Assembly: GCF_016028255.1 (NCBI RefSeq)
Contig: NZ_CP065707.1
Coordinates: forward strand, 434,001 to 498,000
From: Streptococcus oralis
GTDB lineage: Bacteria > Bacillota > Bacilli > Lactobacillales > Streptococcaceae
Direction of reading: 5' to 3'
DNA length: 64,000 nucleotides
Each line of letters begins with the position of its first letter. Positions within the stretch are counted from its first letter, which is position 1. Both the position numbers and the translations under genes were made by a program. Shown here in pieces: positions 1-64,000 of this stretch. The notes beneath the pieces were generated by a model. That model saw only the letters and a list, made by a program, of their open reading frames with translations. It was not told the DNA's origin and ran no database searches.

Positions 1-423
1 GAGAAAGATATAGATGAAAATCCAGTCGCACTCATCGTGGAAGAATATCAATCTCGTATCGCTCCGTTAGATGGAACTCAATTTGAACTCTTGAAAGAGT
101 TCATCACATTAGATGGCATGGAAGCAAAGGTTGTCTTGAAAGCAATTGGTCTTGCTGCTGATAATGGTAAAAGGAACTTTAGTTATATCAGAGCGATTTT
201 GACCAATTGGAAGAACGATGGAGTTTTGACGATTGCAGCAGTCGATGAACGTGAGCGAGCGTACAAAGAAAGCAAAAACAGCAAACGTCCAGGTAATCAG
301 AAATCAAATGTTCCTGAATGGTCACAACCAAACTATGTCAATAAGACTAGTGACGAGACCAAAAAGGACCTTGAGAAGAAGAAACAAGAAATGCTAGAAA
401 AACTAGAGAAAGGAATAAAGTGA
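1..423 (+). CDS. DnaD-like phage replication protein, 5' truncated by window
   Basis: The frame is open from base 1, so the start lies outside the window. The visible part matches the C-terminal DnaB/DnaD (DnaB_2) domain of phage replication initiators: a helical segment beginning YQSRIAPL, then NFSYIRAILTNWK, the typical domain end, followed by a basic, lysine-rich tail (KKKQEMLEKLEKGIK). Such proteins help load the helicase at the phage origin. The next gene starts at the last base of this stop codon, which suggests translational coupling. Confidence 0.75.
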   Translation, partial: EKDIDENPVALIVEEYQSRIAPLDGTQFELLKEFITLDGMEAKVVLKAIGLAADNGKRNFSYIRAILTNWKNDGVLTIAAVDERERAYKESKNSKRPGNQKSNVPEWSQPNYVNKTSDETKKDLEKKKQEMLEKLEKGIK

Positions 424-617
424 TGTTCATTTTGAAACACGGAACAAAAGAAGAAAAACCGTACTTGAGGGCTGTCACAATCGGTGTGACTGGAATTGAT
501 ATCTCGTTTTCAGAAGAAAGGGGAGCTATTCGGTTTGTCTCTCGTGCAGTTGCAATGCAGGTGGGCAAGGCGCTTAGATCATTTGGAAATTTCTATGTGA
601 TTCAGGTGAAGGGATGA
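423..617 (+). CDS. Small phage protein of unknown function
   Basis: This 64-residue protein starts with ATG overlapping the last base of the upstream stop codon, with an AAAGGA ribosome site in front. A GTG at 420 is also possible. No domain is recognised. The sequence is basic and contains no membrane segment. Its position in an early-region chain of overlapping genes supports it being real. Confidence 0.6.
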   Translation: MFILKHGTKEEKPYLRAVTIGVTGIDISFSEERGAIRFVSRAVAMQVGKALRSFGNFYVIQVKG

Positions 618-641
618 TTGGAGGTATCGATCATAAAGAAA

Positions 642-1417
642 ATGACAGTCTGGGCACTCTTCGATAGTGGGAATGGTTCTTACTTCAAGGGTGCTAACTC
701 TCTGAATAGTTCGGGGGGGGGGCGAATATTGAAATCTATTCAATCGGAATGGATATAGAAAACAAGAACAATCATTTTATAAATCTGGACCTTGCTGATT
801 ACAAACGTTTATTTGGAGATAACAGGCTCTTTGACGTGTTAGACAAATTACCAAAACCTGATCTTATAATAGCTAGTCCACCATGTGAAAGTTGGTCAAA
901 TGCTTCTGCAATGGAAAATGGGAATGCGTGTTGGAAACGCAATGATGTGTCTGACAGCTTGTTTGCTCCACAAGTAAGACCTTCACCGTTCACGATCAGG
1001 GCAAATCAGGATTACGAGTCAGCCTATATAAATTATCAGTATGACAGGCAATTTTTAAAAAGAGTCAATGGCGAGCTAACAGCTTTCAACACAATAGAAA
1101 TCATAAAAAGATATAGACCACAATTTTGGGTTATTGAGAATCCTGCTGCTGATAGACTGTGGCCTTACATTGAGGATATTATTGGATTCAGAATTCCATA
1201 CAAAAATCTAGCTAGATACAATAATTATGATTATCCTTTACAAAAACGGACGATTTTTGGAAGCAACATTGAACTTAATCTTAAAAATAAAATTATCAAG
1301 CAGGATATCGAGTGGAAAAACTTCTCAAAATCATACAACGAGAGATCTAATATACCTGAAAAATTGGTGTCAGAAATATTCAAAAAAATTTACAAGGAGT
1401 TTAGTAAAGATGATTGA
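642..1417 (+). pseudogene. Phage C5-cytosine methyltransferase-like gene, frameshifted (OFF) by a G10 tract
   Basis: The frame opened at 642 encodes an N-terminus with an FDSGNGSY motif resembling SAM-binding motif I of Dcm-type enzymes. It reaches a run of ten G at 713-722 and stops 18 codons later in the wrong frame. The second frame (active from before the run to 1417) continues with a YSIGMDIENKNNHF segment, the catalytic-type ASPPCESWS motif (PPC loop) and an ENPAADRLW motif. Eight or eleven G would join the two parts into one protein of about 258 residues. The best ribosome site (GGAGGT, 620-625) lies 7 bases before an ATA at 633, not before ATG 642. The start may therefore have been mutated too, or initiation is weak. 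A restart at ATG 749 would lack the SAM-binding end. Confidence 0.75.
713..722 (+). repeat. Poly-G tract (10 G), candidate phase-variation switch
   Basis: An uninterrupted run of ten G occurs in an otherwise AT-rich early region, inside the methyltransferase-like reading frame. Homopolymer runs of this length slip during replication. With ten G the gene is out of frame; eight or eleven G would restore it. Confidence 0.85.
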
Positions 1418-1631
1418 ACTCTACTTCATTTATAACGGTCACCGCAAGACACTCATTGGGAGTTTTGGCCACATACATAGCGCAATCAACGAATTAAAGA
1501 AACATCAAGCTAGTTACTCAGCAATCAGTCATCCACAATTTCGGAAAAGCATGAGTGGTGAGAACATCAGGATTGAATACGGAGCAGTTGGTTGCTACTA
1601 CTTGATTACTAGGAAAACGGAGGGAAAATAA
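1410..1631 (+). CDS. Small phage protein of unknown function
   Basis: This 73-residue protein begins MIELYFIYNGHRKTLIG. The start is chosen because AAGGAG lies at 1394-1399 and the ATG overlaps the end of the methyltransferase-like frame. The frame is open further upstream, but that part overlaps the previous gene and lacks a ribosome site. The sequence is basic with no recognised domain. It is placed between the methyltransferase-like and MazG-like genes. Confidence 0.6.
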   Translation: MIELYFIYNGHRKTLIGSFGHIHSAINELKKHQASYSAISHPQFRKSMSGENIRIEYGAVGCYYLITRKTEGK

Positions 1632-1632
1632 G

Positions 1633-2124
1633 ATGAATACAAAAATGAATTTGGAAGAAAAGGTTCAACAGTGGTTTGTTGATAGAAATCTACATGAAGC
1701 GAATCCTGTCAAACAATTCTTGAAGCTGATGGAAGAGTCTGGTGAATTGTTTGAGGGCATTGCAAAGGATAAATCTGAACTGATTTACGATGCGCTTGGA
1801 GACATTCAGGTGGTTTTGATTGGACTTGATCAACAGATTAAGAATGGTGCTCAGATTTCAGCCAATCAACAGGAACTTGAATTGTTGCTGATGGTTTCTA
1901 GTTTAGGGAACATCGCTCAAAAACTATACGCTCATGTCTGTCACAATGAAACACAAATTCCGTTAATCAAAGCAGACTTGATGTTTCTTGATAGCGTGAT
2001 TAGTACGGTTTCATTTTGCAATGGAACTACAGCTGAAAATTGTTTAGAAGAAGCTTATGAAGTCATCAAGGACCGCAAAGGAAAGATGATTGACGGGGTG
2101 TTTGTGAAAGAGGAGGATTTGTAA
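1633..2124 (+). CDS. MazG-like nucleotide pyrophosphohydrolase
   Basis: This 163-residue protein resembles phage MazG-like all-alpha NTP pyrophosphatases. The metal-binding pattern is visible as EESGELFEGI near residues 34-43 and ALGDIQVVL near residues 55-63. These enzymes hydrolyse (d)NTPs or alarmones and may adjust nucleotide pools in infected cells. The start follows the previous stop by one base, with GGAGGGAAAA upstream. The family assignment rests on the motif and length. Confidence 0.7.
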   Translation: MNTKMNLEEKVQQWFVDRNLHEANPVKQFLKLMEESGELFEGIAKDKSELIYDALGDIQVVLIGLDQQIKNGAQISANQQELELLLMVSSLGNIAQKLYAHVCHNETQIPLIKADLMFLDSVISTVSFCNGTTAENCLEEAYEVIKDRKGKMIDGVFVKEEDL

Positions 2125-2125
2125 A

Positions 2126-2404
2126 ATGAAAAAATTAGGAATTATTTTAGGTTCTGTATTTGTAATCGTTGTATCGCCATTTGTAGTTCAGTACGGATGG
2201 AATGAAATTATCACAACAATCATTCCAGTTGGTAAAATTACAGTCTGGCAAGCATTAGGGATGGATGCACTACTATCTTTCATCTGGCCTGTATTATCCA
2301 GCAAAAAAGAATCTGAAGAGGATTATTCATATGCTGTAAAAAGCAGTATTTCAAAAATCATTACATGTGCATTTTTGATATGGTTAGCTAGTTTGTTCTT
2401 GTGA
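2126..2404 (+). CDS. Small phage membrane protein
   Basis: This 92-residue protein has an N-terminal hydrophobic segment (about residues 4-24), a central hydrophobic stretch and a C-terminal one (about 78-92), separated by a charged KKESEED loop. It is probably an inner-membrane protein. No family is recognised. It begins one base after the MazG-like gene and has AGAGGAGG as ribosome site, so it is part of the same early transcript. Confidence 0.6.
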   Translation: MKKLGIILGSVFVIVVSPFVVQYGWNEIITTIIPVGKITVWQALGMDALLSFIWPVLSSKKESEEDYSYAVKSSISKIITCAFLIWLASLFL

Positions 2405-2413
2405 GGATTTAGA

Positions 2414-2731
2414 ATGAAATATTTAAAAATCTTATGTGCTGTTTTATTTGCATCCTTCCTCGTGGCATGTCACCAGATTTCGAGCGGGACGGTTGTAGAC
2501 AAGTACATTGATGAACCTCATACAACATTTATACCTGTCATGACAGGCAAAAGTTCGGTACTGGTGCCAACTAGAACCAAAAGAAGATATATTCTAGTTG
2601 TTTCAGGATATGCAGGAAATAAGCAAGTTGAAGAAAGATTTGAAGTGACAGCTAAGGAATACAAACACTATGAAATTGGCAATACTTTTATACAAGATGC
2701 CGTTTTAGAAATCGAAGGAGATAGAGAATGA
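2414..2731 (+). CDS. Phage-encoded lipoprotein
   Basis: This 105-residue protein has a type II signal peptide: MKYLKI, a hydrophobic core, and the lipobox LVAC with the lipidated cysteine at position 19. The mature part has a beta-rich look ([19 protein letters not shown]) seen in small streptococcal phage lipoproteins. It is expected on the outer face of the membrane. A role in superinfection exclusion is possible but not shown. Its 3' end overlaps ssb by four bases. Confidence 0.65.
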
Positions 2732-3144
2732 TCAATAATGTTGTTTTGGTAGGTCGCTTGACTCGTGATCCTGAGTTGCGATACACGCCATCAAATGTTG
2801 CAGTTGCGACTTTTAGTTTGGCAGTGAATCGCAATTTTAAAAATCAGGCAGGTGAACGTGAAGCTGATTTTATCAGTTGCATTATGTGGCGCCAGCAAGC
2901 TGAAAATTTTGCAAATTGGCTTAAAAAGGGTGCTCTTGTAGGAATCACAGGTCGCATCCAGACTCGTAGCTATGATAACCAGCAAGGACAACGTGTCTAT
3001 GTGACTGAAGTGGTAGCTGAAAGTTTTCAAGTGCTTGAAAAGAAGGATAATTCTGCGAACCAGTCAAGCATGGAAAACCAGATGCCACCAAGTTTTGGAG
3101 CAAGTGATCCGATGGATATTCCAGATGATGGATTGCCGTTTTAG
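2728..3144 (+). CDS. ssb: Single-stranded DNA-binding protein
   Basis: This 138-residue SSB has the OB-fold start [21 protein letters not shown] and core segments [12 protein letters not shown] and DFISCIMWR. It has a short flexible linker and the acidic C-terminal tip DDGLPF that recruits replication and repair partners. The start overlaps the lipoprotein stop in an ATGA. It coats single-stranded DNA during phage replication and recombination. This is a prophage copy distinct from the host ssb. Confidence 0.95.
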
Positions 3145-3157
3145 GGAGGTGTGAAGT

Positions 3158-3472
3158 GTGAAAAGAAAAAATTATATTATCTTTATCAGGCACTTACGAA
3201 AAATAAAAGGGCCTATTGAGTTTTACGAGTATATTGCTGATTCAAAATTTGGAAGAGCAGCAATTTATCTGTCTTTGCTTGTTTGTGCACCATTTATTGC
3301 TTTATTATTTCCAATCGCTTATATAGAACATTGTATTTATAAAACAATTTTTATAAGAGAGTGTATAAAAAATAAGTGGTGTTTAAGAGAACATTTTGAA
3401 GACGTTATTGATATTAGAAAAATTGAAAGCGAGGAGTTGGAAGATAATGGAAGATTTAAAGAAAAAAGTTAA
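3158..3472 (+). CDS. Small phage membrane protein
   Basis: This 104-residue protein has a GTG start placed 7-8 bases after GGGAGG. A hydrophobic stretch at about residues 33-57 (AIYLSLLVCAPFIALLFPIAYI) suggests one or two membrane passes. It is flanked by a basic N-terminus and a charged C-terminus. No family is recognised. The 3' end overlaps the next gene. Confidence 0.55.
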   Translation: MKRKNYIIFIRHLRKIKGPIEFYEYIADSKFGRAAIYLSLLVCAPFIALLFPIAYIEHCIYKTIFIRECIKNKWCLREHFEDVIDIRKIESEELEDNGRFKEKS

Positions 3473-3770
3473 TGGAGTATACGGCTGGTCGGTAGAAGAC
3501 GGGAAGCCCAAGCCTCCCAAACAAGATTTACCACAAGCAGTGAAAGACCGGGCGGACTATTTCTGGGAAATGACAGAAGATGGCATGACGTTTATGGGAG
3601 CGATGGAATGTATCTTCGCCGATGAAAAACCTAAAGACTATGATTTGGGAGCTACCAAGGATTGGTTGCCAAAATCTAAGGAGTTTGATGATTGGGTTGG
3701 CTATTCGCCAGGCATGTCTCAGTTAGTTATTGCAGTTTATTTGATTTATGGAGGAAAGGAAGATGAATAA
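3447..3770 (+). CDS. Phage protein of unknown function
   Basis: This 107-residue, soluble, acidic protein contains VKDRADYFWEMTEDGMTFMGAMECI. The ATG at 3447 is chosen because GAGGAG lies at 3431-3436; the frame is open further upstream without a ribosome site. It overlaps the end of the preceding gene and its stop overlaps the next start region. No function is known to me. Confidence 0.6.
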   Translation: MEDLKKKVNGVYGWSVEDGKPKPPKQDLPQAVKDRADYFWEMTEDGMTFMGAMECIFADEKPKDYDLGATKDWLPKSKEFDDWVGYSPGMSQLVIAVYLIYGGKEDE

Positions 3771-4239
3771 ACAAGAATTGATTGAGAAAATAAATAATTT
3801 ACAATATTCACTTTCATGGAATATACCACGTATAAATAAGGAAACTGTTTTAGAGCTAATCGAACAACTAGACGAACCGCAGAAAGTCGTAGTGCCACAG
3901 TTTGTGGCGGATTGGATTGAGGAAGCTAGAAAAGCTTGTAAAGACGTGGCAGAATTATTCGAATTTGATTTCACGAACGATGAAGTTGGGGAATGGTTTA
4001 TGCAAGAAAGACCATTTGATTTAGTAGCTCGAGCCTGGCTTGACGGCTACGAGGTCGAGGAAGAACGACAATATACGGTAAAAATCAAGCCGACAGGGCA
4101 TTTCTTAGCAATAAATGGAGAAGGGAAAATGTTTCATTCTCTAGTGAACAAGAAGAAGTTTACAAAAGAAGAGCTTGAAGAGTCTGGTTTGAGTGAAGTG
4201 TTTAGCTGTTCTATCTTCGAAGTCGAGGAGGTGGAGTGA
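3763..4239 (+). CDS. DUF1642 family phage protein
   Basis: This 158-residue protein has the pattern of the DUF1642 family of streptococcal and lactococcal phages: PQFVADWIEEARK, then WFMQERPFDLVARAWLDGYEVE, then a beta-rich C-terminus. The start ATG at 3763 follows GGAGGAAAGG. A start 15 bases earlier is in frame but has a poorer ribosome site. The function is unknown. The gene belongs to the variable early accessory block. Confidence 0.7.
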   Translation: MNKQELIEKINNLQYSLSWNIPRINKETVLELIEQLDEPQKVVVPQFVADWIEEARKACKDVAELFEFDFTNDEVGEWFMQERPFDLVARAWLDGYEVEEERQYTVKIKPTGHFLAINGEGKMFHSLVNKKKFTKEELEESGLSEVFSCSIFEVEEVE

Positions 4240-4526
4240 TGGTACAAACGATTGAACAAGCAATAAAAAATGAAAACAAACGCATAAAAATCCCAACGAA
4301 AATCAGACCGTTTGATGTGGGTTATCGAATAGTGAACGAATATGGTCAAGCGCTCGCTTTAAGAAATGGAGCAAGTATATTTGCTTTACCTTCGCTGGCT
4401 GAAAAAGCTATTAAGAAAGAGTTTAGCAAAAATGACCCAGACTTTGACATTGAAAAGCATTTTGTTGAAGAGGTCGCTATTGTCAATTTAAGTAAATTTC
4501 ATAGCTATTTTGAGGAGGTGGAGTGA
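4239..4526 (+). CDS. Small phage protein of unknown function
   Basis: This 95-residue protein begins MVQTIEQAIKNENKRIKIP. Its ATG overlaps the last base of the previous stop, and GAGGAGG lies just upstream inside the previous gene. A GTG three bases earlier is an alternative. It has no recognised domain. It ends in YFEEVE, like its upstream neighbour, because both genes carry the same ribosome-site-containing GAGGAGGTGGAGTGATGG junction. Confidence 0.55.
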   Translation: MVQTIEQAIKNENKRIKIPTKIRPFDVGYRIVNEYGQALALRNGASIFALPSLAEKAIKKEFSKNDPDFDIEKHFVEEVAIVNLSKFHSYFEEVE

Positions 4527-4783
4527 TGGAAGAAATGAAAAGAGATTTTGCAGGTAAATTGTACAGAAAAGCTTGTGAAATTGCAGAATTTTATGAAGAG
4601 CAGATGGATAGCGAAGACGATAACGAGGTGTTTGATATTGAGGAGTGTCTGGTGGAGTTATGTCAATTAGTTTTTGATGAAATGATTTTTGTTGAAGCAG
4701 CAGTATCAATGAAACGCTACGCAACATTGCCGACAGACAATCCTCACGTTATGAGTGAAGCAAGGAAAGAACTAACTTTTTAA
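4526..4783 (+). CDS. Small acidic phage protein of unknown function
   Basis: This 85-residue protein is rich in Glu and Asp (EEQMDSEDDNEVFDIEECLVELC). The start is ATG 4526, overlapping the previous stop, after GAGGAGG. It is probably helical and soluble. No family is recognised. Confidence 0.55.
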   Translation: MEEMKRDFAGKLYRKACEIAEFYEEQMDSEDDNEVFDIEECLVELCQLVFDEMIFVEAAVSMKRYATLPTDNPHVMSEARKELTF

Positions 4784-4804
4784 ACCAAGTAAGGAGGCCT
4801 CAGA

Positions 4805-5065
4805 ATGAAACGATTCATAGTAATCTGGATTCTGCTATCTGCTGGATTAAATATCTGGCAGATGGACAGGATTCGAGATTTGGAAGAGAAGAAGCCGATG
4901 GTTATCTACAAAGCTGATAATCAAGGCGCTGAAATCAAAGGCAGAGTCTTACAAAAGGAGAAGATTGGTGACATGTACACTGTTACATTGCAAAATTACG
5001 GAATATTCGTAGTTACTCAAACAAACTATGAATCTCTTAAAATAGGAGATGAGGTGAGATTATAA
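4805..5065 (+). CDS. DUF1372-like phage protein with N-terminal membrane anchor
   Basis: This 86-residue protein has a hydrophobic N-terminus (FIVIWILLSAGLNIW), a short charged helix and a small beta domain (KGRVLQKEKIGDMYTVTLQNYGIFVVTQTNYESLKIGDEVRL). It resembles the streptococcal phage DUF1372 family, though I assign this from memory. It is likely anchored in the membrane. AAGGAGG precedes the start. Confidence 0.6.
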   Translation: MKRFIVIWILLSAGLNIWQMDRIRDLEEKKPMVIYKADNQGAEIKGRVLQKEKIGDMYTVTLQNYGIFVVTQTNYESLKIGDEVRL

Positions 5066-5316
5066 TGGCAAAGTACAAGAAACCAACTTATATCATCATT
5101 CAAGAAGCAATGGCAGAGCGCATTAGATTTCTGGAAGATGAACTGTACGGAAGGGCCTATAAGGATATAGAAAAGTTAGAAGTTCAAAACGATTTTTTAA
5201 GAGGTCTTTGTAACAACCAACTTGAAATCATTATGGATTATGAATGGAAGCAGATGCAAGAGCAAGCGGCATTCATAAAAGCTAATACTAGGAGATGGAG
5301 AGTAAGATGCAGCTAA
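5065..5316 (+). CDS. Small phage protein, likely coiled coil
   Basis: This 83-residue protein contains EAMAERIRFLEDELYGRAYKDIEKLEVQNDFLRGL, a heptad-like helical segment. The start ATG shares one base with the previous stop. No function is known. The 3' end overlaps the XRE gene by about ten bases. Confidence 0.55.
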   Translation: MAKYKKPTYIIIQEAMAERIRFLEDELYGRAYKDIEKLEVQNDFLRGLCNNQLEIIMDYEWKQMQEQAAFIKANTRRWRVRCS

Positions 5317-5660
5317 GATTGAAAGAACTTAGAGAGGACCTATGTCTCTCTGTTGGGCAGATGGCAAAGGAAACAGGTGTCTCCCAAAACACAATTCATT
5401 TGTACGAACGGGGTGGATATCCATCCATTAAGCAAATTGAAATGATTGCTAGAACCTATGATGTAAACCCTGCGTGGCTTGTTGGGTGGATAGATGATGA
5501 AATGATGCCTGCGATTCAGGTAGTCGAAAAAGTGGTCTACAAAGAAAGCCCAACAGCAAGATTGCCAGATTATTTCAACAACAATAACGATGGTAAGATT
5601 ATTAAATGGGTTAAATCCAAAAGATACATGGGAGGTAAGGTTTGGTCAAAAAGAACTTAA
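5307..5660 (+). CDS. XRE-family helix-turn-helix regulator
   Basis: This 117-residue protein has an N-terminal Cro/CI-type HTH: LRLKELREDLCLSVGQMAKETGVSQNTIHLYERG, then PSIKQIEMIARTYDVNPAWLVG. The C-terminal half is short and has no peptidase domain, so it is not a LexA-type CI repressor. ATG 5307 is preferred over ATG 5295 because GGAGATGGAG lies at 5291-5300. It sits directly before the late activator gene and may tune the early-to-late switch. Confidence 0.75.
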   Translation: MQLRLKELREDLCLSVGQMAKETGVSQNTIHLYERGGYPSIKQIEMIARTYDVNPAWLVGWIDDEMMPAIQVVEKVVYKESPTARLPDYFNNNNDGKIIKWVKSKRYMGGKVWSKRT

Positions 5661-6106
5661 CAAAAGCGCGAAGGGATTATCTCGAGTTTGAACTCGATGA
5701 TAAATACCTGAAGATTGATAAACTTATTGGTCAGCGTAGGCATGAATTAGAACGATTGTACGAAGTGAAACACCTCACTGTTCCTGGTATTGACGATACA
5801 GGTTCAAGTGGAAGCGGGACATTCGTTAACAGGTCCGAGAATTTAGCGATCGCATATGCAAGCGATCCTATGATTTTAAGATTAGAAAATTTCCAAAATG
5901 CTATCTCCCAATTACTAGAAAATCTAGAACCAGATGATAAAAAAATCTTCTATCTTCGTTGGGGAGAACATACTGGATATGACTGGATTCAAGTTTGGCA
6001 TATCATGGAGAATGGAGAAACTGGATACTTGTATAGGCATAGCAAGCAGATTTACAGAAGACGTGAAGTCATTCTTGATACACTTGCAAAGTTATTGTTC
6101 ATGTAA
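5642..6106 (+). CDS. RinA/ArpU-type late transcription activator (DUF722-like)
   Basis: This 154-residue protein starts with TTG (LVKKNLTKARRDYLEFEL), five to six bases after GGAGG. The N-terminal half is a basic and helical region (KLIGQRRHELERLYEV). The C-terminal half resembles a sigma-70 region 4-like HTH: LEPDDKKIFYLRWGE, YDWIQVWHIM, YRHSKQIYRRREVIL. Proteins of this size at this position activate late phage transcription. Two copies of an inverted repeat with promoter elements lie immediately downstream and before the HNH gene. They are natural candidate targets. Confidence 0.7.
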   Translation: MVKKNLTKARRDYLEFELDDKYLKIDKLIGQRRHELERLYEVKHLTVPGIDDTGSSGSGTFVNRSENLAIAYASDPMILRLENFQNAISQLLENLEPDDKKIFYLRWGEHTGYDWIQVWHIMENGETGYLYRHSKQIYRRREVILDTLAKLLFM

Positions 6107-6107
6107 C

Positions 6108-6158
6108 TTGTCAAAAAAAAGTATAGCATTGACAAAAAGAAAATGGTAGATTGATACT
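6108..6158 (+). promoter_or_regulatory. Candidate late-activator operator and promoter, copy 1
   Basis: TTGTCAA at 6108-6114 and TTGACAA at 6129-6135 form an inverted repeat whose arms are 21 bases apart. The second arm doubles as a consensus -35 (TTGACA). GATACT at 6153-6158 is an 18-bp-spaced -10. The same arrangement recurs at 6933. The site is directly downstream of the activator gene and reads toward the recombinase. Confidence 0.6.
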
Positions 6159-6163
6159 ATCCA

Positions 6164-6196
6164 AAGCACTGAGAAAATCTTAGTGCTTTATTTTTT
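6164..6196 (+). terminator. Rho-independent terminator after the late-activator gene
   Basis: AAGCACTGAG (6164-6173) pairs with CTTAGTGCTT (6179-6188), followed by TATTTTTT. It lies just after the candidate promoter at 6129-6158, so transcripts from that promoter would begin inside or just before the hairpin and might be attenuated. Confidence 0.75.
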
Positions 6197-6213
6197 GTGA
6201 AAGGAGCAAAACT

Positions 6214-6756
6214 ATGAATATTGTTGAACCGTTACGAGATAAGGATGATATTCAAGCCATGAAGGACTATCTATCATCTTGGAATGAAAAATATTACATG
6301 CTATTTCTTTTGGGAATCAATACAGGTTTTCGTGTTGGAGATATTCTCAAACTAAAGGTTAAAGATGTTCAAGGTTGGCACATTAAAGTTAGGGAACAGA
6401 AAACAGGGAAATATAAGAGCATTAAAATGACAAGGCCACTCAAGAATGAATTGAGAGAATTTGTCAAAGATAAAGAATTACATGAGTATCTATTTCAGAG
6501 TCGTGTTGGAAAGAATAAGGCGCTCAGCTATAAGACGGTATACTGGTTTCTTAAAAGAGCTGCTGAAGACTTAGGCATCGATAATGTCGGAACTCACACG
6601 ATGCGAAAAACATTTGGCTATCATTACTACAAGAAGTACAAGAACGTTGCAGACTTGATGTCATTATTCAACCATTCAAGTCCAGCAGTCACACTAATTT
6701 ATATTTGTGTGAGGCAAGATGAACTTGATACTAAGATGAGTAATTTTAGCCTCTAA
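6214..6756 (+). CDS. Short tyrosine recombinase (phage integrase family)
   Basis: This 180-residue protein consists almost only of the catalytic domain. The active-site set is visible: R in NTGFRVGDIL, K in REQKTGKYK, H and R in GTHTMRKTFGYH, H in LFNHSS and Y in TLIYI. The N-terminal arm-binding and core-binding domains of true integrases are missing. Similar short recombinases are common between the early and late regions of streptococcal phages, where they may resolve multimers or rearrange DNA. It is probably not the prophage integrase, which should be at the left end. AAAGGAG precedes the ATG. Confidence 0.8.
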   Translation: MNIVEPLRDKDDIQAMKDYLSSWNEKYYMLFLLGINTGFRVGDILKLKVKDVQGWHIKVREQKTGKYKSIKMTRPLKNELREFVKDKELHEYLFQSRVGKNKALSYKTVYWFLKRAAEDLGIDNVGTHTMRKTFGYHYYKKYKNVADLMSLFNHSSPAVTLIYICVRQDELDTKMSNFSL

Positions 6757-6932
6757 TATTTTTTTGATTTTTTCAACTATCCATAACGAGGAAGTTTCTA
6801 GTTTATATTTTGAAGAGGGCCTGAAGCATTGTCTGTGCTAGTTTTAGAGTGTGAAACAAAATTGGATAAAATATAAGATATAGCTAATTCGACGGGGATA
6901 TTTTACATAAATTCAAAACTCAAAAATAAACC

Positions 6933-6984
6933 TTGTCAAAAAAAGATATAGAATTGACAAAATGAATCTGATATATTTGTATCA
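6933..6984 (+). promoter_or_regulatory. Candidate late-activator operator and promoter, copy 2
   Basis: TTGTCAA at 6933-6939 and TTGACAA at 6954-6960 repeat the arrangement seen at 6108, again 21 bases apart and again with the second arm as -35. A weak -10 (GTATCA region, 6979-6984) follows at the same distance as in copy 1. It lies upstream of HNH and terminase and could drive the late operon. The remainder of the 6757-7020 gap holds nothing else I can name. Confidence 0.6.
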
Positions 6985-7020
6985 TGAAAAAATCTGGAAA
7001 CTGAAGGAGTGATATAAGAG

Positions 7021-7341
7021 ATGGCTTATTTTAAAAATCCTAAACACTCTGACTGGTTCAGAATCTGGCAGATTAAATTCTACAACTCAAAACCTTGGAG
7101 AACTCTGAGAAATAAAATCAGAACTACAAAGCGTATGCGCTGCGACATGTGTGGACGTTTAATTCATGGCAAGAGTATTGTTGACCATATCATAGAGATT
7201 GATGAAACTAATTATCAAGATGAGTCAATTACTCTCAACGAAGATAATTTGCAATTACTTTGTCTTGAGTGTCACAATACTAAAACATTTCAAAGTAAAA
7301 TAAATTTAAATTTAGAAAATCGGAATATTAATTTATTTTGA
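7021..7341 (+). CDS. HNH endonuclease
   Basis: This 106-residue protein has the HNH zinc-finger nuclease layout: CDMCG (first CxxC), VDHIIEI, the NEDNLQLLCLECHNTKT block (N, second CxxC and H). In HK97-type phages the HNH protein sits just before terminase and works with it in DNA cutting at cos and packaging. It is the first gene of the presumed late operon. AGGAG is upstream. Confidence 0.88.
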   Translation: MAYFKNPKHSDWFRIWQIKFYNSKPWRTLRNKIRTTKRMRCDMCGRLIHGKSIVDHIIEIDETNYQDESITLNEDNLQLLCLECHNTKTFQSKINLNLENRNINLF

Positions 7342-7467
7342 TTTTTTATTTTTATCAGATCCCCCCTATTTTAAATTTTCACACACTCAAAATAATAACG
7401 GTGTCAATCCTCTTATATACCTCTCCCCCAAAAATGACGAAAATTGATACAAGAAAGGAGCATGATT

Positions 7468-7947
7468 TTGAAAATCAATGAAGTTTTAGAAAAGCTAGGA
7501 ATAAGTCGTGCTACCCTCACCAGGTATCGAAAAAAGCTAGGCATATTTGAAGAAACTCGGTCGAATATCACAAAAAGTCAGTTCAAAGAGTTAGAAAAGC
7601 TTGCAAATCAACGGCAAAAGTATACAAGAGAGGAACGTGTCGAGCTATCTCGTAAGACTTTTAAACTGATTCCAAAAGAAAAAATGCTTGAAATCAGTGA
7701 TAATGATTCAGTCGGTTTGAAAAATCTTAAAACTCAATACAATCATAATCAAAAAGTTATTGAAAACTTCCAACTGGAAATCAATAAAGTTATTAATGAC
7801 GGTGAGTTACCTGATAAGTATCTGCTTGATGGAATGGAAAAGTATCAAAAGCTAAACATGCAGATCATGATGACCATCGAGAAGCAAAGTCCACAGGGTG
7901 ACAGTCTCAAAGAAATGATTCAGGAGAAGTTGGCTCGTTATGGTTGA
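7468..7947 (+). CDS. Terminase small subunit
   Basis: This protein of about 159 residues starts with an HTH segment (INEVLEKLGISRATLTRYRKKLG), expected to bind packaging-site DNA. It continues with a helical region and a C-terminus (KYQKLNMQIMMTIEKQ) like the P27 family of small terminases. TTG at 7468 is preferred because AAAGGAG at 7454-7460 is seven bases away; ATG 7462 would be too close. It overlaps the large subunit by eight bases. An unusual C-rich patch lies upstream (about 7363-7369). Confidence 0.75.
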   Translation: MKINEVLEKLGISRATLTRYRKKLGIFEETRSNITKSQFKELEKLANQRQKYTREERVELSRKTFKLIPKEKMLEISDNDSVGLKNLKTQYNHNQKVIENFQLEINKVINDGELPDKYLLDGMEKYQKLNMQIMMTIEKQSPQGDSLKEMIQEKLARYG

Positions 7948-9652
7948 GATGAAATATTTTGATAAGTATGTTGGGTTAGTGGAAGCTGGTAAAGTTCCTG
8001 TCTGTCGTGAAGTGCTTCTCTCAATCTCTCGTGTGAAGCGGTTTAAAGAACAATATATCTTCAAACAAGAGGAAGCTGACAAGCGGATTGAGTTCATCGA
8101 GGAAGAGTGCAGCAACACAAAGGGTCGAGCTGGTAAGTTAAAGCTAGCTTTACCTCAAAAGGTTTGGCTTGAGGTGGCTTGGGGCTTCTATCACATGGCA
8201 GAAGTTACCAAGACTAATCCAGACACACTTGAAGAGTACAAAGATTTTGAAGAAAGGCGTCTCATTCATGAGGTGCCTATTATTGTGCCTCGTGGTACTG
8301 GAAAGACTACGCTTGGTTCTGCAATTGGAGAGGTTGGTCAGATAATCGACGGTGAGTGGGGAGCTGACATTCAGCTTTTGGCTTATAGTCGTGAACAGGC
8401 TGGCTATCTCTTTAATGCGTCAAGGGCAATGTTGTCCAATGAAGATAGTTTACTGCACTATATGCGTGAGGCTGACATTCTTAGGTCAACTAAGCAAGGT
8501 ATTTTGTACGAGACAACAAACAGTCTTATGTCTATCAAGACATCTGAATATGAAAGCCTTGACGGTACTAATGCCCATTACAATATTTTTGATGAGGTTC
8601 ATACTTATGATGATGACTTTATCAAGGTTGTTAACGATGGTTCTAGCCGTAAGCGTAAAAACTGGATAACTTGGTACATTTCTACCAATGGGACTAAGCG
8701 TGACAAGCTCTTTGATAAGTATTATTCGCTATGGATTGATATTTTAGATGGCAAGGTTGAAAATGATTCAGTCATGCCATGGATCTATAAGCTAGATGAG
8801 GTGGCTGAAATCCATAATCCTGATGTCTGGCAGAAGGCTATGCCTCTACTTGGTATCACGACCGAGAAAGAAGCCATCATACTTGATATTGAGATGAGTA
8901 AGAATGACCCAGCCAAACAAGCTGAGTTGATGGCCAAGACTTTCAATCTTCCAGTCAATAACTATCTAGCTTACTTCAGCAATGAAGAGTGTCAAGGCTG
9001 GTCAGACAAGTTTGATATGAGTCTTTTCGTCGGTGATGATGAGCGCAGCGCTCGTTGCGTGCTTGGTGTTGACTTATCAGATGTCAATGATATCTGTTCA
9101 ATCTCCTTCATGGTTGTGAATGGGGAAGAACGGCAATACCTCAATAAGAAATTCATGCCACGGCATACGATTGAGGGGCTTCCAAAAGAACTGAGAGACA
9201 AATACGCTGAGTGGGAGCTAAGCGGAGAGTTGCATGTTCATGAGTTGGATTACAATGACCAGGCTTATATCTTCGATGAGCTTAGACGGTTTATGAGTGA
9301 TAACAGGATTTTACCTGTGGCAGTTGGTTATGACAGATGGAATGCTAAAGAGCTTATCCGCTTGTTTAATGACTACTATGGGGATATCTGTCACGACATC
9401 CCACAGACGGTTAAAAGTTTGTCAAATCCCCTCAAGGTCTATAAAGAAAAAGCTAAGATGGGAAAAATCATCTTTGATGACCCTGTTGCAACTTGGAACC
9501 ATGCAAATGTTCGTGTCAAGATCGATGCGAATAACAATGTATTTCCAAATAAAGAAAAGGCAAAAGAAAAGATTGACGTATTTGCTAGTCAGTTAGATGC
9601 TTTTATTTGCTACGAAAATTTCAAGGAAGATTTGAGTTATTACTTTGATTGA
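7940..9652 (+). CDS. terL: Terminase large subunit
   Basis: This 570-residue packaging motor has an ATPase domain with Walker A VPRGTGKTT (about residues 115-123) and Walker B NIFDEVHTYDDD (about 213-224). The C-terminal RNase H-like nuclease domain begins at CVLGVDLSDVND (about 373-384). It cuts concatemeric DNA and pumps it into proheads with the small subunit. The length is normal for the Terminase_1 family. Confidence 0.95.
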   Translation: MVEMKYFDKYVGLVEAGKVPVCREVLLSISRVKRFKEQYIFKQEEADKRIEFIEEECSNTKGRAGKLKLALPQKVWLEVAWGFYHMAEVTKTNPDTLEEYKDFEERRLIHEVPIIVPRGTGKTTLGSAIGEVGQIIDGEWGADIQLLAYSREQAGYLFNASRAMLSNEDSLLHYMREADILRSTKQGILYETTNSLMSIKTSEYESLDGTNAHYNIFDEVHTYDDDFIKVVNDGSSRKRKNWITWYISTNGTKRDKLFDKYYSLWIDILDGKVENDSVMPWIYKLDEVAEIHNPDVWQKAMPLLGITTEKEAIILDIEMSKNDPAKQAELMAKTFNLPVNNYLAYFSNEECQGWSDKFDMSLFVGDDERSARCVLGVDLSDVNDICSISFMVVNGEERQYLNKKFMPRHTIEGLPKELRDKYAEWELSGELHVHELDYNDQAYIFDELRRFMSDNRILPVAVGYDRWNAKELIRLFNDYYGDICHDIPQTVKSLSNPLKVYKEKAKMGKIIFDDPVATWNHANVRVKIDANNNVFPNKEKAKEKIDVFASQLDAFICYENFKEDLSYYFD

Positions 9653-9660
9653 GGTGAAGA

Positions 9661-10803
9661 ATGAACAAATATATAAATAATCTAAGAGAGGTTTTTGCTA
9701 GGATTTTCAGACCAAGCAATAGAAAATCCACAAGAACCTATTTACAAAGAAATTTAAATTATTGGAGAAGAAATTCGATTTACTTAGACAATATCTACAA
9801 TAAGATTTCAACAGATACTGCACAAGTTAGATTCAAGCATGTCAAGATTACTCGGAATCCAGGCGGTGTTGACAAGATGGAGTGGTACGAGAATAGTGAC
9901 CTTGCAAATGTTTTATCTTTCTCTCCAAATCCCCTTGAAATACCAGTTGTATTTTGGGCAAATGTAACAAGAGCTATGTTGCGTGACGGAGTTGCAGTTG
10001 TTGTTCCACGTTGGGAGAATGGCCAGCTGATTGAAATTTGGCTTGCCAAGAAAACCATATCATGGACTGCAGAGAGAGTTGAGATTATGATCGATGATGT
10101 AGAGATTGAGTTGCCTCTTGGTGATGTCTGGGTTTTTGAAAATCCGAAATTAAATGTGACAAGTCAACTGAATCAAATTACAGAATTAATTGACATCAAT
10201 CTTGATGCGTTAACTGAAAAGTTAGGCAGAGGGAATTCAAAATTGAGAGGATTCTTAAAACTACCAACTAAAGCAGCAGATGAACACTTGAAGAAACAAG
10301 CTAAAAATCGAGTTGATACCATGATGGAACTTGCTGAAAATGGTGGCATTGCCTATCTCGAGCAAGGTGAAGAGTTTATGGAATTAAACAAAGATTACTC
10401 AACCGCTTCTAAAGAAGAAATGGAGTTTCTGAAATCTCAACTTTATCATGCTCATGGGATTAATGAAAAATTGTTTACTTGTGACTACACTGAAGAGCAA
10501 TATAGAGCTTACTATTCTAGCGTCATGAAGTTATATCAACGTGTATTTTCTGAAGAGATTAACAGGAAATACTTCACGAAGACAGCACGGACACAAGGCA
10601 ACAAACTCTTAGTCTTCTTTGATATGGCTGATATGATTTCATTCAAAGATCTAGTTGAAGGTGGATTTAAATCTAAATACGCAGGTTTGATGAATTCAAA
10701 TGAATTCCGTGAAACGTATCTAGGACTTCCAGGCTATGAAGGTGGAGAAGTATTCGAAACTAATCTAAATGCAGTCCGTATTGAACCGAGCGAAAGTAAT
10801 TAA
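9661..10803 (+). CDS. Portal protein (HK97 family)
   Basis: This 380-residue protein shows portal features: NPLEIPVVFWANVTRAMLRDGVAVVVPRW in the N-terminal half, the stem/wing region KLRGFLKLPTKAADEHLKKQAKNR, then YSTASKEEMEFLKSQLYHAHGINEKLFTCDYTEEQYRAYYS. It forms the dodecameric ring through which DNA enters the head. It follows terminase after eight bases with GAGGTGAAG as ribosome site. Confidence 0.88.
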   Translation: MNKYINNLREVFARIFRPSNRKSTRTYLQRNLNYWRRNSIYLDNIYNKISTDTAQVRFKHVKITRNPGGVDKMEWYENSDLANVLSFSPNPLEIPVVFWANVTRAMLRDGVAVVVPRWENGQLIEIWLAKKTISWTAERVEIMIDDVEIELPLGDVWVFENPKLNVTSQLNQITELIDINLDALTEKLGRGNSKLRGFLKLPTKAADEHLKKQAKNRVDTMMELAENGGIAYLEQGEEFMELNKDYSTASKEEMEFLKSQLYHAHGINEKLFTCDYTEEQYRAYYSSVMKLYQRVFSEEINRKYFTKTARTQGNKLLVFFDMADMISFKDLVEGGFKSKYAGLMNSNEFRETYLGLPGYEGGEVFETNLNAVRIEPSESN

Positions 10804-10849
10804 AAATAGGGTGGGCGGTTGGCAGAAATTTTAAGAAAGGAGGTAGGCT

Positions 10850-11392
10850 ATGGAAAAGTTAAAAACCTTTGTCGTCAAGTCAGTTGAGGAAGAGTCAGCT
10901 GACTTTCATTTTGAGGCTTATGCCTCTACTTATGGCAATACAGACAGAGATGGCGATGTGATGGCCAAGGGGTGTTTTGATAGCACTCTGAAAACTAAGG
11001 CTGTCGTCCCTATGTGCTTAAATCACGACCGAAATCGTGTCATCGGTAAGCATGAGCTGTCGGTAGATGAAAAAGGTCTGCGAACACGGTCAACATTCAA
11101 CCTAAGCGATCCAGAAGCTAAGAAAACCTATGACCTCATGAAGATGGGGGCACTGGATAGTCTGAGCATTGGGTTCTTTATTAATGATTATGAGCCAGTT
11201 GACGCTAAGCAACCTTACGGTGGATGGATTTTCAAAGAGGTTGAAATCTTTGAAATATCTGTCGTTACCGTGCCAGCCAATCCTCAAGCAACCGTTGATA
11301 ATATTAAGGGATTTGATATATCTGTGGTTGATAAGCGAATCGCTCAGGCGAACATGAAGCAAGATATCATGAGTAAACTTGCACAAATCTAG
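10850..11392 (+). CDS. Prohead maturation protease (HK97 gp4-like)
   Basis: This 180-residue protease belongs to the U35/S78-type prohead proteases. The catalytic His is in MCLNHDRNRVIG and the catalytic Ser in LDSLSIGFFI, with ISVVTVPANPQA near the end of the domain. It trims the capsid N-terminal scaffold domain during head maturation. AAAGGAGG precedes the start. Confidence 0.9.
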   Translation: MEKLKTFVVKSVEEESADFHFEAYASTYGNTDRDGDVMAKGCFDSTLKTKAVVPMCLNHDRNRVIGKHELSVDEKGLRTRSTFNLSDPEAKKTYDLMKMGALDSLSIGFFINDYEPVDAKQPYGGWIFKEVEIFEISVVTVPANPQATVDNIKGFDISVVDKRIAQANMKQDIMSKLAQI

Positions 11393-11404
11393 GAGGAATA
11401 GATA

Positions 11405-12661
11405 ATGAAAAAATCACTTGTTGAACTTTTGGAAGCTCGTCAAAAAGCTGCTGATGAGCTATCAGAAGTTAAATTAAAAAAGGCGACTATCAAAGCTAAA
11501 TTGAAAGAAGCAAACATTGAGGCTGATGTCCTTGAACAGCTGAAAGCTGATGCAGAGGCCTTGGTCACTCAAGCCAATACCCTCAAAGAAACGATTGACA
11601 GCTTGGATGCAGACATTGAAGAGACTGAAGAAGAACTCAACAAAGCTGCTAAATCTATCAAGGAAGTACAGAAAGGCAAGACACAAATGGAATACTTAAA
11701 AACAAAAGAAGCTGCACTTGATTTCGCTCGAATCCTCATGGATAACGAAGGAAGCTCAAACAGTGCCCGCAAAGTTTGGGAAGCAAATCTGGTTGAAAAA
11801 GGTGTAACTGATCTTAACAAAATCTTACCTGAACCAGTATTGATTGCAATCCAAAATGCATTTAATGATTACGACGGTATCCTGAACCATGTAACCAAAG
11901 ATCCTCGTTATGCAGTACGTGTTGCGCTTCAAACGCAACAAGCAAAAGCTAAAGGCCATCAGAATGGCAAAACAAAGAAAGATGAATCTTTTGTATTTAT
12001 CGATTATACAATCAACTCTGCTGCTGTCTACATCAAGTACAGTTTTGAGTATGCTGACTTGAAGAAGGATACAACAGGTGCTTACTTCAACTATGTGATG
12101 AATGAATTAGCACAAGGATTCATCCGTGCTGTTGAACGTGCTGTTGTTATTGGCGATGGTAAAAATAGTGATGATGATGACAAAATCACTGAAATTAAAT
12201 CTATCGCAGAAGAAACACTTGCTCAACTATTTGATACGCAAGAAATCAATGTTGACGGGGAATTTGACAGCACTGTTTTAGAAAACCTTGTAAAAGGAAT
12301 TGATAAACTTGCTGCCAATACAACTCCAATTCTGGTAACTTCAAAAACTATTGCTCGTAAACTTAAAATGGTTAAGGATGGCGAAAAGCGCTACATTGAT
12401 CCACAACCATTCGCACCAATTTCACAAACAGGGAATGTCATTGCTGGTTATCAAGTATATGTCTATGACTGGATGGAAGATGCAACCAACCCAATTATCG
12501 CATTTGCTGACAAGGCTTATAAGATGATTGGTGATGATGTCTCTGCCGATCGCTTTGAAGATTATGATGTAACGATGAATCGTCGTCATATCGAACTTGC
12601 TAGCGTACTTGGTGGCCGACTTGGTCAGTACAAATCAGCTGTAAAATTCACAAAAGGTTGA
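11405..12661 (+). CDS. Major capsid protein (HK97 fold)
   Basis: This 418-residue protein starts with about 90 residues of charged coiled coil (the delta scaffold domain removed by the protease). The HK97-fold part follows from about residue 95. Late segments such as NPIIAFADKAYKMIGDDVS and VTMNRRHIELASVLGGRLGQYKSAVKF fit the P-domain and A-domain end of this family. It directly follows the protease gene, as expected. Confidence 0.9.
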   Translation: MKKSLVELLEARQKAADELSEVKLKKATIKAKLKEANIEADVLEQLKADAEALVTQANTLKETIDSLDADIEETEEELNKAAKSIKEVQKGKTQMEYLKTKEAALDFARILMDNEGSSNSARKVWEANLVEKGVTDLNKILPEPVLIAIQNAFNDYDGILNHVTKDPRYAVRVALQTQQAKAKGHQNGKTKKDESFVFIDYTINSAAVYIKYSFEYADLKKDTTGAYFNYVMNELAQGFIRAVERAVVIGDGKNSDDDDKITEIKSIAEETLAQLFDTQEINVDGEFDSTVLENLVKGIDKLAANTTPILVTSKTIARKLKMVKDGEKRYIDPQPFAPISQTGNVIAGYQVYVYDWMEDATNPIIAFADKAYKMIGDDVSADRFEDYDVTMNRRHIELASVLGGRLGQYKSAVKFTKG

Positions 12662-12686
12662 TTTTAAATAGAAAGGGGAGTCTAAA

Positions 12687-13022
12687 ATGACAATCCTTAA
12701 CCAAATTAAAGAAATGGTTGAAGTTGATGTCGAAGAAGAAATCTTCGACACTCAACTTTTAAGCTATATAAATAGTGGTATTTCATATTTAACGAGAAAC
12801 AACATTCCTATCAATCGCATCGATAAAGAAAGCGAATTGACAGAATGGAATGAGATTGAAGAGAATGATAAAGAAACAATTTTAGATTGGTTACATTTGA
12901 GGTGTGTTCAGAGATTTGATAAATCCTTGATGACAGGAAGCTCAACAACAATGAGCTGGATTGATGAAGAATTGACAAATATTCTCTATCAATTAAAAGC
13001 TATTTACGGAGTTAAATCATGA
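12687..13022 (+). CDS. Head-tail connector protein (gp6-like)
   Basis: This 111-residue helical protein (ILNQIKEMVEVDVEEEIFDTQLLSYINSGISYLTRNN) has the size and position of the HK97 gp6/SPP1 gp15-type adaptor that binds the portal. Its stop overlaps the next start. Confidence 0.7.
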   Translation: MTILNQIKEMVEVDVEEEIFDTQLLSYINSGISYLTRNNIPINRIDKESELTEWNEIEENDKETILDWLHLRCVQRFDKSLMTGSSTTMSWIDEELTNILYQLKAIYGVKS

Positions 13023-13324
13023 AATCATCTAGAGTATCAATCATCCTTTGTTATGATGAGCGCATAGAGGTCGAAAAAGGTGTTTTTGAAAAACAAGTTG
13101 TAGAAAAGAAAGTCAAAGCTGAAAAAGAAAAGATCTACCAACGTAGACTCGATAAAGCTTTGGCAGATGGTCAAGTTTTGACAGCAAGATTTCGGATACG
13201 TTCTAACTATGTGACAGATTCCTTAGACTACGTGAAGTACAAAGGGAAAGAGTACAAGGTAAATGTTGGAACTGAATCCGATGATGGCCACTACACGATA
13301 ATCGAATTAGGAGAGTTGAAATAA
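13019..13324 (+). CDS. Probable head closure / head-tail joining protein
   Basis: This 101-residue protein has a basic middle and a beta-rich C-terminal half (TARFRIRSNYVTDSLDYVKYKGKEYKVN) like SPP1 gp16-type stoppers. The assignment relies mainly on gene order after the connector. It overlaps both neighbours by one to four bases. Confidence 0.6.
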   Translation: MKSSRVSIILCYDERIEVEKGVFEKQVVEKKVKAEKEKIYQRRLDKALADGQVLTARFRIRSNYVTDSLDYVKYKGKEYKVNVGTESDDGHYTIIELGELK

Positions 13325-13671
13325 TGGCTAAGAAGTTCTTCACTAGGCAAGAAATTCAAGAAATCCTAGAAAAAAACACTTTAAAATCAAAGGTGTTCTA
13401 TATGGAACGTGAGGAAAAAACTTCTCCTGACAACGTTATTCTTTACTATCGTTTAACTCCAGGTAGCAGTATTACTGCTGATGACACAATACACATGAGA
13501 AAAGTGACTATTCAAATCAGTCACTATCACAAGAAGAAACTAGACAGCATTGAGGAATTGATGTTGTCTAATTTTATGTGTGAACCTAGTCAGTTGAATC
13601 TAAAACAGCCTGATACAGATTACTTACTTACAACCTACAGAATTGAGGTATTCACAAGTGGGAAATGGTAG
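13324..13671 (+). CDS. Probable tail terminator or head-tail completion protein
   Basis: This 115-residue protein contains KVFYMEREEKTSPDNVILYYRLTPGSS and VTIQISHYHKKKLDSIEEL, a pattern of short beta strands typical of small neck and tail-completion proteins. The exact role is not clear. It overlaps the downstream gp10-like gene. Confidence 0.5.
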   Translation: MAKKFFTRQEIQEILEKNTLKSKVFYMEREEKTSPDNVILYYRLTPGSSITADDTIHMRKVTIQISHYHKKKLDSIEELMLSNFMCEPSQLNLKQPDTDYLLTTYRIEVFTSGKW

Positions 13672-14002
13672 CGTTAATGTGAATACATTAAAAATCGATA
13701 TACAGAATCAAGTTTTAGAAATCATAGAAAAAGCAGGAAAAAGCACCGCTGGAGACATTAGAGACGGAAGTCCTAGAAGAAACGGAGTATATGAAAAAGG
13801 ATGGACTCACGAGACCATTGAAGATATCGCTGTAGTATATAACAACGGGAAAGAGAAGTCGCTTGCTCACTTGTTAGAAAATGGCCACGCAACAAAAAAT
13901 GGTGGATTTGTAGCACCTCAAGAACACATCAGACCAGCTTATCTCAAAAATAAAGAAATCTTTCTCAATAATATGAAATCAATAAAAATCAGACCAAATT
14001 AA
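13658..14002 (+). CDS. HK97 gp10-like tail component
   Basis: This 114-residue protein has the gp10 pattern: DIRDGSPRRNGVYEKGWTHE, then AHLLENGHATKNGG, then EHIRPAYLKNKEIFLNNM. GTG 13658 is chosen because GAGGT lies at 13645-13649; a TTG 15 bases earlier is in frame. It overlaps the previous gene. The role is neck or tail assembly. Confidence 0.75.
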   Translation: MGNGSVNVNTLKIDIQNQVLEIIEKAGKSTAGDIRDGSPRRNGVYEKGWTHETIEDIAVVYNNGKEKSLAHLLENGHATKNGGFVAPQEHIRPAYLKNKEIFLNNMKSIKIRPN

Positions 14003-14015
14003 GGAAGGAGTCACA

Positions 14016-14684
14016 ATGACTTATAAATATGACACACGAGAGGTTACTCATGGTAATGCCATGGGATTCTTTGCTAAGATTTCAAAAACAGAATCTGGCG
14101 CACTCGATCTAAAAACACCATACCCATTTACAGGAATGCGAAAAACATCTTTTGAAACTTCACAAGAATCAAAAGCATACTACGCAGATAACGTGGAGCA
14201 CGTCCGTCTTCAAGGTAAGAAATCAACTGAGGGATCAATTACGACTTATCAAATTCCTAAACAATTCATGATTGACCATTTGGGGAAAAAGCTGACAACT
14301 TCAACTCCTCCAGCGCTCATCGATACTGGTGTGAATGCGAATTTCATTTGGGGATATGCTGAAACGGTTACAGATGAGTTTGGTTCTGAGGTTGAAGAGT
14401 TCCACATCTGGACCAATGTGAAAGCATCGGCTCCAAAAGGAAGCGCTACAACAGATGAAAACTCTGCTACACCAAAAGAAATCGAAATTCCATGTACTGC
14501 GTCACCTAACAATTTCATTCTAGATTCAGATAAAAAACCTGTTTCAGAAATTGTATGGCGTGATACAGACAAGGGTGTTGTCCGTGCTAAATTTGATAAA
14601 TTGTTCGCTTCAAGTACCCCAACGAAATTGATTGATTTTATCAATGAAGCTTTAGGAACAACAGCCATCGTGCCAGGAGGCTAA
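14016..14684 (+). CDS. Major tail protein
   Basis: This 222-residue protein forms the tail tube. The N-terminal part includes GNAMGFFAKISKTESG and TPYPFTGMRKTSFETSQESKAYYADNVEHVRLQG. The C-terminal part contains VVRAKFDKLFASSTPTKLIDFINEALG. Size, position before the tail chaperone and the strong GGAAGGAG site support the call. Confidence 0.82.
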   Translation: MTYKYDTREVTHGNAMGFFAKISKTESGALDLKTPYPFTGMRKTSFETSQESKAYYADNVEHVRLQGKKSTEGSITTYQIPKQFMIDHLGKKLTTSTPPALIDTGVNANFIWGYAETVTDEFGSEVEEFHIWTNVKASAPKGSATTDENSATPKEIEIPCTASPNNFILDSDKKPVSEIVWRDTDKGVVRAKFDKLFASSTPTKLIDFINEALGTTAIVPGG

Positions 14685-14685
14685 A

Positions 14686-15162
14686 ATGATTAAAAAAGAA
14701 CTATCATTCACAGCGTTTGATAGTTATGGTGAAGAAAGAGAGCACACTGAAACAGTGCGCTTTCTTTACTCTTTACCAGCTATCAAGATGTATGAACAGC
14801 GAACAGGTCGCAACTTCTTTGATGATAACCAAAAAGCACTCACAGCTTACACACAGCTTGCGCTTGCAACTGGTGTAAATGGTCGCTTATCTGCTTTAAC
14901 TGATGAAGAAAAGGTCAAACTAATGCCATTACTTATGGAGCCAGATTTCATGAACTTCCTAACTGAAGTTATCCCTTGTCTGTACGGTGAGGTTGAGAAT
15001 GGTCGCTTTGTACAGAATGAGCTGACTGCTGAAACAGCCTCTCTTGCTCCTTGGTTTGGTGATTTGATTGATATTGGTTTCTTCTCAGACCTCTTCTATG
15101 AATTTAACCGAAGCAGAGCAAAGGTTCCTCAAGATAGAAAAAAGCCTCAACAGAAGTCATAA
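14686..15162 (+). CDS. Tail assembly chaperone gpG
   Basis: This 158-residue protein (FLYSLPAIKMYEQRTGRNFFDDN, FLTEVIPCLYGEVENG) is the upstream product of the gpG/gpGT pair that guards the tape-measure protein during tail assembly. Near its end lies the slippery heptamer A AAA AAG, from which part of the ribosomes should shift back by one base into the gpT frame. It is placed, as usual, between the major tail protein and the tape measure. Confidence 0.85.
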   Translation: MIKKELSFTAFDSYGEEREHTETVRFLYSLPAIKMYEQRTGRNFFDDNQKALTAYTQLALATGVNGRLSALTDEEKVKLMPLLMEPDFMNFLTEVIPCLYGEVENGRFVQNELTAETASLAPWFGDLIDIGFFSDLFYEFNRSRAKVPQDRKKPQQKS

Positions 15163-15329
15163 CTTCTGAAAAAATTTATAAGGTTATTTTTGAAAATCGG
15201 ATGGATGTTTTTTGGGCAGAAAGTCAACACTTTAATTATCTGATGGGAACACTACATCAGATGAGTATCAATGAAAATGAGAAGAAAACTTTATCAAACG
15301 CAGAATTACTAAATGTAATGTCTGACTAA
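15138..15329 (+). CDS. gpT extension, made by programmed -1 frameshift
   Basis: The canonical slippery heptamer A AAA AAG is at 15138-15144, in the correct register relative to the gpG codons. The -1 frame is open from there to the TAA at 15327-15329 and has no start of its own that needs invoking. It encodes about 60 extra residues including VIFENRMDVFWAESQHFNY and MSINENEKKTLSNAELLNVM. A DVFWAESQ-like segment is characteristic of these chaperone C-termini. The stop lies 19 bases before the tape-measure start. Confidence 0.85.
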   Translation, partial: KKASTEVITSEKIYKVIFENRMDVFWAESQHFNYLMGTLHQMSINENEKKTLSNAELLNVMSD

Positions 15330-15348
15330 AATTGAAAGGAGGAAATCT

Positions 15349-18087
15349 ATGGCTGAAACATTTGAAGGCTTATACGTCAAATTTGGTGCCAATACTGTTG
15401 AATTTGACAGATCTGTAAAAGGTATCAATAATGCTTTATCTAGTTTGAAAAAAGACTTCAACAACATCAACAGACAATTGAAGATGGATCCAGACAATGT
15501 CGACTTGCTGAATCGTAAGTTACTCAACTTACAAGAACAAGCTCGTGTTGGTGCTATGAAAATTGCTGAACTCAAAAAGCAACAAAAGGAACTGGGAGAA
15601 TCTGAAGTTGGGTCAGCACAGTGGAATAAGCTTCAACTTGAAATTTCTAAAGTTGAATCACAGATGAAGGCTGTTGACCAGGCAATGAATTCAACCAAAA
15701 AACATATCGAAGATGTAGGAAATCCAAAGTCTATTTTAAATCTCAACAAAGAAATCAACAATGTTGCAAAAGAACTTGATATCGTCAACCAGAAGCTCGA
15801 ATTAGATCCTAAAAATGTAGAGTTGTCCGAAGAAAAAATGAAGTTATTAGGTAAACAATCTTCATTAGCCAAGGATAAGGTCCAGGAGCTGAAACGGAAA
15901 CAAGAGGAATTAGGAAAGGAAAAAATCGGAACAGAGGAATGGCGACAACTTCAAAATGAAATTGGGCAAGCAGAAGTTGAGGTGTTAAAGATAGATAAAG
16001 CCATGGGGAATCTAGGGGATTCGAGCCGTTCTGCAACAGGAGACATCAAGGAAGCTACAGGATATTTAAAGGCTGATGTAATGATGAATGTTGCTGAAAA
16101 GGCAGGACAACTAGGTCAAAAAATGGTTGATGCTGGTAAAAAAACAGTAGATGCATGGTCTGAAATAGACGAAGCGATGGATACTGTTACGACGAAGACT
16201 GGATTGACTGGCGAAGCCTTGTTAGGACTTCAGGAAATTGCAAAAGGAATCGCTACATCCTTACCATCGGCTACATTTCAAGAATCTGCTGACGCAGTTG
16301 GTGAGTTAAATACACAATTTGGACTTACTGGAGATACTTTGCAATCTGCAGCAGAGTATCTATTGAAATATTCGAAAATAACTGGAGAAGATATTTCAAA
16401 TTCCGCAATAAATGCCAAGAAAGCAATTGATGCTTACGGTTTATCTAATGAGGATCTAGCGAGAGTATTGGACTCAGTAACAAAGGTCGGCCAAGATACT
16501 GGTCAATCTTATGACTCTATCTTCCAAAAAGCAATCGATGGAGCTCCACAAATTAAGATGCTGGGATTATCTTTTGAAGAGGGGGCTACATTAATTGGTA
16601 GATTTGAAAAAAGTGGGATTGACTCTTCTGCAGCTTTAGCTTCACTTTCAAAGGCTACAGTAAACTATGCCAAAAATGGAAAGACATTGACTGAGGGGTT
16701 GAACGAGACTGTCAATGCGATTCAGAACGCTACTAGTAAGACAGAAGCGATAAGGATTGCTTCTGAAGTTTTCGGAAATAGAGCCGCTCCTAAAATGGTA
16801 GATGCTATCCAACGCGGGGCATTTAGCTTTAATGATTTAGCTGAAGCAGCACAAAACTCATCAGGAACTGTAGCAACAACATTTGATGAGACAATAGATC
16901 CGATTGATAAACTAACAACCTATTCCAACAAAGCGAAAGAAGGGCTTGGTGAGATAGGTGGTACACTACTTGAGACTGTTATACCAGCTTTAGAACCTTT
17001 GATGGGCATACTTGAATCTGCTGTCAATTGGTTTACCAGCTTAAATGAAACTGATCAACAGACTATCGTGATTCTTGGCCTCGTTACAACTGCTGTAATG
17101 CTACTGCTTGGTGCAATAGCACCGCTAGTCATTGCTATAGGTGCAATAGGTGCGCCTGTCGGAATTGTCGTAGCGGCAATAGTTGCTGCTATTGCCGTTA
17201 TTACACTCATCATTCAGGCCATCATGAACTGGGGGGCTATATCCGAATGGCTTCAGTCGACGTGGGATGCTTGCGCCGCTTGGCTTTCTGAATTGTGGAC
17301 TAATATTGTCACGACTGCTACTACAGCGTGGTCAAATTTCACTGCTTGGCTTTCTGAAATTTGGTCTTCAGTAGTCTCAACTGGACAGTCTTTGTGGTCT
17401 AGCTTTACTAGCGCCTTGTCCAATATTTTCTCAAGTTTGATTTCAGGGGCTCAGTCTCTGTGGTCGAGTTTTACTTCTACCCTTTCCAATTTATGGTCTG
17501 GACTGGTCTCAACCGGGTCAAATTTGTTTAATAATTTGAGTAGCACGATTTCAGGAATTTTTAATGGTATCTTATCCACTGCTAGCAATATTTGGGAGTC
17601 TATCAAATCAATAATTTCAAGTGCTATTGATGGTGCTAAAGATGCGGTAGGTAGTGCAATTGAAGCTATTAAGGGATTCTTTAACTTTGAATTTAGATGG
17701 CCTCATATCCCTCTACCACACTTTAGTATTTCAGGATCTCTTAACCCAGTTGACTGGTTGAGTAACGGATTGCCAAGTATTGGCGTAGAGTGGTATGCCA
17801 AGGGTGGTATCTTGACCAAGCCGACTTTATTTGGAATGAATGGAAATAGAGCAATGGTTGGTGGAGAAGCTGGTGCAGAAGCAATCCTTCCACTCAATAA
17901 GTCAACTCTTGGTGCCATTGGACAAAGTATTGCTAATACGATGAACACATCGAATAGCATCAATGTCAACTTTTCAGGAGTGACCATCCGAGAAGAAGCA
18001 GATTTGAATAGACTAGCTGACGTAGTCGGAACACGTATTGCTGAAGAACTACAAAGAAAAACTAATTTGAGAGGAGGTTTCGCATGA
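15349..18087 (+). CDS. Tail tape measure protein
   Basis: This 912-residue protein sets tail length. The N-terminal part contains two degenerate copies of an approximately 85-residue coiled-coil unit (around residues 27-113 and 126-210; each has KMDPDNVDLL- or ELDPKNVELS-like segments). The middle resembles the TP901-type tape-measure core (ATFQESADAVGELNTQFGLTG). Hydrophobic segments occur at about 575-625, followed by Trp-rich repeats (SLWSSFTS-like) and a C-terminal IPLPHFSISGSLNP segment. The ribosome site is GGAGG. Confidence 0.93.
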   Translation: MAETFEGLYVKFGANTVEFDRSVKGINNALSSLKKDFNNINRQLKMDPDNVDLLNRKLLNLQEQARVGAMKIAELKKQQKELGESEVGSAQWNKLQLEISKVESQMKAVDQAMNSTKKHIEDVGNPKSILNLNKEINNVAKELDIVNQKLELDPKNVELSEEKMKLLGKQSSLAKDKVQELKRKQEELGKEKIGTEEWRQLQNEIGQAEVEVLKIDKAMGNLGDSSRSATGDIKEATGYLKADVMMNVAEKAGQLGQKMVDAGKKTVDAWSEIDEAMDTVTTKTGLTGEALLGLQEIAKGIATSLPSATFQESADAVGELNTQFGLTGDTLQSAAEYLLKYSKITGEDISNSAINAKKAIDAYGLSNEDLARVLDSVTKVGQDTGQSYDSIFQKAIDGAPQIKMLGLSFEEGATLIGRFEKSGIDSSAALASLSKATVNYAKNGKTLTEGLNETVNAIQNATSKTEAIRIASEVFGNRAAPKMVDAIQRGAFSFNDLAEAAQNSSGTVATTFDETIDPIDKLTTYSNKAKEGLGEIGGTLLETVIPALEPLMGILESAVNWFTSLNETDQQTIVILGLVTTAVMLLLGAIAPLVIAIGAIGAPVGIVVAAIVAAIAVITLIIQAIMNWGAISEWLQSTWDACAAWLSELWTNIVTTATTAWSNFTAWLSEIWSSVVSTGQSLWSSFTSALSNIFSSLISGAQSLWSSFTSTLSNLWSGLVSTGSNLFNNLSSTISGIFNGILSTASNIWESIKSIISSAIDGAKDAVGSAIEAIKGFFNFEFRWPHIPLPHFSISGSLNPVDWLSNGLPSIGVEWYAKGGILTKPTLFGMNGNRAMVGGEAGAEAILPLNKSTLGAIGQSIANTMNTSNSINVNFSGVTIREEADLNRLADVVGTRIAEELQRKTNLRGGFA

Positions 18088-18806
18088 CAAAAATTAATGA
18101 GTTAACCATCGACGGAGTGAAAACATCATCATTTAAATGTGAGATTCTGGTTGAAACACGACCACAAGTCATCGTATCCTCCTCAAAAACTAGTCTTTTA
18201 GAACATGATGGGATCAGTGGTGCAATTGTTCAATCAAATAGGCATCGTAGGTTGATTGAAAAAAGCTACCACATCAGCTTGATTAACCCAACGGATGAAG
18301 ACTTATACCGCTTTTCTTCTCTGTTAAATCGTGAAAAATTTTGGTTGGAGAATGAACAAGAGCCAAGCGTGAAATATTGGTGCTATAAAGTGGATGATTT
18401 CAAAATTATTAAAGATGATTTTGGTGCATGGACAGTGGATGTAAAATTCACTTGTCACCCTACCAAATATTTCAAAAGCACCGATACACAGAGATTGACA
18501 AGAAGTGGGACTCTGACTGTGCAAGGTTCTGCTCTTGCCTTTCCTAAAATCACAATCGTTGGTCAGAGCGCTGTTGAGACTTCATTTACAATCGCTGGTC
18601 AGGTCATTCGTCTTGAAAAGCTCTCAGAATCGCTTGTGATGGTCAATAATCCTGACAATCCTAGCTTTAAAACGACAACAGGGAAGCCAGTGAAATGGTC
18701 AGGGGATTTTATCACAGTTGATCCAGCGAAAGTGAAGAATGTTGGAGTTGTTTTGGGCCCAGGTATTCAATCGCTTGAAATTGAGACAGTTTGGGGGTGG
18801 GCATAA
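18084..18806 (+). CDS. Distal tail protein (Dit)
   Basis: This 240-residue protein is a siphovirus Dit-type hub. The N-terminal belt domain contains SHISGAIV-like patterning (EHDGISGAIVQSNRHR) and LINPTDEDLYRFSSLLN. The C-terminal half is a galectin-like beta sandwich (ITIVGQSAVETSFTIAGQVIRLEKL). Its start overlaps the tape-measure stop by four bases, and the tail-tip protein follows immediately. Confidence 0.85.
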   Translation: MTKINELTIDGVKTSSFKCEILVETRPQVIVSSSKTSLLEHDGISGAIVQSNRHRRLIEKSYHISLINPTDEDLYRFSSLLNREKFWLENEQEPSVKYWCYKVDDFKIIKDDFGAWTVDVKFTCHPTKYFKSTDTQRLTRSGTLTVQGSALAFPKITIVGQSAVETSFTIAGQVIRLEKLSESLVMVNNPDNPSFKTTTGKPVKWSGDFITVDPAKVKNVGVVLGPGIQSLEIETVWGWA

Positions 18807-21800
18807 TTGCTTTATCTACTTAACAAAGATGTGAGAACAGTTCGTTGGAATGGTGAGCCACTTCATGAAGCAACTTCAGCGATTGTGAAAGAAACCATGA
18901 ATGGGGATTTCACCCTAACTGTGAAGTATCCTATTTCTGACTCTGGTATTTATCAGTTAATACAAGAAGATATGCTGATAAAGGCTCCGACTCCTGTGCT
19001 AGGAGCGCAGCTATTTCGCATCAAGAAACCAGTTGAGAACAATGACCATCTGGAAATCACAGCCTATCACATTTCAGACGATGTGATGCAACGTTCTATT
19101 ACACCGGTGAGCGTGACTAGTCAGAGCTGTGGTATGGCTCTTTCTCGCATGGTACAAAATACCAAAACAGCTCTTGGAGATTTCTCATTTAACAGTGATA
19201 TCCAGGACCGTAGGACCTTCAACACGACTGAGACAGAAACTTTGTACTCTGTATTGCTGGACGGCAAGCATAGTATCGTCGGAACGTGGGAAGGCGAGCT
19301 GGTTCGTGATAATTTCGCTCTGACAGTGAAGAAGAGCCGTGGGGAGAATCGTGGTGTTGTTATTACAACGCATAAGAATCTGAAAGATTACCAACGAACC
19401 AAAAACAGTCAGAATGTTGTCACAAGAATCCATGCCAAATCAACTTTCAAACCTGAAGGCGCTGAAAAGGAAACGACTATCAGAGTGACTGTGGATAGTC
19501 CTCTTATCAACTCATACCCTTATATCAATGAAAAAGAGTATGAGAACAACAATGCTAAGACTGTTGAAGAGTTGAAGAAGTGGGCACAAGCTAAGTTCTC
19601 AAATGAGGGTATTGACAAGGTCTCTGATGCTATCAAGATTGAAGCTTATGAACTTGATGGTCAAGTGGTCCACATAGGCGATACAGTCAACCTTAAGAGT
19701 CGGAAGCACAATGTCGATTCATTCAAGAAAGCTATTGCTTATGAGTTCGATGCCTTGAAAGAAGAGTACATATCTCTGACTTTCGATGATAAGGCAGGCA
19801 CTGGTGGTTCTAGAGCTTCTGGTGGTTTATCTAGCGCAGCCGATGCAATCCTTGGTGTGACAGGAACCGCACAAGAAATCGCCCTTGAAAAGGCTCTTCA
19901 AAATGCTGACTTAGACTTTGATCATAAGGCTGGATTGCTTAGACAGGAAATTTCTAACGGTATTGAACTGGCCAGAGCAAGAGCTGAAGAAGTTAAAAGA
20001 GAAATCTCTGATACTATCAATCAGCGCTTTGATAGTTTCGACAATGCTTCTATACAGGAAGCTAGACGAAAAGCAGAAGAAGCGTTGCGAAATGCTGGCG
20101 CAAGCAGCTTACTCGCTCAGGAAGCGAAGCGGATTGGTCTAGATTCGATTGCTAAACTTGAAGAATTCAAGAGACAGGCAACAAGCGCTCAAACGGCTCT
20201 GTTGGGTGATTTGGACGCTCTGAAGAGAACAGTCGCAAGTGAGGTCAATCAAGCTTCAGAATATCGTAGAACGACCACAGAAGCTCTTAGTCGAATGACT
20301 GGCCAGATGGACGGATTTGCGACGAAAAGTGAGGTTAAGCAAGGCATCGATGGGCTGACTCAGACCTTTGCTAAGATGAAGGTCGGGGGACGGAATTATG
20401 CTGAAGACTATGACTTTTCAAGAGGACTTTGGCGGTATAGCCAAGGGGATGGCAGTCCTGTCGACTGGAAAATTATCAATGGTGAATACAATGTAAAAGG
20501 GACAACAAGAACATGGAAGCAGATGCAAATTCATTCGAAAGAGGGAAGTCAAGCTTCAGGTAAGAATTCGACAGCTCTTCTCGATTTGGAGATTGGCGAG
20601 ACTTATACACTTTCATTTCAAGCAATTTGCTACTCTGGAAATCCAAGCGTTTGGTTCTCTTTAAGAGCCAATCGAACAGTACCTGGCAATCCTGAGATCA
20701 TATATGGCAATTTCAATCTCACGTCTAGCTGGCAGACTTATCAGGTCACTATTCCAGCGCTGACCAAACCTGATAATTTTGACTTCTGGCGAATTATTCT
20801 GGGCTATAACGAGATTGGCCATGTGGCATTTCGTAAAGTCGAATTGACCAGAAGTTCTACTCGTATAGATGCAGGTCCTGCTCCTGAAGACTGGAAGACT
20901 GACCTTGTCGTTGCCAAGTCTGAATTTCAGAAAACTGCTGAAGGTCTGTCTGCTAAAATGTCAGCAATCGAGAGCTATGTCGGACAAGACGGTCAGCGAC
21001 AGGAAGCCTTGCAGCGATATGCTCGTGAGGAGAGCGCAAAGCAAGCAACGGCTGTTCGTGAGTTGGTCACTCGTGATTTTGTTGGTAAATCGGCTTATCA
21101 GGAAGATGTGAGAGGTCTAGAACGAAGGTTCGAAGCTATTACCAACCCACAAAACGGCTCTATTGCTACTCAGATTGCCAAATACAAAACAGCAGTAGAT
21201 GGACGATTTGCAGATATCACCTCACTGATTTCTGGAAAAGCGAACCAGGCTGACTTCCAGCGAGTAAGAGAGACTAGTCAGCTCTATGAGCGAATTTTGG
21301 GAAACACTGAAAACGGGATTGCGGATAAGGTCGCTCGCATGGCTATGACAAGTCAGCTATTTCAGGTTGAGGTGTCAAAGGCTTCAAAAGGTGGCCGAAA
21401 TTATATCAGAAATGGTCAATTTAAGAATGGTTCAAAAAACTGGCTTGAATATCAGTCTGTTAATTTTGGTTTGAATTTCAACTATCAACACTCTCAAAAT
21501 CCTAATAATCGAAATCGTCCGGGACTACACTTCTATCACGAATCTCAAGATGTTGCTAATTTTTTTGGAATTCAGCAATCTTTTGCATTTGATGGTGTTC
21601 GAGGTGAGAAAGTGAGTGTATCTCTTCTTGTTTCAAAAGATGGCGGTGATAGTAACAGCGGCTTGAAGGTCGCTTTGCACTACATCAAAAACAAAAATAT
21701 TATTGGGCAAGAGTGGCAAAGTATTCCAAGCCCACAAATAACGTCGAAGTACAAGCGTTTCACATTTACGTTTACTTTATCAGACGATGTCGAGAATCTG

Positions 21801-23123
21801 AACTTGATGCTTTACGGAGAAAAAGGGAAGACCATCAATCTCTATGTGACAGATGTTCAGCTTGAGAGAGGTTCTGTCGCGACGGACTACAAAGAAGCGC
21901 CCGAAGATACCGACGAGGCTATTCGCTCGGTTCAAACTCAACTGGCTGGTTCATGGGCTGTTCAGAATATCAACAGCACAGGTGATTTGATTTCAGGAAT
22001 CAATCTTGGAGCTAACGGTCATAATCGACTTGACGGGAAATTGACCCATATCACTGGCGAGACCTTGATTGATAGAGCTGTCATCAAGTCTGCAATGATT
22101 GATAAGCTGAAGACGGTAAATTTTGAAGCTGGTTCAGTGACTACTGTTGTTTTGGATGCTGAAGCGGTCACGGCTGAAAAGTTGAAAGTTGACCAGGCTT
22201 TCTTTAATAAGCTTGTCGCAAATGAAGCTTACTTGAGTCAGCTTTTTGCTAAGCAGGCCTTTATTACCCGTGTGCAGAGTGTTGCGATTGATGCAAGCCA
22301 GGTTCGTTCGGGTATTTTAAGCGGTGATAGGATTTACGGTGGGACCATTAGAGGGGCCAGCATCTACGGCGGAACCTTAACAGGACATACCCAAATTCAA
22401 CTAGGCTCTTACGGTTCGTTTGATGCTGTCAATGGTGGTCTGCAGATTAACGTGCCTCGCGATTACAATGCTAAAGATGGGTTGGGCGTCCAGTTCATCG
22501 GGTCTTATGGTCGTGGGGAAAATGTCCCTTATGGGCTTTTTCTCTACAGAGATTCGGATTTCACAATTGGAAATACTGCAACAGATACAGATGAGTTCCT
22601 TATGACTGTACAAGGTTATATCAATGCAAAAGGAATCGGCTGGCTCAAGACAGGGAAAGGAAGTGTTAACGGTAAAACAACAGGTACTATTGGACTATGG
22701 AACTCTGACAATGTATCTTTGAGCTTCGGTGGTTCAGAGAATGACATCTACTATAGTTATAATAGTACAGCATATAGCCTGTGGTCGGTTGTGAACCAAC
22801 ATTTCTCGGACAGACGTCTGAAAGAAAACATCGTTGAATGTAAGCACAAGGCTCTTGATTATATCCAGCAATTTCAGTTCAAGGAATACGATTGGAAGAA
22901 ACAAGAGGATAGACCACAACAAGCACACACAAAGATTGGTTTGATTGCCCAAGAGGTCCAAACAGTAGACCCTACGCTTGTTTACGAGAATGGAGACACG
23001 CTGAACCTTGACAACCTCAGACTAACAAACATCGCACTTAAAGCTATTCAGGAGCTCGCTCTTGAAAATCAAAAACTTACACACAGATTGGAGAACTTAG
23101 AAAATGAACGCAGAACAGCTTAA
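18807..23123 (+). CDS. Tail-tip / tail fibre protein with S74 intramolecular chaperone
   Basis: This 1438-residue protein begins with TTG directly after the Dit stop. Residues 1 to about 330 match the prophage tail/endopeptidase (Tal-like) hub. A coiled-coil region follows (about 350-530). Two carbohydrate-binding-like jelly-roll modules each begin GGRNY (about 528-690 and 866-1020). A fibre region leads to the C-terminal peptidase S74 chaperone, with the cleavage motif SDRRLKEN near residue 1334. The S74 domain assists trimerisation and then cuts itself off. This is the likely host-recognition protein. Confidence 0.9.
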   Translation: MLYLLNKDVRTVRWNGEPLHEATSAIVKETMNGDFTLTVKYPISDSGIYQLIQEDMLIKAPTPVLGAQLFRIKKPVENNDHLEITAYHISDDVMQRSITPVSVTSQSCGMALSRMVQNTKTALGDFSFNSDIQDRRTFNTTETETLYSVLLDGKHSIVGTWEGELVRDNFALTVKKSRGENRGVVITTHKNLKDYQRTKNSQNVVTRIHAKSTFKPEGAEKETTIRVTVDSPLINSYPYINEKEYENNNAKTVEELKKWAQAKFSNEGIDKVSDAIKIEAYELDGQVVHIGDTVNLKSRKHNVDSFKKAIAYEFDALKEEYISLTFDDKAGTGGSRASGGLSSAADAILGVTGTAQEIALEKALQNADLDFDHKAGLLRQEISNGIELARARAEEVKREISDTINQRFDSFDNASIQEARRKAEEALRNAGASSLLAQEAKRIGLDSIAKLEEFKRQATSAQTALLGDLDALKRTVASEVNQASEYRRTTTEALSRMTGQMDGFATKSEVKQGIDGLTQTFAKMKVGGRNYAEDYDFSRGLWRYSQGDGSPVDWKIINGEYNVKGTTRTWKQMQIHSKEGSQASGKNSTALLDLEIGETYTLSFQAICYSGNPSVWFSLRANRTVPGNPEIIYGNFNLTSSWQTYQVTIPALTKPDNFDFWRIILGYNEIGHVAFRKVELTRSSTRIDAGPAPEDWKTDLVVAKSEFQKTAEGLSAKMSAIESYVGQDGQRQEALQRYAREESAKQATAVRELVTRDFVGKSAYQEDVRGLERRFEAITNPQNGSIATQIAKYKTAVDGRFADITSLISGKANQADFQRVRETSQLYERILGNTENGIADKVARMAMTSQLFQVEVSKASKGGRNYIRNGQFKNGSKNWLEYQSVNFGLNFNYQHSQNPNNRNRPGLHFYHESQDVANFFGIQQSFAFDGVRGEKVSVSLLVSKDGGDSNSGLKVALHYIKNKNIIGQEWQSIPSPQITSKYKRFTFTFTLSDDVENLNLMLYGEKGKTINLYVTDVQLERGSVATDYKEAPEDTDEAIRSVQTQLAGSWAVQNINSTGDLISGINLGANGHNRLDGKLTHITGETLIDRAVIKSAMIDKLKTVNFEAGSVTTVVLDAEAVTAEKLKVDQAFFNKLVANEAYLSQLFAKQAFITRVQSVAIDASQVRSGILSGDRIYGGTIRGASIYGGTLTGHTQIQLGSYGSFDAVNGGLQINVPRDYNAKDGLGVQFIGSYGRGENVPYGLFLYRDSDFTIGNTATDTDEFLMTVQGYINAKGIGWLKTGKGSVNGKTTGTIGLWNSDNVSLSFGGSENDIYYSYNSTAYSLWSVVNQHFSDRRLKENIVECKHKALDYIQQFQFKEYDWKKQEDRPQQAHTKIGLIAQEVQTVDPTLVYENGDTLNLDNLRLTNIALKAIQELALENQKLTHRLENLENERRTA

Positions 23124-23304
23124 CCAAGCCTTACAAATGACAATTAGTGAAATGTCAACAACCTCAACAAATTCGATGATTGCAAATAATATCTTGAGCA
23201 TTCAGCTGGAAGAACAATTGGCTGAAAATCAAAGACTTAAAGCACGAGTGGATGAGCTGGAAGCTCTGCTTGATGAAGAAACTAAACCAGCAGAAGGAGA
23301 ATAG
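23104..23304 (+). CDS. Small coiled-coil phage protein
   Basis: This 66-residue acidic protein has a heptad segment (IQLEEQLAENQRLKARVDELEALL). It overlaps the end of the fibre gene by 20 bases in another frame. Similar short proteins lie behind tail fibres in streptococcal phages; the function is unknown. Confidence 0.65.
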   Translation: MNAEQLNQALQMTISEMSTTSTNSMIANNILSIQLEEQLAENQRLKARVDELEALLDEETKPAEGE

Positions 23305-23306
23305 AC

Positions 23307-23942
23307 ATGACAATCAATGGTTATAATCTATCAACAAGACCTTACTTAAGAAATTCTGGATCGAATGTTGAGACAGTGGTAGAAATTCAATTGTCAGAAG
23401 GAAATCGCTACAGCACTAACTCACGGTCATTTCCTGGTGACCGTACAAACGAGCCAGAAGACGTTTTGATTCAAGCGGTGCTGGATGTTCTCAAATCCGA
23501 ATTGGACCCAAGCTCTGCGATTGTGCAAGCGCAGAATAAGCTTGAACAAGCTGAGCAACAGATTGCACACAATAAGAGCGAACAGGACCGACTTTCTGCG
23601 CTTGTCAAACAGACTGAAGAGAATTCGAAGGTGAATCAGAAGGTCATTCATGTTCTTGTCTTGAACTCTGTCATGAGCAAGAATATCGAGTATGGCACGA
23701 CTTATAAAGAGCTGGTTGAGCTGATTCCTCTGGCTGAAGTAGGTAAGACTTACCTACCACATGACCTGATTACCATTGAAGACCCTGAACACGTAGAAGT
23801 CAACGGTGAAGGCAAGCGCATCCTTGTGCAGTTTAACAAGGAATTCACATACAACGGCGAGCCTGTCAGCGCATTTGTGACAAATGGTACTTTGGAACAA
23901 AACGGAACTGGTGTCGCTTGGAAATTTGAAGGTAAGGAATAG
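23307..23942 (+). CDS. DUF1366 family phage protein
   Basis: This 211-residue protein carries an N-terminal beta-rich region, a central coiled coil (NKLEQAEQQIAHNKSEQDRLSALVKQTEEN), then a C-terminal beta domain (GTTYKELVELIPLAEVGKTYLPHDLITIEDPEH). The pattern is that of DUF1366 proteins encoded between tail fibre and holin in streptococcal phages. AGAAGGAGA precedes the start. Confidence 0.75.
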   Translation: MTINGYNLSTRPYLRNSGSNVETVVEIQLSEGNRYSTNSRSFPGDRTNEPEDVLIQAVLDVLKSELDPSSAIVQAQNKLEQAEQQIAHNKSEQDRLSALVKQTEENSKVNQKVIHVLVLNSVMSKNIEYGTTYKELVELIPLAEVGKTYLPHDLITIEDPEHVEVNGEGKRILVQFNKEFTYNGEPVSAFVTNGTLEQNGTGVAWKFEGKE

Positions 23943-23951
23943 GAGGTGTGT

Positions 23952-24230
23952 ATGCCAGGATATGAACGATTTCTCGTACAGATCTTCATCACCCTCATCC
24001 CTGTGATTGGTCTTTATTTTTCGATGAAGGATAAAGCAACCAAGCAAGAGAATCGTCTTACGATTTTAGAGAAAGATATCGAAAATCTGAACGAATTCAA
24101 GACATCAGCCAACAAGCGGCTCGATAACCACGATGAACAGAATAAGGCTATCTTAGTACTAGCTGAGCAAGTGAAGTCACTTGGTGAAGACGTAAGAGAG
24201 CTTAAAAATTTAATTCAAAATAAACAATAA
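23952..24230 (+). CDS. Holin-associated membrane protein
   Basis: This 92-residue protein has one N-terminal membrane segment (FLVQIFITLIPVIGLYFSM) and a long coiled coil (ENRLTILEKDIENLNEFKTSANKRLDNHDEQ). This matches the small XhlA-like proteins placed before holins. ATG 23952 follows AGGAGG; a GTG six bases earlier overlaps the ribosome site. It probably belongs to the lysis cassette. Confidence 0.7.
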   Translation: MPGYERFLVQIFITLIPVIGLYFSMKDKATKQENRLTILEKDIENLNEFKTSANKRLDNHDEQNKAILVLAEQVKSLGEDVRELKNLIQNKQ

Positions 24231-24244
24231 AAGGAGAAATGAAC

Positions 24245-24523
24245 ATGATTAACTGGAAAGTACGATTTAACTTAAAAAATAAAACATTCTTATTGCGAGT
24301 GGCATTCGCACTAGCTTTGCCAATTCTCGCCTATTTCAATCTTAAACTGGAAGATTTGGTTAGCTGGGGAGTTATTTTAGACTTGCTTGGCAAATTCTTT
24401 GCGAACCCTTATCTTGTGGGGTTGACGATTGTAAATATCCTAAATATCATTCCAGACCCAACAACATCAGGGATCTCTGATAGCAAACGCGCTCTTGACT
24501 ATCAAGAGCCAAGTGAAGATTAG
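24245..24523 (+). CDS. Phage holin (phi LC3 type)
   Basis: This 92-residue protein starts MINWKVRFNLKNKTFLLR, the family's typical N-terminus, then has two membrane segments (about 18-36 and 59-76) and a polar tail with TTSGISDSKRALDYQEP. ATG 24245 is eight bases from AAGGAG; ATG 24239 is too close. It forms membrane holes that release the lysin encoded immediately downstream. Confidence 0.88.
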   Translation: MINWKVRFNLKNKTFLLRVAFALALPILAYFNLKLEDLVSWGVILDLLGKFFANPYLVGLTIVNILNIIPDPTTSGISDSKRALDYQEPSED

Positions 24524-24532
24524 GAGAAAACA

Positions 24533-25537
24533 ATGAAGAAAAACGACTTATTCATCGACGTATCTAGCCACAATGGATACGATATTACAGGTATTTTGGA
24601 GGATATGGGTACACAGAATACCATTATCAAAGTTTCTGAAAGTACAAATTATCTAAACCCTTGCTTGTCTGCTCAAGCGGAGCAATCAAATCCTGTTGGT
24701 TTCTATCATTTTGCTTGGTTTGGTGGTGATATTGAAGAAGCCGAGCGAGAGGCACGCTACTTCCTTGATAATGTGCCTCAAAAAGTAAAATACTTGTGCC
24801 TCGACTACGAAGATCACGCAAGCGGAGATAAACAGGCAAATACAGATGCTTGTATTCGCTTCATGGAAATCCTCAAAGAAAATGGCTACGAGCCAATCTA
24901 TTACAGCTACAAGCCATTCACGCTCAATAATATCTATTATGAGCAGATTCTTGCGAAATTCCCAAACAGCCTTTGGATTGCCGGGTATGGTTTGAATGAT
25001 GGTACAGCTGATTTTGAATATTTTCCTAGCATGGATGGTATCCGCTGGTGGCAATACTCTTCAAATCCGTACGACAAGAACATTGTTTTACTAGATGATG
25101 AAGAAGCTAAGCCAAAATGGAAGAGAAATGACACTGGATGGTGGTATGAATACCCTGACGGCTCTTATCCAAAAGAAGAGTGGGAAAAGATTGATGGTAC
25201 CTGGTATTACTTCAACGAGAGAGGTTATTCAATAGCTTCTCGCTGGTTGAAGGATGATGGCAAATGGTACTACCTCAAAGAAAACGGCGCAATGGCCGTT
25301 GGTTGGGTACTTGTGAATGGTAAATGGTACTATCTTGATGCTTCAGGAGCAATGGTCACTGGCTGGGTTCAATACAAGGACAAACTATACCATCTCAAAG
25401 AAGAGAACGGCGAAATGTCTTCAAAAGAACTTGTTAAAGTTGAAGGTGGCTGGTACTACGTCAACGAGGATGGAAGCCGCTCAGACAAACCAGCGCTTGA
25501 TGTATTACCTGACGGACTAATTGTTACCACTAAATAA
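24533..25537 (+). CDS. Choline-binding phage lysozyme (Cpl-1-like endolysin)
   Basis: This 334-residue protein has a GH25 muramidase domain (residues 1 to about 190) and a choline-binding domain. The catalytic acids are visible at D9 (LFIDVSSHNGYD) and D91/E93 (LDYED), matching Cpl-1 D10, D92 and E94. About six choline-binding repeats follow (GWWYEYPDGSYPKEEWEKI, GTWYYFNERG, GKWYYLKENG, GKWYYLDASG and others). No signal peptide is present, so holin is needed for release. The repeats show that the host wall carries phosphocholine-decorated teichoic acid. Confidence 0.95.
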   Translation: MKKNDLFIDVSSHNGYDITGILEDMGTQNTIIKVSESTNYLNPCLSAQAEQSNPVGFYHFAWFGGDIEEAEREARYFLDNVPQKVKYLCLDYEDHASGDKQANTDACIRFMEILKENGYEPIYYSYKPFTLNNIYYEQILAKFPNSLWIAGYGLNDGTADFEYFPSMDGIRWWQYSSNPYDKNIVLLDDEEAKPKWKRNDTGWWYEYPDGSYPKEEWEKIDGTWYYFNERGYSIASRWLKDDGKWYYLKENGAMAVGWVLVNGKWYYLDASGAMVTGWVQYKDKLYHLKEENGEMSSKELVKVEGGWYYVNEDGSRSDKPALDVLPDGLIVTTK

Positions 25538-25581
25538 TTTTTTAAAATAAAGAAAGGAGATTCTATTTTTCTTCTTAAACT

Positions 25582-25610
25582 AACCGCAGGCTCAGGCTTG
25601 CGGTTTTTTT
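25582..25610 (+). terminator. Terminator of the phage late operon
   Basis: AACCGCA (25582-25588) pairs with TGCGGTT (25599-25605), followed by TTTTT. It lies 45 bases after the lysin stop. Confidence 0.8.
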
Positions 25611-25624
25611 GTTTGCAATAATAA

Positions 25625-25648
25625 AAGCAGTGACCGAAATCACTGCTT
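25625..25648 (-). terminator. Terminator of the minus-strand prophage cassette
   Basis: AAGCAGTGA (25625-25633) and TCACTGCTT (25640-25648) form a perfect 9-bp stem with a six-base loop. Read on the minus strand, it starts at the HTH gene stop codon and is followed by TTATTATT. Confidence 0.75.
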
Positions 25649-25819
25649 ATCAGCTGTAGCAAATTCATAAAGTTTTTCTGCTGTTAGAAGCGCCATTTTG
25701 TCCATACTTGTTTTTCCTTTTCTAAGGTCTGAAACGGTAGTCCATGGCACACCAGCACCTTGCGAAATAGCAGATGTAGAAATAGAACTGTTAAGTAATT
25801 CTTGAATAACTTTTCTCAT
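25640..25819 (-). CDS. Small helix-turn-helix protein of the prophage right end
   Basis: This 59-residue protein (MRKVIQELLNSS, ISTSAISQGAGVPWTTVSDL, then RKGKTSMDKMALLTAEKLY) is a compact XRE-type HTH with no extra domain. AAAGGA lies eight bases before the ATG on the minus strand, and the stop codon is inside the terminator stem. It is the last gene of a minus-strand cassette. It may bind the palindrome in the cassette promoter, but that is inference. Confidence 0.7.
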   Translation of the reverse strand: MRKVIQELLNSSISTSAISQGAGVPWTTVSDLRKGKTSMDKMALLTAEKLYEFATADKQ

Positions 25820-25820
25820 A

Positions 25821-25913
25821 TTATTTGTCCTTTTTATTTTTTAGATAGATATATACATTGATCACAATTATAAAAATAGCTATTGCACTAACCATTGCTT
25901 TTCCTCTTTTCAT
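25821..25913 (-). CDS. Tiny membrane peptide
   Basis: This 30-residue peptide has a basic start (MKRGKAM), one membrane-spanning stretch (VSAIAIFIIVINVYIYL) and a basic tail (KNKKDK). It ends one base before the HTH start. The ribosome site in front is weak. The composition resembles small toxins or membrane modulators. No relative is recognised, so reality is likely but not certain. Confidence 0.45.
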   Translation of the reverse strand: MKRGKAMVSAIAIFIIVINVYIYLKNKKDK

Positions 25914-25923
25914 TTGATAAAAT

Positions 25924-25954
25924 AGAGGTGTGAGGGGCTTTCGCCCCCACCTCT
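25924..25954 (-). terminator. Hairpin between the tiny minus-strand genes
   Basis: AGAGGTG (25924-25930) pairs with CACCTCT (25948-25954), and an inner GGGG/CCCC stem extends it. On the minus strand it is followed by ATTTTATC, so it may terminate or attenuate transcription after the 49-residue gene. Confidence 0.6.
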
Positions 25955-25960
25955 TAGCGT

Positions 25961-26110
25961 TTACCTTTTTCTTTTGCGGGATTCGGGTTTACGCTTTTTG
26001 TTTTGCCTTGCGACTGTTATTGCAGTCACCAGACTTGCTATAGCAGTAACCGTTTCAGGGATATTGTCTATCGCCTTTTCAAGTAACCTAAGCCAATCTT
26101 CTTTATTCAA
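25961..26110 (-). CDS. Small amphipathic, basic-tailed prophage protein
   Basis: This 49-residue protein starts with TTG, eight bases after GGAGG on the minus strand. It has an amphipathic N-terminus (MNKEDWLRLLEKAIDNIP), a weakly hydrophobic stretch (ETVTAIASLVTAITVA) and a strongly basic tail (RQNKKRKPESRKRKR). It is the first gene behind a consensus promoter. It could be a membrane-active or nucleic-acid-binding peptide. I do not recognise the family. Confidence 0.55.
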   Translation of the reverse strand: MNKEDWLRLLEKAIDNIPETVTAIASLVTAITVARQNKKRKPESRKRKR

Positions 26111-26141
26111 CTTCCTCACCTCCTTTCCTTATCTTGATTAT

Positions 26142-26170
26142 ATTATATCACGGTATACCGAGAAAGTCAA
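26142..26170 (-). promoter_or_regulatory. Strong minus-strand promoter with a palindromic operator
   Basis: On the minus strand TTGACT (26165-26170) and TATAAT (26142-26147) are separated by 17 bases. The spacer holds the perfect palindrome CGGTATACCG (26151-26160), a likely repressor site. It drives the three small genes to the left and should be active in the lysogen. Confidence 0.75.
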
Positions 26171-26284
26171 GCGTTTTGATGAAGTTTTTTTAAATTTTTT
26201 CAAAAAAAATAGACCTTGTCCAGAGGTCGGGGAGTTGGAGGGGACACCCTCCAAAAGCATTGATTTAATAAGATTTTATTTTAC

Positions 26285-26305
26285 CTTTTTCATAATAATC
26301 TCCCT
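26285..26305. other. Candidate prophage attachment core (attR)
   Basis: A 21-base sequence starting CTTTTTCATA and ending ATCTCCCT matches, from memory, a core reported for streptococcal prophage integration. It sits exactly between the last prophage gene and a host-type terminator. The left copy is outside the window, so the duplication that would prove it cannot be seen. Confidence 0.5.
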
Positions 26306-26310
26306 ATTAA

Positions 26311-26336
26311 GTCACCGCATTCGGTGGCTTTTTTAG
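26311..26336 (+). terminator. Rho-independent terminator next to attR
   Basis: GTCACCG (26311-26317) pairs with CGGTGGC (26322-26328), followed by TTTTTT. It may be the original terminator of the host gene that lay left of the integration site. Confidence 0.75.
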
Positions 26337-26339
26337 TTC

Positions 26340-26671
26340 CTAAGTCTTATATAGGCTTCTACTTGACTTTTTAAGATAAAGAAAAAAACAGTGGGATAGA
26401 AATCTCTAGACTAAGTCTCGATTTGGTAAACCTATATCTGTAAGATTTCAACATTTGAGTAAATTGGTTAATGTTGTGAATGGAGAAAAGAAGTTTTGGT
26501 AAAAGTAGCTTTTTGAATTCTAAAATACCAACAAACAGTTCAATCTACTAATAAATTATAGGTTTACAACTAAGCAAAAATGAGGTTGGGATTTTTGATC
26601 CCAGCCTCTTCAGTGAACTATTTTCTTTAGAATTTATAAGTTAGATAAAATTAAATTTTTTGTAAATTAGC
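26340..26671. other. Host intergenic stretch with a terminator
   Basis: No gene is visible. Near its end, GAGGTTGGGAT and ATCCCAGCCTC (26581-26608) form a strong hairpin, possibly a terminator for either strand. The rest is AT-rich sequence I cannot assign. Confidence 0.5.
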
Positions 26672-27214
26672 TTATTTGATAACTTGGTTTCCTGATTTGT
26701 CATTTTGAATTTGGTTCATTTCGTGCATAAAAACATCTGCTTTCAGTTTATCTGTTATGATACTGACACTTATTAACTTATTTAGATTTTTCTCATATCC
26801 TTCTAAAAAAATAGGATTTCTAATTTTTATGGTTAACTTTGCACAATTAAAGGGACGCTTTTTAATGGTTATTTGTTCGATATCTTGAAGTTTAAATTGA
26901 TAATGTAATACGCTGAGGCCTCTGCTACTATAGGTATAATACTGAACAGTATTGTTTTTATGAACTTCTAATTTTACTCCATTTATGAAGAGATAATACC
27001 CCATAAACCATAGAAGAAGTGGAGCATAAATCAGTACGATTGCTATAATAATCTTGTCTGTAAAATCGGTATTATAAGCTATCAGATGCTTTAGAATCCA
27101 GAGAATCATAACAGATAAAGATATCATGAATGGTCCCCCTGCTCTATTAAATTGATTTTTATATGGAAACATTAAGGTAAATTTTGGTTTATCCAGTAAT
27201 AACTCTAATTTCAT
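26672..27214 (-). CDS. Membrane protein with PH-like C-terminal domain, unknown function
   Basis: This protein of about 180 residues has two membrane segments (about residues 30-46 and 55-76), then a beta-rich domain (GVKLEVHKNNTVQYYTYSSRG, YQFKLQDIEQITIKKRPF) reminiscent of bacterial PH-like domains. Two adjacent ATG codons are possible; the second fits better with the AAAGGG site. It lies alone on the minus strand between attR and tadA. No specific function is known. Confidence 0.65.
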   Translation of the reverse strand: MKLELLLDKPKFTLMFPYKNQFNRAGGPFMISLSVMILWILKHLIAYNTDFTDKIIIAIVLIYAPLLLWFMGYYLFINGVKLEVHKNNTVQYYTYSSRGLSVLHYQFKLQDIEQITIKKRPFNCAKLTIKIRNPIFLEGYEKNLNKLISVSIITDKLKADVFMHEMNQIQNDKSGNQVIK

Positions 27215-27443
27215 CATTTACCCTTTCATATTGTTTATTGTATAAATTTCAGTATATTCATCTCTTGAACTTTCTATGTCAGTTATCTTCATTATTTTAA
27301 GTTCATGATTTCTGATTTTCTATCAATTTTGCTAATATTATACTCTTTTTAAAACATTATTTCTACAATCCAGCGATTTAATACTATCTAAAGTTAGTCA
27401 GTGTAAATATTATAGAGCTCTTTTTTTGTCTATGAAAACATGC

Positions 27444-27449
27444 TATAAT
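27444..27449 (+). promoter_or_regulatory. Extended -10 promoter of tadA
   Basis: TATAAT is preceded by TGC, forming an extended -10 (TGnTATAAT). No good -35 is visible. It lies 33 bases before the tadA start. The remaining sequence from 27218 to 27440 holds no gene I can see. Confidence 0.6.
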
Positions 27450-27482
27450 GATAGAATTGATAAGCAGGAAAAGAGAGAAACT

Positions 27483-27950
27483 ATGGATTATACAGTTGAA
27501 GAAAAAGAAGCTTTTATGAGAGAGGCTTTGAGAGAGGCTGAGATTGCCCTAGAACACGATGAAATTCCAATTGGTTGTGTGATTGTCAAGGATGGAGAGA
27601 TCATTGGTAGGGGGCATAATGCGCGCGAGGAGTTGCAACGGGCGGTTATGCATGCAGAAATCATGGCCATAGAAAATGCGAATGCAAGTGAAGAGAGTTG
27701 GCGTCTGCTTGATTGTACGTTGTTTGTGACCATTGAGCCTTGTGTTATGTGTAGTGGGGCGATTGGGCTTGCACGCATTCCAAATGTAGTCTACGGGGCT
27801 AATAATCAGAAATTTGGTGCAGCTGGAAGTTTGTACGATATTTTGACAGATGAGCGTCTCAATCATCGTGTAGAGGTCGAAACGGGAGTTTTGGAGAGTG
27901 AGTGTGCAGCGATTATGCAGGACTTTTTCCGAAATCGACGGAAAAAATAA
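27483..27950 (+). CDS. tadA: tRNA-specific adenosine deaminase
   Basis: This 155-residue enzyme converts the wobble adenosine of tRNA-Arg(ACG) to inosine. The zinc site is clear: HAEIMAIE (His plus proton-shuttle Glu) and PCVMC (two Cys). ATG 27483 gives the family's normal N-terminus (YTVEEKEAFMREALREAEIAL); the frame is open upstream but passes through the promoter. It is the first host gene of a core run. Confidence 0.95.
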   Translation: MDYTVEEKEAFMREALREAEIALEHDEIPIGCVIVKDGEIIGRGHNAREELQRAVMHAEIMAIENANASEESWRLLDCTLFVTIEPCVMCSGAIGLARIPNVVYGANNQKFGAAGSLYDILTDERLNHRVEVETGVLESECAAIMQDFFRNRRKK

Positions 27951-27990
27951 TTTCTCTTTAAAAATAGAGGGGAATGTGGTATAATAAATA

Positions 27991-28071
27991 ATGGAGCAAC
28001 AGTTCTGCGTGAAGCGGGTCAGGGGAGGAATCCAGCAGCCCTAAGCGAGTGTGAATTGTGTGCTCTTTTTT
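27991..28071 (+). ncRNA. ffs: Signal recognition particle RNA (small 4.5S type)
   Basis: The conserved SRP hairpin is visible as GGTCAGGGGAGGAATCCAGC followed by AGCCC, with the GGAA-type tip and asymmetric loop. The ends GAGCA (27994-27998) and TGCTC (28061-28065) pair and run into TTTTTT. A TATAAT at 27980-27985 lies just upstream. The location between tadA and dut is the same as in pneumococcus. Confidence 0.92.
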
Positions 28072-28136
28072 CGTGCTTTTTTCGAATAAATAAGATAAAA
28101 TAGCCTAGAATAAATGATAATAGAAAAGAGAAGATT

Positions 28137-28580
28137 ATGAAAATTCGTGGTTTTGAATTGGTTTCTACTTTTACAGATGAAAATTTGCTACCGAAGCGTG
28201 AGACAGCTCATGCAGCTGGTTATGATTTAAAGGTTGCGGAACGCACTGTGATTGCTCCAGGAGAGATTGTTCTCGTTCCGACTGGTGTCAAGGCTTACAT
28301 GCAGCCGACAGAAGTGCTCTATCTCTATGACCGTTCTTCAAATCCTCGTAAGAAGGGTCTGGTCTTGATCAACTCTGTTGGCGTTATTGATGGGGATTAT
28401 TATGGAAATCCTGGAAATGAGGGACATATTTTTGCGCAGATGAAAAACATTACTGATCAGGAAGTGGTTCTTGAAGTTGGGGAACGTGTGGTTCAGGCTG
28501 TCTTTGCACCATTTTTAATCGCAGACGGAGATGAGGCAGACGGCGTGCGGACTGGTGGTTTTGGATCAACAGGACACTAG
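28137..28580 (+). CDS. dut: dUTP diphosphatase
   Basis: This 147-residue trimeric dUTPase has the family motifs: AAGYDL (motif 1), DRSSNPRKKG (motif 2), NSVGVIDGDYYGNPGNEG (motif 3), ERVVQAVF (motif 4) and the C-terminal GGFGSTG (motif 5). It hydrolyses dUTP to dUMP, preventing uracil misincorporation. GAAAAGAGAAG precedes the start. Confidence 0.95.
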   Translation: MKIRGFELVSTFTDENLLPKRETAHAAGYDLKVAERTVIAPGEIVLVPTGVKAYMQPTEVLYLYDRSSNPRKKGLVLINSVGVIDGDYYGNPGNEGHIFAQMKNITDQEVVLEVGERVVQAVFAPFLIADGDEADGVRTGGFGSTGH

Positions 28581-28581
28581 G

Positions 28582-29097
28582 ATGAAAATCATCTTTGTAC
28601 CTCACGGGGAGCCAGATTACCGTGAGTTAGAGGAACGTTCTTATACAGGTTTTGGGATGGATTTGGCCCCCTTATCTGAGAAGGGACGACAACAAGCTCA
28701 GGAACTTTGCCAAAATCCCTTGCTACAATCAGCTAACCTACTAGTGACTTCAGCAGTAACGCGAGCTTTAGAAACGGCTTCTTATGTTTCTTGTGCTACT
28801 GGACTTCCTTTGAGAGTGGAGCCTATGTTACACGAATGGCAGGTCTATGAAGCAGGCATAGAAAACTTCGAAAAAGCTAGATGTCTGTTTTTAGAAAACA
28901 AGGGGGAGTTACTTCCTAATAGCCCTATTCAATATGAGACAGCTACGGAGATGAAGTCTCGATTTCTAGAATCTATGGCTAAGTATCGAGATTACCAGAC
29001 CGTGATAGTGGTAACTCACAACATGCTCATACGTCAATTTGTGCCAAATGAGAAGATTGATTTTTGCCAAGTGATTGAGTGTGAGATAGAGATTTAG
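28582..29097 (+). CDS. Histidine phosphatase family protein
   Basis: This 171-residue protein has the phosphoglycerate mutase-like layout: a phospho-acceptor His in [11 protein letters not shown] (the usual RHG is replaced by PHG), [24 protein letters not shown] and the second His in [11 protein letters not shown]. The ATG at 28582 follows the dut stop by one base. The substrate is unknown. The RHG-to-PHG change removes the first active-site arginine, so activity may be altered. Confidence 0.8.
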
Positions 29098-29110
29098 AAA
29101 GAGGTTTATT

Positions 29111-30472
29111 ATCGCAAAGAAAAAAGCGACATTTGTATGTCAAAATTGTGGGTATAATTCCCCTAAATATCTGGGACGTTGTCCCAACTGTGGGTCTTGG
29201 TCTTCTTTTGTAGAAGAGGTTGAGGTTGCCGAGGTTAAGAATGCACGTGTATCCTTGACAGGGGAGAAAACCAAGCCCATGAAACTGGCTGAGGTGACTT
29301 CGATCAATGTCAATCGAACAAAGACGGAGATGGAGGAATTCAACCGTGTACTTGGAGGCGGAGTGGTACCAGGGAGTCTCGTCCTTATCGGTGGGGATCC
29401 AGGAATCGGGAAATCAACCCTTCTCCTACAAGTTTCAACCCAGCTGTCTCAAGTGGGTACGGTTCTCTATGTCAGTGGGGAGGAGTCTGCCCAGCAGATT
29501 AAGTTACGAGCAGAGCGCTTGGGAGATATCGATAGCGAGTTTTATCTCTATGCCGAGACCAATATGCAGAGTGTTCGCGCAGAAGTAGAAAGAATTCAGC
29601 CAGACTTTCTCATCATCGACTCTATCCAGACCATTATGTCTCCTGAGATTTCAGGGGTGCAGGGGTCAGTTTCTCAAGTGCGTGAGGTGACGGCTGAGCT
29701 TATGCAACTGGCTAAGACTAATAACATTGCCATTTTTATCGTAGGGCATGTGACTAAGGAAGGAACCTTGGCGGGTCCGCGTATGTTGGAGCATATGGTG
29801 GATACAGTGCTTTACTTTGAAGGGGAGCGTCACCATACCTTCCGTATTTTGAGGGCAGTCAAAAACCGTTTTGGTTCCACTAATGAGATTGGCATTTTTG
29901 AGATGCAGTCGGGTGGATTGGTTGAGGTGCTCAATCCGAGTCAAGTTTTCCTAGAGGAGCGTTTGGATGGGGCTACTGGCTCGTCAATCGTTGTGACCAT
30001 GGAAGGGACCCGTCCGATTTTGGCGGAGGTCCAGGCTTTGGTAACACCGACCATGTTTGGGAATGCCAAGCGTACTACGACAGGTCTTGACTTCAATCGT
30101 GCGAGTCTGATTATGGCTGTTTTGGAAAAACGAGCAGGGCTTCTCTTGCAAAATCAGGATGCCTATCTCAAATCTGCTGGTGGGGTCAAATTGGATGAGC
30201 CCGCCATTGACTTAGCCGTTGCAGTGGCTATTGCCTCTAGTTACAAGGACAAGCCTACCAATCCTCAGGAATGTTTTGTGGGTGAACTGGGCTTGACCGG
30301 AGAAATTCGACGCGTGAATCGTATCGAACAACGCATCAATGAAGCGGCAAAACTGGGCTTTACCAAGATTTATGTACCCAAGAATTCCTTGACAGGAATC
30401 ACTCCACCCAAAGAAATTGAGATCATTGGTGTGACAACGATTCAGGAAGTTTTGAAAAAGGTCTTTGCATAA
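29111..30472 (+). CDS. radA: DNA repair and recombination protein RadA (apparent AUC start)
   Basis: This 453-residue branch-migration helicase has a C4 zinc finger ([10 protein letters not shown], then GRCPNCGSW), a RecA-like core with Walker [11 protein letters not shown], the KNRFGS motif, and a Lon-like C-terminal domain. The family N-terminus is M-A-K-K-K, which falls on an ATC codon at 29111. AAAGAGG lies six bases upstream. No ATG, GTG or TTG occurs in this frame between the upstream stop at 29087 and the zinc finger. RadA acts in homologous recombination and natural transformation. Confidence 0.9.
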
Positions 30473-30544
30473 TCCGTGACAAATCCTCTTAAAAATGATA
30501 AGATAGGAGAAATATTTGATGATCAAATTTTTAAGGGGGAAATC

Positions 30545-31039
30545 GTGTCATATTTTGAACAGTTTATGCAAGCCAATCAGGCTTATGTTGCCCTTCATGG
30601 GAAATTAAATCTGCCACTTAAGCCGAAAACAAGAGTAGCAATTGTGACCTGTATGGACTCACGGCTACACGTCGCGCAAGCTCTGGGTCTGGCACTTGGA
30701 GATGCCCATATCTTGCGGAATGCGGGTGGTCGAGTAACAGAGGACATGATTCGTTCACTTGTGATTTCCCAGCAACAAATGGGAACTAGAGAAATTGTGG
30801 TGCTTCATCATACAGACTGTGGAGCTCAAACCTTTCAAAATGAGTCTTTTCAAGAGCATTTGAAGCACGAGCTCGGGGTTGATGTGTCTGGTAAAGATTT
30901 TTTACCATTCCAGGATGTTGAAGAGAGTGTGAGAGAGGATATGCAGTTGCTTCGAGAATCTCCACTGATTCCTGATGATGTGGTTATTTCAGGTGCTGTT
31001 TACGATGTGGATACAGGGAGTATGAGAGAAGTATACTAA
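30545..31039 (+). CDS. Beta-class carbonic anhydrase
   Basis: This 164-residue zinc enzyme interconverts CO2 and bicarbonate. Zinc ligands are visible in TCMDSRLH (Cys, plus the Asp-Arg dyad) and LHHTDCGAQ (His and Cys). GTG 30545 gives the normal N-terminus (SYFEQFMQANQAYVALHG) and follows AAGGGGG. The frame is open further upstream but without support. It lies between radA and prs as in pneumococcus. Confidence 0.92.
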   Translation: MSYFEQFMQANQAYVALHGKLNLPLKPKTRVAIVTCMDSRLHVAQALGLALGDAHILRNAGGRVTEDMIRSLVISQQQMGTREIVVLHHTDCGAQTFQNESFQEHLKHELGVDVSGKDFLPFQDVEESVREDMQLLRESPLIPDDVVISGAVYDVDTGSMREVY

Positions 31040-31167
31040 CTTTGTCTCAAAAAATCTCATCCTAGCATAAAATCGATTGTTAAAATGTAGGGTTTTTAGT
31101 TTCAATATAGCTAATATAAAATAGCATAAAGCAAGGGTATAAATGTTTGCTCTTGTTTTATTTTTGA

Positions 31168-31196
31168 TTGAAAAATAAAGGAAAAAGCGCTACAAT
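31168..31196 (+). promoter_or_regulatory. Promoter of prs
   Basis: TTGAAA (31168-31173) and TACAAT (31191-31196) are separated by 17 bases, 57 bases before the prs start. Confidence 0.6.
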
Positions 31197-31252
31197 GGTA
31201 GATGGAAAATGTTGTGTAAAAAACAAGTGATACATAAATACCGGAGGAAATC

Positions 31253-32221
31253 ATGTCTTTTTCTGATTTAAAGCTGTTTGCCCTTTCTTCTAATAGAGAA
31301 TTGGCAGAGCGTGTGGCGCAAGAGATTGGGATAGAGTTGGGGAAATCAAGTGTTCGCCAATTTTCAGATGGGGAGATTCAGGTCAATATCGAAGAATCAA
31401 TCCGTGGAAAACACGTCTTTATCCTACAATCAACTAGCTCACCTGTAAATGACAATCTGCTCGAAATTTTGATCATGGTAGATGCCTTGAAGCGTGCTAG
31501 TGCAGAATCTGTCAACGTTGTCATGCCTTACTATGGCTATGCACGTCAGGATAGAAAAGCAAGAGCGCGTGAGCCAATCACTTCAAAACTCGTTGCAAAC
31601 ATGCTGGAAGTGGCTGGAGTAGATCGTTTGTTAACGATTGATTTGCATGCTGCACAGATTCAGGGATTCTTTGATATTCCTGTAGATCACTTGATGGGTG
31701 CTCCATTGATTGCGGACTATTTTGAACGTCGTGGCATGGTTGGCTCTGACTATGTCGTTGTCAGTCCAGACCATGGCGGGGTGACTCGTGCTCGTAAATT
31801 GGCAGAGTTTTTGAAAACTCCGATTGCGATCATTGACAAGCGTCGTAGTGTAGACAAGATGAACACCAGCGAAGTGATGAACATCATTGGTAAGGTAGAA
31901 GGTAAGACTTGTATCTTGATTGACGATATGATCGATACAGCTGGAACCATTTGCCATGCGGCAGATGCTCTTGCTGAAGCAGGTGCGGTTGAAGTTTACG
32001 CAAGCTGTACTCACCCAGTTCTTTCAGGACCAGCTATGGACAATATCCAAAAATCAGCTATTAAGAAATTGGTTGTTTTGGATACTATCTACCTACCAGA
32101 AGAGCGTTTGATTGATAAGATTGAACAAATTTCGATTGCTCATCTTCTAGGCGATGCTATTATCCGTATCCACGAAAAACGTCCTCTTTCTCCTTTGTTT
32201 AGCATTGAGAAAAAGATTTAA
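31253..32221 (+). CDS. prs: Ribose-phosphate pyrophosphokinase
   Basis: This 322-residue enzyme makes PRPP from ribose 5-phosphate and ATP, feeding the purine pathway encoded later in the window. Diagnostic segments are [27 protein letters not shown], the metal/catalytic region [13 protein letters not shown] and the PRPP loop [14 protein letters not shown]. The ribosome site is CGGAGG. It is monocistronic, with a promoter upstream and a strong terminator downstream. Confidence 0.96.
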
Positions 32222-32243
32222 TCTTTCACTTGAAATAGATAGT

Positions 32244-32280
32244 TCTCCTAGCAGGTTTCTTTTCTTGCTAGGAGATTTTT
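32244..32280 (+). terminator. Terminator after prs
   Basis: TCTCCTAGCA (32244-32253) pairs perfectly with TGCTAGGAGA (32266-32275), followed by TTTTT. Confidence 0.9.
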
Positions 32281-32340
32281 ATAGTCAAAATCTGCAAGCC
32301 TTTTCAAAATATGCTATACTGATGAAAAAGGAGGATTTCT

Positions 32341-32778
32341 ATGAGTCAAGAATTTATCAATCCAAGTGATGGTGTGATTCGTCAGTATCTGACAACTAGT
32401 AAAACGTTAGCGGTAGTGGGTTTGTCTGACCGTGAAGAAACAACTAGCAATCGAGTGACTAAGGAAATGCAGGCTCGGGGTTATAAAATCATCCCAGTCA
32501 ATCCCAAGGCGGCAGGTGGTGAAATCTTGGGTGAGAAGGCTTATGCTAGTCTAGCAGAGATTCCTTTTCCTGTAGATATTGTCAATGTTTACCGTCGCAG
32601 TGAGTTTTTGCCTGATGTGGCGCGTGATTTTCTCAAGGCTGATGCAAAGATTTTTTGGGCGCAGCTGGGACTCGAAAGTTTAGAAGCGGAAGAAATCTTG
32701 CGTGCTGGAGGATGCGACAACATCGTCATGAATCGTTGCATCAAGAGAGAACATACACGCTTGATTGAGGAAGTATAA
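32341..32778 (+). CDS. CoA-binding domain protein (YccU-like)
   Basis: This 145-residue Rossmann-like protein has TLAVVGLSDREETTSNRVTKEMQARGYKIIPVNPKA and VDIVNVYRRSEFLPDVA, the pattern of the succinyl-CoA synthetase-like CoA-binding family. The biological role is unknown. AGGAGG precedes the start, and an extended -10 (TGCTATACT at 32312-32320) lies 20 bases upstream. Confidence 0.85.
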   Translation: MSQEFINPSDGVIRQYLTTSKTLAVVGLSDREETTSNRVTKEMQARGYKIIPVNPKAAGGEILGEKAYASLAEIPFPVDIVNVYRRSEFLPDVARDFLKADAKIFWAQLGLESLEAEEILRAGGCDNIVMNRCIKREHTRLIEEV

Positions 32779-32779
32779 G

Positions 32780-32806
32780 AAAAGGTAGCTGGTGGGCTAC
32801 CTTTTG
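32780..32806 (+). terminator. Terminator after the CoA-binding protein
   Basis: AAAAGGTAGC (32780-32789) pairs with GCTACCTTTT (32796-32805). Confidence 0.8.
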
Positions 32807-32809
32807 TGT

Positions 32810-32955
32810 TATACTCAATGAAAATCAAAGAGCAAACTAGCTGCAGGCTGCTCAAAACACAGTTTTGAGGTTGTGGATAGAACTGACGAAGTCAGTAACA
32901 ATACCTACGGCAAGGCGACGTTGACGTGGTTTGAAGAGATTTTCGAAGAGTATTA
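32810..32955 (+). repeat. BOX repeat element
   Basis: The element starts TATACTCAATGAAAATCAAA and ends TTTTCGAAGAGTATTAG, the two characteristic ends of pneumococcal BOX elements. The internal CTACGGCAAGGCGACGTTGA segment matches the classical BOXA1R typing sequence with one difference visible. Such elements are mitis-group specific. It overlaps the yeiH stop codon. Confidence 0.9.
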
Positions 32956-33963
32956 GAAAATGCCGATAAGGGTCTGCATACCAAGACTGGTGAGGATGAT
33001 GGCAATCCAGCAGATGGCTCCAAGAAGAATGGATTTTCCACTGGATTTGACCATAGCGACCAGATTGGTTTTGAGACCGATAGCACTCATGGCCATGACA
33101 ATAAGGAATTTAGAGAGTTGTTTGAGAGGGGTAAAGAAACTACTGGACACACCTAGAGAGGTGAGTAGTGTAGTGAGGAGAGAGGCAAGGATAAAGTAAA
33201 GGATAAAAAGTGGGAAGACTTTTTTCAGTTGTAGGCTTTGCTTGTTTTCTTGTTGGCGACTTTGCCAGTAGGATAGAAAGAGCGTGATAGGGATAATGGC
33301 CAAAGTACGTGTGAGTTTAACAATGGTTGCAGACTCGAGGGTATTGCTTTGGTAAAGACTGTCCCAAGCGCTGGCGGCAGCCGTTACAGAGGAAGTGTCG
33401 TTGACCGCAGTCCCTGCAAAGAGGGCGAAGCCTTCATTGGATAGATGAAGCCAGGTTCCTAGAGTTGGAAAGATGAGCGCAGCCAAGACATTGAAGAAAA
33501 AGATAACGGAAATGGCTTGGGCTACTTCCTTTTCCTTAGCATCAATAACGGGCGCTGTCGCTGCAATGGCAGAGCCACCACAGATAGAAGAACCTACTCC
33601 AACCAAGGTAGCCAGTTTTGTATCCAGTGCAAAGAAGCGCTGGAAGAAATAGGCAATAATCAGAGCTATTGAGATGGTGGACAGGATGACAGGGAGTGAA
33701 GATTGTCCGACTGCGAAGACTTGCGAGATATTGAGACCAAAACCAAGCAAGACAACGGCATATTGGAGCAATTTTTTAGAACTAAAGGTCAATCCAGCAT
33801 CCAGTTGTTTATAAGACGAGAGAAAGGGATGTAGGAGCATGCCTATGAAAATCGCAAATACAGGCGCGCCAATCACAGGGAAGAATCCTCCTAAGTACCA
33901 AGATACGATAGAAATGAGAAGGCAGGCAAAGATGCCTGCTCCATTTTTTGATAGAAATGACAT
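32953..33963 (-). CDS. YeiH-family putative sulfate exporter
   Basis: This 336-residue membrane protein has about ten hydrophobic segments and family blocks such as [53 protein letters not shown] and [15 protein letters not shown] 33963 is chosen because GGAGG lies six bases upstream on the minus strand; a TTG further upstream overlaps that site. The substrate in streptococci is unproven. Its stop codon lies at the edge of the BOX element. Confidence 0.88.
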
Positions 33964-34052
33964 AAAAACCTCCAAATAGAATCTGTTACTATTATAGACC
34001 TATAAACAGGAAAAGTAAAATAGAAAGTGGAAAGTTATTCTATCATGTATTT

Positions 34053-34081
34053 TTGCGGTCGGGGGGCTTTTATAGTATAAT
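34053..34081 (+). promoter_or_regulatory. Promoter of the araT-recO-plsX-acp operon
   Basis: TTGCGG (34053-34058) and TATAAT (34076-34081) are separated by 17 bases, 30 bases before the aminotransferase start. Confidence 0.7.
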
Positions 34082-34111
34082 AGAGATACGTTTTGAAAGT
34101 AGGAGGTATCT

Positions 34112-35281
34112 ATGGACTTAACCAAGCGCTTTAATAAACAATTAGACAAGATTCAAGTTTCCTTGATTCGTCAGTTTGACCAGGCTATTTCGGAGATTCC
34201 TGGGGTCTTGCGTTTGACCTTGGGGGAACCTGATTTTACAACGCCAGACCATGTCAAGGAGGCGGCCAAGCGAGCGATTGACCAGAACCAATCCTACTAT
34301 ACAGGGATGAGTGGTCTGTTGACTTTACGTCAGGCAGCCAGTGACTTTGTTAAGGAAAAGTACCAACTGGACTATGCTCCTGAAAATGAAATCTTGGTTA
34401 CAATTGGGGCGACAGAGGCTTTATCTGCTACTTTGACGGCTATTTTGGAAGAGGGGGACAAGGTGCTCTTGCCAGCTCCTGCCTATCCAGGATATGAGCC
34501 GATTGTCAATCTAGTTGGGGCAGAGATTGTCGAGATTGATACAACTGAAAATGGTTTTGTCTTGACTCCTGAGATGTTGGAAAAGGCCATTTTGGAGCAA
34601 GGGGACAAGCTCAAAGCAGTTATTCTCAACTATCCAGCCAATCCGACAGGAATTACCTATAGTCGGGAGCAGTTGGAAGCCTTGGCAGACGTTTTACGCA
34701 AGTACGAGATTTTTGTTGTCTGTGATGAGGTTTACTCAGAATTAACCTATACAGGGGAAGCCCATGTATCTTTGGGAACTATGCTGAGAGACCAGGCTAT
34801 TATTATCAATGGTTTATCTAAGTCTCATGCTATGACAGGTTGGCGTTTAGGCCTTATCTTTGCTCCTGCAGCCTTTACGACTCAGTTAATCAAGAGTCAC
34901 CAGTACTTGGTAACTGCCGCAAATACTATGGCGCAACATGCTGCGGTAGAAGCTTTGACGGCGGGTAAAAACGACGCGGAGCCTATGAAGAAGGAGTACA
35001 TCCAGCGTCGTGATTATATTATCGAGAAAATGACTGCTCTTGGTTTTGAGATTATTAAACCAGACGGTGCCTTCTATATCTTTGCTAAGATTCCTGCTGG
35101 CTACAATCAAGATTCCTTTGCTTTTCTGAAGGATTTTGCTCAGAAGAAGGCTGTTGCCTTTATCCCTGGTGCCGCCTTTGGACGCTACGGAGAAGGCTAT
35201 GTTCGCCTATCTTATGCAGCTAGCATGGAGACTATCAAAGAAGCCATGAAACGACTTGAGGAGTACATGAGAGAAGCATGA
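34112..35281 (+). CDS. araT: PLP-dependent class I aminotransferase (aromatic-type)
   Basis: This 389-residue enzyme has the fold type I signature: [11 protein letters not shown] at the N-terminus, [24 protein letters not shown] and the PLP lysine in [15 protein letters not shown]. Position before recO matches the pneumococcal aromatic aminotransferase AraT, so I use that name with reservation; aspartate or other substrates are possible. AGGAGG precedes the start. The stop overlaps recO. Confidence 0.82.
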
Positions 35282-36048
35282 TTCAGTCTATCACGAGTCA
35301 AGGCTTGGTGCTCTACAATCGTAATTTTCGTGAGGACGACAAGTTAGTCAAGATTTTTACCGAGCAGGCTGGCAAGCGCATGTTTTTCGTCAAACACGCT
35401 GGTCAGTCCAAACTAGCTCCGGTTATTCAGCCCTTGGTGTTGGCGCGATTTCTCTTACGAATCAATGATGATGGGCTCAGCTATATCGAGGACTACCATG
35501 AGGTGATGACCTTTCCTAAGATTAATAGTGATCTCTTTGTCATGGCTTATGCGACCTATGTTGCTGCTCTTGCAGATGCTAGTTTGCAGGATAACCAGCA
35601 GGATGCTCCCTTGTTTGCTTTTTTGCAAAAGACTTTGGAGTTGATGGAAGAGGGTTTGGATTATCAGGTTTTGACCAATATTTTTGAAATTCAAATCTTG
35701 ACCCGATTTGGGATTAGCCTTAATTTTAATGAGTGTATCTTTTGCCATCGGGTTGGTCAGGCCTTTGACTTTTCTTTTAAATATGGAGCCTGCCTCTGTC
35801 CAGAGCATTATCATGAGGATGAGAGACGTTGCCATCTGAATCCCAATATCCCTTATCTTCTCAATCAATTTCAAGCCATTGATTTTGAGACCTTGGAGAC
35901 CATTTCGCTCAAGCCTGAAATCAAGCAAGACTTGCGCAAGTTTATAGATCAAATCTACGAAGAGTATGTTGGAATTCACCTAAAATCAAAGAAATTCATT
36001 GATTCCCTGGCAGACTGGGGACAATTACTAAAAGAGGAAGACAAATGA
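35278..36048 (+). CDS. recO: DNA repair protein RecO
   Basis: This 256-residue recombination mediator has an N-terminal OB-fold ([28 protein letters not shown]) and a helical C-terminal domain with a zinc-type cysteine cluster (CIFCH, then CLCPEH). With RecR it loads RecA on SSB-coated DNA. It overlaps araT by four bases and plsX by four bases, so it is translated from the same transcript. Confidence 0.93.
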
Positions 36049-37037
36049 AAAAAATTGCAGTAGATGCTATGGGGGGCGATTACGCACCTCAAGCCATCGT
36101 TGAGGGTGTCAACCAAGCCCTTGCTGACTTTTCAGATATTGAGATTCAACTCTACGGAGATGAAAGCAAGATCAAGCAATATCTAACAGCGACAGAGCGT
36201 GTCAGCGTTATTCATACGGATGAGAAAATTGACTCAGACGATGAGCCGACAAAAGCTATTCGTAAGAAGAAAAATGCCAGCATGGTATTAGCGGCCAAGG
36301 CTGTCAAAGAGGGGGAAGCAGACGCTGTCCTCTCAGCTGGGAACACAGGTGCCTTGTTGGCTGCAGGATTCTTCATTGTGGGTCGTATCAAAAATATCGA
36401 TCGTCCAGGACTCATGTCTACCTTGCCGACCATTGATGGCAAAGGGTTTGATATGCTAGATCTCGGTGCCAATGCGGAAAATACAGCCCATCATCTGCAC
36501 CAATACGCTGTCCTAGGTTCCTTCTATGCGAAAAATGTTCGTGGGATTTCGAAACCGCGTATTGGTTTGCTCAACAATGGAACAGAAAGCAGCAAGGGAG
36601 ATCCGCTTCGTAAGGAAACATACGACTTGCTAGTAGCTGATGAAAGTTTGAACTTTGTCGGAAACGTGGAAGCGCGTGATCTGATGAATGGCGTTGCGGA
36701 TGTTGTCGTAACAGATGGTTTCACGGGAAACGCTGTTCTCAAATCCATCGAAGGTACAGCTTTGGGAATCATGGGCTTACTTAAAAATGCTATTACGGGT
36801 GGTGGTCTTCGAGCGAAGCTAGGTGCTCTACTTCTCAAAGATAGCCTCAAAGGTTTGAAAAAGCAGCTTAACTATTCAGATGTTGGAGGGGCAGTCTTGT
36901 TTGGTGTCAAGGCGCCAGTTGTAAAGACTCATGGTTCCAGTGATGCCAAGGCTGTGTACAGTACGATTCGTCAGATTCGTACCATGCTCGAAACAGACGT
37001 AGTTGCTCAGACTGCGCGTGAATTTTCAGGAGAATAA
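36045..37037 (+). CDS. plsX: Phosphate acyltransferase PlsX
   Basis: This 330-residue enzyme converts acyl-ACP to acyl-phosphate for phospholipid synthesis. It has the family start [20 protein letters not shown], then [12 protein letters not shown] and [17 protein letters not shown]. The downstream acyl carrier protein gene is a logical partner. The start overlaps recO. Confidence 0.95.
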
Positions 37038-37041
37038 AAAG

Positions 37042-37278
37042 ATGACAGAAAAAGAAATTTTTGACCGTGTTGTAACCATTATCCAAGAGCGACAGGGAGA
37101 AGACTTTGTCGTGACGGAGGCTTTGAGTTTGAAAGACGACCTAGATGCAGACTCAGTAGACTTGATGGAGTTCGTCCTAACGCTAGAAGATGAATTTGGT
37201 ATTGAGATCAGCGATGAGGAAATTGACCAACTTCAAAGTGTGGCAGATGTGGTCGGAACTATTAAAGGTAAGATATAG
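37042..37278 (+). CDS. Acyl carrier protein (second copy type)
   Basis: This 78-residue ACP has the phosphopantetheine attachment serine in DADSVDLMEF. The ATG at 37042 lies four bases after the plsX stop. The main fatty-acid ACP is usually encoded in the fab cluster, so this is likely the second ACP linked to PlsX. A strong terminator follows. Confidence 0.92.
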   Translation: MTEKEIFDRVVTIIQERQGEDFVVTEALSLKDDLDADSVDLMEFVLTLEDEFGIEISDEEIDQLQSVADVVGTIKGKI

Positions 37279-37280
37279 CA

Positions 37281-37311
37281 AAAAACAACATGCAAGTCAT
37301 GTTGTTTTTTT
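37281..37311 (+). terminator. Terminator of the araT-acp operon
   Basis: AAAAACAACATG (37281-37292) pairs with CATGTTGTTTTT (37298-37309), followed by more T. It separates the operon from the small-peptide cassette. Confidence 0.9.
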
Positions 37312-37394
37312 GTTTGCAGGAAAAAGGAAAAATTTGAAACATTTTTGTAGAAATTGCGAATATAGAGATGAGACAGAAAAAAGGAGGAACGTTT

Positions 37395-37445
37395 ATGTAT
37401 GTGACCGGTTTTTATCCATGGTTCATTAAGTGGTTTTTAAAATAA
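37395..37445 (+). CDS. 16-residue Trp-rich peptide, copy 1
   Basis: The frame encodes MYVTGFYPWFIKWFLK, preceded by AAAGGAGGAACG at an ideal distance. The second half (PWFIKWFLK) is amphipathic, aromatic and cationic. There is no leader or signal peptide. A paralogue follows 123 bases downstream. It may be a leaderless bacteriocin, a membrane-active toxin or a short pheromone. The conserved peptide with diverged DNA favours a real gene. Confidence 0.6.
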   Translation: MYVTGFYPWFIKWFLK

Positions 37446-37517
37446 AAATGAAACAGTTGTTCATTTTCGAATTATTTTTCGAATAGATAGGTAAGGAAAA
37501 AGGAAGGAGACTACACG

Positions 37518-37568
37518 ATGTATTTGCCAATCTTATTGCCATGGTTTATCAAATGGTATTTAAAATAA
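37518..37568 (+). CDS. 16-residue Trp-rich peptide, copy 2
   Basis: The frame encodes MYLPILLPWFIKWYLK, with GGAAGGAG in front. It shares PWFIKW-LK and length with copy 1, while many third codon positions differ (for example TTC-ATT-AAG versus TTT-ATC-AAA), which suggests selection on the peptide. The function is unknown. Confidence 0.6.
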   Translation: MYLPILLPWFIKWYLK

Positions 37569-37636
37569 ATGAAATTTACCTGTTCATTTTAGATCACTTC
37601 TCGAATAGATAAGTGATAAGAACAGGAAGGAAAAAG

Positions 37637-37684
37637 ATTTCAGTAATTTATCCAATCTAGTTTTTAAAATGGTTTAAAGCCTAG
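37637..37684 (+). pseudogene. Decayed third copy of the Trp-rich peptide
   Basis: At the matching place of the third unit the frame reads (ATT)-SVIYPI, a TAG, then FLKWFKA and a second stop. The ATG has become ATT, and one codon in the middle is a stop. The similarity to YP-FIKWFLK marks it as a dead paralogue. Confidence 0.55.
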
Positions 37685-37723
37685 AAACTGTAAACTAAAA
37701 AAATAAAAATAAAGGAGAAAAAG

Positions 37724-37867
37724 ATGACAAATTTTGACAAAATGGAACAAAACTTTGTAGCTCTTACAGAAGAAGAGTTGACGGATGTGGATGGGGGTTC
37801 TGTTACTGCTGTGGTAGTAGGAGGCATCTTACTTATTGGCGGTATTGCTTGGGGATACTTTATGTGA
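37724..37867 (+). CDS. Double-glycine leader peptide (bacteriocin-like) 1
   Basis: This 47-residue peptide has the leader FVALTEEELTDVDGG, matching the LSxxELxxIxGG pattern cut by C39 exporters such as ComA. The mature part of about 22 residues is hydrophobic and glycine-rich (SVTAVVVGGILLIGGIAWGY), like two-component class IIb peptides. AAAGGAG precedes the start. The exporter genes comAB lie 2 kb downstream. Confidence 0.8.
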   Translation: MTNFDKMEQNFVALTEEELTDVDGGSVTAVVVGGILLIGGIAWGYFM

Positions 37868-37882
37868 TAATAGGAGGATAAA

Positions 37883-38041
37883 ATGAATATGAATAATTTA
37901 AATAATTGGACAGAGTTGACAGAAGACGAATTGATGAATACTGATGGAGGCGTGATCACAATAGCTACTATTGGTATTGGAGTGACTATTTTCCTTGGCG
38001 GTAGATTAATCGGGCAAGATTTAAAGCGTAGGTTTGGATAA
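37883..38041 (+). CDS. Double-glycine leader peptide (bacteriocin-like) 2
   Basis: This 52-residue peptide has leader WTELTEDELMNTDGG and a mature part with GxxxG-type spacing and a basic tail (VITIATIGIGVTIFLGG, then RLIGQDLKRRFG). It follows peptide 1 after 15 bases with AGGAGG. Pairing with peptide 1 as a two-peptide bacteriocin is plausible. Confidence 0.8.
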   Translation: MNMNNLNNWTELTEDELMNTDGGVITIATIGIGVTIFLGGRLIGQDLKRRFG

Positions 38042-38054
38042 AAAGTGATTAGGT

Positions 38055-38231
38055 ATGAAAAATCGAAAAAATTTAATAGGCGTGCTTTTAATCAGTTTTG
38101 GAGCACTCTGCGTTCTAGGTGATTTAAATGTAATTACCTTTAAAGTTGATCAGTATGTAGGCTCGGAATTATGGATTCCGATCCTTATTTTAATGATGAG
38201 TTATTTGGATTCAGGCAAAAACAAGGTTTAA
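38055..38231 (+). CDS. Small membrane protein, probable immunity protein
   Basis: This 58-residue protein has two membrane segments (about residues 7-23 and 37-51) and a charged tail (YLDSGKNKV). Position directly behind two bacteriocin-like peptides suggests an immunity role. The ribosome site is weak (TTAGGT). Confidence 0.55.
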   Translation: MKNRKNLIGVLLISFGALCVLGDLNVITFKVDQYVGSELWIPILILMMSYLDSGKNKV

Positions 38232-38310
38232 AGAGAACTATTGTTAGTGTGTGGCAAATACTATTGAATAGTCATCTTTTAGTTACTACCAATAAAAAAT
38301 GGAGAAATAA

Positions 38311-38409
38311 ATGAAGATTTCAGAAGAATTTTCAGTAATTATTATATCAGCTTCAGGAATAGTAGGGCTTTTGGTTGGAGTAGCTATTGGATTAGCCAGT
38401 ATTATTTAA
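38311..38409 (+). CDS. Tiny membrane peptide
   Basis: This 32-residue peptide (MKISEEFSVIIISASGIVGL, then LVGVAIGLASII) has one long hydrophobic stretch with small-residue spacing and no double glycine before it. GGAG lies ten bases upstream. It may be a leaderless bacteriocin or a remnant of a double-glycine peptide. Confidence 0.45.
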   Translation: MKISEEFSVIIISASGIVGLLVGVAIGLASII

Positions 38410-38424
38410 AAAGGAGAGAGAAAA

Positions 38425-38580
38425 ATGAAAAAACTGGATGAAAAATTTGACATCATGACAGAAGCAGACTTATCTGTTACTGAGGGAGGCTTCATTGTTA
38501 CTACTTCCACAGCAATAGCTTGGGGTGTATTAGGAGTAGCTTCTTATATGTATGGGCGTTATCTAGGAAGTAGACGCTAA
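38425..38580 (+). CDS. Double-glycine leader peptide (bacteriocin-like) 3
   Basis: This 51-residue peptide has leader FDIMTEADLSVTEGG and mature part FIVTTSTAIAWGVLGVASYM, then YGRYLGSRR: hydrophobic with a basic end. AAGGAGAG precedes the start. It probably pairs with one of the neighbouring peptides. Confidence 0.75.
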   Translation: MKKLDEKFDIMTEADLSVTEGGFIVTTSTAIAWGVLGVASYMYGRYLGSRR

Positions 38581-38618
38581 GCTAAAAATTTGGGATAAAG
38601 TATGTAAGGAAATCAATT

Positions 38619-38831
38619 ATGAATCACAACCTTAATCTCAATACATTGTTACCTAAACTAGCCACTATAGTTCCTTTGTTGGCAATAGCTCTTAATCTCG
38701 CGCTCCATGTGATTCGTACAGGTTCATTAGTATCCTTTGATTGGCAATGGACTTTAGTTGGCTTGCTTGCTTCGAGCTATTTTGGTATTTTTTGCAAAGA
38801 TTTGTCAAAAGATAATTTAAACTATAAATGA
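38619..38831 (+). CDS. Small membrane protein, probable immunity protein
   Basis: This 70-residue protein has two membrane segments (about residues 9-31 and 43-58) and a C-terminal KDLSKDNLNYK tail. It follows peptide 3 and overlaps the next tiny gene in an ATGA, indicating coupled translation. No family is recognised. Confidence 0.6.
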   Translation: MNHNLNLNTLLPKLATIVPLLAIALNLALHVIRTGSLVSFDWQWTLVGLLASSYFGIFCKDLSKDNLNYK

Positions 38832-38902
38832 AGAATATGAACCAAAAGGATTTTGTGCATGTGAATGGCGGAGTTTTTCCGCCTTTCTTATCAGGTAAAT
38901 AG
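38828..38902 (+). CDS. Minimal double-glycine peptide with nine-residue cargo
   Basis: The 24-residue frame has a leader ending KDFVHVNGG followed by the cargo VFPPFLSGK. The start overlaps the upstream stop in an ATGA, which favours coupled translation. The cargo is too short for a pore-forming bacteriocin but in the range of secreted signalling peptides. It could also be a truncated bacteriocin, so function is uncertain. Confidence 0.5.
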   Translation: MKNMNQKDFVHVNGGVFPPFLSGK

Positions 38903-38911
38903 GAGTCTACC

Positions 38912-39091
38912 ATGAAACAATTCTTATTAGGATTTGCTGAGGGGTATTTTATCGTATCGCTCATTATCTACATCGCCACGTATTTGATTTTGAAAAATCC
39001 GATCAATACCTTGTTTTATCCAGAAACCTATCCGATTCTGCTGGGGTTGTTTTATGTAGGATATAAGGTTAATAAAAAGCAAGTAGAGTGA
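38912..39091 (+). CDS. Small membrane protein, probable immunity protein
   Basis: This 59-residue protein has two membrane segments (about residues 12-26 and 40-51) and a basic tail (KVNKKQVE). It follows the minimal double-glycine peptide after nine bases, with AGGAG upstream. An immunity function is inferred from position only. Confidence 0.55.
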   Translation: MKQFLLGFAEGYFIVSLIIYIATYLILKNPINTLFYPETYPILLGLFYVGYKVNKKQVE

Positions 39092-39489
39092 GAGATTAAG
39101 AATGACTTATTATTCTGCGCTAAAAATGGGTAAGGTAAGATTTAAGAATGCATCACATTGGAGTTTAAAAAAATCGTAATTTAGAACGGTGTTATCTATT
39201 CTGACTAGGAATAGATCATACCAGAGGTGGCTTAGAAATAGTAGGGACATTAGAAATTGTAGTAATAAATAGGATGTCGTAAATGTTACTATCAATGATT
39301 TATTTGTTCCAAGCTTGCCCAGGGTGACAGTAAAAAGTCAATTTCCTTTTATACCATATTTTTAGTAGGTAGGACACTTGTTCTGCCTATTTTCTTTAGC
39401 AAAAAGTGCCAGTTGAGGTGTTTATTTGGAGTTTTACATGTATTTTTTGATAAAATAGGTATAGAAATTAGGAAAGTTGGAGAAAAGAA
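39092..39489. other. Intergenic stretch with terminator and competence-type promoter remnant
   Basis: No convincing gene is seen; one 25-codon frame at about 39101 is probably a remnant. AGGTAG (39367-39372) and CTGCCT (39383-39388) form a small terminator followed by ATTTTCTTT. GTGCCAGTTGAG at 39406-39417 resembles one half of a ComE box, and TAAAAT at 39451-39456 could be a -10. The segment 39365-39420 is a near copy of 39693-39748. Confidence 0.5.
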
Positions 39490-39684
39490 ATGAAGAAGGT
39501 TTTAGGCTATTGTTTAGTATTTGTTTTTCTATTTTTAATGAATATTCTCATCTTTACGATACTAGCAACTCTTGGATTTCAGGTGACAATGAGTGAAAGT
39601 AGTTATCTGGTACCCCCTGTGTTTTCGTTTATCGTTTTATATACCATTCATAAAAGAGGTGGGAAAGGTAAGAAATCTGTGTAA
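39490..39684 (+). CDS. Small membrane protein of unknown function
   Basis: This 64-residue protein has two membrane segments (about residues 4-29 and 42-54) and a strongly basic end (HKRGGKGKKSV). It lies alone between two copies of a terminator/ComE-box-like module, directly before comA. It may be an immunity protein. The ribosome site is GGAGAAAAG. Confidence 0.6.
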   Translation: MKKVLGYCLVFVFLFLMNILIFTILATLGFQVTMSESSYLVPPVFSFIVLYTIHKRGGKGKKSV

Positions 39685-39695
39685 TTGAATGATCT

Positions 39696-39725
39696 AGGCA
39701 GGACTCTTGTTCTGCCTATTTTCTT
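39696..39725 (+). terminator. Terminator upstream of comA
   Basis: AGGCAG (39696-39701) pairs with CTGCCT (39712-39717), followed by ATTTTCTTT. It is the second copy of the hairpin at 39367. Confidence 0.6.
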
Positions 39726-39736
39726 TGACAAAAAGT

Positions 39737-39803
39737 GCTGTTCAGGTATGAATATTGTTTTTTCAGAAATAATTTTCCGATTTCTTCTTCGTTTGGTTAA
39801 AAT
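39737..39803 (+). promoter_or_regulatory. ComE-dependent promoter of comAB
   Basis: The imperfect direct repeat GCTGTTCAG (39737-39745) and TTTTTTCAG (39758-39766) has exactly 12 bases between arms, the known ComE binding layout. TAAAAT at 39798-39803 fits as -10, placing the second arm around -43. Competence pheromone signalling should therefore induce comAB. Confidence 0.75.
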
Positions 39804-39849
39804 AATCTTACAAAGTTTTTAAGAGATTGTTAGAAAAAAGGAGATGGAT

Positions 39850-42003
39850 ATGAAATTTGGGAAAAAACACTATCGTCCTCAGGTGGATCAGATGGATTGC
39901 GGCGTGGCTTCCTTGGCTATGATATTTAGCTACTACGGTAGTTATTACTCCTTGGCTCATCTACGAGAGTTGGCCAAGACGACCATGGATGGGACGACTG
40001 CTTTGGGGCTTGTAAAGGTGGCAGAGGAGCTTGGCTTTGAGACGCGGGCTATCAAGGCGGATATGACGCTCTTTGATCTGCCTGATTTGACTTTTCCTTT
40101 TGTAGCCCATGTGCTCAAGGAAGGGAAATTGCTCCACTACTATGTGGTGACAGGTCAGGATAAGAAGACCATCCATATCGCTGATCCAGATCCTGGTGTC
40201 AAGCTGACCAAGATTTCCCGTGAGCGATTTGCGCAAGAGTGGACAGGGGTCAGTCTCTTTATGGCGCCATCTCCAGACTATAAACCTCATAAGGAGAAAA
40301 AACAGGGGCTCCTATCCTTCTTGCCCATCTTATTCAAACAGCGTGGCTTAATTACCAATATCGTACTAGCGACACTCTTGGTAACCCTGATTAACATTGT
40401 GGGTTCTTATTATCTGCAGTCTATCATTGATACCTATGTGCCAGATCAGATGCGTTCGACGCTGGGTATCATCTCTATTGGTTTGGTCATCGTCTATATC
40501 CTCCAGCAAATTTTGTCCTACGCGCAGGAGTATCTCTTACTTGTTTTGGGGCAACGTCTGTCAATTGATGTGATTTTATCCTACATCAAGCATGTTTTTC
40601 ACCTGCCAATGTCCTTTTTTGCGACACGCAGGACAGGGGAAATCGTGTCTCGTTTCACGGATGCTAACAGTATCATTGACGCGCTAGCGTCGACCATTTT
40701 ATCTATCTTTTTGGATGTGTCGACGATTCTGATTATTTCGCTTGTCTTGTTTTCACAAAATATGACACTCTTTTTCATTAGTCTACTTGCGCTTCCCATC
40801 TATACAGTGATTATCTTTGCCTTTATGAAGCCTTTTGAAAAGATGAATCGGGACACTATGGAAGCCAATGCGGTTCTGTCTTCTTCTATCATCGAGGACA
40901 TCAATGGTATTGAGACCATTAAGTCTTTGACCAGTGAAAGTTCACGCTATCAAAAGATTGACAAGGAATTTGTAGCTTATCTGAAAAAATCCTTTACCTA
41001 TAGTCGAGCAGAAAGTCAACAAAAGGCTCTTAAAAAGCTTGCTCAGCTTCTGCTCAATGTTGCTGTTCTCTGGATGGGAGCTGTTCTTGTCATGGATGGC
41101 AAGATGAGCTTGGGTCAGCTGATTACCTATAGCACCCTGCTTGTTTACTTTACCAATCCTTTGGAAAATATCATCAACCTACAAACCAAACTTCAGACAG
41201 CGCAGGTTGCCAATAATCGCTTAAATGAGGTTTATCTAGTGGCTTCGGAGTTTGAGGAGAAGAAAACGGTAGAAGATTTGAGTATGATGAAGGGGGATAT
41301 GACCCTTAAACAAGTTCACTATAAGTATGGCTATGGTCGTGATGTCTTGTCGGATATCAATTTGACGATCCCACAAGATTCTAAAGTGGCTTTCGTGGGA
41401 ATTTCAGGATCAGGCAAGACAACTTTGGCCAAGATGATGGTTAATTTTTACGATCCAAGTCAGGGAGAGATTAGTCTGGGTGGTGTCAATCTTAATCAGA
41501 TTGATAAAAAGGCCCTGCGCCAGTACATCAACTATCTGCCTCAACAGCCCTATGTCTTTAACGGAACGATTTTGGAGAATCTTCTCCTTGGAGCCAAGGA
41601 GGGGACGACTCAGGAAGATATCTTACGGGCTGTTGAATTGGCCGAGATTCGGGAGGATATCGAGAGGATGCCACTGAATTACCAGACAGAATTAACTTCG
41701 GATGGGGCAGGGATTTCTGGTGGGCAACGGCAACGAATCGCTCTGGCGCGTGCTCTCTTGACAGATGCGCCTGTCTTGATATTGGATGAGGCGACCAGCA
41801 GTCTGGATATCTTGACAGAGAAGCGGATTGTGGATAATCTCATGGCTTTAGACAAGACCTTGATTTTCATCGCCCACCGCTTGACCATCGCTGAGCGGAC
41901 AGAGAAGGTTGTTGTCTTGGATCAGGGTAAGATTGTCGAAGAAGGCAATCATGCTGATTTGCTTGCTCGAGGTGGATTTTACGCCCATTTGGTGAATAGC
42001 TAG
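39850..42003 (+). CDS. comA: Competence peptide exporter, C39 peptidase ABC transporter ComA
   Basis: This 717-residue protein has an N-terminal C39 peptidase with C17 (VDQMDCGVAS), H96 (LLHYYVVTG) and D112 (HIADPDPG), a six-helix membrane domain, and an ATPase with Walker A GISGSGKTT, signature SGGQRQR and Walker B VLILDEATSSLD. ATG 39850 is six bases from AAGGAG; the ATG at 39844 touches that site. It cleaves double-glycine leaders and exports ComC and related bacteriocins. Confidence 0.95.
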   Translation: MKFGKKHYRPQVDQMDCGVASLAMIFSYYGSYYSLAHLRELAKTTMDGTTALGLVKVAEELGFETRAIKADMTLFDLPDLTFPFVAHVLKEGKLLHYYVVTGQDKKTIHIADPDPGVKLTKISRERFAQEWTGVSLFMAPSPDYKPHKEKKQGLLSFLPILFKQRGLITNIVLATLLVTLINIVGSYYLQSIIDTYVPDQMRSTLGIISIGLVIVYILQQILSYAQEYLLLVLGQRLSIDVILSYIKHVFHLPMSFFATRRTGEIVSRFTDANSIIDALASTILSIFLDVSTILIISLVLFSQNMTLFFISLLALPIYTVIIFAFMKPFEKMNRDTMEANAVLSSSIIEDINGIETIKSLTSESSRYQKIDKEFVAYLKKSFTYSRAESQQKALKKLAQLLLNVAVLWMGAVLVMDGKMSLGQLITYSTLLVYFTNPLENIINLQTKLQTAQVANNRLNEVYLVASEFEEKKTVEDLSMMKGDMTLKQVHYKYGYGRDVLSDINLTIPQDSKVAFVGISGSGKTTLAKMMVNFYDPSQGEISLGGVNLNQIDKKALRQYINYLPQQPYVFNGTILENLLLGAKEGTTQEDILRAVELAEIREDIERMPLNYQTELTSDGAGISGGQRQRIALARALLTDAPVLILDEATSSLDILTEKRIVDNLMALDKTLIFIAHRLTIAERTEKVVVLDQGKIVEEGNHADLLARGGFYAHLVNS

Positions 42004-42015
42004 AAAGAGGAGAAG

Positions 42016-43365
42016 ATGCAACCAGAATTTTTAGAAAGTGCGGAGTTTTACAATCGTCGTTACCATAATTTTTCCAGTCGGGTGATTTTACCTATGTCGC
42101 TCCTACTCGTGTTTTTACTGGGATTTGCAGTTTTTGCAGAGAAGGAGATTAGTTTATCTACCAGAGCAACTGTCGAACCTAGTCGGATTATTGCCAACAT
42201 CCAGTCGACTAGCAATCAACGCATCGTGGCCAATTATCTAGAAGAAAACAAACTAGTCAAGCAGGGGGATCTCCTCGTTCAGTACCAGCAAGGGGCGGAA
42301 GCTGTTCAAGCTGAAGCATACGCCAATCAGTTGGAGATGTTTAAGGATCAAAAAAAACAGTTAGGTTATTTGCAATCCAGTTTGAAAGAGGGGAGTGATC
42401 AATTTCCAGAGGCAGATAAGTTTGGTTATCAGGAGATGTTTCGAGACTATCTCAGCCAAGCGAATAGTCTGAGGAGTAATGTTTCTCAGCAAAATGCCAG
42501 CATCTCCTCACAGAATGCGGCAGCAAGTCAGAGTCAGTCCGAGATTGGCAATCTTATCAGACAAACACAGGATAAAATTCGAGATTACAAAACAGCTAAG
42601 TCAGCGATTGAAAAGGGAGATCAACTGGATAGTCAGAATCCAGCCTACTCTTTTTACCAGACCTATAAAAACCAAGCTGGAGAAGATCCGCAAGCTAAAT
42701 CGCAAGTTATTGCACAGGTGGATGCTCAAATTGCCCAGCTAGAGTCTAGTTTAGCTACTTATCGTGTACAGTATGCGGGATCTGGAGCTCAACAAGCCTA
42801 CGCAAGTGGACTGGATAGTCAGCTTGAATCCCTTAAGTCCCAGCACCTAGTCAAAGTCGGTCAGGAATTAACCCTTTTGGATCAGAAAATTTTAGAAGCG
42901 GAGTCGGGTAAGAAAGTCCAAGGAGGTCTCCTAGATAAGGGGAAGATTACAGCAAGCGAGGATGGGGTACTTCACCTTAATCCTGAGACCAGTGATTCTA
43001 CCATGGTTGCAGAAGGAACCCTGCTAGCCCAACTCTACCCGGCCTTGGAACGAGAAAGAAAAACCAAACTCACAGCTTATCTCAGTTCAAAAGATGTTGC
43101 AAGACTTAAGGTAGGTGATTCTATCCGTTTTACTACAAACAAGGATGCCAACAAAGAGCTCGTTCTTGTTTCTGCGATTACGAATATTGATGCGACAGCT
43201 ACCAAGACTGAAAAGGGAAATTTCTTTAAAATAGAGGCAGAGACAAGTCTGGCTCCTGAACAGGCAGAAAAACTTCGCTACGGTTCAGAAGGACGTTTGA
43301 CACTAATCACAGGAAAGAAAAGTTATCTGCGATATTACTTAGATCAATTTTTGAACAGAGAATAA
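42016..43365 (+). CDS. comB: Competence export accessory protein ComB
   Basis: This 449-residue HlyD-like adaptor has one N-terminal membrane anchor (about residues 24-43), a long coiled coil rich in Gln, Ser and Ala (about 90-300), and a C-terminal beta domain ending [15 protein letters not shown]. It works with ComA and is cotranscribed 12 bases downstream. Confidence 0.95.
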
Positions 43366-43395
43366 TGTTTGTTTTTAACGCGATATTATACTTTT

Positions 43396-43429
43396 AAAAC
43401 TGTAAAATGTTTTGATTTTACAGTTTTTC
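43396..43429 (+). terminator. Terminator after comAB
   Basis: AAAACTGTAAAAT (43396-43408) pairs perfectly with ATTTTACAGTTTT (43415-43427). Confidence 0.9.
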
Positions 43430-43471
43430 TTAATATTAAAAAGAGGTATCTTAGCCGTCGTTCGCAAATTC

Positions 43472-43500
43472 TTGCTATTTTCGTTATTTTGTAGTAGAAT
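43472..43500 (+). promoter_or_regulatory. Promoter of the pur cluster
   Basis: TTGCTA (43472-43477) and TAGAAT (43495-43500) have a 17-base spacer. CGTTCG just upstream (43459-43464) and GGCGAAC downstream (43520-43526) resemble the CGAAC core of PurR boxes and may be regulatory, but this is tentative. Confidence 0.6.
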
Positions 43501-43532
43501 GAAGTAAAGAAATACGAAAGGCGAACTTTAAA

Positions 43533-44240
43533 ATGTCAAAAGAATTGATCTATTCGGGAAAAGCCAAGGATATCTATACAACTGAGGATGAAAATCTTAT
43601 TATTTCAACTTACAAGGATCAGGCAACTGCCTTCAACGGTGTCAAGAAGGAGCAGATTGCGGGCAAGGGAGTCTTGAATAATCAGATTTCATCTTTTATT
43701 TTTGAAAAGTTAAATGCTGCTGGTGTGGCGACTCACTTTGTGGAGAAACTTTCGGATACGGAACAACTCAATAAAAAGGTTGAGATTATTCCTCTAGAAG
43801 TTGTGCTCCGCAACTACACGGCTGGATCCTTTTCAAAACGTTTTGGCGTTGATGAGGGTATCGCATTTGAGACTCCGATTGTCGAATTTTACTATAAAAA
43901 TGATGATTTGGATGATCCGTTTATCAATGATGAGCATGTGAAATTCCTAAAGATTGCAGATGACCAGCAGATTGCTTACTTGAAAGAAGAAACCCGTCGT
44001 ATCAATGAACTTTTGAAGGCTTGGTTTGCTGAGATTGGGCTTAAATTGATTGACTTTAAGCTAGAGTTCGGTTTTGACAAGGATGGTAAGATTATCTTGG
44101 CAGACGAATTTTCACCAGATAACTGCCGTTTGTGGGATGCGGATGGCAACCACATGGACAAAGATGTTTTCCGTAGAGGTCTCGGAGAATTGACAGATGT
44201 TTATGAGATTGTCTGGGAAAAGTTGCAGGGATTGAAATAA
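43533..44240 (+). CDS. purC: SAICAR synthase
   Basis: This 235-residue enzyme joins CAIR and aspartate. Typical segments are [41 protein letters not shown] and [14 protein letters not shown]. It is the first gene of the purine cluster. A degenerate copy of its 3' end follows in the gap before purL. Confidence 0.96.
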
Positions 44241-44250
44241 CAACCTAGAA

Positions 44251-44282
44251 GTCGTTTGGGAATATTGCAAGAGCTGAAATAA
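44251..44282 (+). repeat. Degenerate copy of the purC 3' end
   Basis: The 32 bases starting GTCGTTTGGGAATATTGC align with the last bases of purC (about 44209-44240) at roughly three quarters identity, including the ending TGAAATAA. It appears to be a diverged purC tail left behind by duplication or recombination. Confidence 0.5.
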
Positions 44283-44296
44283 AGGAATAAGAATTG

Positions 44297-47200
44297 ATGG
44301 ATAAACGTATTTTTGTTGAAAAAAAGGCCGATTTTCAAGTTAAGTCAGAAAGTTTGGTAAGGGAGCTCCAGCATAACTTGGGACTTTCAACTTTGAAAAG
44401 TATTCGCATTGTGCAAGTTTATGATGTCTTTGATTTGGCAGAGGACTTGTTTGCGCCTGCAGAGAAACACATCTTCTCTGAGCAGGTGACCGACCATGTA
44501 TTGGACGAAGCGGCTGTGCAAGCGGATCTTGCTAACTATGCTTTCTTTGCCATTGAAAGCCTGCCAGGGCAGTTTGACCAACGTGCAGCTTCTTCACAGG
44601 AAGCCTTGCTTTTGCTGGGAAGTTCGAGTGATGTGACGGTCAATACAGCCCAACTTTATCTGGTCAATAAAGATATTGATGCGACTGAGTTGGAAGCGGT
44701 CAAGAACTACTTGCTCAACCCAGTTGATTCTCGTTTCAAGGACATCACGACAGGGATTGCCAAGCAGGAATTTTCAGAGTCAGACAAGACTATTCCAAAA
44801 TTGACTTTCTTTGAAAGTTATACGGCAGAAGACTTTGCTCGCTACAAGGCCAAGCAAGGGATGGCCATGGAAGTGGATGATTTGCTCTTTATCCAAGACT
44901 ACTTCAAGTCAATCGGGCGCGTGCCGACAGAAACAGAGCTCAAGGTTTTGGACACTTATTGGTCTGACCACTGTCGTCACACAACTTTCGAGACGGAGTT
45001 GAAGAATATCGACTTCTCAGCTTCTAAATTCCAAAAACAATTGCAAGCGACTTATGACAAGTATATCGCCATGCGTGATGAGTTGGGACGTACGGATAAA
45101 CCTCAGACCTTGATGGATATGGCGACTATTTTTGGTCGTTATGAGCGTGCTAACGGTCGTTTGGATGACATGGAAGTGTCTGATGAAATCAATGCCTGCT
45201 CTGTTGAAATTGAAGTGGATGTCAATGGTGTCAAAGAACCATGGCTTCTCATGTTCAAAAACGAAACTCACAACCACCCAACGGAAATTGAACCATTTGG
45301 TGGAGCGGCTACTTGTATCGGTGGTGCCATTCGTGACCCATTGTCAGGTCGCTCATACGTTTACCAAGCCATGCGTATTTCAGGTGCTGGCGATATTACA
45401 GCTCCAATTTCAGAAACTCGCGCTGGTAAATTACCACAACAAGTCATTTCTAAAACAGCGGCTCACGGTTATTCTTCTTATGGGAATCAGATTGGTCTTG
45501 CGACGACTTACGTTCGTGAATACTTCCACCCAGGATTTGTAGCCAAACGCATGGAGCTTGGTGCCGTTGTTGGTGCAGCTCCTAAGGGCAACGTTGTCCG
45601 TGAAAAACCGGAAGCGGGCGATGTGATTATTCTTCTTGGTGGTAAGACTGGCCGTGATGGTGTCGGTGGTGCGACAGGGTCTTCTAAAGTTCAAACGGTT
45701 GAGTCTGTGGAGACTGCTGGTGCTGAGGTTCAAAAAGGAAATGCCATAGAAGAACGCAAGATTCAACGTCTGTTCCGTAATGGCGATGTCACTCGTCTCA
45801 TCAAGAAATCCAATGACTTTGGTGCTGGTGGTGTCTGTGTAGCCATCGGTGAATTGGCAGACGGTCTTGAAATCGACCTCAACAAGGTTCCTCTTAAATA
45901 CCAAGGTTTGAACGGTACAGAAATTGCCATCTCTGAATCACAAGAACGGATGGCGGTCGTGGTTCGTCCTGAGGACGTAGATGCCTTCGTTGCAGAATGT
46001 AATAAAGAAAATATTGATGCTGTTGTGGTCGCGACAGTGACTGAAAAACCAAATCTAGTCATGCACTGGAATGGTGAAACCATCGTCAACTTGGAACGTC
46101 GTTTCCTTGATACCAATGGTGTGCGTGTCGTTGTCGATGCCAAGGTCGTGGACAAGGATGTCAAGCTTCCAGAAGAGCGCAAGACAAGTGTTGAAACCCT
46201 TGAAGCAGATACCCTTTCAGTTCTATCTGACCTTAACCATACCAGTCAAAAAGGCTTGCAGACCATCTTTGATAGTTCAGTTGGTCGTTCAACTGTCAAT
46301 CACCCGCTTGGTGGTCGCTATCAACTCACACCAACTGAGGCATCTGTGCAGAAATTGCCAGTTCAACACGGTGTGACTCATACTGCGTCTGTCATGGCGC
46401 AAGGCTTTAACCCTTATCTAGCAGAATGGTCTCCATACCACGGTGCTGCCTATGCAGTTATCGAAGCGACTGCTCGTCTAGTAGCGGCAGGTGCCAACTG
46501 GTCTAAGGCTCGTTTCTCTTACCAAGAGTATTTTGAGCGGATGGACAAGCAAGCTGAGCGTTTTGGTCAGCCAGTAGCAGCCCTTCTAGGCTCTATTGAA
46601 GCACAAATTCAGCTTGGCTTGCCATCTATCGGTGGTAAAGACTCTATGTCTGGTACCTTTGAAGAATTGACGGTACCACCAACCTTGGTTGCCTTTGGGG
46701 TGACAACAGCAGATAGCCGTAAAGTCCTTTCTCCTGAGTTCAAGACTGCTGGTGAAAACATCTACTACATTCCAGGTCAAGCCCTCTCCGCAGAGATTGA
46801 TTTTGACTTGATTAAGTCTAACTTTGCTCAATTTGAAGCCATCCAAGCTGACCACAAAGTAACATCTGCATCAGCTGTTAAATATGGTGGTGTCCTTGAA
46901 AGCTTGGCTCTTGCTACCTTTGGGAACCATATCGGTGCAGAGGTTATCTTGTCTGAACTTGAAAGTTCTTTGACAGCTCAATTGGGTGGATTTGTCTTCA
47001 CCTCTCCTCAAGAAATCGCTGGAGTAGAGAAGATTGGACAAACAAGTGCAGACTTTACACTCCTTGTCAACGGTGTGAAGTTAGATGGACAGAAACTTGA
47101 CAGTGCCTTTCAAGGGAGACTGGAAGAAGTTTACCCAACGGAATTTGCCCAAGCTAAAGAATTGGACGAAGTTCCAGCTGTCGCTTCTACCGCAGTCATC

Positions 47201-48022
47201 AAAGCTAAAGAAACTATTGAAAAACCAGTGGTTTACATCCCAGTCTTCCCAGGAACCAACTCGGAATATGACTCAGCAAAAGCTTTCGAAAAAGAAGGTG
47301 CAGAAGTCAACTTGGTGCCATTCGTGACCTTGAATGAAGAAGCTATTGTCAAGTCAGTTGAGACCATGGTTGACAATATCGGCAAGGCTAATATCCTCTT
47401 CTTTGCAGGTGGCTTCTCAGCTGCGGACGAACCAGATGGTTCAGCTAAGTTTATCGTCAACATCTTGCTCAATGAAAAAGTACGTGCAGCAATTGATAGC
47501 TTTATTGCTCGTGGTGGCTTGATTATCGGTATCTGTAATGGATTCCAAGCCCTTGTAAAATCAGGTCTTCTTCCATACGGAAACTTTGAAGATGCCAGCA
47601 GTACTAGCCCAACCCTCTTCTACAATGATGCCAACCAACACGTGGCCAAGATGGTGGAAACTCGAATTGCCAATACCAACTCACCATGGTTGGCTGGCGT
47701 GCAAGTAGGAGATATTCATGCCATTCCTGTTTCGCACGGTGAAGGGAAGTTTGTCGTGACGGCTGAGGAATTTGCGGAGCTCCGTGACAATGGTCAAATC
47801 TTTAGCCAATATGTTGACTTTGACGGCAAACCAAGTATGGACTCTAAGTACAATCCGAATGGTTCTGTAAATGCCATCGAAGGAATTACCAGCAAGAACG
47901 GTCAAATCATTGGTAAAATGGGTCACTCAGAACGTTATGAAGACGGTCTTTTCCAAAACATCCCAGGAAATAAAGATCAGCACCTGTTCGCGTCGGCGGT
48001 TAAATACTTTACTGGAAAATAA
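44297..48022 (+). CDS. purL: Phosphoribosylformylglycinamidine synthase (single chain)
   Basis: This 1241-residue enzyme fuses the ATP-dependent synthetase and the glutaminase. It contains YWSDHCRHTTF, KNETHNHPTEIEPFGGAAT, GGKDSMSGTF and, near the C-terminus, the glutaminase nucleophile in IIGICNGFQAL. ATG 44297 is preferred over the TTG three bases upstream. The length is normal for the large PurL form of streptococci. Confidence 0.96.
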   Translation: MDKRIFVEKKADFQVKSESLVRELQHNLGLSTLKSIRIVQVYDVFDLAEDLFAPAEKHIFSEQVTDHVLDEAAVQADLANYAFFAIESLPGQFDQRAASSQEALLLLGSSSDVTVNTAQLYLVNKDIDATELEAVKNYLLNPVDSRFKDITTGIAKQEFSESDKTIPKLTFFESYTAEDFARYKAKQGMAMEVDDLLFIQDYFKSIGRVPTETELKVLDTYWSDHCRHTTFETELKNIDFSASKFQKQLQATYDKYIAMRDELGRTDKPQTLMDMATIFGRYERANGRLDDMEVSDEINACSVEIEVDVNGVKEPWLLMFKNETHNHPTEIEPFGGAATCIGGAIRDPLSGRSYVYQAMRISGAGDITAPISETRAGKLPQQVISKTAAHGYSSYGNQIGLATTYVREYFHPGFVAKRMELGAVVGAAPKGNVVREKPEAGDVIILLGGKTGRDGVGGATGSSKVQTVESVETAGAEVQKGNAIEERKIQRLFRNGDVTRLIKKSNDFGAGGVCVAIGELADGLEIDLNKVPLKYQGLNGTEIAISESQERMAVVVRPEDVDAFVAECNKENIDAVVVATVTEKPNLVMHWNGETIVNLERRFLDTNGVRVVVDAKVVDKDVKLPEERKTSVETLEADTLSVLSDLNHTSQKGLQTIFDSSVGRSTVNHPLGGRYQLTPTEASVQKLPVQHGVTHTASVMAQGFNPYLAEWSPYHGAAYAVIEATARLVAAGANWSKARFSYQEYFERMDKQAERFGQPVAALLGSIEAQIQLGLPSIGGKDSMSGTFEELTVPPTLVAFGVTTADSRKVLSPEFKTAGENIYYIPGQALSAEIDFDLIKSNFAQFEAIQADHKVTSASAVKYGGVLESLALATFGNHIGAEVILSELESSLTAQLGGFVFTSPQEIAGVEKIGQTSADFTLLVNGVKLDGQKLDSAFQGRLEEVYPTEFAQAKELDEVPAVASTAVIKAKETIEKPVVYIPVFPGTNSEYDSAKAFEKEGAEVNLVPFVTLNEEAIVKSVETMVDNIGKANILFFAGGFSAADEPDGSAKFIVNILLNEKVRAAIDSFIARGGLIIGICNGFQALVKSGLLPYGNFEDASSTSPTLFYNDANQHVAKMVETRIANTNSPWLAGVQVGDIHAIPVSHGEGKFVVTAEEFAELRDNGQIFSQYVDFDGKPSMDSKYNPNGSVNAIEGITSKNGQIIGKMGHSERYEDGLFQNIPGNKDQHLFASAVKYFTGK

Positions 48023-48115
48023 GAATCGTAGATTTTCTAATAGATAGTATCCGTAATGTGAAAGTCATGTAGATCTTGCTCTTGACGATACACAAATAAA
48101 AATTAGGTATAAAAA

Positions 48116-49558
48116 ATGACATACGAAGTAAAATCTCTTAATGAAGAATGTGGTGTTTTCGGTATCTGGGGACATCCAGATGCTGCCAAATTGACCTATT
48201 TTGGGCTCCATAGTCTTCAGCACCGTGGTCAGGAGGGGGCAGGAATCCTCTCCAATGACCAAGGGAAATTGAAGCGCCATCGTGATATGGGGCTTCTATC
48301 AGAAGTTTTCAAAAATCCTACCAAATTGGACAAACTGACAGGAACGGCTGCCATTGGGCATGTGCGTTATGCGACTGCAGGGGAAGCTTCTGCGGATAAC
48401 ATCCAACCCTTTCTCTTTCGTTTTCATGACATGCAGTTTGGACTTGCTCACAATGGAAATCTGACCAATGCCGAATCGCTCAAGAAAGAATTGGAACAAA
48501 GTGGCGCTATTTTCAGTTCAACTTCGGACTCGGAAATCTTGGCTCACCTCATTCGTCGGAGTCACAATCCGAACTTGATGGGTAAAATCAAGGAAGCACT
48601 TAGTCTCGTCAAAGGTGGCTTTGCTTATATCCTGCTATTTGAGGACAAGTTGGTTGCGGCCCTTGACCCTAATGGCTTCCGTCCGCTTTCTATCGGGAAA
48701 ATGGCCAATGGAGCAGTTGTTGTTTCCTCTGAAACTTGTGCTTTTGAAGTCATTGGTGCCGAGTGGATTCGCGATGTAAAACCAGGAGAGATTGTAATCG
48801 TGGATGGCAATGGGATTCAGTACGATAGTTATACGAATGATACCCAGTTGGCGATTTGCTCTATGGAGTATATCTACTTTGCCCGTCCTGACTCTAATAT
48901 CCATGGTGTCAACGTCCATACAGCTCGCAAACGTATGGGGGCTCAATTGGCGCGTGAGTTCAAGCACGAAGCGGATATTGTGGTCGGTGTGCCAAATTCC
49001 TCACTCAGCGCAGCTATGGGATTTGCAGAAGAATCTGGTCTGCCAAATGAAATGGGTCTTATCAAGAATCAATACACGCAACGTACCTTTATCCAACCGA
49101 CTCAAGAATTGCGGGAGCAAGGGGTACGGATGAAACTGTCTGCTGTTTCGGGTGTTGTCAAAGGCAAACGTGTGGTGATGATTGATGATTCCATTGTTCG
49201 CGGGACAACCTCTCGCCGTATCGTTCAGCTCTTGAAAGAAGCGGGGGCTTCTGAAGTTCACGTTGCTATTGGCAGTCCAGCGCTAGCTTATCCATGTTTT
49301 TACGGGATTGATATCCAGACGCGTCAGGAGCTGATTGCGGCCAATCATACGGTCGAGGAAACTCGTCAAATCATTGGTGCGGACAGTCTGACTTATCTTT
49401 CGATTGATGGTTTGATTGATTCTATCGGCATCGAAACAGATGCGCCAAACGGTGGTCTCTGTGTCGCTTACTTTGACGGCGACTACCCAACTCCTCTCTA
49501 CGACTATGAGGAAGACTATCGTAGCAGTTTGGATGAAAAGACCAGTTTTTACAAATAG
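48116..49558 (+). CDS. purF: Amidophosphoribosyltransferase
   Basis: This 480-residue enzyme catalyses the first committed step of purine synthesis. The N-terminal glutaminase cysteine is C12 after an 11-residue propeptide (NEECGVFGIWG). The PRPP loop is VVMIDDSIVRGTTSRRI. The ribosome site is poor (TTAGGT), so translation may be weak or depend on upstream translation. Confidence 0.96.
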   Translation: MTYEVKSLNEECGVFGIWGHPDAAKLTYFGLHSLQHRGQEGAGILSNDQGKLKRHRDMGLLSEVFKNPTKLDKLTGTAAIGHVRYATAGEASADNIQPFLFRFHDMQFGLAHNGNLTNAESLKKELEQSGAIFSSTSDSEILAHLIRRSHNPNLMGKIKEALSLVKGGFAYILLFEDKLVAALDPNGFRPLSIGKMANGAVVVSSETCAFEVIGAEWIRDVKPGEIVIVDGNGIQYDSYTNDTQLAICSMEYIYFARPDSNIHGVNVHTARKRMGAQLAREFKHEADIVVGVPNSSLSAAMGFAEESGLPNEMGLIKNQYTQRTFIQPTQELREQGVRMKLSAVSGVVKGKRVVMIDDSIVRGTTSRRIVQLLKEAGASEVHVAIGSPALAYPCFYGIDIQTRQELIAANHTVEETRQIIGADSLTYLSIDGLIDSIGIETDAPNGGLCVAYFDGDYPTPLYDYEEDYRSSLDEKTSFYK

Positions 49559-49598
49559 GCGGATGACGACTCTCCATTAAAGAAAAGGAATGAACAAA

Positions 49599-49643
49599 AT
49601 GACGAATAAAAATGCTTATGCTCCACGTCTCGCTACTGACTAA
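49599..49643 (+). pseudogene. Truncated duplicate of the purM 5' end
   Basis: The leader AAAGAAAAGGAA, ATG and the codons for TNKNAYA match the true purM start at 49756-49795 (ANKNAYA) with a few silent and conservative changes. The frame then leaves purM homology and stops after 14 codons. It may still be translated and act as a short upstream reading frame. Degenerate and hairpin sequence fills 49644-49774. Confidence 0.6.
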
Positions 49644-49704
49644 AAGCTAAAGCATTTGTCAGTAGACGCTTTGCCCTATGGGACCAAAGCTAGAGCCCTG
49701 ACTA

Positions 49705-49741
49705 GTATTTTTAGATAAAATAATTGTTTATCTAAAAATAC
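49705..49741. repeat. Perfect inverted repeat upstream of purM
   Basis: GTATTTTTAGATAAA (49705-49719) and TTTATCTAAAAATAC (49727-49741) form a perfect 15-bp stem with a seven-base loop. No T-run follows. A weaker hairpin CTACTGAC/GTCAGTAG lies just before it (49633-49640 and 49659-49666). Confidence 0.75.
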
Positions 49742-49774
49742 GTCGCAATCTTCTCAAAGAAAAGGAAAAATAAA

Positions 49775-50797
49775 ATGGCAAATAAAAATGCGTACGCCCA
49801 GTCGGGTGTAGATGTTGAAGCGGGTTATGAAGTTGTTGAACGGATTAAAAAGCATGTAGCTCGTACGGAGCGTGCAGGTGTTATGGGAGCTCTAGGTGGT
49901 TTCGGTGGCATGTTTGACCTTTCAAAAACAGGTGTCAAAGAGCCGGTCTTGATCTCAGGGACTGATGGTGTCGGAACCAAGCTCATGCTGGCTATCAAAT
50001 ACGATAAGCACGATACCATCGGTCAGGACTGTGTGGCAATGTGTGTCAACGACATCATCGCTGCAGGTGCGGAGCCTCTTTACTTCCTTGACTACGTAGC
50101 GACAGGGAAGAATGAACCAGCTAAACTAGAACAAGTCGTTGCTGGTGTGGCAGAAGGTTGTGTGCAGGCAGGCGCTGCTCTCATCGGTGGGGAAACGGCT
50201 GAAATGCCTGGTATGTATGGCGCAGATGACTATGATTTGGCTGGTTTTGCAGTCGGTGTAGCTGAAAAATCTCAAATCATAGATGGTTCAAAAGTAGCTG
50301 AAGGTGATGTGATTCTTGGACTTGCTTCAAGTGGTATTCACTCAAATGGTTACTCACTCGTTCGTCGTGTCTTTGCGGACTATACAGGTGAGGAAGTCTT
50401 ACCAGAATTGGAGGGCAAGAAACTCAAGGAAGTTCTGCTTGAGCCGACTCGTATCTATGTCAAGGCTGTGTTGCCACTCATCAAGGAAGGGTTGGTCAAC
50501 GGTATTGCCCACATCACAGGAGGTGGTTTCATCGAAAATGTCCCTCGTATGTTTGCAGATGACCTAGCTGCGGAAATTGAAGAAGACAAAGTACCAGTGC
50601 TTCCGATTTTCAAAGCCCTTGAAAAATACGGTGAAATCAAGCACGAAGAAATGTTTGAAATCTTCAATATGGGTGTGGGACTCATGTTGGCAGTTAGACC
50701 TGAAAATGTAGATCGTGTCAAGGAATCGCTGGATGAACCAGTCTATGAAATTGGTCGCATCGTCAAGAAAGAAAACGAAAGTGTCATCATCAAATGA
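49775..50797 (+). CDS. purM: AIR synthase (phosphoribosylformylglycinamidine cyclo-ligase)
   Basis: This 340-residue enzyme has the family blocks [44 protein letters not shown] and [13 protein letters not shown]. It follows a duplicated leader region. It overlaps purN by four bases. Confidence 0.96.
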
Positions 50798-51339
50798 AAA
50801 AAATAGCGGTTTTTGCCTCTGGTAATGGCTCGAATTTTCAGGTGATTGCCGAAGAGTTTCCGGTGGAGTTTGTCTTTTCAGACCATCGTGACGCCTATGT
50901 GTTGGAGCGGGCAGAAAAGCTCGGCGTCCTGTCCTATGCTTTTGAACTCAAGGAGTTTGAGAACAAGGCAGACTACGAAGCAGCCCTTGTCGAACTCTTG
51001 GAAGAACATCAGATTGACTTGGTTTGCCTCGCCGGCTACATGAAAATCGTTGGGCCAACCTTATTGTCAGCTTATGAGGGCCGAATTATCAACATTCATC
51101 CTGCCTACCTGCCAGAATTTCCAGGAGCTCATGGGATTGAGGACGCTTGGAATGCTGGTGTTGCTGAGAGTGGCGTCACCATTCACTGGGTGGACTCTGG
51201 TGTGGATACAGGAAAGGTTATCAAACAAGTCCGTGTGCCACGTCTAGCTGATGATACCATCGAAAGCTTTGAAGCTCGCATTCATGAAGCGGAGTACAAG
51301 TTGTATCCGGAAGTTATTAGAGAATTGTTGGACAAATAA
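50794..51339 (+). CDS. purN: Glycinamide ribonucleotide formyltransferase
   Basis: This 181-residue enzyme uses 10-formyl-THF. The phosphate-binding SGNGSNFQ, the catalytic N and H in [12 protein letters not shown], and D in [10 protein letters not shown] are visible. The start overlaps purM. Confidence 0.95.
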
Positions 51340-51513
51340 ATGAAAAAATGGTTGGAAACATTTGCCTTGATTAGCTTGGCAATCGTTCTACGTTTACTGG
51401 TAAATTTCTTCTTCCCAGAGTTTCCTTATTGGGGGAAATTTTTACTGACAGTAATTTTGGGAGTCATGGTAATTGTCTCCCTATACTTTATAAAAAGAAA
51501 ATTGCCTAGGTAG
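51340..51513 (+). CDS. Small membrane protein between purN and purH
   Basis: This 57-residue protein ([20 protein letters not shown] to [10 protein letters not shown]) has two membrane segments (about residues 7-24 and 34-51). It begins immediately after the purN stop without a gap. Function is unknown, and the tight spacing suggests coupled expression with the pur genes. Confidence 0.65.
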
Positions 51514-51539
51514 AGAGTTTGAAAATGAAAGGAAATAAT

Positions 51540-53087
51540 ATGACTAAACGCGCCTTAATCAGCGTCTCAGACAAAACGGGCATTGTTGAATTTGCCCAAG
51601 AACTTAAAAAACTTGGTTGGGATATCATCTCGACAGGTGGGACAAAGGTTACCCTTGATAATGCTGGGGTGGAGACCATTGCAATTGATGATGTGACGGG
51701 TTTTCCAGAGATGATGGACGGTCGTGTCAAGACCCTTCACCCAAATATCCATGGCGGACTCCTCGCTCGTCGTGATCTCGACAGCCACCTAGAGGCTGCC
51801 AAAGAGAATCAGATTGAACTCATCGACCTTGTAGTGGTCAATCTTTATCCATTCAAGGAAACGATTCTCAAACCAGATGTGACTTACGCTGATGCGGTGG
51901 AGAATATCGATATCGGCGGGCCATCTATGCTTCGGTCAGCAGCCAAAAACCATGCCAGCGTAACAGTTGTGGTAGATCCTACTGACTACGCTGTGGTTTT
52001 GGACGAATTGGCAGCCAATGGTGAAACGACTTACGAAACGCGTCAACGTTTGGCAGCTAAGGTTTTCCGTCACACAGCAGCTTATGATGCCTTGATTGCA
52101 GAATACTTCACAGCTCAAGTGGGTGAAGAAAAACCTGAAAAACTCACTCTGACTTATGACCTTAAGCAACCAATGCGTTATGGGGAAAATCCTCAGCAGG
52201 ATGCGGATTTCTACCAGAAAGCTTTGCCGACAGACTACTCAATTGCATCAGCGAAACAGCTCAACGGTAAGGAATTGTCCTTTAACAATATCCGTGACGC
52301 TGATGCGGCCATTCGTATTATTCGTGACTTCAAAGATCGTCCAACCGTTGTGGCTTTGAAACACATGAACCCGTGCGGTATCGGTCAAGCTGATGATATC
52401 GAAACTGCTTGGGACTACGCTTATGAGTCTGACCCAGTGTCTATCTTTGGTGGAATTGTCGTTCTTAACCGTGAGGTGGATGCTACGACAGCTGAGAAGA
52501 TGCACGGCGTTTTCCTTGAAATCATCATCGCACCGAGCTATACGGATGAAGCGCTAGCCATTTTGACCAATAAAAAGAAAAACTTGCGCATCCTTGCCTT
52601 GCCATTTGATGCTCAAGATGCCAGTGAGGTAGAGGCAGAATACACAGGCGTGGTTGGTGGACTTCTTGTGCAAAACCAAGACGTGGTCAAGGAAAGCCCA
52701 GCTGACTGGCAAGTAGTGACCAAACGCCAGCCAACCGAGATAGAAGCGACAGCTCTTGAGTTCGCTTGGAAAGCCATCAAGTACGTCAAATCAAACGGAA
52801 TCATCATCACCAACGACCACATGACACTTGGCGTTGGCCCAGGTCAAACAAACCGAGTGGCCTCTGTTCGTATTGCGATTGACCAAGCCAAAGACCGCCT
52901 TGACGGCGCTGTGCTTGCTTCCGATGCCTTCTTCCCATTCGCGGATAACGTGGAAGAAATCGCCAAAGCAGGTATCAAAGCCATCATCCAACCAGGTGGA
53001 TCTGTCCGTGACCAAGAGTCCATCGAAGCAGCGGATAAATACGGCTTGACCATGGTCTTTACAGGCGTGAGACACTTTAGACATTAA
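51540..53087 (+). CDS. purH: Bifunctional AICAR transformylase / IMP cyclohydrolase
   Basis: This 515-residue enzyme carries out the last two steps to IMP. The N-terminal cyclohydrolase starts [18 protein letters not shown] and includes [15 protein letters not shown]. The transformylase part has the KHMNPCG motif and ends [13 protein letters not shown] 51540 is six bases after AAAGGA. Its last codons and stop are part of a direct repeat found again 2.6 kb downstream. Confidence 0.96.
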
Positions 53088-53096
53088 GAAGACAAA
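53076..53096 (+). repeat. Direct repeat, left copy, over the purH stop codon
   Basis: The 21 bases TTTAGACATT...AAGACAAA recur exactly at 55723-55743. They cover the final codons of purH, its stop and the following nine bases. Confidence 0.85.
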
Positions 53097-53136
53097 GTTT
53101 CAATATAAACAAAAATTGATTATAATAACATTTGTA

Positions 53137-53171
53137 AAAAGTAAGCCGTAAGGCTTGCTTTTTGGTATAAT
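53137..53171 (+). promoter_or_regulatory. Terminator-like hairpin and extended -10 promoter before the defence genes
   Basis: AAAAGTAAGCC (53137-53147) pairs with GGCTTGCTTTT (53152-53162), giving a terminator for purH transcripts. TGGTATAAT (53163-53171) is an extended -10 promoter 33 bases before the ATPase start. Confidence 0.6.
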
Positions 53172-53203
53172 TGTAATAAATAAAACTATCAAGGAGTATA
53201 TGC

Positions 53204-54676
53204 ATGCCTTTAATTGAGAAATTTAAAATTAATAATCTTCATAATTATTATGATGTTGAGTTGAATTTTAAGAATGATAAGACTATTTACATTGGAGAAA
53301 ATGGTATTGGTAAGACGACTATTCTTTCGATGCTATATTATTTGCTTGATTTAAACTATGAAAGATTATCAAAATATATTTTTGAGAGTCTTGAAATTGA
53401 ATTTGAAGGGAAAAAAAGTGTAAAAATAACTAAAAGTGATATTAAGCATATAAATTCAGTAGTCAGAAGTCGCAAGGGACGATATCCGAAATTTATAGTT
53501 GATGAATTAATTAATGAAATTGAACAAGACGAAAATTTGATGAACGAACTATTGAAATTAGAGACTACGACAGATTTTATATTTAATTTCGAATTAAGAA
53601 AATTATATGAAAAATATTCATTATTGCATAATTATCCCAAACCTCTTATTCAAGAACTCATGGTTGAGGTTTTAGAGAGAATTAATCCTTCAGGGTACAT
53701 GGAACTAATAGGCTATATAGAGGAATTAAAAAATAAGTATAAAATTTTATACTTCCCAACTTATAGAAGAATTGAGGAAGATTTACGTAAATTAAATATA
53801 GGTCCTAGAAATGTTGCTCCTGGAGAAGAGATATTAAATAGTAAATTTAGTGGAGAATTAATTCATTTTGGTATGGAAGATGTCGACCATAGGATAAAAG
53901 AACTATTAAATAAGATTAGTAAGGAAACCAACGAAAGTTACAATAATATGACTAGTGGTTTACTAAATACTTTTTCTAATGGGGAAAGTATTAAAATTTC
54001 TGGTGAGAATTTTGATCCTGAAGAAGTAGATATCGCTCTGTCTAGATTAGGTGATAAAATAACTGATGAAACTAAATCTATAATTTTAAGTAAGATACGT
54101 CAAGGTGTTTTGCACGAAGATAAATATTTGGACTATCTTGTTTCAAGTATTCTTGAAAATTATAGAACTTTGGCAGATATTGATAGTAGGATTAATGATT
54201 TTAATCAAAGAGTAAATAAATATTTGTTTAGGAAAAAATTTTATTATAATCCACAGTCGTTAAGGTTAGATATCAAGAGGATTGATAGTAACGAGGAGAC
54301 TATTTTTAAGAAAAGTCAGGATGGAGAAATAGTTGAAGATATTATTGATTTAAGTAATCTTTCATCGGGTGAAAAACAGTTAATTTCAACCTTTTCCAAG
54401 ATATTTTTAGAAGATGAAAAAGAACTTGTTATTCTGTTTGATGAGCCGGAGTTATCTTTATCCGTTCCATGGCAAGAGGAATTTATTTATGATATTTCTC
54501 AAGCAAGTAAGTGTAAATTTTTATTAACAGTAACTCATTCTCCATTCATATATAAAAATCTCCTACCTTATGCGAAAGAGATTGATAAGTGTATTAAGGA
54601 AACTTCGCAAAATAGAGATAATAAATTTACATATTTCTTTTTAGATGACGATAATGATGATGAACTGCCTTTTTAA
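53204..54676 (+). CDS. AAA_15-type ABC ATPase, PARIS AriA-like
   Basis: This 490-residue protein has Walker A at residues 31-39 (GENGIGKTT), an inserted helical region, the ABC signature NLSSGEKQLI at about residues 383-392, and Walker B ELVILFDEPELSLS at about 405-418, plus a late VTHSPF switch. This is the layout of the ATPases that pair with DUF4435 proteins. In PARIS, AriA senses phage anti-restriction proteins and holds the AriB toxin. AAGGAG lies upstream. The AT content is higher than in the flanking pur genes. Confidence 0.75.
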   Translation: MPLIEKFKINNLHNYYDVELNFKNDKTIYIGENGIGKTTILSMLYYLLDLNYERLSKYIFESLEIEFEGKKSVKITKSDIKHINSVVRSRKGRYPKFIVDELINEIEQDENLMNELLKLETTTDFIFNFELRKLYEKYSLLHNYPKPLIQELMVEVLERINPSGYMELIGYIEELKNKYKILYFPTYRRIEEDLRKLNIGPRNVAPGEEILNSKFSGELIHFGMEDVDHRIKELLNKISKETNESYNNMTSGLLNTFSNGESIKISGENFDPEEVDIALSRLGDKITDETKSIILSKIRQGVLHEDKYLDYLVSSILENYRTLADIDSRINDFNQRVNKYLFRKKFYYNPQSLRLDIKRIDSNEETIFKKSQDGEIVEDIIDLSNLSSGEKQLISTFSKIFLEDEKELVILFDEPELSLSVPWQEEFIYDISQASKCKFLLTVTHSPFIYKNLLPYAKEIDKCIKETSQNRDNKFTYFFLDDDNDDELPF

Positions 54677-54692
54677 ATAAGGGGGATATAAT

Positions 54693-55670
54693 TTGAAATC
54701 AGTAACAATAGAAAATCACCTAGAAAGTTTGACAGAATCCTCAGTTATTTGGGAAAGGTATACGAGAGATGCTAAGGCTAACCCTAATAGATATTTTGTA
54801 TTTTATGAAGGAAAAGATAGGCAGTATTATGATTGTCGAATACGAAATTTCACTAAAAATTACAATGCATATGAGGTTGGTGGTAAGAGTAAAGTGTTGC
54901 AATTAGTTGATAAATTTACTCATGAGGAGGGTTATAAATTAAAGAATAAATTATTTTTTATAGATAAAGACTATGAAAAACACCGGTTAGATTCGGATGT
55001 ATATATGACTCCAAAATATGCAGTTGAGAACTTTTACGTAAGCCATACAGCAATCGAGAGAATACTGAAAACACATTTTGGAATAAATGAAGATGATCCA
55101 GAGTTTGGCAAGGTATTAGATTTTTTTAATGAAAGATATAAAGAATTTATTCAACATCTGACGGATATGAATCTATGGGCTATTTGTTGTCAATTAAATG
55201 GGGTCAAAATAGACTTTGATTTGTTGGGGTTGAAAAATAATGCAGATAATATTTTAAAAGTTAAGTATAAAAAGTTAGAATTATCAGTTGAAGATATTAG
55301 TTTCTATTATTTTGAGAGGAAGTATGGTGAAAAATTAAGGGAGAAATCTGAAAGCGGGCTTGAGAAGAATGGTAGAGATTATACTGCTGAGCTATCTTAT
55401 TTCATGGATAAAAAAGAATATATACGCAGTACTTTTGCCAATGATGTAGAGGAGTACCGTAGCTGTATAGAGAATTATTTTAGAGGTAAACAGTTGTTAT
55501 GGTTTTTAAAAGAGTTTATATTATCCGTAGAAAATAAAAGTGGAGGTATTCTGCAAAAACAATTTTTTATTGATGATAGAAATATAATGACAGTGTTTAC
55601 TAATTGTGCAGACACGCCTGAGTGTTTGAATGACTACTTGAAAAGAAAATGTTGCTTGATATTCAACTAG
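54693..55670 (+). CDS. DUF4435 / TOPRIM nuclease, PARIS AriB-like effector
   Basis: This 325-residue protein starts with TTG after GGGGGAT. TOPRIM-type residues are visible: E39 in FVFYEGKDRQYYD and D91/D93 in LFFIDKDYEKH, followed by YAVENFYVS, typical of DUF4435. In PARIS, AriB is released by AriA on infection and cleaves tRNA, stopping growth. It lies 16 bases behind the ATPase in the same orientation, the expected ariA-ariB order. Confidence 0.72.
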   Translation: MKSVTIENHLESLTESSVIWERYTRDAKANPNRYFVFYEGKDRQYYDCRIRNFTKNYNAYEVGGKSKVLQLVDKFTHEEGYKLKNKLFFIDKDYEKHRLDSDVYMTPKYAVENFYVSHTAIERILKTHFGINEDDPEFGKVLDFFNERYKEFIQHLTDMNLWAICCQLNGVKIDFDLLGLKNNADNILKVKYKKLELSVEDISFYYFERKYGEKLREKSESGLEKNGRDYTAELSYFMDKKEYIRSTFANDVEEYRSCIENYFRGKQLLWFLKEFILSVENKSGGILQKQFFIDDRNIMTVFTNCADTPECLNDYLKRKCCLIFN

Positions 55671-55722
55671 TCTTTATTATATGTGGAAATTATATAAGAT
55701 TAGTTGAAACTTTGAGTAAATT

Positions 55723-55743
55723 TTTAGACATTAAGAAGACAAA
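55723..55743 (+). repeat. Direct repeat, right copy
   Basis: This is an exact copy of the 21 bases at 53076-53096, directly followed by the native terminator upstream of purD. Confidence 0.85.
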
Positions 55744-55773
55744 AGGGAAGAAAACAGTTTCTTTCCTTTTTTT
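55742..55773 (+). terminator. Original purH terminator, displaced by the insertion
   Basis: AGGGAAGAAA pairs with TTTCTTTCCT (one G-T pair), followed by TTTTTT. Confidence 0.7.
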
Positions 55774-55802
55774 GTCTAAAACGCGGAGCGGAACGAGATT
55801 AA

Positions 55803-55823
55803 AACGAACGTTTGTGATATAAT
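55803..55823 (+). promoter_or_regulatory. Promoter and possible PurR box of purD
   Basis: TGATATAAT (55815-55823) is an extended -10. ACGAACGTTT (55803-55812) just upstream resembles a PurR box core (CGAAC). The activator assignment is from family knowledge and not tested. Confidence 0.5.
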
Positions 55824-55855
55824 ATTAGTAAATAATTCGCAAAAGAGGTTGAAAG

Positions 55856-57118
55856 ATGAAGCTGTTAGTTGTCGGTTCGGGTGGTCGTGAACATGCGATT
55901 GCTAAGAAGTTGCTTGAATCAAAAGACGTTGAAAAGGTCTTTGTAGCTCCTGGAAATGACGGAATGACTCTGGATGGTCTGGAATTGATAAATATCTCTA
56001 TTTCCGAACATTCTAAGTTAATTGAGTTTGCAAAGGTCAACGGTATCGCTTGGACATTCATTGGGCCGGATGATGCTCTTGCCGCTGGAATCGTGGATGA
56101 TTTTAACAATGCTGGGCTCAAGGCCTTTGGTCCGACTAGGGCTGCAGCGGAGCTGGAGTGGTCCAAGGATTTTGCTAAGGAAATCATGGTCAAATATGAC
56201 GTTCCGACAGCAGCTTATGGCACATTTTCAGATTTCGAGGAGGCCAAGACTTACATCGAAGAGAAAGGCGCTCCAACCGTTGTTAAGGCGGATGGATTGG
56301 CGCTTGGGAAAGGTGTTGTCGTTGCTGAAACGGTTGAGCAAGCAGTAGAAGCCGCTCACGAGATGCTTTTAGACAATAAATTCGGTGATTCTGGTGCGCG
56401 TGTGGTCATCGAGGAATTCCTTGACGGGGAAGAGTTTTCACTCTTTGCCTTTGTCAATGGGGACAAGTTCTACATTATGCCGACGGCTCAGGATCACAAA
56501 CGTGCTTACGATGGCGACAAGGGCCCTAACACGGGCGGTATGGGAGCTTATGCGCCAGTTCCTCACTTGCCACAGAGCGTGGTTGACACAGCTGTTGACA
56601 CTATTGTCAAGCCGGTTCTTGAAGGCATGATCAAAGAAGGGCGTCCCTACCTTGGTGTGCTTTACGCGGGGCTTATCTTGACAGCTGATGGACCGAAAGT
56701 CATCGAGTTCAACTCACGCTTTGGAGACCCTGAAACGCAAATCATCTTGCCTCGTTTGACATCTGACTTTGCACAAAATATCACGGATATTCTTGATGGC
56801 AAGGAGCCAAACATCACGTGGACGGATAAGGGTGTGACTCTGGGTGTGGTTGTCGCATCCAAGGGTTACCCGCTAGACTATGAAAAAGGTGTCAAGCTTC
56901 CAACCAAGACCGAGGGCGACATCATCACTTACTATGCAGGGGCTAAGTTTGCGGAGAATAGCAGAGCACTGCTATCAAACGGCGGACGTGTCTATATGCT
57001 TGTCACCACAGCAGACACCGTCAAAGAAACCCAAGATATCATCTACAAAGAACTCGCCCAACAAAACACAGAAGGCCTCTTCTACCGAACAGATATCGGA
57101 AGCAAGGCTATTAAGTAA
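55856..57118 (+). CDS. purD: Glycinamide ribonucleotide synthetase
   Basis: This 420-residue ATP-grasp enzyme joins phosphoribosylamine and glycine. Family blocks are LLVVGSGGREHAIAKKL, VVKADGLALGKGV, QDHKRAYDGDKGPNTGGMGAY and EFNSRFGDPETQ. It has its own promoter and AAGAGG site. Confidence 0.96.
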   Translation: MKLLVVGSGGREHAIAKKLLESKDVEKVFVAPGNDGMTLDGLELINISISEHSKLIEFAKVNGIAWTFIGPDDALAAGIVDDFNNAGLKAFGPTRAAAELEWSKDFAKEIMVKYDVPTAAYGTFSDFEEAKTYIEEKGAPTVVKADGLALGKGVVVAETVEQAVEAAHEMLLDNKFGDSGARVVIEEFLDGEEFSLFAFVNGDKFYIMPTAQDHKRAYDGDKGPNTGGMGAYAPVPHLPQSVVDTAVDTIVKPVLEGMIKEGRPYLGVLYAGLILTADGPKVIEFNSRFGDPETQIILPRLTSDFAQNITDILDGKEPNITWTDKGVTLGVVVASKGYPLDYEKGVKLPTKTEGDIITYYAGAKFAENSRALLSNGGRVYMLVTTADTVKETQDIIYKELAQQNTEGLFYRTDIGSKAIK

Positions 57119-57198
57119 AGATATAAGAATAACGCGACGAAGTCGCCAAATACGATAATGGTCGTTTGACTTGCGAGCATTAGCGAGCTAATATAGAG

Positions 57199-57332
57199 CA
57201 ATCACCGCCGTTGTGAAAGAACGATTGGATTATAAGTCAATCGTTCAGGGAAATCGGAAGACCTTGGGCTTCCGATTTAGGCATGAAACACCTTTGGTGG
57301 CTGCTGCCGTCCCTCACAACCTAAGGTGATTG
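57199..57332 (+). ncRNA. Candidate structured RNA leader of purEK
   Basis: Perfect helices nest around each other: CAATCACC (57199) with GGTGATTG (57325), and GTTGTG (57210) with CACAAC (57315). Inside these are a hairpin GAACGATTG (57219) with CAATCGTTC (57238) and a 10-bp hairpin AAATCGGAAG (57251) with CTTCCGATTT (57269). A short CACC/GGTG hairpin (57289-57299) completes a multi-branched fold. The closing helix ends 25 bases before purE, so it could act as a cis-regulatory element. I do not recognise a known riboswitch class. The sequence before it (57119-57198) holds further small hairpins and no gene. Confidence 0.55.
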
Positions 57333-57356
57333 TTGAAAGGAAGAAAAGGAAAAATT

Positions 57357-57848
57357 ATGACTAAACCAGTAATTTCCATCATCATGGGCTCAAAATCCGA
57401 CTGGGCAACCATGCAAAAAACAGCTGAAGTTTTAGATCGCTTCGGTGTTGCCTACGAAAAGAAAGTCGTCTCTGCCCATCGCACGCCCGACCTCATGTTT
57501 CAGCATGCCGAAGAAGCCCGCAGTCGTGGTATCAAGGTCATTATCGCAGGTGCGGGCGGCGCAGCCCATTTGCCAGGAATGGTCGCAGCCAAAACAACCC
57601 TTCCTGTCATCGGTGTACCTGTCAAATCGCGTGCTCTTAGCGGTGTGGACTCGCTCTACTCTATCGTACAGATGCCGGGTGGCGTGCCTGTGGCGACAAT
57701 GGCTATCGGTGAAGCAGGTGCGACAAATGCGGCACTCTTTGCCCTCCGTCTCCTGTCAGTAGAGGATCAGGCTATCGCGACAGCTTTGGCGGATTTCGCA
57801 GAGGAGCAAGGAAAAATCGCAGAGGAGTCTACAAATGAGCTCATCTAA
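57357..57848 (+). CDS. purE: N5-carboxyaminoimidazole ribonucleotide mutase
   Basis: This 163-residue class I PurE has [23 protein letters not shown] and [13 protein letters not shown], the substrate-binding motifs. ATG 57357 is chosen; the frame is open slightly upstream. It overlaps purK, its pathway partner. Confidence 0.96.
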
Positions 57849-58926
57849 AACAATAGGAATTATCGGTGGTGGTCAGCTTGGTCAGATGATGGCCATTTCT
57901 GCTATCTACATGGGGCACAAGGTTATCGCGCTGGATCCTGCGGCGGATTGCCCGGCCTCTCGTGTAGCGGAAATCATCGTGGCTCCCTATAACGATGTGG
58001 ATGCCCTCCGTCAGTTAGCTGAGCGATGCGATGTCTTCACCTATGAGTTTGAAAATGTCGACGCTGACGGTCTGGATGCGGTTATCAGGGATGGACAGCT
58101 CCCACAAGGAACAGATCTGCTTCGCATTTCTCAAAATCGCATTTTTGAAAAGGACTTCCTCTCAAACAAGGCACAAGTCACTGTGGCACCCTACAAGGTT
58201 GTGACTTCAAGCCAAGACTTGGCAGATATTGACCTATCGAAAAACTATGTCCTCAAGACTGCGACTGGTGGCTACGATGGCCATGGTCAGAAGGTTATTC
58301 GCTCAGAAGAAGACTTGGAAGAAGCCCGTGCACTAGCCGACTCAGCAGACTGCGTCTTGGAAGAATTCGTCAACTTTGACCTTGAAATTTCTGTCATCAT
58401 ATCAGGAAATGGCAAGGATGTGACAGTTTTCCCAGTTCAGGAAAATATCCACCGCAACAATATTCTGTCTAAGACTATCGTGCCAGCTCGCGTTTCTGAT
58501 AGTCTAGCAGATAAGGCAAAAATAATGGCAGTGCGAATTGCAGAACAACTCAACTTGTCTGGAACTCTCTGCGTGGAAATGTTTGCGACGGCTGATGATA
58601 TTATTGTCAACGAGATTGCCCCTCGCCCACATAACTCAGGGCATTATTCAATTGAAGCTTGTGACTTCTCGCAATTCGATACTCATATTTTGGGCGTTCT
58701 GGGAGCACCGTTGCCACAAATTAAATTACATGCGCCAGCCGTCATGCTCAATGTTCTCGGCCAACATGTCGAAGCTGCTGAAACATATGTCACAGAAAAT
58801 CCAAGCGCCCACCTCCACATGTATGGTAAAATAGAAGCGAAGCACAACCGCAAGATGGGACACGTGACTTTGTTTAGTGATACGCCGGATAGTGTGGTTG
58901 AGTTTGGGAAAGGGATTGATTTTTAA
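57835..58926 (+). CDS. purK: N5-carboxyaminoimidazole ribonucleotide synthase
   Basis: This 363-residue ATP-grasp enzyme starts [19 protein letters not shown] and has [23 protein letters not shown] and [18 protein letters not shown]. It overlaps purE by 14 bases. Confidence 0.96.
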
Positions 58927-58932
58927 GGAAAT

Positions 58933-59682
58933 ATGAAAAAATATTTTAAAAATAACACAAAACAATTGATATGTTTATTGTTACTAGTGATGGCATCTGG
59001 TCCCTTTTTCTCAGTTGTTATCGGAACTTTTTCCAATTATTTGAATTCCAAATTAGGTGATTGGTTGAGTTTTTATGGAAGTGTCGCTGGAATTGTAATC
59101 TCATTGATTGTTGTTCATCTACAATTATCGCTCGAAGAAGAAAAGGAATTACGTAAGTATCGACCAGAGTTGATTTTAAGCAATGATTATCAGCTTATCA
59201 AGCCAAACTGTAGAGTATATTTTGATGATAAATATTGGTTTCATCTAAGAAAATCAGAAAATAACAAACAGTATGTAGCAGCTAATAGTTTTGAAGAATC
59301 TTATTCTAATAAGGATAAAAGAGATAAAATTTTATCTCTTGAAATTGTTAACAATCAACCTATATTTAATATTCGCATCTTATTTGGGGAAAGTTTGGAC
59401 GGTGAGCTGATACCAAAATTAAATGCGGAGCAAAGATTATATGTAATCTCGAAAGCACATCAAGAAGAGATACATCAACATATCTTAGGTAACAAGCCTA
59501 ATTTTAATCACGTTCCAGAGACGATCACTTTATTCTTTACAACACTTTCAGGAGAAGTGTGTAAGTATATTTATAAAGTTGATGGCAAAGGATATTGTAG
59601 TATCAATCGAAAGTATTTTGGGGTAGACTATCCTGAAGTTGCTAAAAATATTCATATTTGTGACTATATTGTCAGTAAATAG
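58933..59682 (+). CDS. Two-helix membrane protein of unknown function (accessory)
   Basis: This 249-residue protein has two N-terminal membrane segments (about residues 11-31 and 44-66), a short coiled region (LSLEEEKELRKYRPEL) and a soluble, probably beta-rich domain. It starts six bases after purK and has AAGGAA in front, so it is probably cotranscribed. It is AT-rich compared with purK. No family is recognised. Together with the kinase it forms an insertion before purB. Confidence 0.6.
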   Translation: MKKYFKNNTKQLICLLLLVMASGPFFSVVIGTFSNYLNSKLGDWLSFYGSVAGIVISLIVVHLQLSLEEEKELRKYRPELILSNDYQLIKPNCRVYFDDKYWFHLRKSENNKQYVAANSFEESYSNKDKRDKILSLEIVNNQPIFNIRILFGESLDGELIPKLNAEQRLYVISKAHQEEIHQHILGNKPNFNHVPETITLFFTTLSGEVCKYIYKVDGKGYCSINRKYFGVDYPEVAKNIHICDYIVSK

Positions 59683-59840
59683 AAAGTATTGAATAAATTT
59701 AGTTTTTATGGATTAACGTATTTTTTATTTTCGTCGAAAGGGATAGGATTGCAGTAATTTATGATTTACCGCTGTATACATATTTGAATACATTAGATCG
59801 CTATCCATCTGTGTGGATTGAAAAATAAGGGTTTGAATAA

Positions 59841-61568
59841 ATGGTGAAATTAAAAAAATTACAAAAAGAATTTTTAAATCTTGGTTATACTGTTAGTGAT
59901 GAAGATCCAAAAGAAGGTGGCGAAGGTACTGTATACAAAGCAGAAAAAGGACAAAATCTTTATGCTATCAAAGTTATTAAAGATTTAAGAACGGATAGAA
60001 TTAAAAGATATAAACAGGAAATTGAAAGTGTTCAAAAATTAAATCATCACAATATTATAAAACCTATTTATGGAGAATTATTGATTGATGGTGGAGAAGT
60101 TCAGTACAGTGTTATGCCATTCTATGAAAATGATTTAAAAAAGATCATTCCCCAATTATTAGATTATGAGCAGATTTTTAACATTATCATTGAACTGGGA
60201 GAAGCTTTAAAGTACATTCATAGCAAAGGTATTATACACCGGGATTTAAAGCCAGAAAACGTATTGGTTGCGGCAGATGACGGACATTTAGTTTTAACGG
60301 ATTTTGGTATTGCACATTTTAAGGATTCTAATCTAACTAAGAAAAATGATTTGTTAAATAACAGAGTATATCTGGCTCCTGAACAATATATTAAAGGTAA
60401 TGCTCAAAATGTGACTCAAGCAGCAGACATTTATTCATTTGGACTAATTATTAATGAGTGCTTTACTAAGAGAGTCGCTCACGGTGACAATCCTCGGTTA
60501 ATAAGTGATGAGTATCCGTTTTTATTTGAACTTGACAATATAGTCAAAAAGATGTTAAGGCAAGATGCTGAAAAAAGAATAGGTATCAATTGTGCTTTAA
60601 GTTTGTTGAAAGAGGCTAGAGAAACTCTGTTTGAAGACTTAGATTACCTTAGTTGTGATTTGACGGACGGATCTCCAGAAGATTTATCTCCAGAAGAACT
60701 AGGAAGTATTTTAAGTCAAGCTAGTAAAGATGTTTATTTTGCGACTAAATTTAAGCTAGATGATGATATCACTAAACAGTATGAGTTAAATTATCATAAA
60801 AACATTAGTTTTAGTGTTTCTCCTTATTTAAAAAATTTAGCTGCTGGTTATAAAATTTTGGATGTTTGTCGAAAAAAATTTATTTATGAAACTGCATATC
60901 CAGAGGGGCCAAGACTTTCATTTCTAAACGAAAGTGAGTATAAAGGTCTTCATGATAGATTAGAGGCAGTTCTCAATATATATATGATTTCAGGTAGGAT
61001 TTATGGACAAATAAAAAAATATTTTTCAGCATGTCTAGATTATCATGCTGAAGAGATTCTAACACAAATTGAAGATGAAAAATGGATGTATGATAATCTG
61101 TTTTACCACATAGAAGATGCACCAATACTTTGGTTAAGGATATTTTTATTAGAACTGGGTATTGAACAGAGTGAATTAGAAGACAATATTTTGATAAATT
61201 GGGATAGAGCGGTAGCTGGCAATGAGACAGAGTCATTTTTGTATAGAAGAGATACTGCATTCGATAAAAAACAATCTGAAAATATTAAATTGATTTGCCA
61301 AGAGCTTGCAAACAGGTGGGATGTGTCATATGATTATCTTGATGATGAAACTATCAGATTTATATTTGCAAATGAACATCAATTTGAAAATTTTAAAGAT
61401 TTTGCAAGAAACAAAATAGAATCAAATCGTAGTTTGTGGTTAGATTTTAATGATGATATTATTCAAAAGTTTAGAGTCATTGATGGTGAAATTATTGTGG
61501 ATTTAAGTATCTCTTGGGATATTGATTCACTTTTGGCAAAGGTACTTGGTCTTAAGAAAATAAATTAA
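59841..61568 (+). CDS. Serine/threonine protein kinase with long unknown C-terminal region (accessory)
   Basis: This 575-residue protein has an N-terminal eukaryotic-like kinase domain: glycine loop GGEGTVYKAE (26-35), catalytic Lys 44 (YAIKVI), HRDLKPENV (about 133-141), DFGIAHF (about 154-160), and the activation-segment end YLAPEQY. The remaining 300 residues have no membrane segment and no PASTA domains, so this is not the host StkP. A role in phage defence or stress signalling is possible given the PARIS-like module nearby, but unproven. The gap 59683-59840 in front holds no clear promoter. Confidence 0.75.
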   Translation: MVKLKKLQKEFLNLGYTVSDEDPKEGGEGTVYKAEKGQNLYAIKVIKDLRTDRIKRYKQEIESVQKLNHHNIIKPIYGELLIDGGEVQYSVMPFYENDLKKIIPQLLDYEQIFNIIIELGEALKYIHSKGIIHRDLKPENVLVAADDGHLVLTDFGIAHFKDSNLTKKNDLLNNRVYLAPEQYIKGNAQNVTQAADIYSFGLIINECFTKRVAHGDNPRLISDEYPFLFELDNIVKKMLRQDAEKRIGINCALSLLKEARETLFEDLDYLSCDLTDGSPEDLSPEELGSILSQASKDVYFATKFKLDDDITKQYELNYHKNISFSVSPYLKNLAAGYKILDVCRKKFIYETAYPEGPRLSFLNESEYKGLHDRLEAVLNIYMISGRIYGQIKKYFSACLDYHAEEILTQIEDEKWMYDNLFYHIEDAPILWLRIFLLELGIEQSELEDNILINWDRAVAGNETESFLYRRDTAFDKKQSENIKLICQELANRWDVSYDYLDDETIRFIFANEHQFENFKDFARNKIESNRSLWLDFNDDIIQKFRVIDGEIIVDLSISWDIDSLLAKVLGLKKIN

Positions 61569-61719
61569 AATTTTCAACAGTTATTTAAACGCTCAAAATA
61601 AACTAAAAATATAGAAAGGAATAAGGGCTCCGTATCCTTTAAAACTGAATACGGGGTACGGATTTGGTCAAAAAGATAGTTTTCCTAGAAGCTGACGCTT
61701 CTTAGTCTAAACTCCTATT

Positions 61720-61749
61720 TTGACTGTGTCCGCTTAACGCCCTTAATAT
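61720..61749 (+). promoter_or_regulatory. Promoter of purB close to its start codon
   Basis: TTGACT (61720-61725) and TAATAT (61744-61749) have an 18-base spacer. The start codon is only eight bases after the -10, and no ribosome site is present. The transcript may therefore be nearly leaderless. Upstream, AGAAGC/GCTTCT (61687-61702) is a small hairpin. Confidence 0.55.
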
Positions 61750-61756
61750 CTTAAAC

Positions 61757-63055
61757 ATGATTGAAAGATATAGCCGCCCAGAGATGGCGAACATTTGGAG
61801 TGAAGAAAATAAATACCGTGCTTGGCTTGAGGTGGAAATCTTGGCTGACGAGGCATGGGCTGAGTTGGGGGAAATCCCTAAGGAAGATGTGGCTTTGATT
61901 CGCGAGAAGGCGGACTTTGACATCGACCGCATTTTGGAAATCGAGCAGGAGACTCGCCACGATGTGGTGGCCTTCACACGTGCGGTTTCTGAGACTCTTG
62001 GCGAAGAGCGTAAGTGGGTGCACTACGGCTTGACCTCTACCGACGTGGTGGATACGGCCTACGGTTACCTCTACAAACAAGCCAACGACATCATCCGTCG
62101 TGACCTTGAAAATTTCCTCAATATTATCGCTGACAAGGCTAAGGAGCACAAGTTCACCATCATGATGGGTCGTACCCATGGTGTGCACGCTGAGCCGACA
62201 ACCTTTGGTCTAAAATTGGCGACTTGGTACAGCGAAATGAAGCGCAATATCGAGCGTTTCGAGCATGCGGCTGCTGGTGTGGAAGCTGGTAAGATTTCTG
62301 GTGCGGTTGGGAACTTTGCCAACATCCCTCCATTCGTTGAAAAATACGTCTGCGACAAGCTTGGTATCCGTGCCCAAGAAATCTCTACACAGGTCCTTCC
62401 TCGTGACCTTCACGCTGAGTACTTTGCAGTTCTTGCTAGCATCGCGACTTCAATTGAGCGTATGGCGACTGAAATCCGTGGTTTGCAAAAGTCTGAGCAA
62501 CGCGAAGTGGAAGAGTTCTTTGCCAAAGGTCAAAAAGGTTCTTCAGCAATGCCTCACAAACGCAACCCTATCGGTTCTGAAAATATGACAGGTCTTGCGC
62601 GTGTTATCCGTGGTCACATGGTGACAGCTTATGAAAATGTTGCTCTTTGGCACGAACGTGATATTTCTCACTCATCAGCTGAGCGTATTATCACACCAGA
62701 TACGACTATTTTGATTGACTATATGCTCAACCGTTTTGGGAATATCGTCAAGAACTTGACAGTCTTCCCAGAAAACATGATCCGCAACATGAACTCGACT
62801 TTTGGTCTGATCTTTAGCCAACGTGCCATGTTGACTTTGATTGAAAAAGGTATGACGCGTGAGCAAGCTTACGACCTTGTTCAACCGAAAACAGCCTACT
62901 CTTGGGACAATCAAGTAGACTTTAAACCACTTCTCGAAGCAGATCCAGAGGTAACTTCTCGCCTCACTCAAGATGAAATCGATGAAATCTTCAACCCGGC
63001 ATACTATACCAAACGAGTGGATGATATCTTCGAACGTATCGGACTGGGTGACTAA
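61757..63055 (+). CDS. purB: Adenylosuccinate lyase
   Basis: This 432-residue enzyme acts twice in the pathway: on SAICAR and on adenylosuccinate. It starts [18 protein letters not shown], the family N-terminus, and carries the signature [11 protein letters not shown] with the catalytic loop serine, and the catalytic-type [10 protein letters not shown]. The accessory kinase pair separates it from purK. Confidence 0.96.
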
Positions 63056-63061
63056 TCACAA

Positions 63062-63090
63062 AAAAAAGCGAGATTCAATCTCGCTTTTTC
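63062..63090 (+). terminator. Terminator after purB (bidirectional)
   Basis: AAAAAGCGAGATT and AATCTCGCTTTTT form a strong stem. Being symmetric, it can serve both purB and the convergent minus-strand surface protein gene. Confidence 0.9.
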
Positions 63091-63109
63091 GTATTCTCTT
63101 AGAAGAATC

Positions 63110-64000
63110 TTAGTCTTCTTTTCTCTTAGTCAGTCCGTAGGCTGCTAGAGTCGCCATGAGTCCTGCTGCGACCAAGCCTGCAGAATCTTGGCTGCCTGTT
63201 GCAGGGAGTTGTTTTTCATGTGCTTTGACAGTAGTTGGTGCAGTTTGCTCAGCTTTCTCAACGGCAGTTCCGACTTCGACAACCTGAGTGACCGCTTCCT
63301 GTGTTACCACGCTATTGACAAGAGTTCTTTCTTCTTTTCCATCAGCAGTAGTACTTACAGAGTAGAAGGCAGTACGGTGGCCGTTAGCTCCTTTAGTAAC
63401 AACTTGTGTTTGTCCTTTTGGTAATTGAGGATTTTCACGTGTCACAGTAGTAAATGGAATTTCTTCCTCTTGGATGTCCAGTCTAGGTTTTGTTTCTGCG
63501 GCTGGAGCAAGACCGTGTTCGTCCCCTACATGGGTTACAAGGGTTCCGACTTCAATAACTTGGGTCACTGCTTCTTGGGTTACAAGGCTATCTACAAGAG
63601 TTTTCACTTCCTTACCGTCAGCAGTAGTGCTGACAGAGTAGTAATGACTGCGACGACCGTTAGCGCCTTTAGTAACAACTTGAGTCTTCCCTTTGAGTAA
63701 GAGTGGATTTTCACGTGTCACAGTAGTGAACGGAATCTCTTCCTCTTGGATATCTAGTCTCGGTTTCGCTTCGGCAGCTGAAGCAAGACCACTTTCATCC
63801 CCTTTGTGAGTAATAGGGGCACCGATTTCAACCACTTGGGTCACAGGTTCTTTGGTTACTTGGCTATCTAGAACGGTTTCTGTTTGTTTACCATTTTCAG
63901 TAAGGACAGAGATGTAATGAGTGCGTTCACCCTCTACACCTGGTGTGACAATCTTTTCTTGCTTAGCTGGGAGGTTCGGATTTTCCTTCTTGATAACTTC
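63110..64000 (-). CDS. LPXTG surface protein with G5 repeats, C-terminal part (probably StrH)
   Basis: The frame is open to the window end, so only about the last 296 residues are visible. It ends with a sortase signal: LPATG, a hydrophobic stretch (AGLVAAGLMATLAAYGL) and a basic tail TKRKED. Before it are G5-type repeats of about 80 residues, each with IPFTTVTRENP, QVVTKGANG and TLV-S-VTQEAVTQV. Two are complete and a third is partial. The position behind purB matches the pneumococcal exo-beta-N-acetylhexosaminidase StrH, which has C-terminal G5 domains. The catalytic part is outside the window, so this stays an inference. Confidence 0.75.
   Translation of the reverse strand, partial: EVIKKENPNLPAKQEKIVTPGVEGERTHYISVLTENGKQTETVLDSQVTKEPVTQVVEIGAPITHKGDESGLASAAEAKPRLDIQEEEIPFTTVTRENPLLLKGKTQVVTKGANGRRSHYYSVSTTADGKEVKTLVDSLVTQEAVTQVIEVGTLVTHVGDEHGLAPAAETKPRLDIQEEEIPFTTVTRENPQLPKGQTQVVTKGANGHRTAFYSVSTTADGKEERTLVNSVVTQEAVTQVVEVGTAVEKAEQTAPTTVKAHEKQLPATGSQDSAGLVAAGLMATLAAYGLTKRKED

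Follow-up and report, generated by a model that had tools for sequence, protein, structure and literature searches.

The interval between acpP (ending at 37278) and comA (starting at 39844) carries two intact ORFs of only 16 codons and a broken third one. The question raised by this locus is whether such short repeated frames are genes and, if so, what their products do. The genome, from a Streptococcus of the mitis group, is one contig of 2,024,323 bases, and "the window" refers to the whole stretch of 64,000 nucleotides that was analysed. According to the original prediction, two frames with near-perfect ribosome sites lie in repeat units of about 120 bp, and a third unit carries a dead copy. 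All of this could be reproduced: coordinates and sequences of both frames were recovered, a strong Shine-Dalgarno sequence precedes ORF A as well as ORF B, the coding repeat (75% identity between A and B over 52 nt) recurs at a spacing of 123 nt, and the third copy is indeed dead (Table 1). What had been overlooked is that each unit contains a SigX-type box and that the locus has been published as cab.

Table 1. Coordinates of the array and of neighbouring features in the window.
Feature	Position	Strand	Remarks
acpP, upstream border of cab locus	37042..37278	+	ORF listed from an upstream TTG, ATG at 37042; bait of the survey
SigX-type box, unit A (CGAATA 37357-37362)	37341..37367	+	extended box, one mismatch to relaxed SigX motif; genome position 471341
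unit A peptide gene, MYVTGFYPWFIKWFLK	37395..37445	+	16-codon ORF; type A intact in 41 units (101 loci)
SigX-type box, unit B (CGAATA 37480-37485)	37464..37490	+	extended box, exact match, one of 5 exact in genome
unit B peptide gene, MYLPILLPWFIKWYLK	37518..37568	+	16-codon ORF; type B intact in 39 units
SigX-type box, third unit (CGAATA 37602-37607)	37586..37614	+	23/29 versus motif; not recovered by the stricter genome scan (21 sites)
type C peptide gene remnant	37634..37684	+	without start codon, in-frame stop; type C intact in 45 units elsewhere
double-glycine bacteriocin-like peptide (cab type)	37724..37867	+	TIGR03949 class IIb bacteriocin above cut-off; PF10439 below cut-off
double-glycine bacteriocin-like peptide	37883..38041	+	TIGR03949 above cut-off
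double-glycine bacteriocin-like peptide	38425..38580	+	TIGR03949 below cut-off; GG motif in sequence
comA, peptide cleavage/export ABC transporter	39844..42003	+	TIGR01193 and Peptidase_C39
comB, export accessory protein	42016..43365	+	TIGR01000

SigX boxes and the published cab locus

In both intact units the hexamer CGAATA starts 38 nt upstream of the ATG and follows a T-rich stretch; the pneumococcal SigX (ComX) box has been given as TTTTTNHNNNYTHTTMCGAATADWNWRRD (PMC6560143). A scan of the array's own genome with a relaxed SigX motif, allowing at most one mismatch, returned 21 sites versus 6 for the reversed pattern. Behind other sites of the genome we find dut, comGA, cinA, comEA, radC, dprA, ssbB, and coiA, and a further site precedes a choline-binding CHAP hydrolase which resembles cbpD, its best model match being below the cut-off. 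The base before CGAATA is a T at dut, comGA, cinA, and coiA, as in unit B, and a G at a small unnamed ORF, as in unit A. This ORF, behind a SigX-type box (L082; G000:C1:217718-217744, minus strand), has 49 codons and no NCBIfam match, and is perhaps another late-competence gene. For nine of the 21 sites no late gene could be assigned, and these matches may be fortuitous.

The array is located in the published cab (competence-associated bacteriocin) locus, which extends from plsX-acpP to comAB. This placement is found here, and comA was detected downstream of acpP in 73 of 82 loci from the survey described below. Double-glycine (GG) bacteriocin genes are present as well, two of the three passing TIGR03949. 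The cab locus of S. mitis has the same place, GG bacteriocins, and SigX boxes (PMC6001120, PMC11921387, PMC13059744), and SigX has been shown to be needed for cab expression in S. mitis G22 and NCTC 12261 (PMC13059744, PMC6001120). Deletion of the unique SigX genes in two S. mitis strains left transformation unchanged (PMC6001120).

Two or three SigX boxes at cab were reported by Salvadori 2018 with no clear explanation given in the passage concerned (PMC6001120), while Borralho 2026 described up to 38 boxes and proposed that their accumulation enhances expression (PMC13059744). The passages of the cab papers that deal with the boxes treat them as repeated promoters and do not contain the peptide frames, whereas most of the boxes seen here head such frames. 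As the ORF scan of PMC13059744 covered ORFs of 100-300 nt with a GG motif, the unit frames of 48-51 nt lie outside it. Cab loci and a small-ORF search are also the subject of PMC11921387, and its text on these does not mention the peptides. Our own literature searches (titles, starts of abstracts, and passages, supplements aside) brought up no description of the 16-residue peptides, and the string PWFIKW was absent from the text searched, which agrees with the original prediction, where no earlier description was known. Locus, boxes, and bacteriocins are thus known already, but the peptide genes themselves were not found described in these searches.

Distribution and conservation of the peptide frames

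A core pattern of 27 nt was searched in 284 Streptococcus genomes, with the reversed pattern as control. It occurs exactly in 40 of the 284 genomes, versus none for the control; with three mismatches, 113 genomes match, and since the control also reaches 28 of 284 (tallied by hand), these matches are partly noise. In a species-representative collection all 21 core-bearing stretches are from Streptococcus, and spread outside this genus was not found there. Titled records with the core include S. mitis, S. oralis, S. infantis, S. pseudopneumoniae, and two labelled S. pneumoniae. The cab locus has been described as absent from S. pneumoniae (PMC13059744), yet units occur in L033 and L052, which are from records labelled as this species; the labels may be wrong. 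A phage origin was considered and rejected, with no exact match in viral contigs.

A motif-independent survey used acpP as bait, which matched in 164 of the 284 genomes. Loci of up to 16 kb were taken from 100 genomes and, together with the window, gave 101 loci; left out were mainly weak acpP matches, plus G166, G172, and G201, which are cut by contig ends. We drew a line, by falling acpP identity, between 82 closer and 19 more distant loci, and the nine of the 82 in which comA was not found were excluded from the 73 loci considered complete. A unit profile, trained on intact units so that badly decayed ones may escape it, detected 266 units in the 101 loci, 217 of them with an intact frame of 15-18 residues. 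At least one intact unit is present in 78 of the 82 closer loci versus none of the 19 distant ones, and in seven of the latter comA follows within 254-286 bp after acpP. Units are missing from four of the closer loci: L183, where a contig end cuts the locus, L173, L184, and L192. In L192 there is a bacteriocin-like gene together with a piece of a transposase, as has been reported for pneumococci at this locus (PMC6001120).

The 82 loci contain 262 box-like sites (scoring at least 23 of 29), of which 204 precede an intact unit peptide, 16 directly precede a GG gene, and 42 do neither. By hand count, 22 of these 42 are copies of one repeated element which lacks the T-tract and is probably not a promoter; once they are left out, an intact peptide frame is found behind 204 of 240 sites. 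The element itself, AATCTCCACACTCAAACGAATATTATAAAG, is present in 22 loci including L165 and L177 and passes as a SigX box by its score, and counts of SigX boxes by motif score may include it. Within each unit type the distance from box to ATG is almost constant. In L171, L175, L178, and L198 a SigX box with a C-type-like start leads into a different ORF (MIISVIQDLDETI...), which perhaps reflects recombination of a unit with a neighbouring gene.

The assignment of units to types A, B, M, D, and C relied on an ad hoc pattern; to be accepted, a frame had to fit a peptide pattern and encode 15-18 residues. Types A, B, M, and D contribute 68 unique coding sequences. With pairs of related copies pooled, among which recombination occurs, their in-frame dN/dS amounts to 0.17 (codon bootstrap 0.07-0.27), versus 1.10 and 1.53 for frames +1 and +2 of the same pooled DNA. 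Flanking windows reach 0.61-1.14 when pooled, while flank windows of single types are noisy (0.37-2.07). The ratio is 0.10 for type A (0.03-0.21), 0.15 for type M (0.01-0.64), 0.21 for type D (0.07-0.55), and 0.29 for 16-residue type C (0.10-0.72); for type B (0.26, 0.10-1.24) and 17-residue type C (0.42, 0.13-1.84) the interval spans 1. Codon positions 1, 2, and 3 carry 1.60, 1.64, and 1.05 bits, respectively, and divergence is 0.24 within the ORF versus 0.51 upstream and 0.44 downstream of it. Among non-C units, 172 are intact and three are broken, three further hits of unassigned type being cut by contig ends or N. Frames broken at random and lacking codon bias, which the original prediction had named as evidence against itself, are thus not what is observed. 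Because the in-frame ratio is so far below those of the two other frames, and because intact frames stand behind most boxes, it is very probable that the peptides are translated and under selection.

These data bear directly on the published interpretation, namely that several SigX boxes boost bacteriocin expression, so that the ORFs would be by-products. It is in line with the reduced signal of a cab-luc luciferase reporter when five boxes were cut to one (PMC13059744) and with the 16 boxes directly ahead of a GG gene. However, it predicts neither a low dN/dS in one frame with values of about 1 or more in the others nor the near-complete integrity of the non-C frames; it is strongly disfavoured by the codon evidence, and we consider it distinctly unlikely as the whole explanation of the units. 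Judged from sequence comparison, it is highly probable that the units represent translated, SigX-driven small genes, as the original prediction had suggested in describing real short genes without leader that head a bacteriocin cassette upstream of comAB.

Type C is often dispensable, as about 20 units are broken versus 45 intact ones. The former number results from 25 units scored as broken, minus L171, L175, L178, and L198, where the box precedes another ORF, and minus L197, where the frame is kept with a GTG start. A near-identical lesion is shared by nine or more of these about 20 units. The dead copy in our array is of type C, and an intact type C is present in G005, the nearest genome by acpP (97%).

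Units, bacteriocins, and the possible role of the peptides

The 34 distinct non-C 16-mers have K16 throughout, W9 in 33 cases, K12 in 30, and P8 in 27. The side-chain charge of the 217 intact units is +2 in 198 cases, 0 in 15, +3 in two, and +1 in two. Strong amphipathicity is not supported, as the eight C-terminal residues have an unremarkable helix moment (mean shuffle fraction 0.20). All 217 peptides taken together comprise 55 distinct sequences in four loose clusters, while 248 mature GG peptides comprise 128 distinct sequences in 38 clusters.

Both units and GG ORFs are present in 68 of the 73 complete loci. L205 and L207 each have one boxless type C unit next to a short bacteriocin-like remnant, L173 and L184 have neither units nor GG ORFs, and L192 has a GG gene only, so that co-loss of units and GG ORFs rests on few loci. 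The numbers of units and GG genes correlate with a Spearman coefficient of 0.39, but the loci are related. Some arrays are interrupted by GG gene cassettes; in L103 and L105, one locus contains more than one peptide array, with GG bacteriocin genes and small membrane ORFs forming cassettes in between, which gives the impression that units and cassettes have been shuffled together. When cassette ORFs were searched, no accepted family match was obtained beyond GG bacteriocins and ComAB, four other loci being read by eye only. In the window, two similar hairpins (39364-39391 and 39695-39718) with a common GTTCTGCCTA arm bracket a small ORF (39490-39684), close relatives of which persist even where the locus is almost empty (L184, L205, and L207).

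A conserved terminator in each unit (AAATGAA-N7-TTCATTTT after the stop codon) was considered and rejected: upon folding of the 3' flanks, types A and M have this hairpin as one of their strongest folds, types D and B form other structures, and nothing is found after type C. A known RNA element was rejected as well, the one Rfam match having an E-value of 4.8 and a score below the gathering score.

We favour a role of the peptides on the side of the producer. Each unit would be a small gene in which a frame of 16-17 codons follows a SigX promoter and a short untranslated leader that provides a strong ribosome site. The array would be transcribed in late competence, alongside the Cab double-glycine bacteriocins, and transcription probably also reads from unit to unit and on into the bacteriocin genes. 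Translation of the frames, to which the selection at the peptide level points, would yield short, hydrophobic, mostly +2 peptides without export signal, and these might insert from inside into the producer's own membrane. There they may serve the Cab system generally, for example by shielding the producer membrane, or by retaining or otherwise handling Cab peptides at the surface. This reading is preferred because the peptides are conserved beside variable and unrelated bacteriocins, because both are absent from emptied loci, because the peptides have no export signal, and because synthetic CabA and CabB are enough to kill (PMC13059744), so that the 16-mers are unneeded as killing partners in that assay. 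A general membrane helper, rather than a diversifying weapon, is therefore our leading candidate, though a tentative one that may well prove wrong.

The main rival is a leaderless multi-peptide bacteriocin or a toxin resembling phenol-soluble modulins, as the original prediction had proposed. The 16-mers would then be exported or released by lysis and, on their own or in concert with Cab peptides, permeabilise neighbouring cells. Several different tandem peptides per locus, the missing leader, the cationic and aromatic residues, and the bacteriocin setting all fit. Phenol-soluble modulins are likewise short leaderless tandem peptides overlooked by gene finders, but they are longer than 16-17 residues and have the Pmt exporter. 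Leaderless bacteriocins of three to four small cationic peptides encoded side by side, such as aureocin A70 and garvicin KS, are known, as are Trp-rich single-peptide ones (PMC6131525). However, the multi-peptide examples have 30-34 residues (PMC6131525), while all 217 intact frames encode 15-18 residues, a range that is also the selection criterion, and no dedicated transporter was recognised here. Purifying selection and low diversity also speak against a weapon, as does the failure of S. mitis G22 supernatants to inhibit pneumococci, whether cab was native or overexpressed (PMC13059744), the units of G22 lying outside our analysis. Membership in the leaderless bacteriocins thus fails on size and on conservation in place of diversification, and we regard a secreted toxin as rather unlikely. 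CibAB, too, is encoded by ComX-driven late-competence peptide genes, but it is a two-peptide bacteriocin, and the 16-mers have no GG leader (PMC6560143).

Three further explanations fit less well. If translation of the 16-mers controlled transcription or translation downstream in cis, a position close to bacteriocin genes would be in keeping with it, and where the last unit is of type C, no more than 140 nt separate it from a GG gene in 40 of 44 loci. Yet most units do not adjoin a bacteriocin gene, type B last units are within this distance in none of 17 cases, type C as the type nearest to the bacteriocins is most often broken, and no conserved hairpin follows it; such leader peptides are unlikely. 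A signal to the same or other cells, given by the whole peptide or its C-terminus in the manner of a pheromone or a modulator of competence, is suggested by XIP-type pheromones, which are also tiny, Trp-containing, and missed by annotation. XIP is a 7-residue double-Trp pheromone, and ComS/XIP and SHP share with the 16-mers the tiny streptococcal ORF, the presence of Trp, and the competence context. The 16-mers differ in their SigX promoter and basic C-terminus, several variants occur within one locus, and neither a receptor gene nearby nor an Rgg-like gene in the ORF list for 30000-46000 was recognised by eye, which makes this explanation very doubtful. The least probable is a self-acting toxin that pauses or opens the producing cell during competence, as in the type I toxin arrays Ibs and Ldr with their tandem tiny hydrophobic ORFs. 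The corresponding antisense toxin-antitoxin layout found no support in a simple consensus scan of the window, in which the opposite strand of the array showed no promoter-like site.

Implications for competence and predation

In common oral commensals, the units are probably a new component of the programme for competence and predation. Constructs in which the promoter region of the cab locus is cut back may delete peptide genes together with the boxes. It is conceivable, although we would not yet count on it, that the SigX boxes of cab are mostly gene copies and that a new family of 16-17-residue membrane peptides, with several kinds per cell, forms the constant helper arm of a hypervariable predation system. 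Such peptides may protect the producer from its Cab bacteriocins or hold these at its surface, which could help to explain the contact-dependent, surface-retained killing reported in 2026 (PMC13059744).
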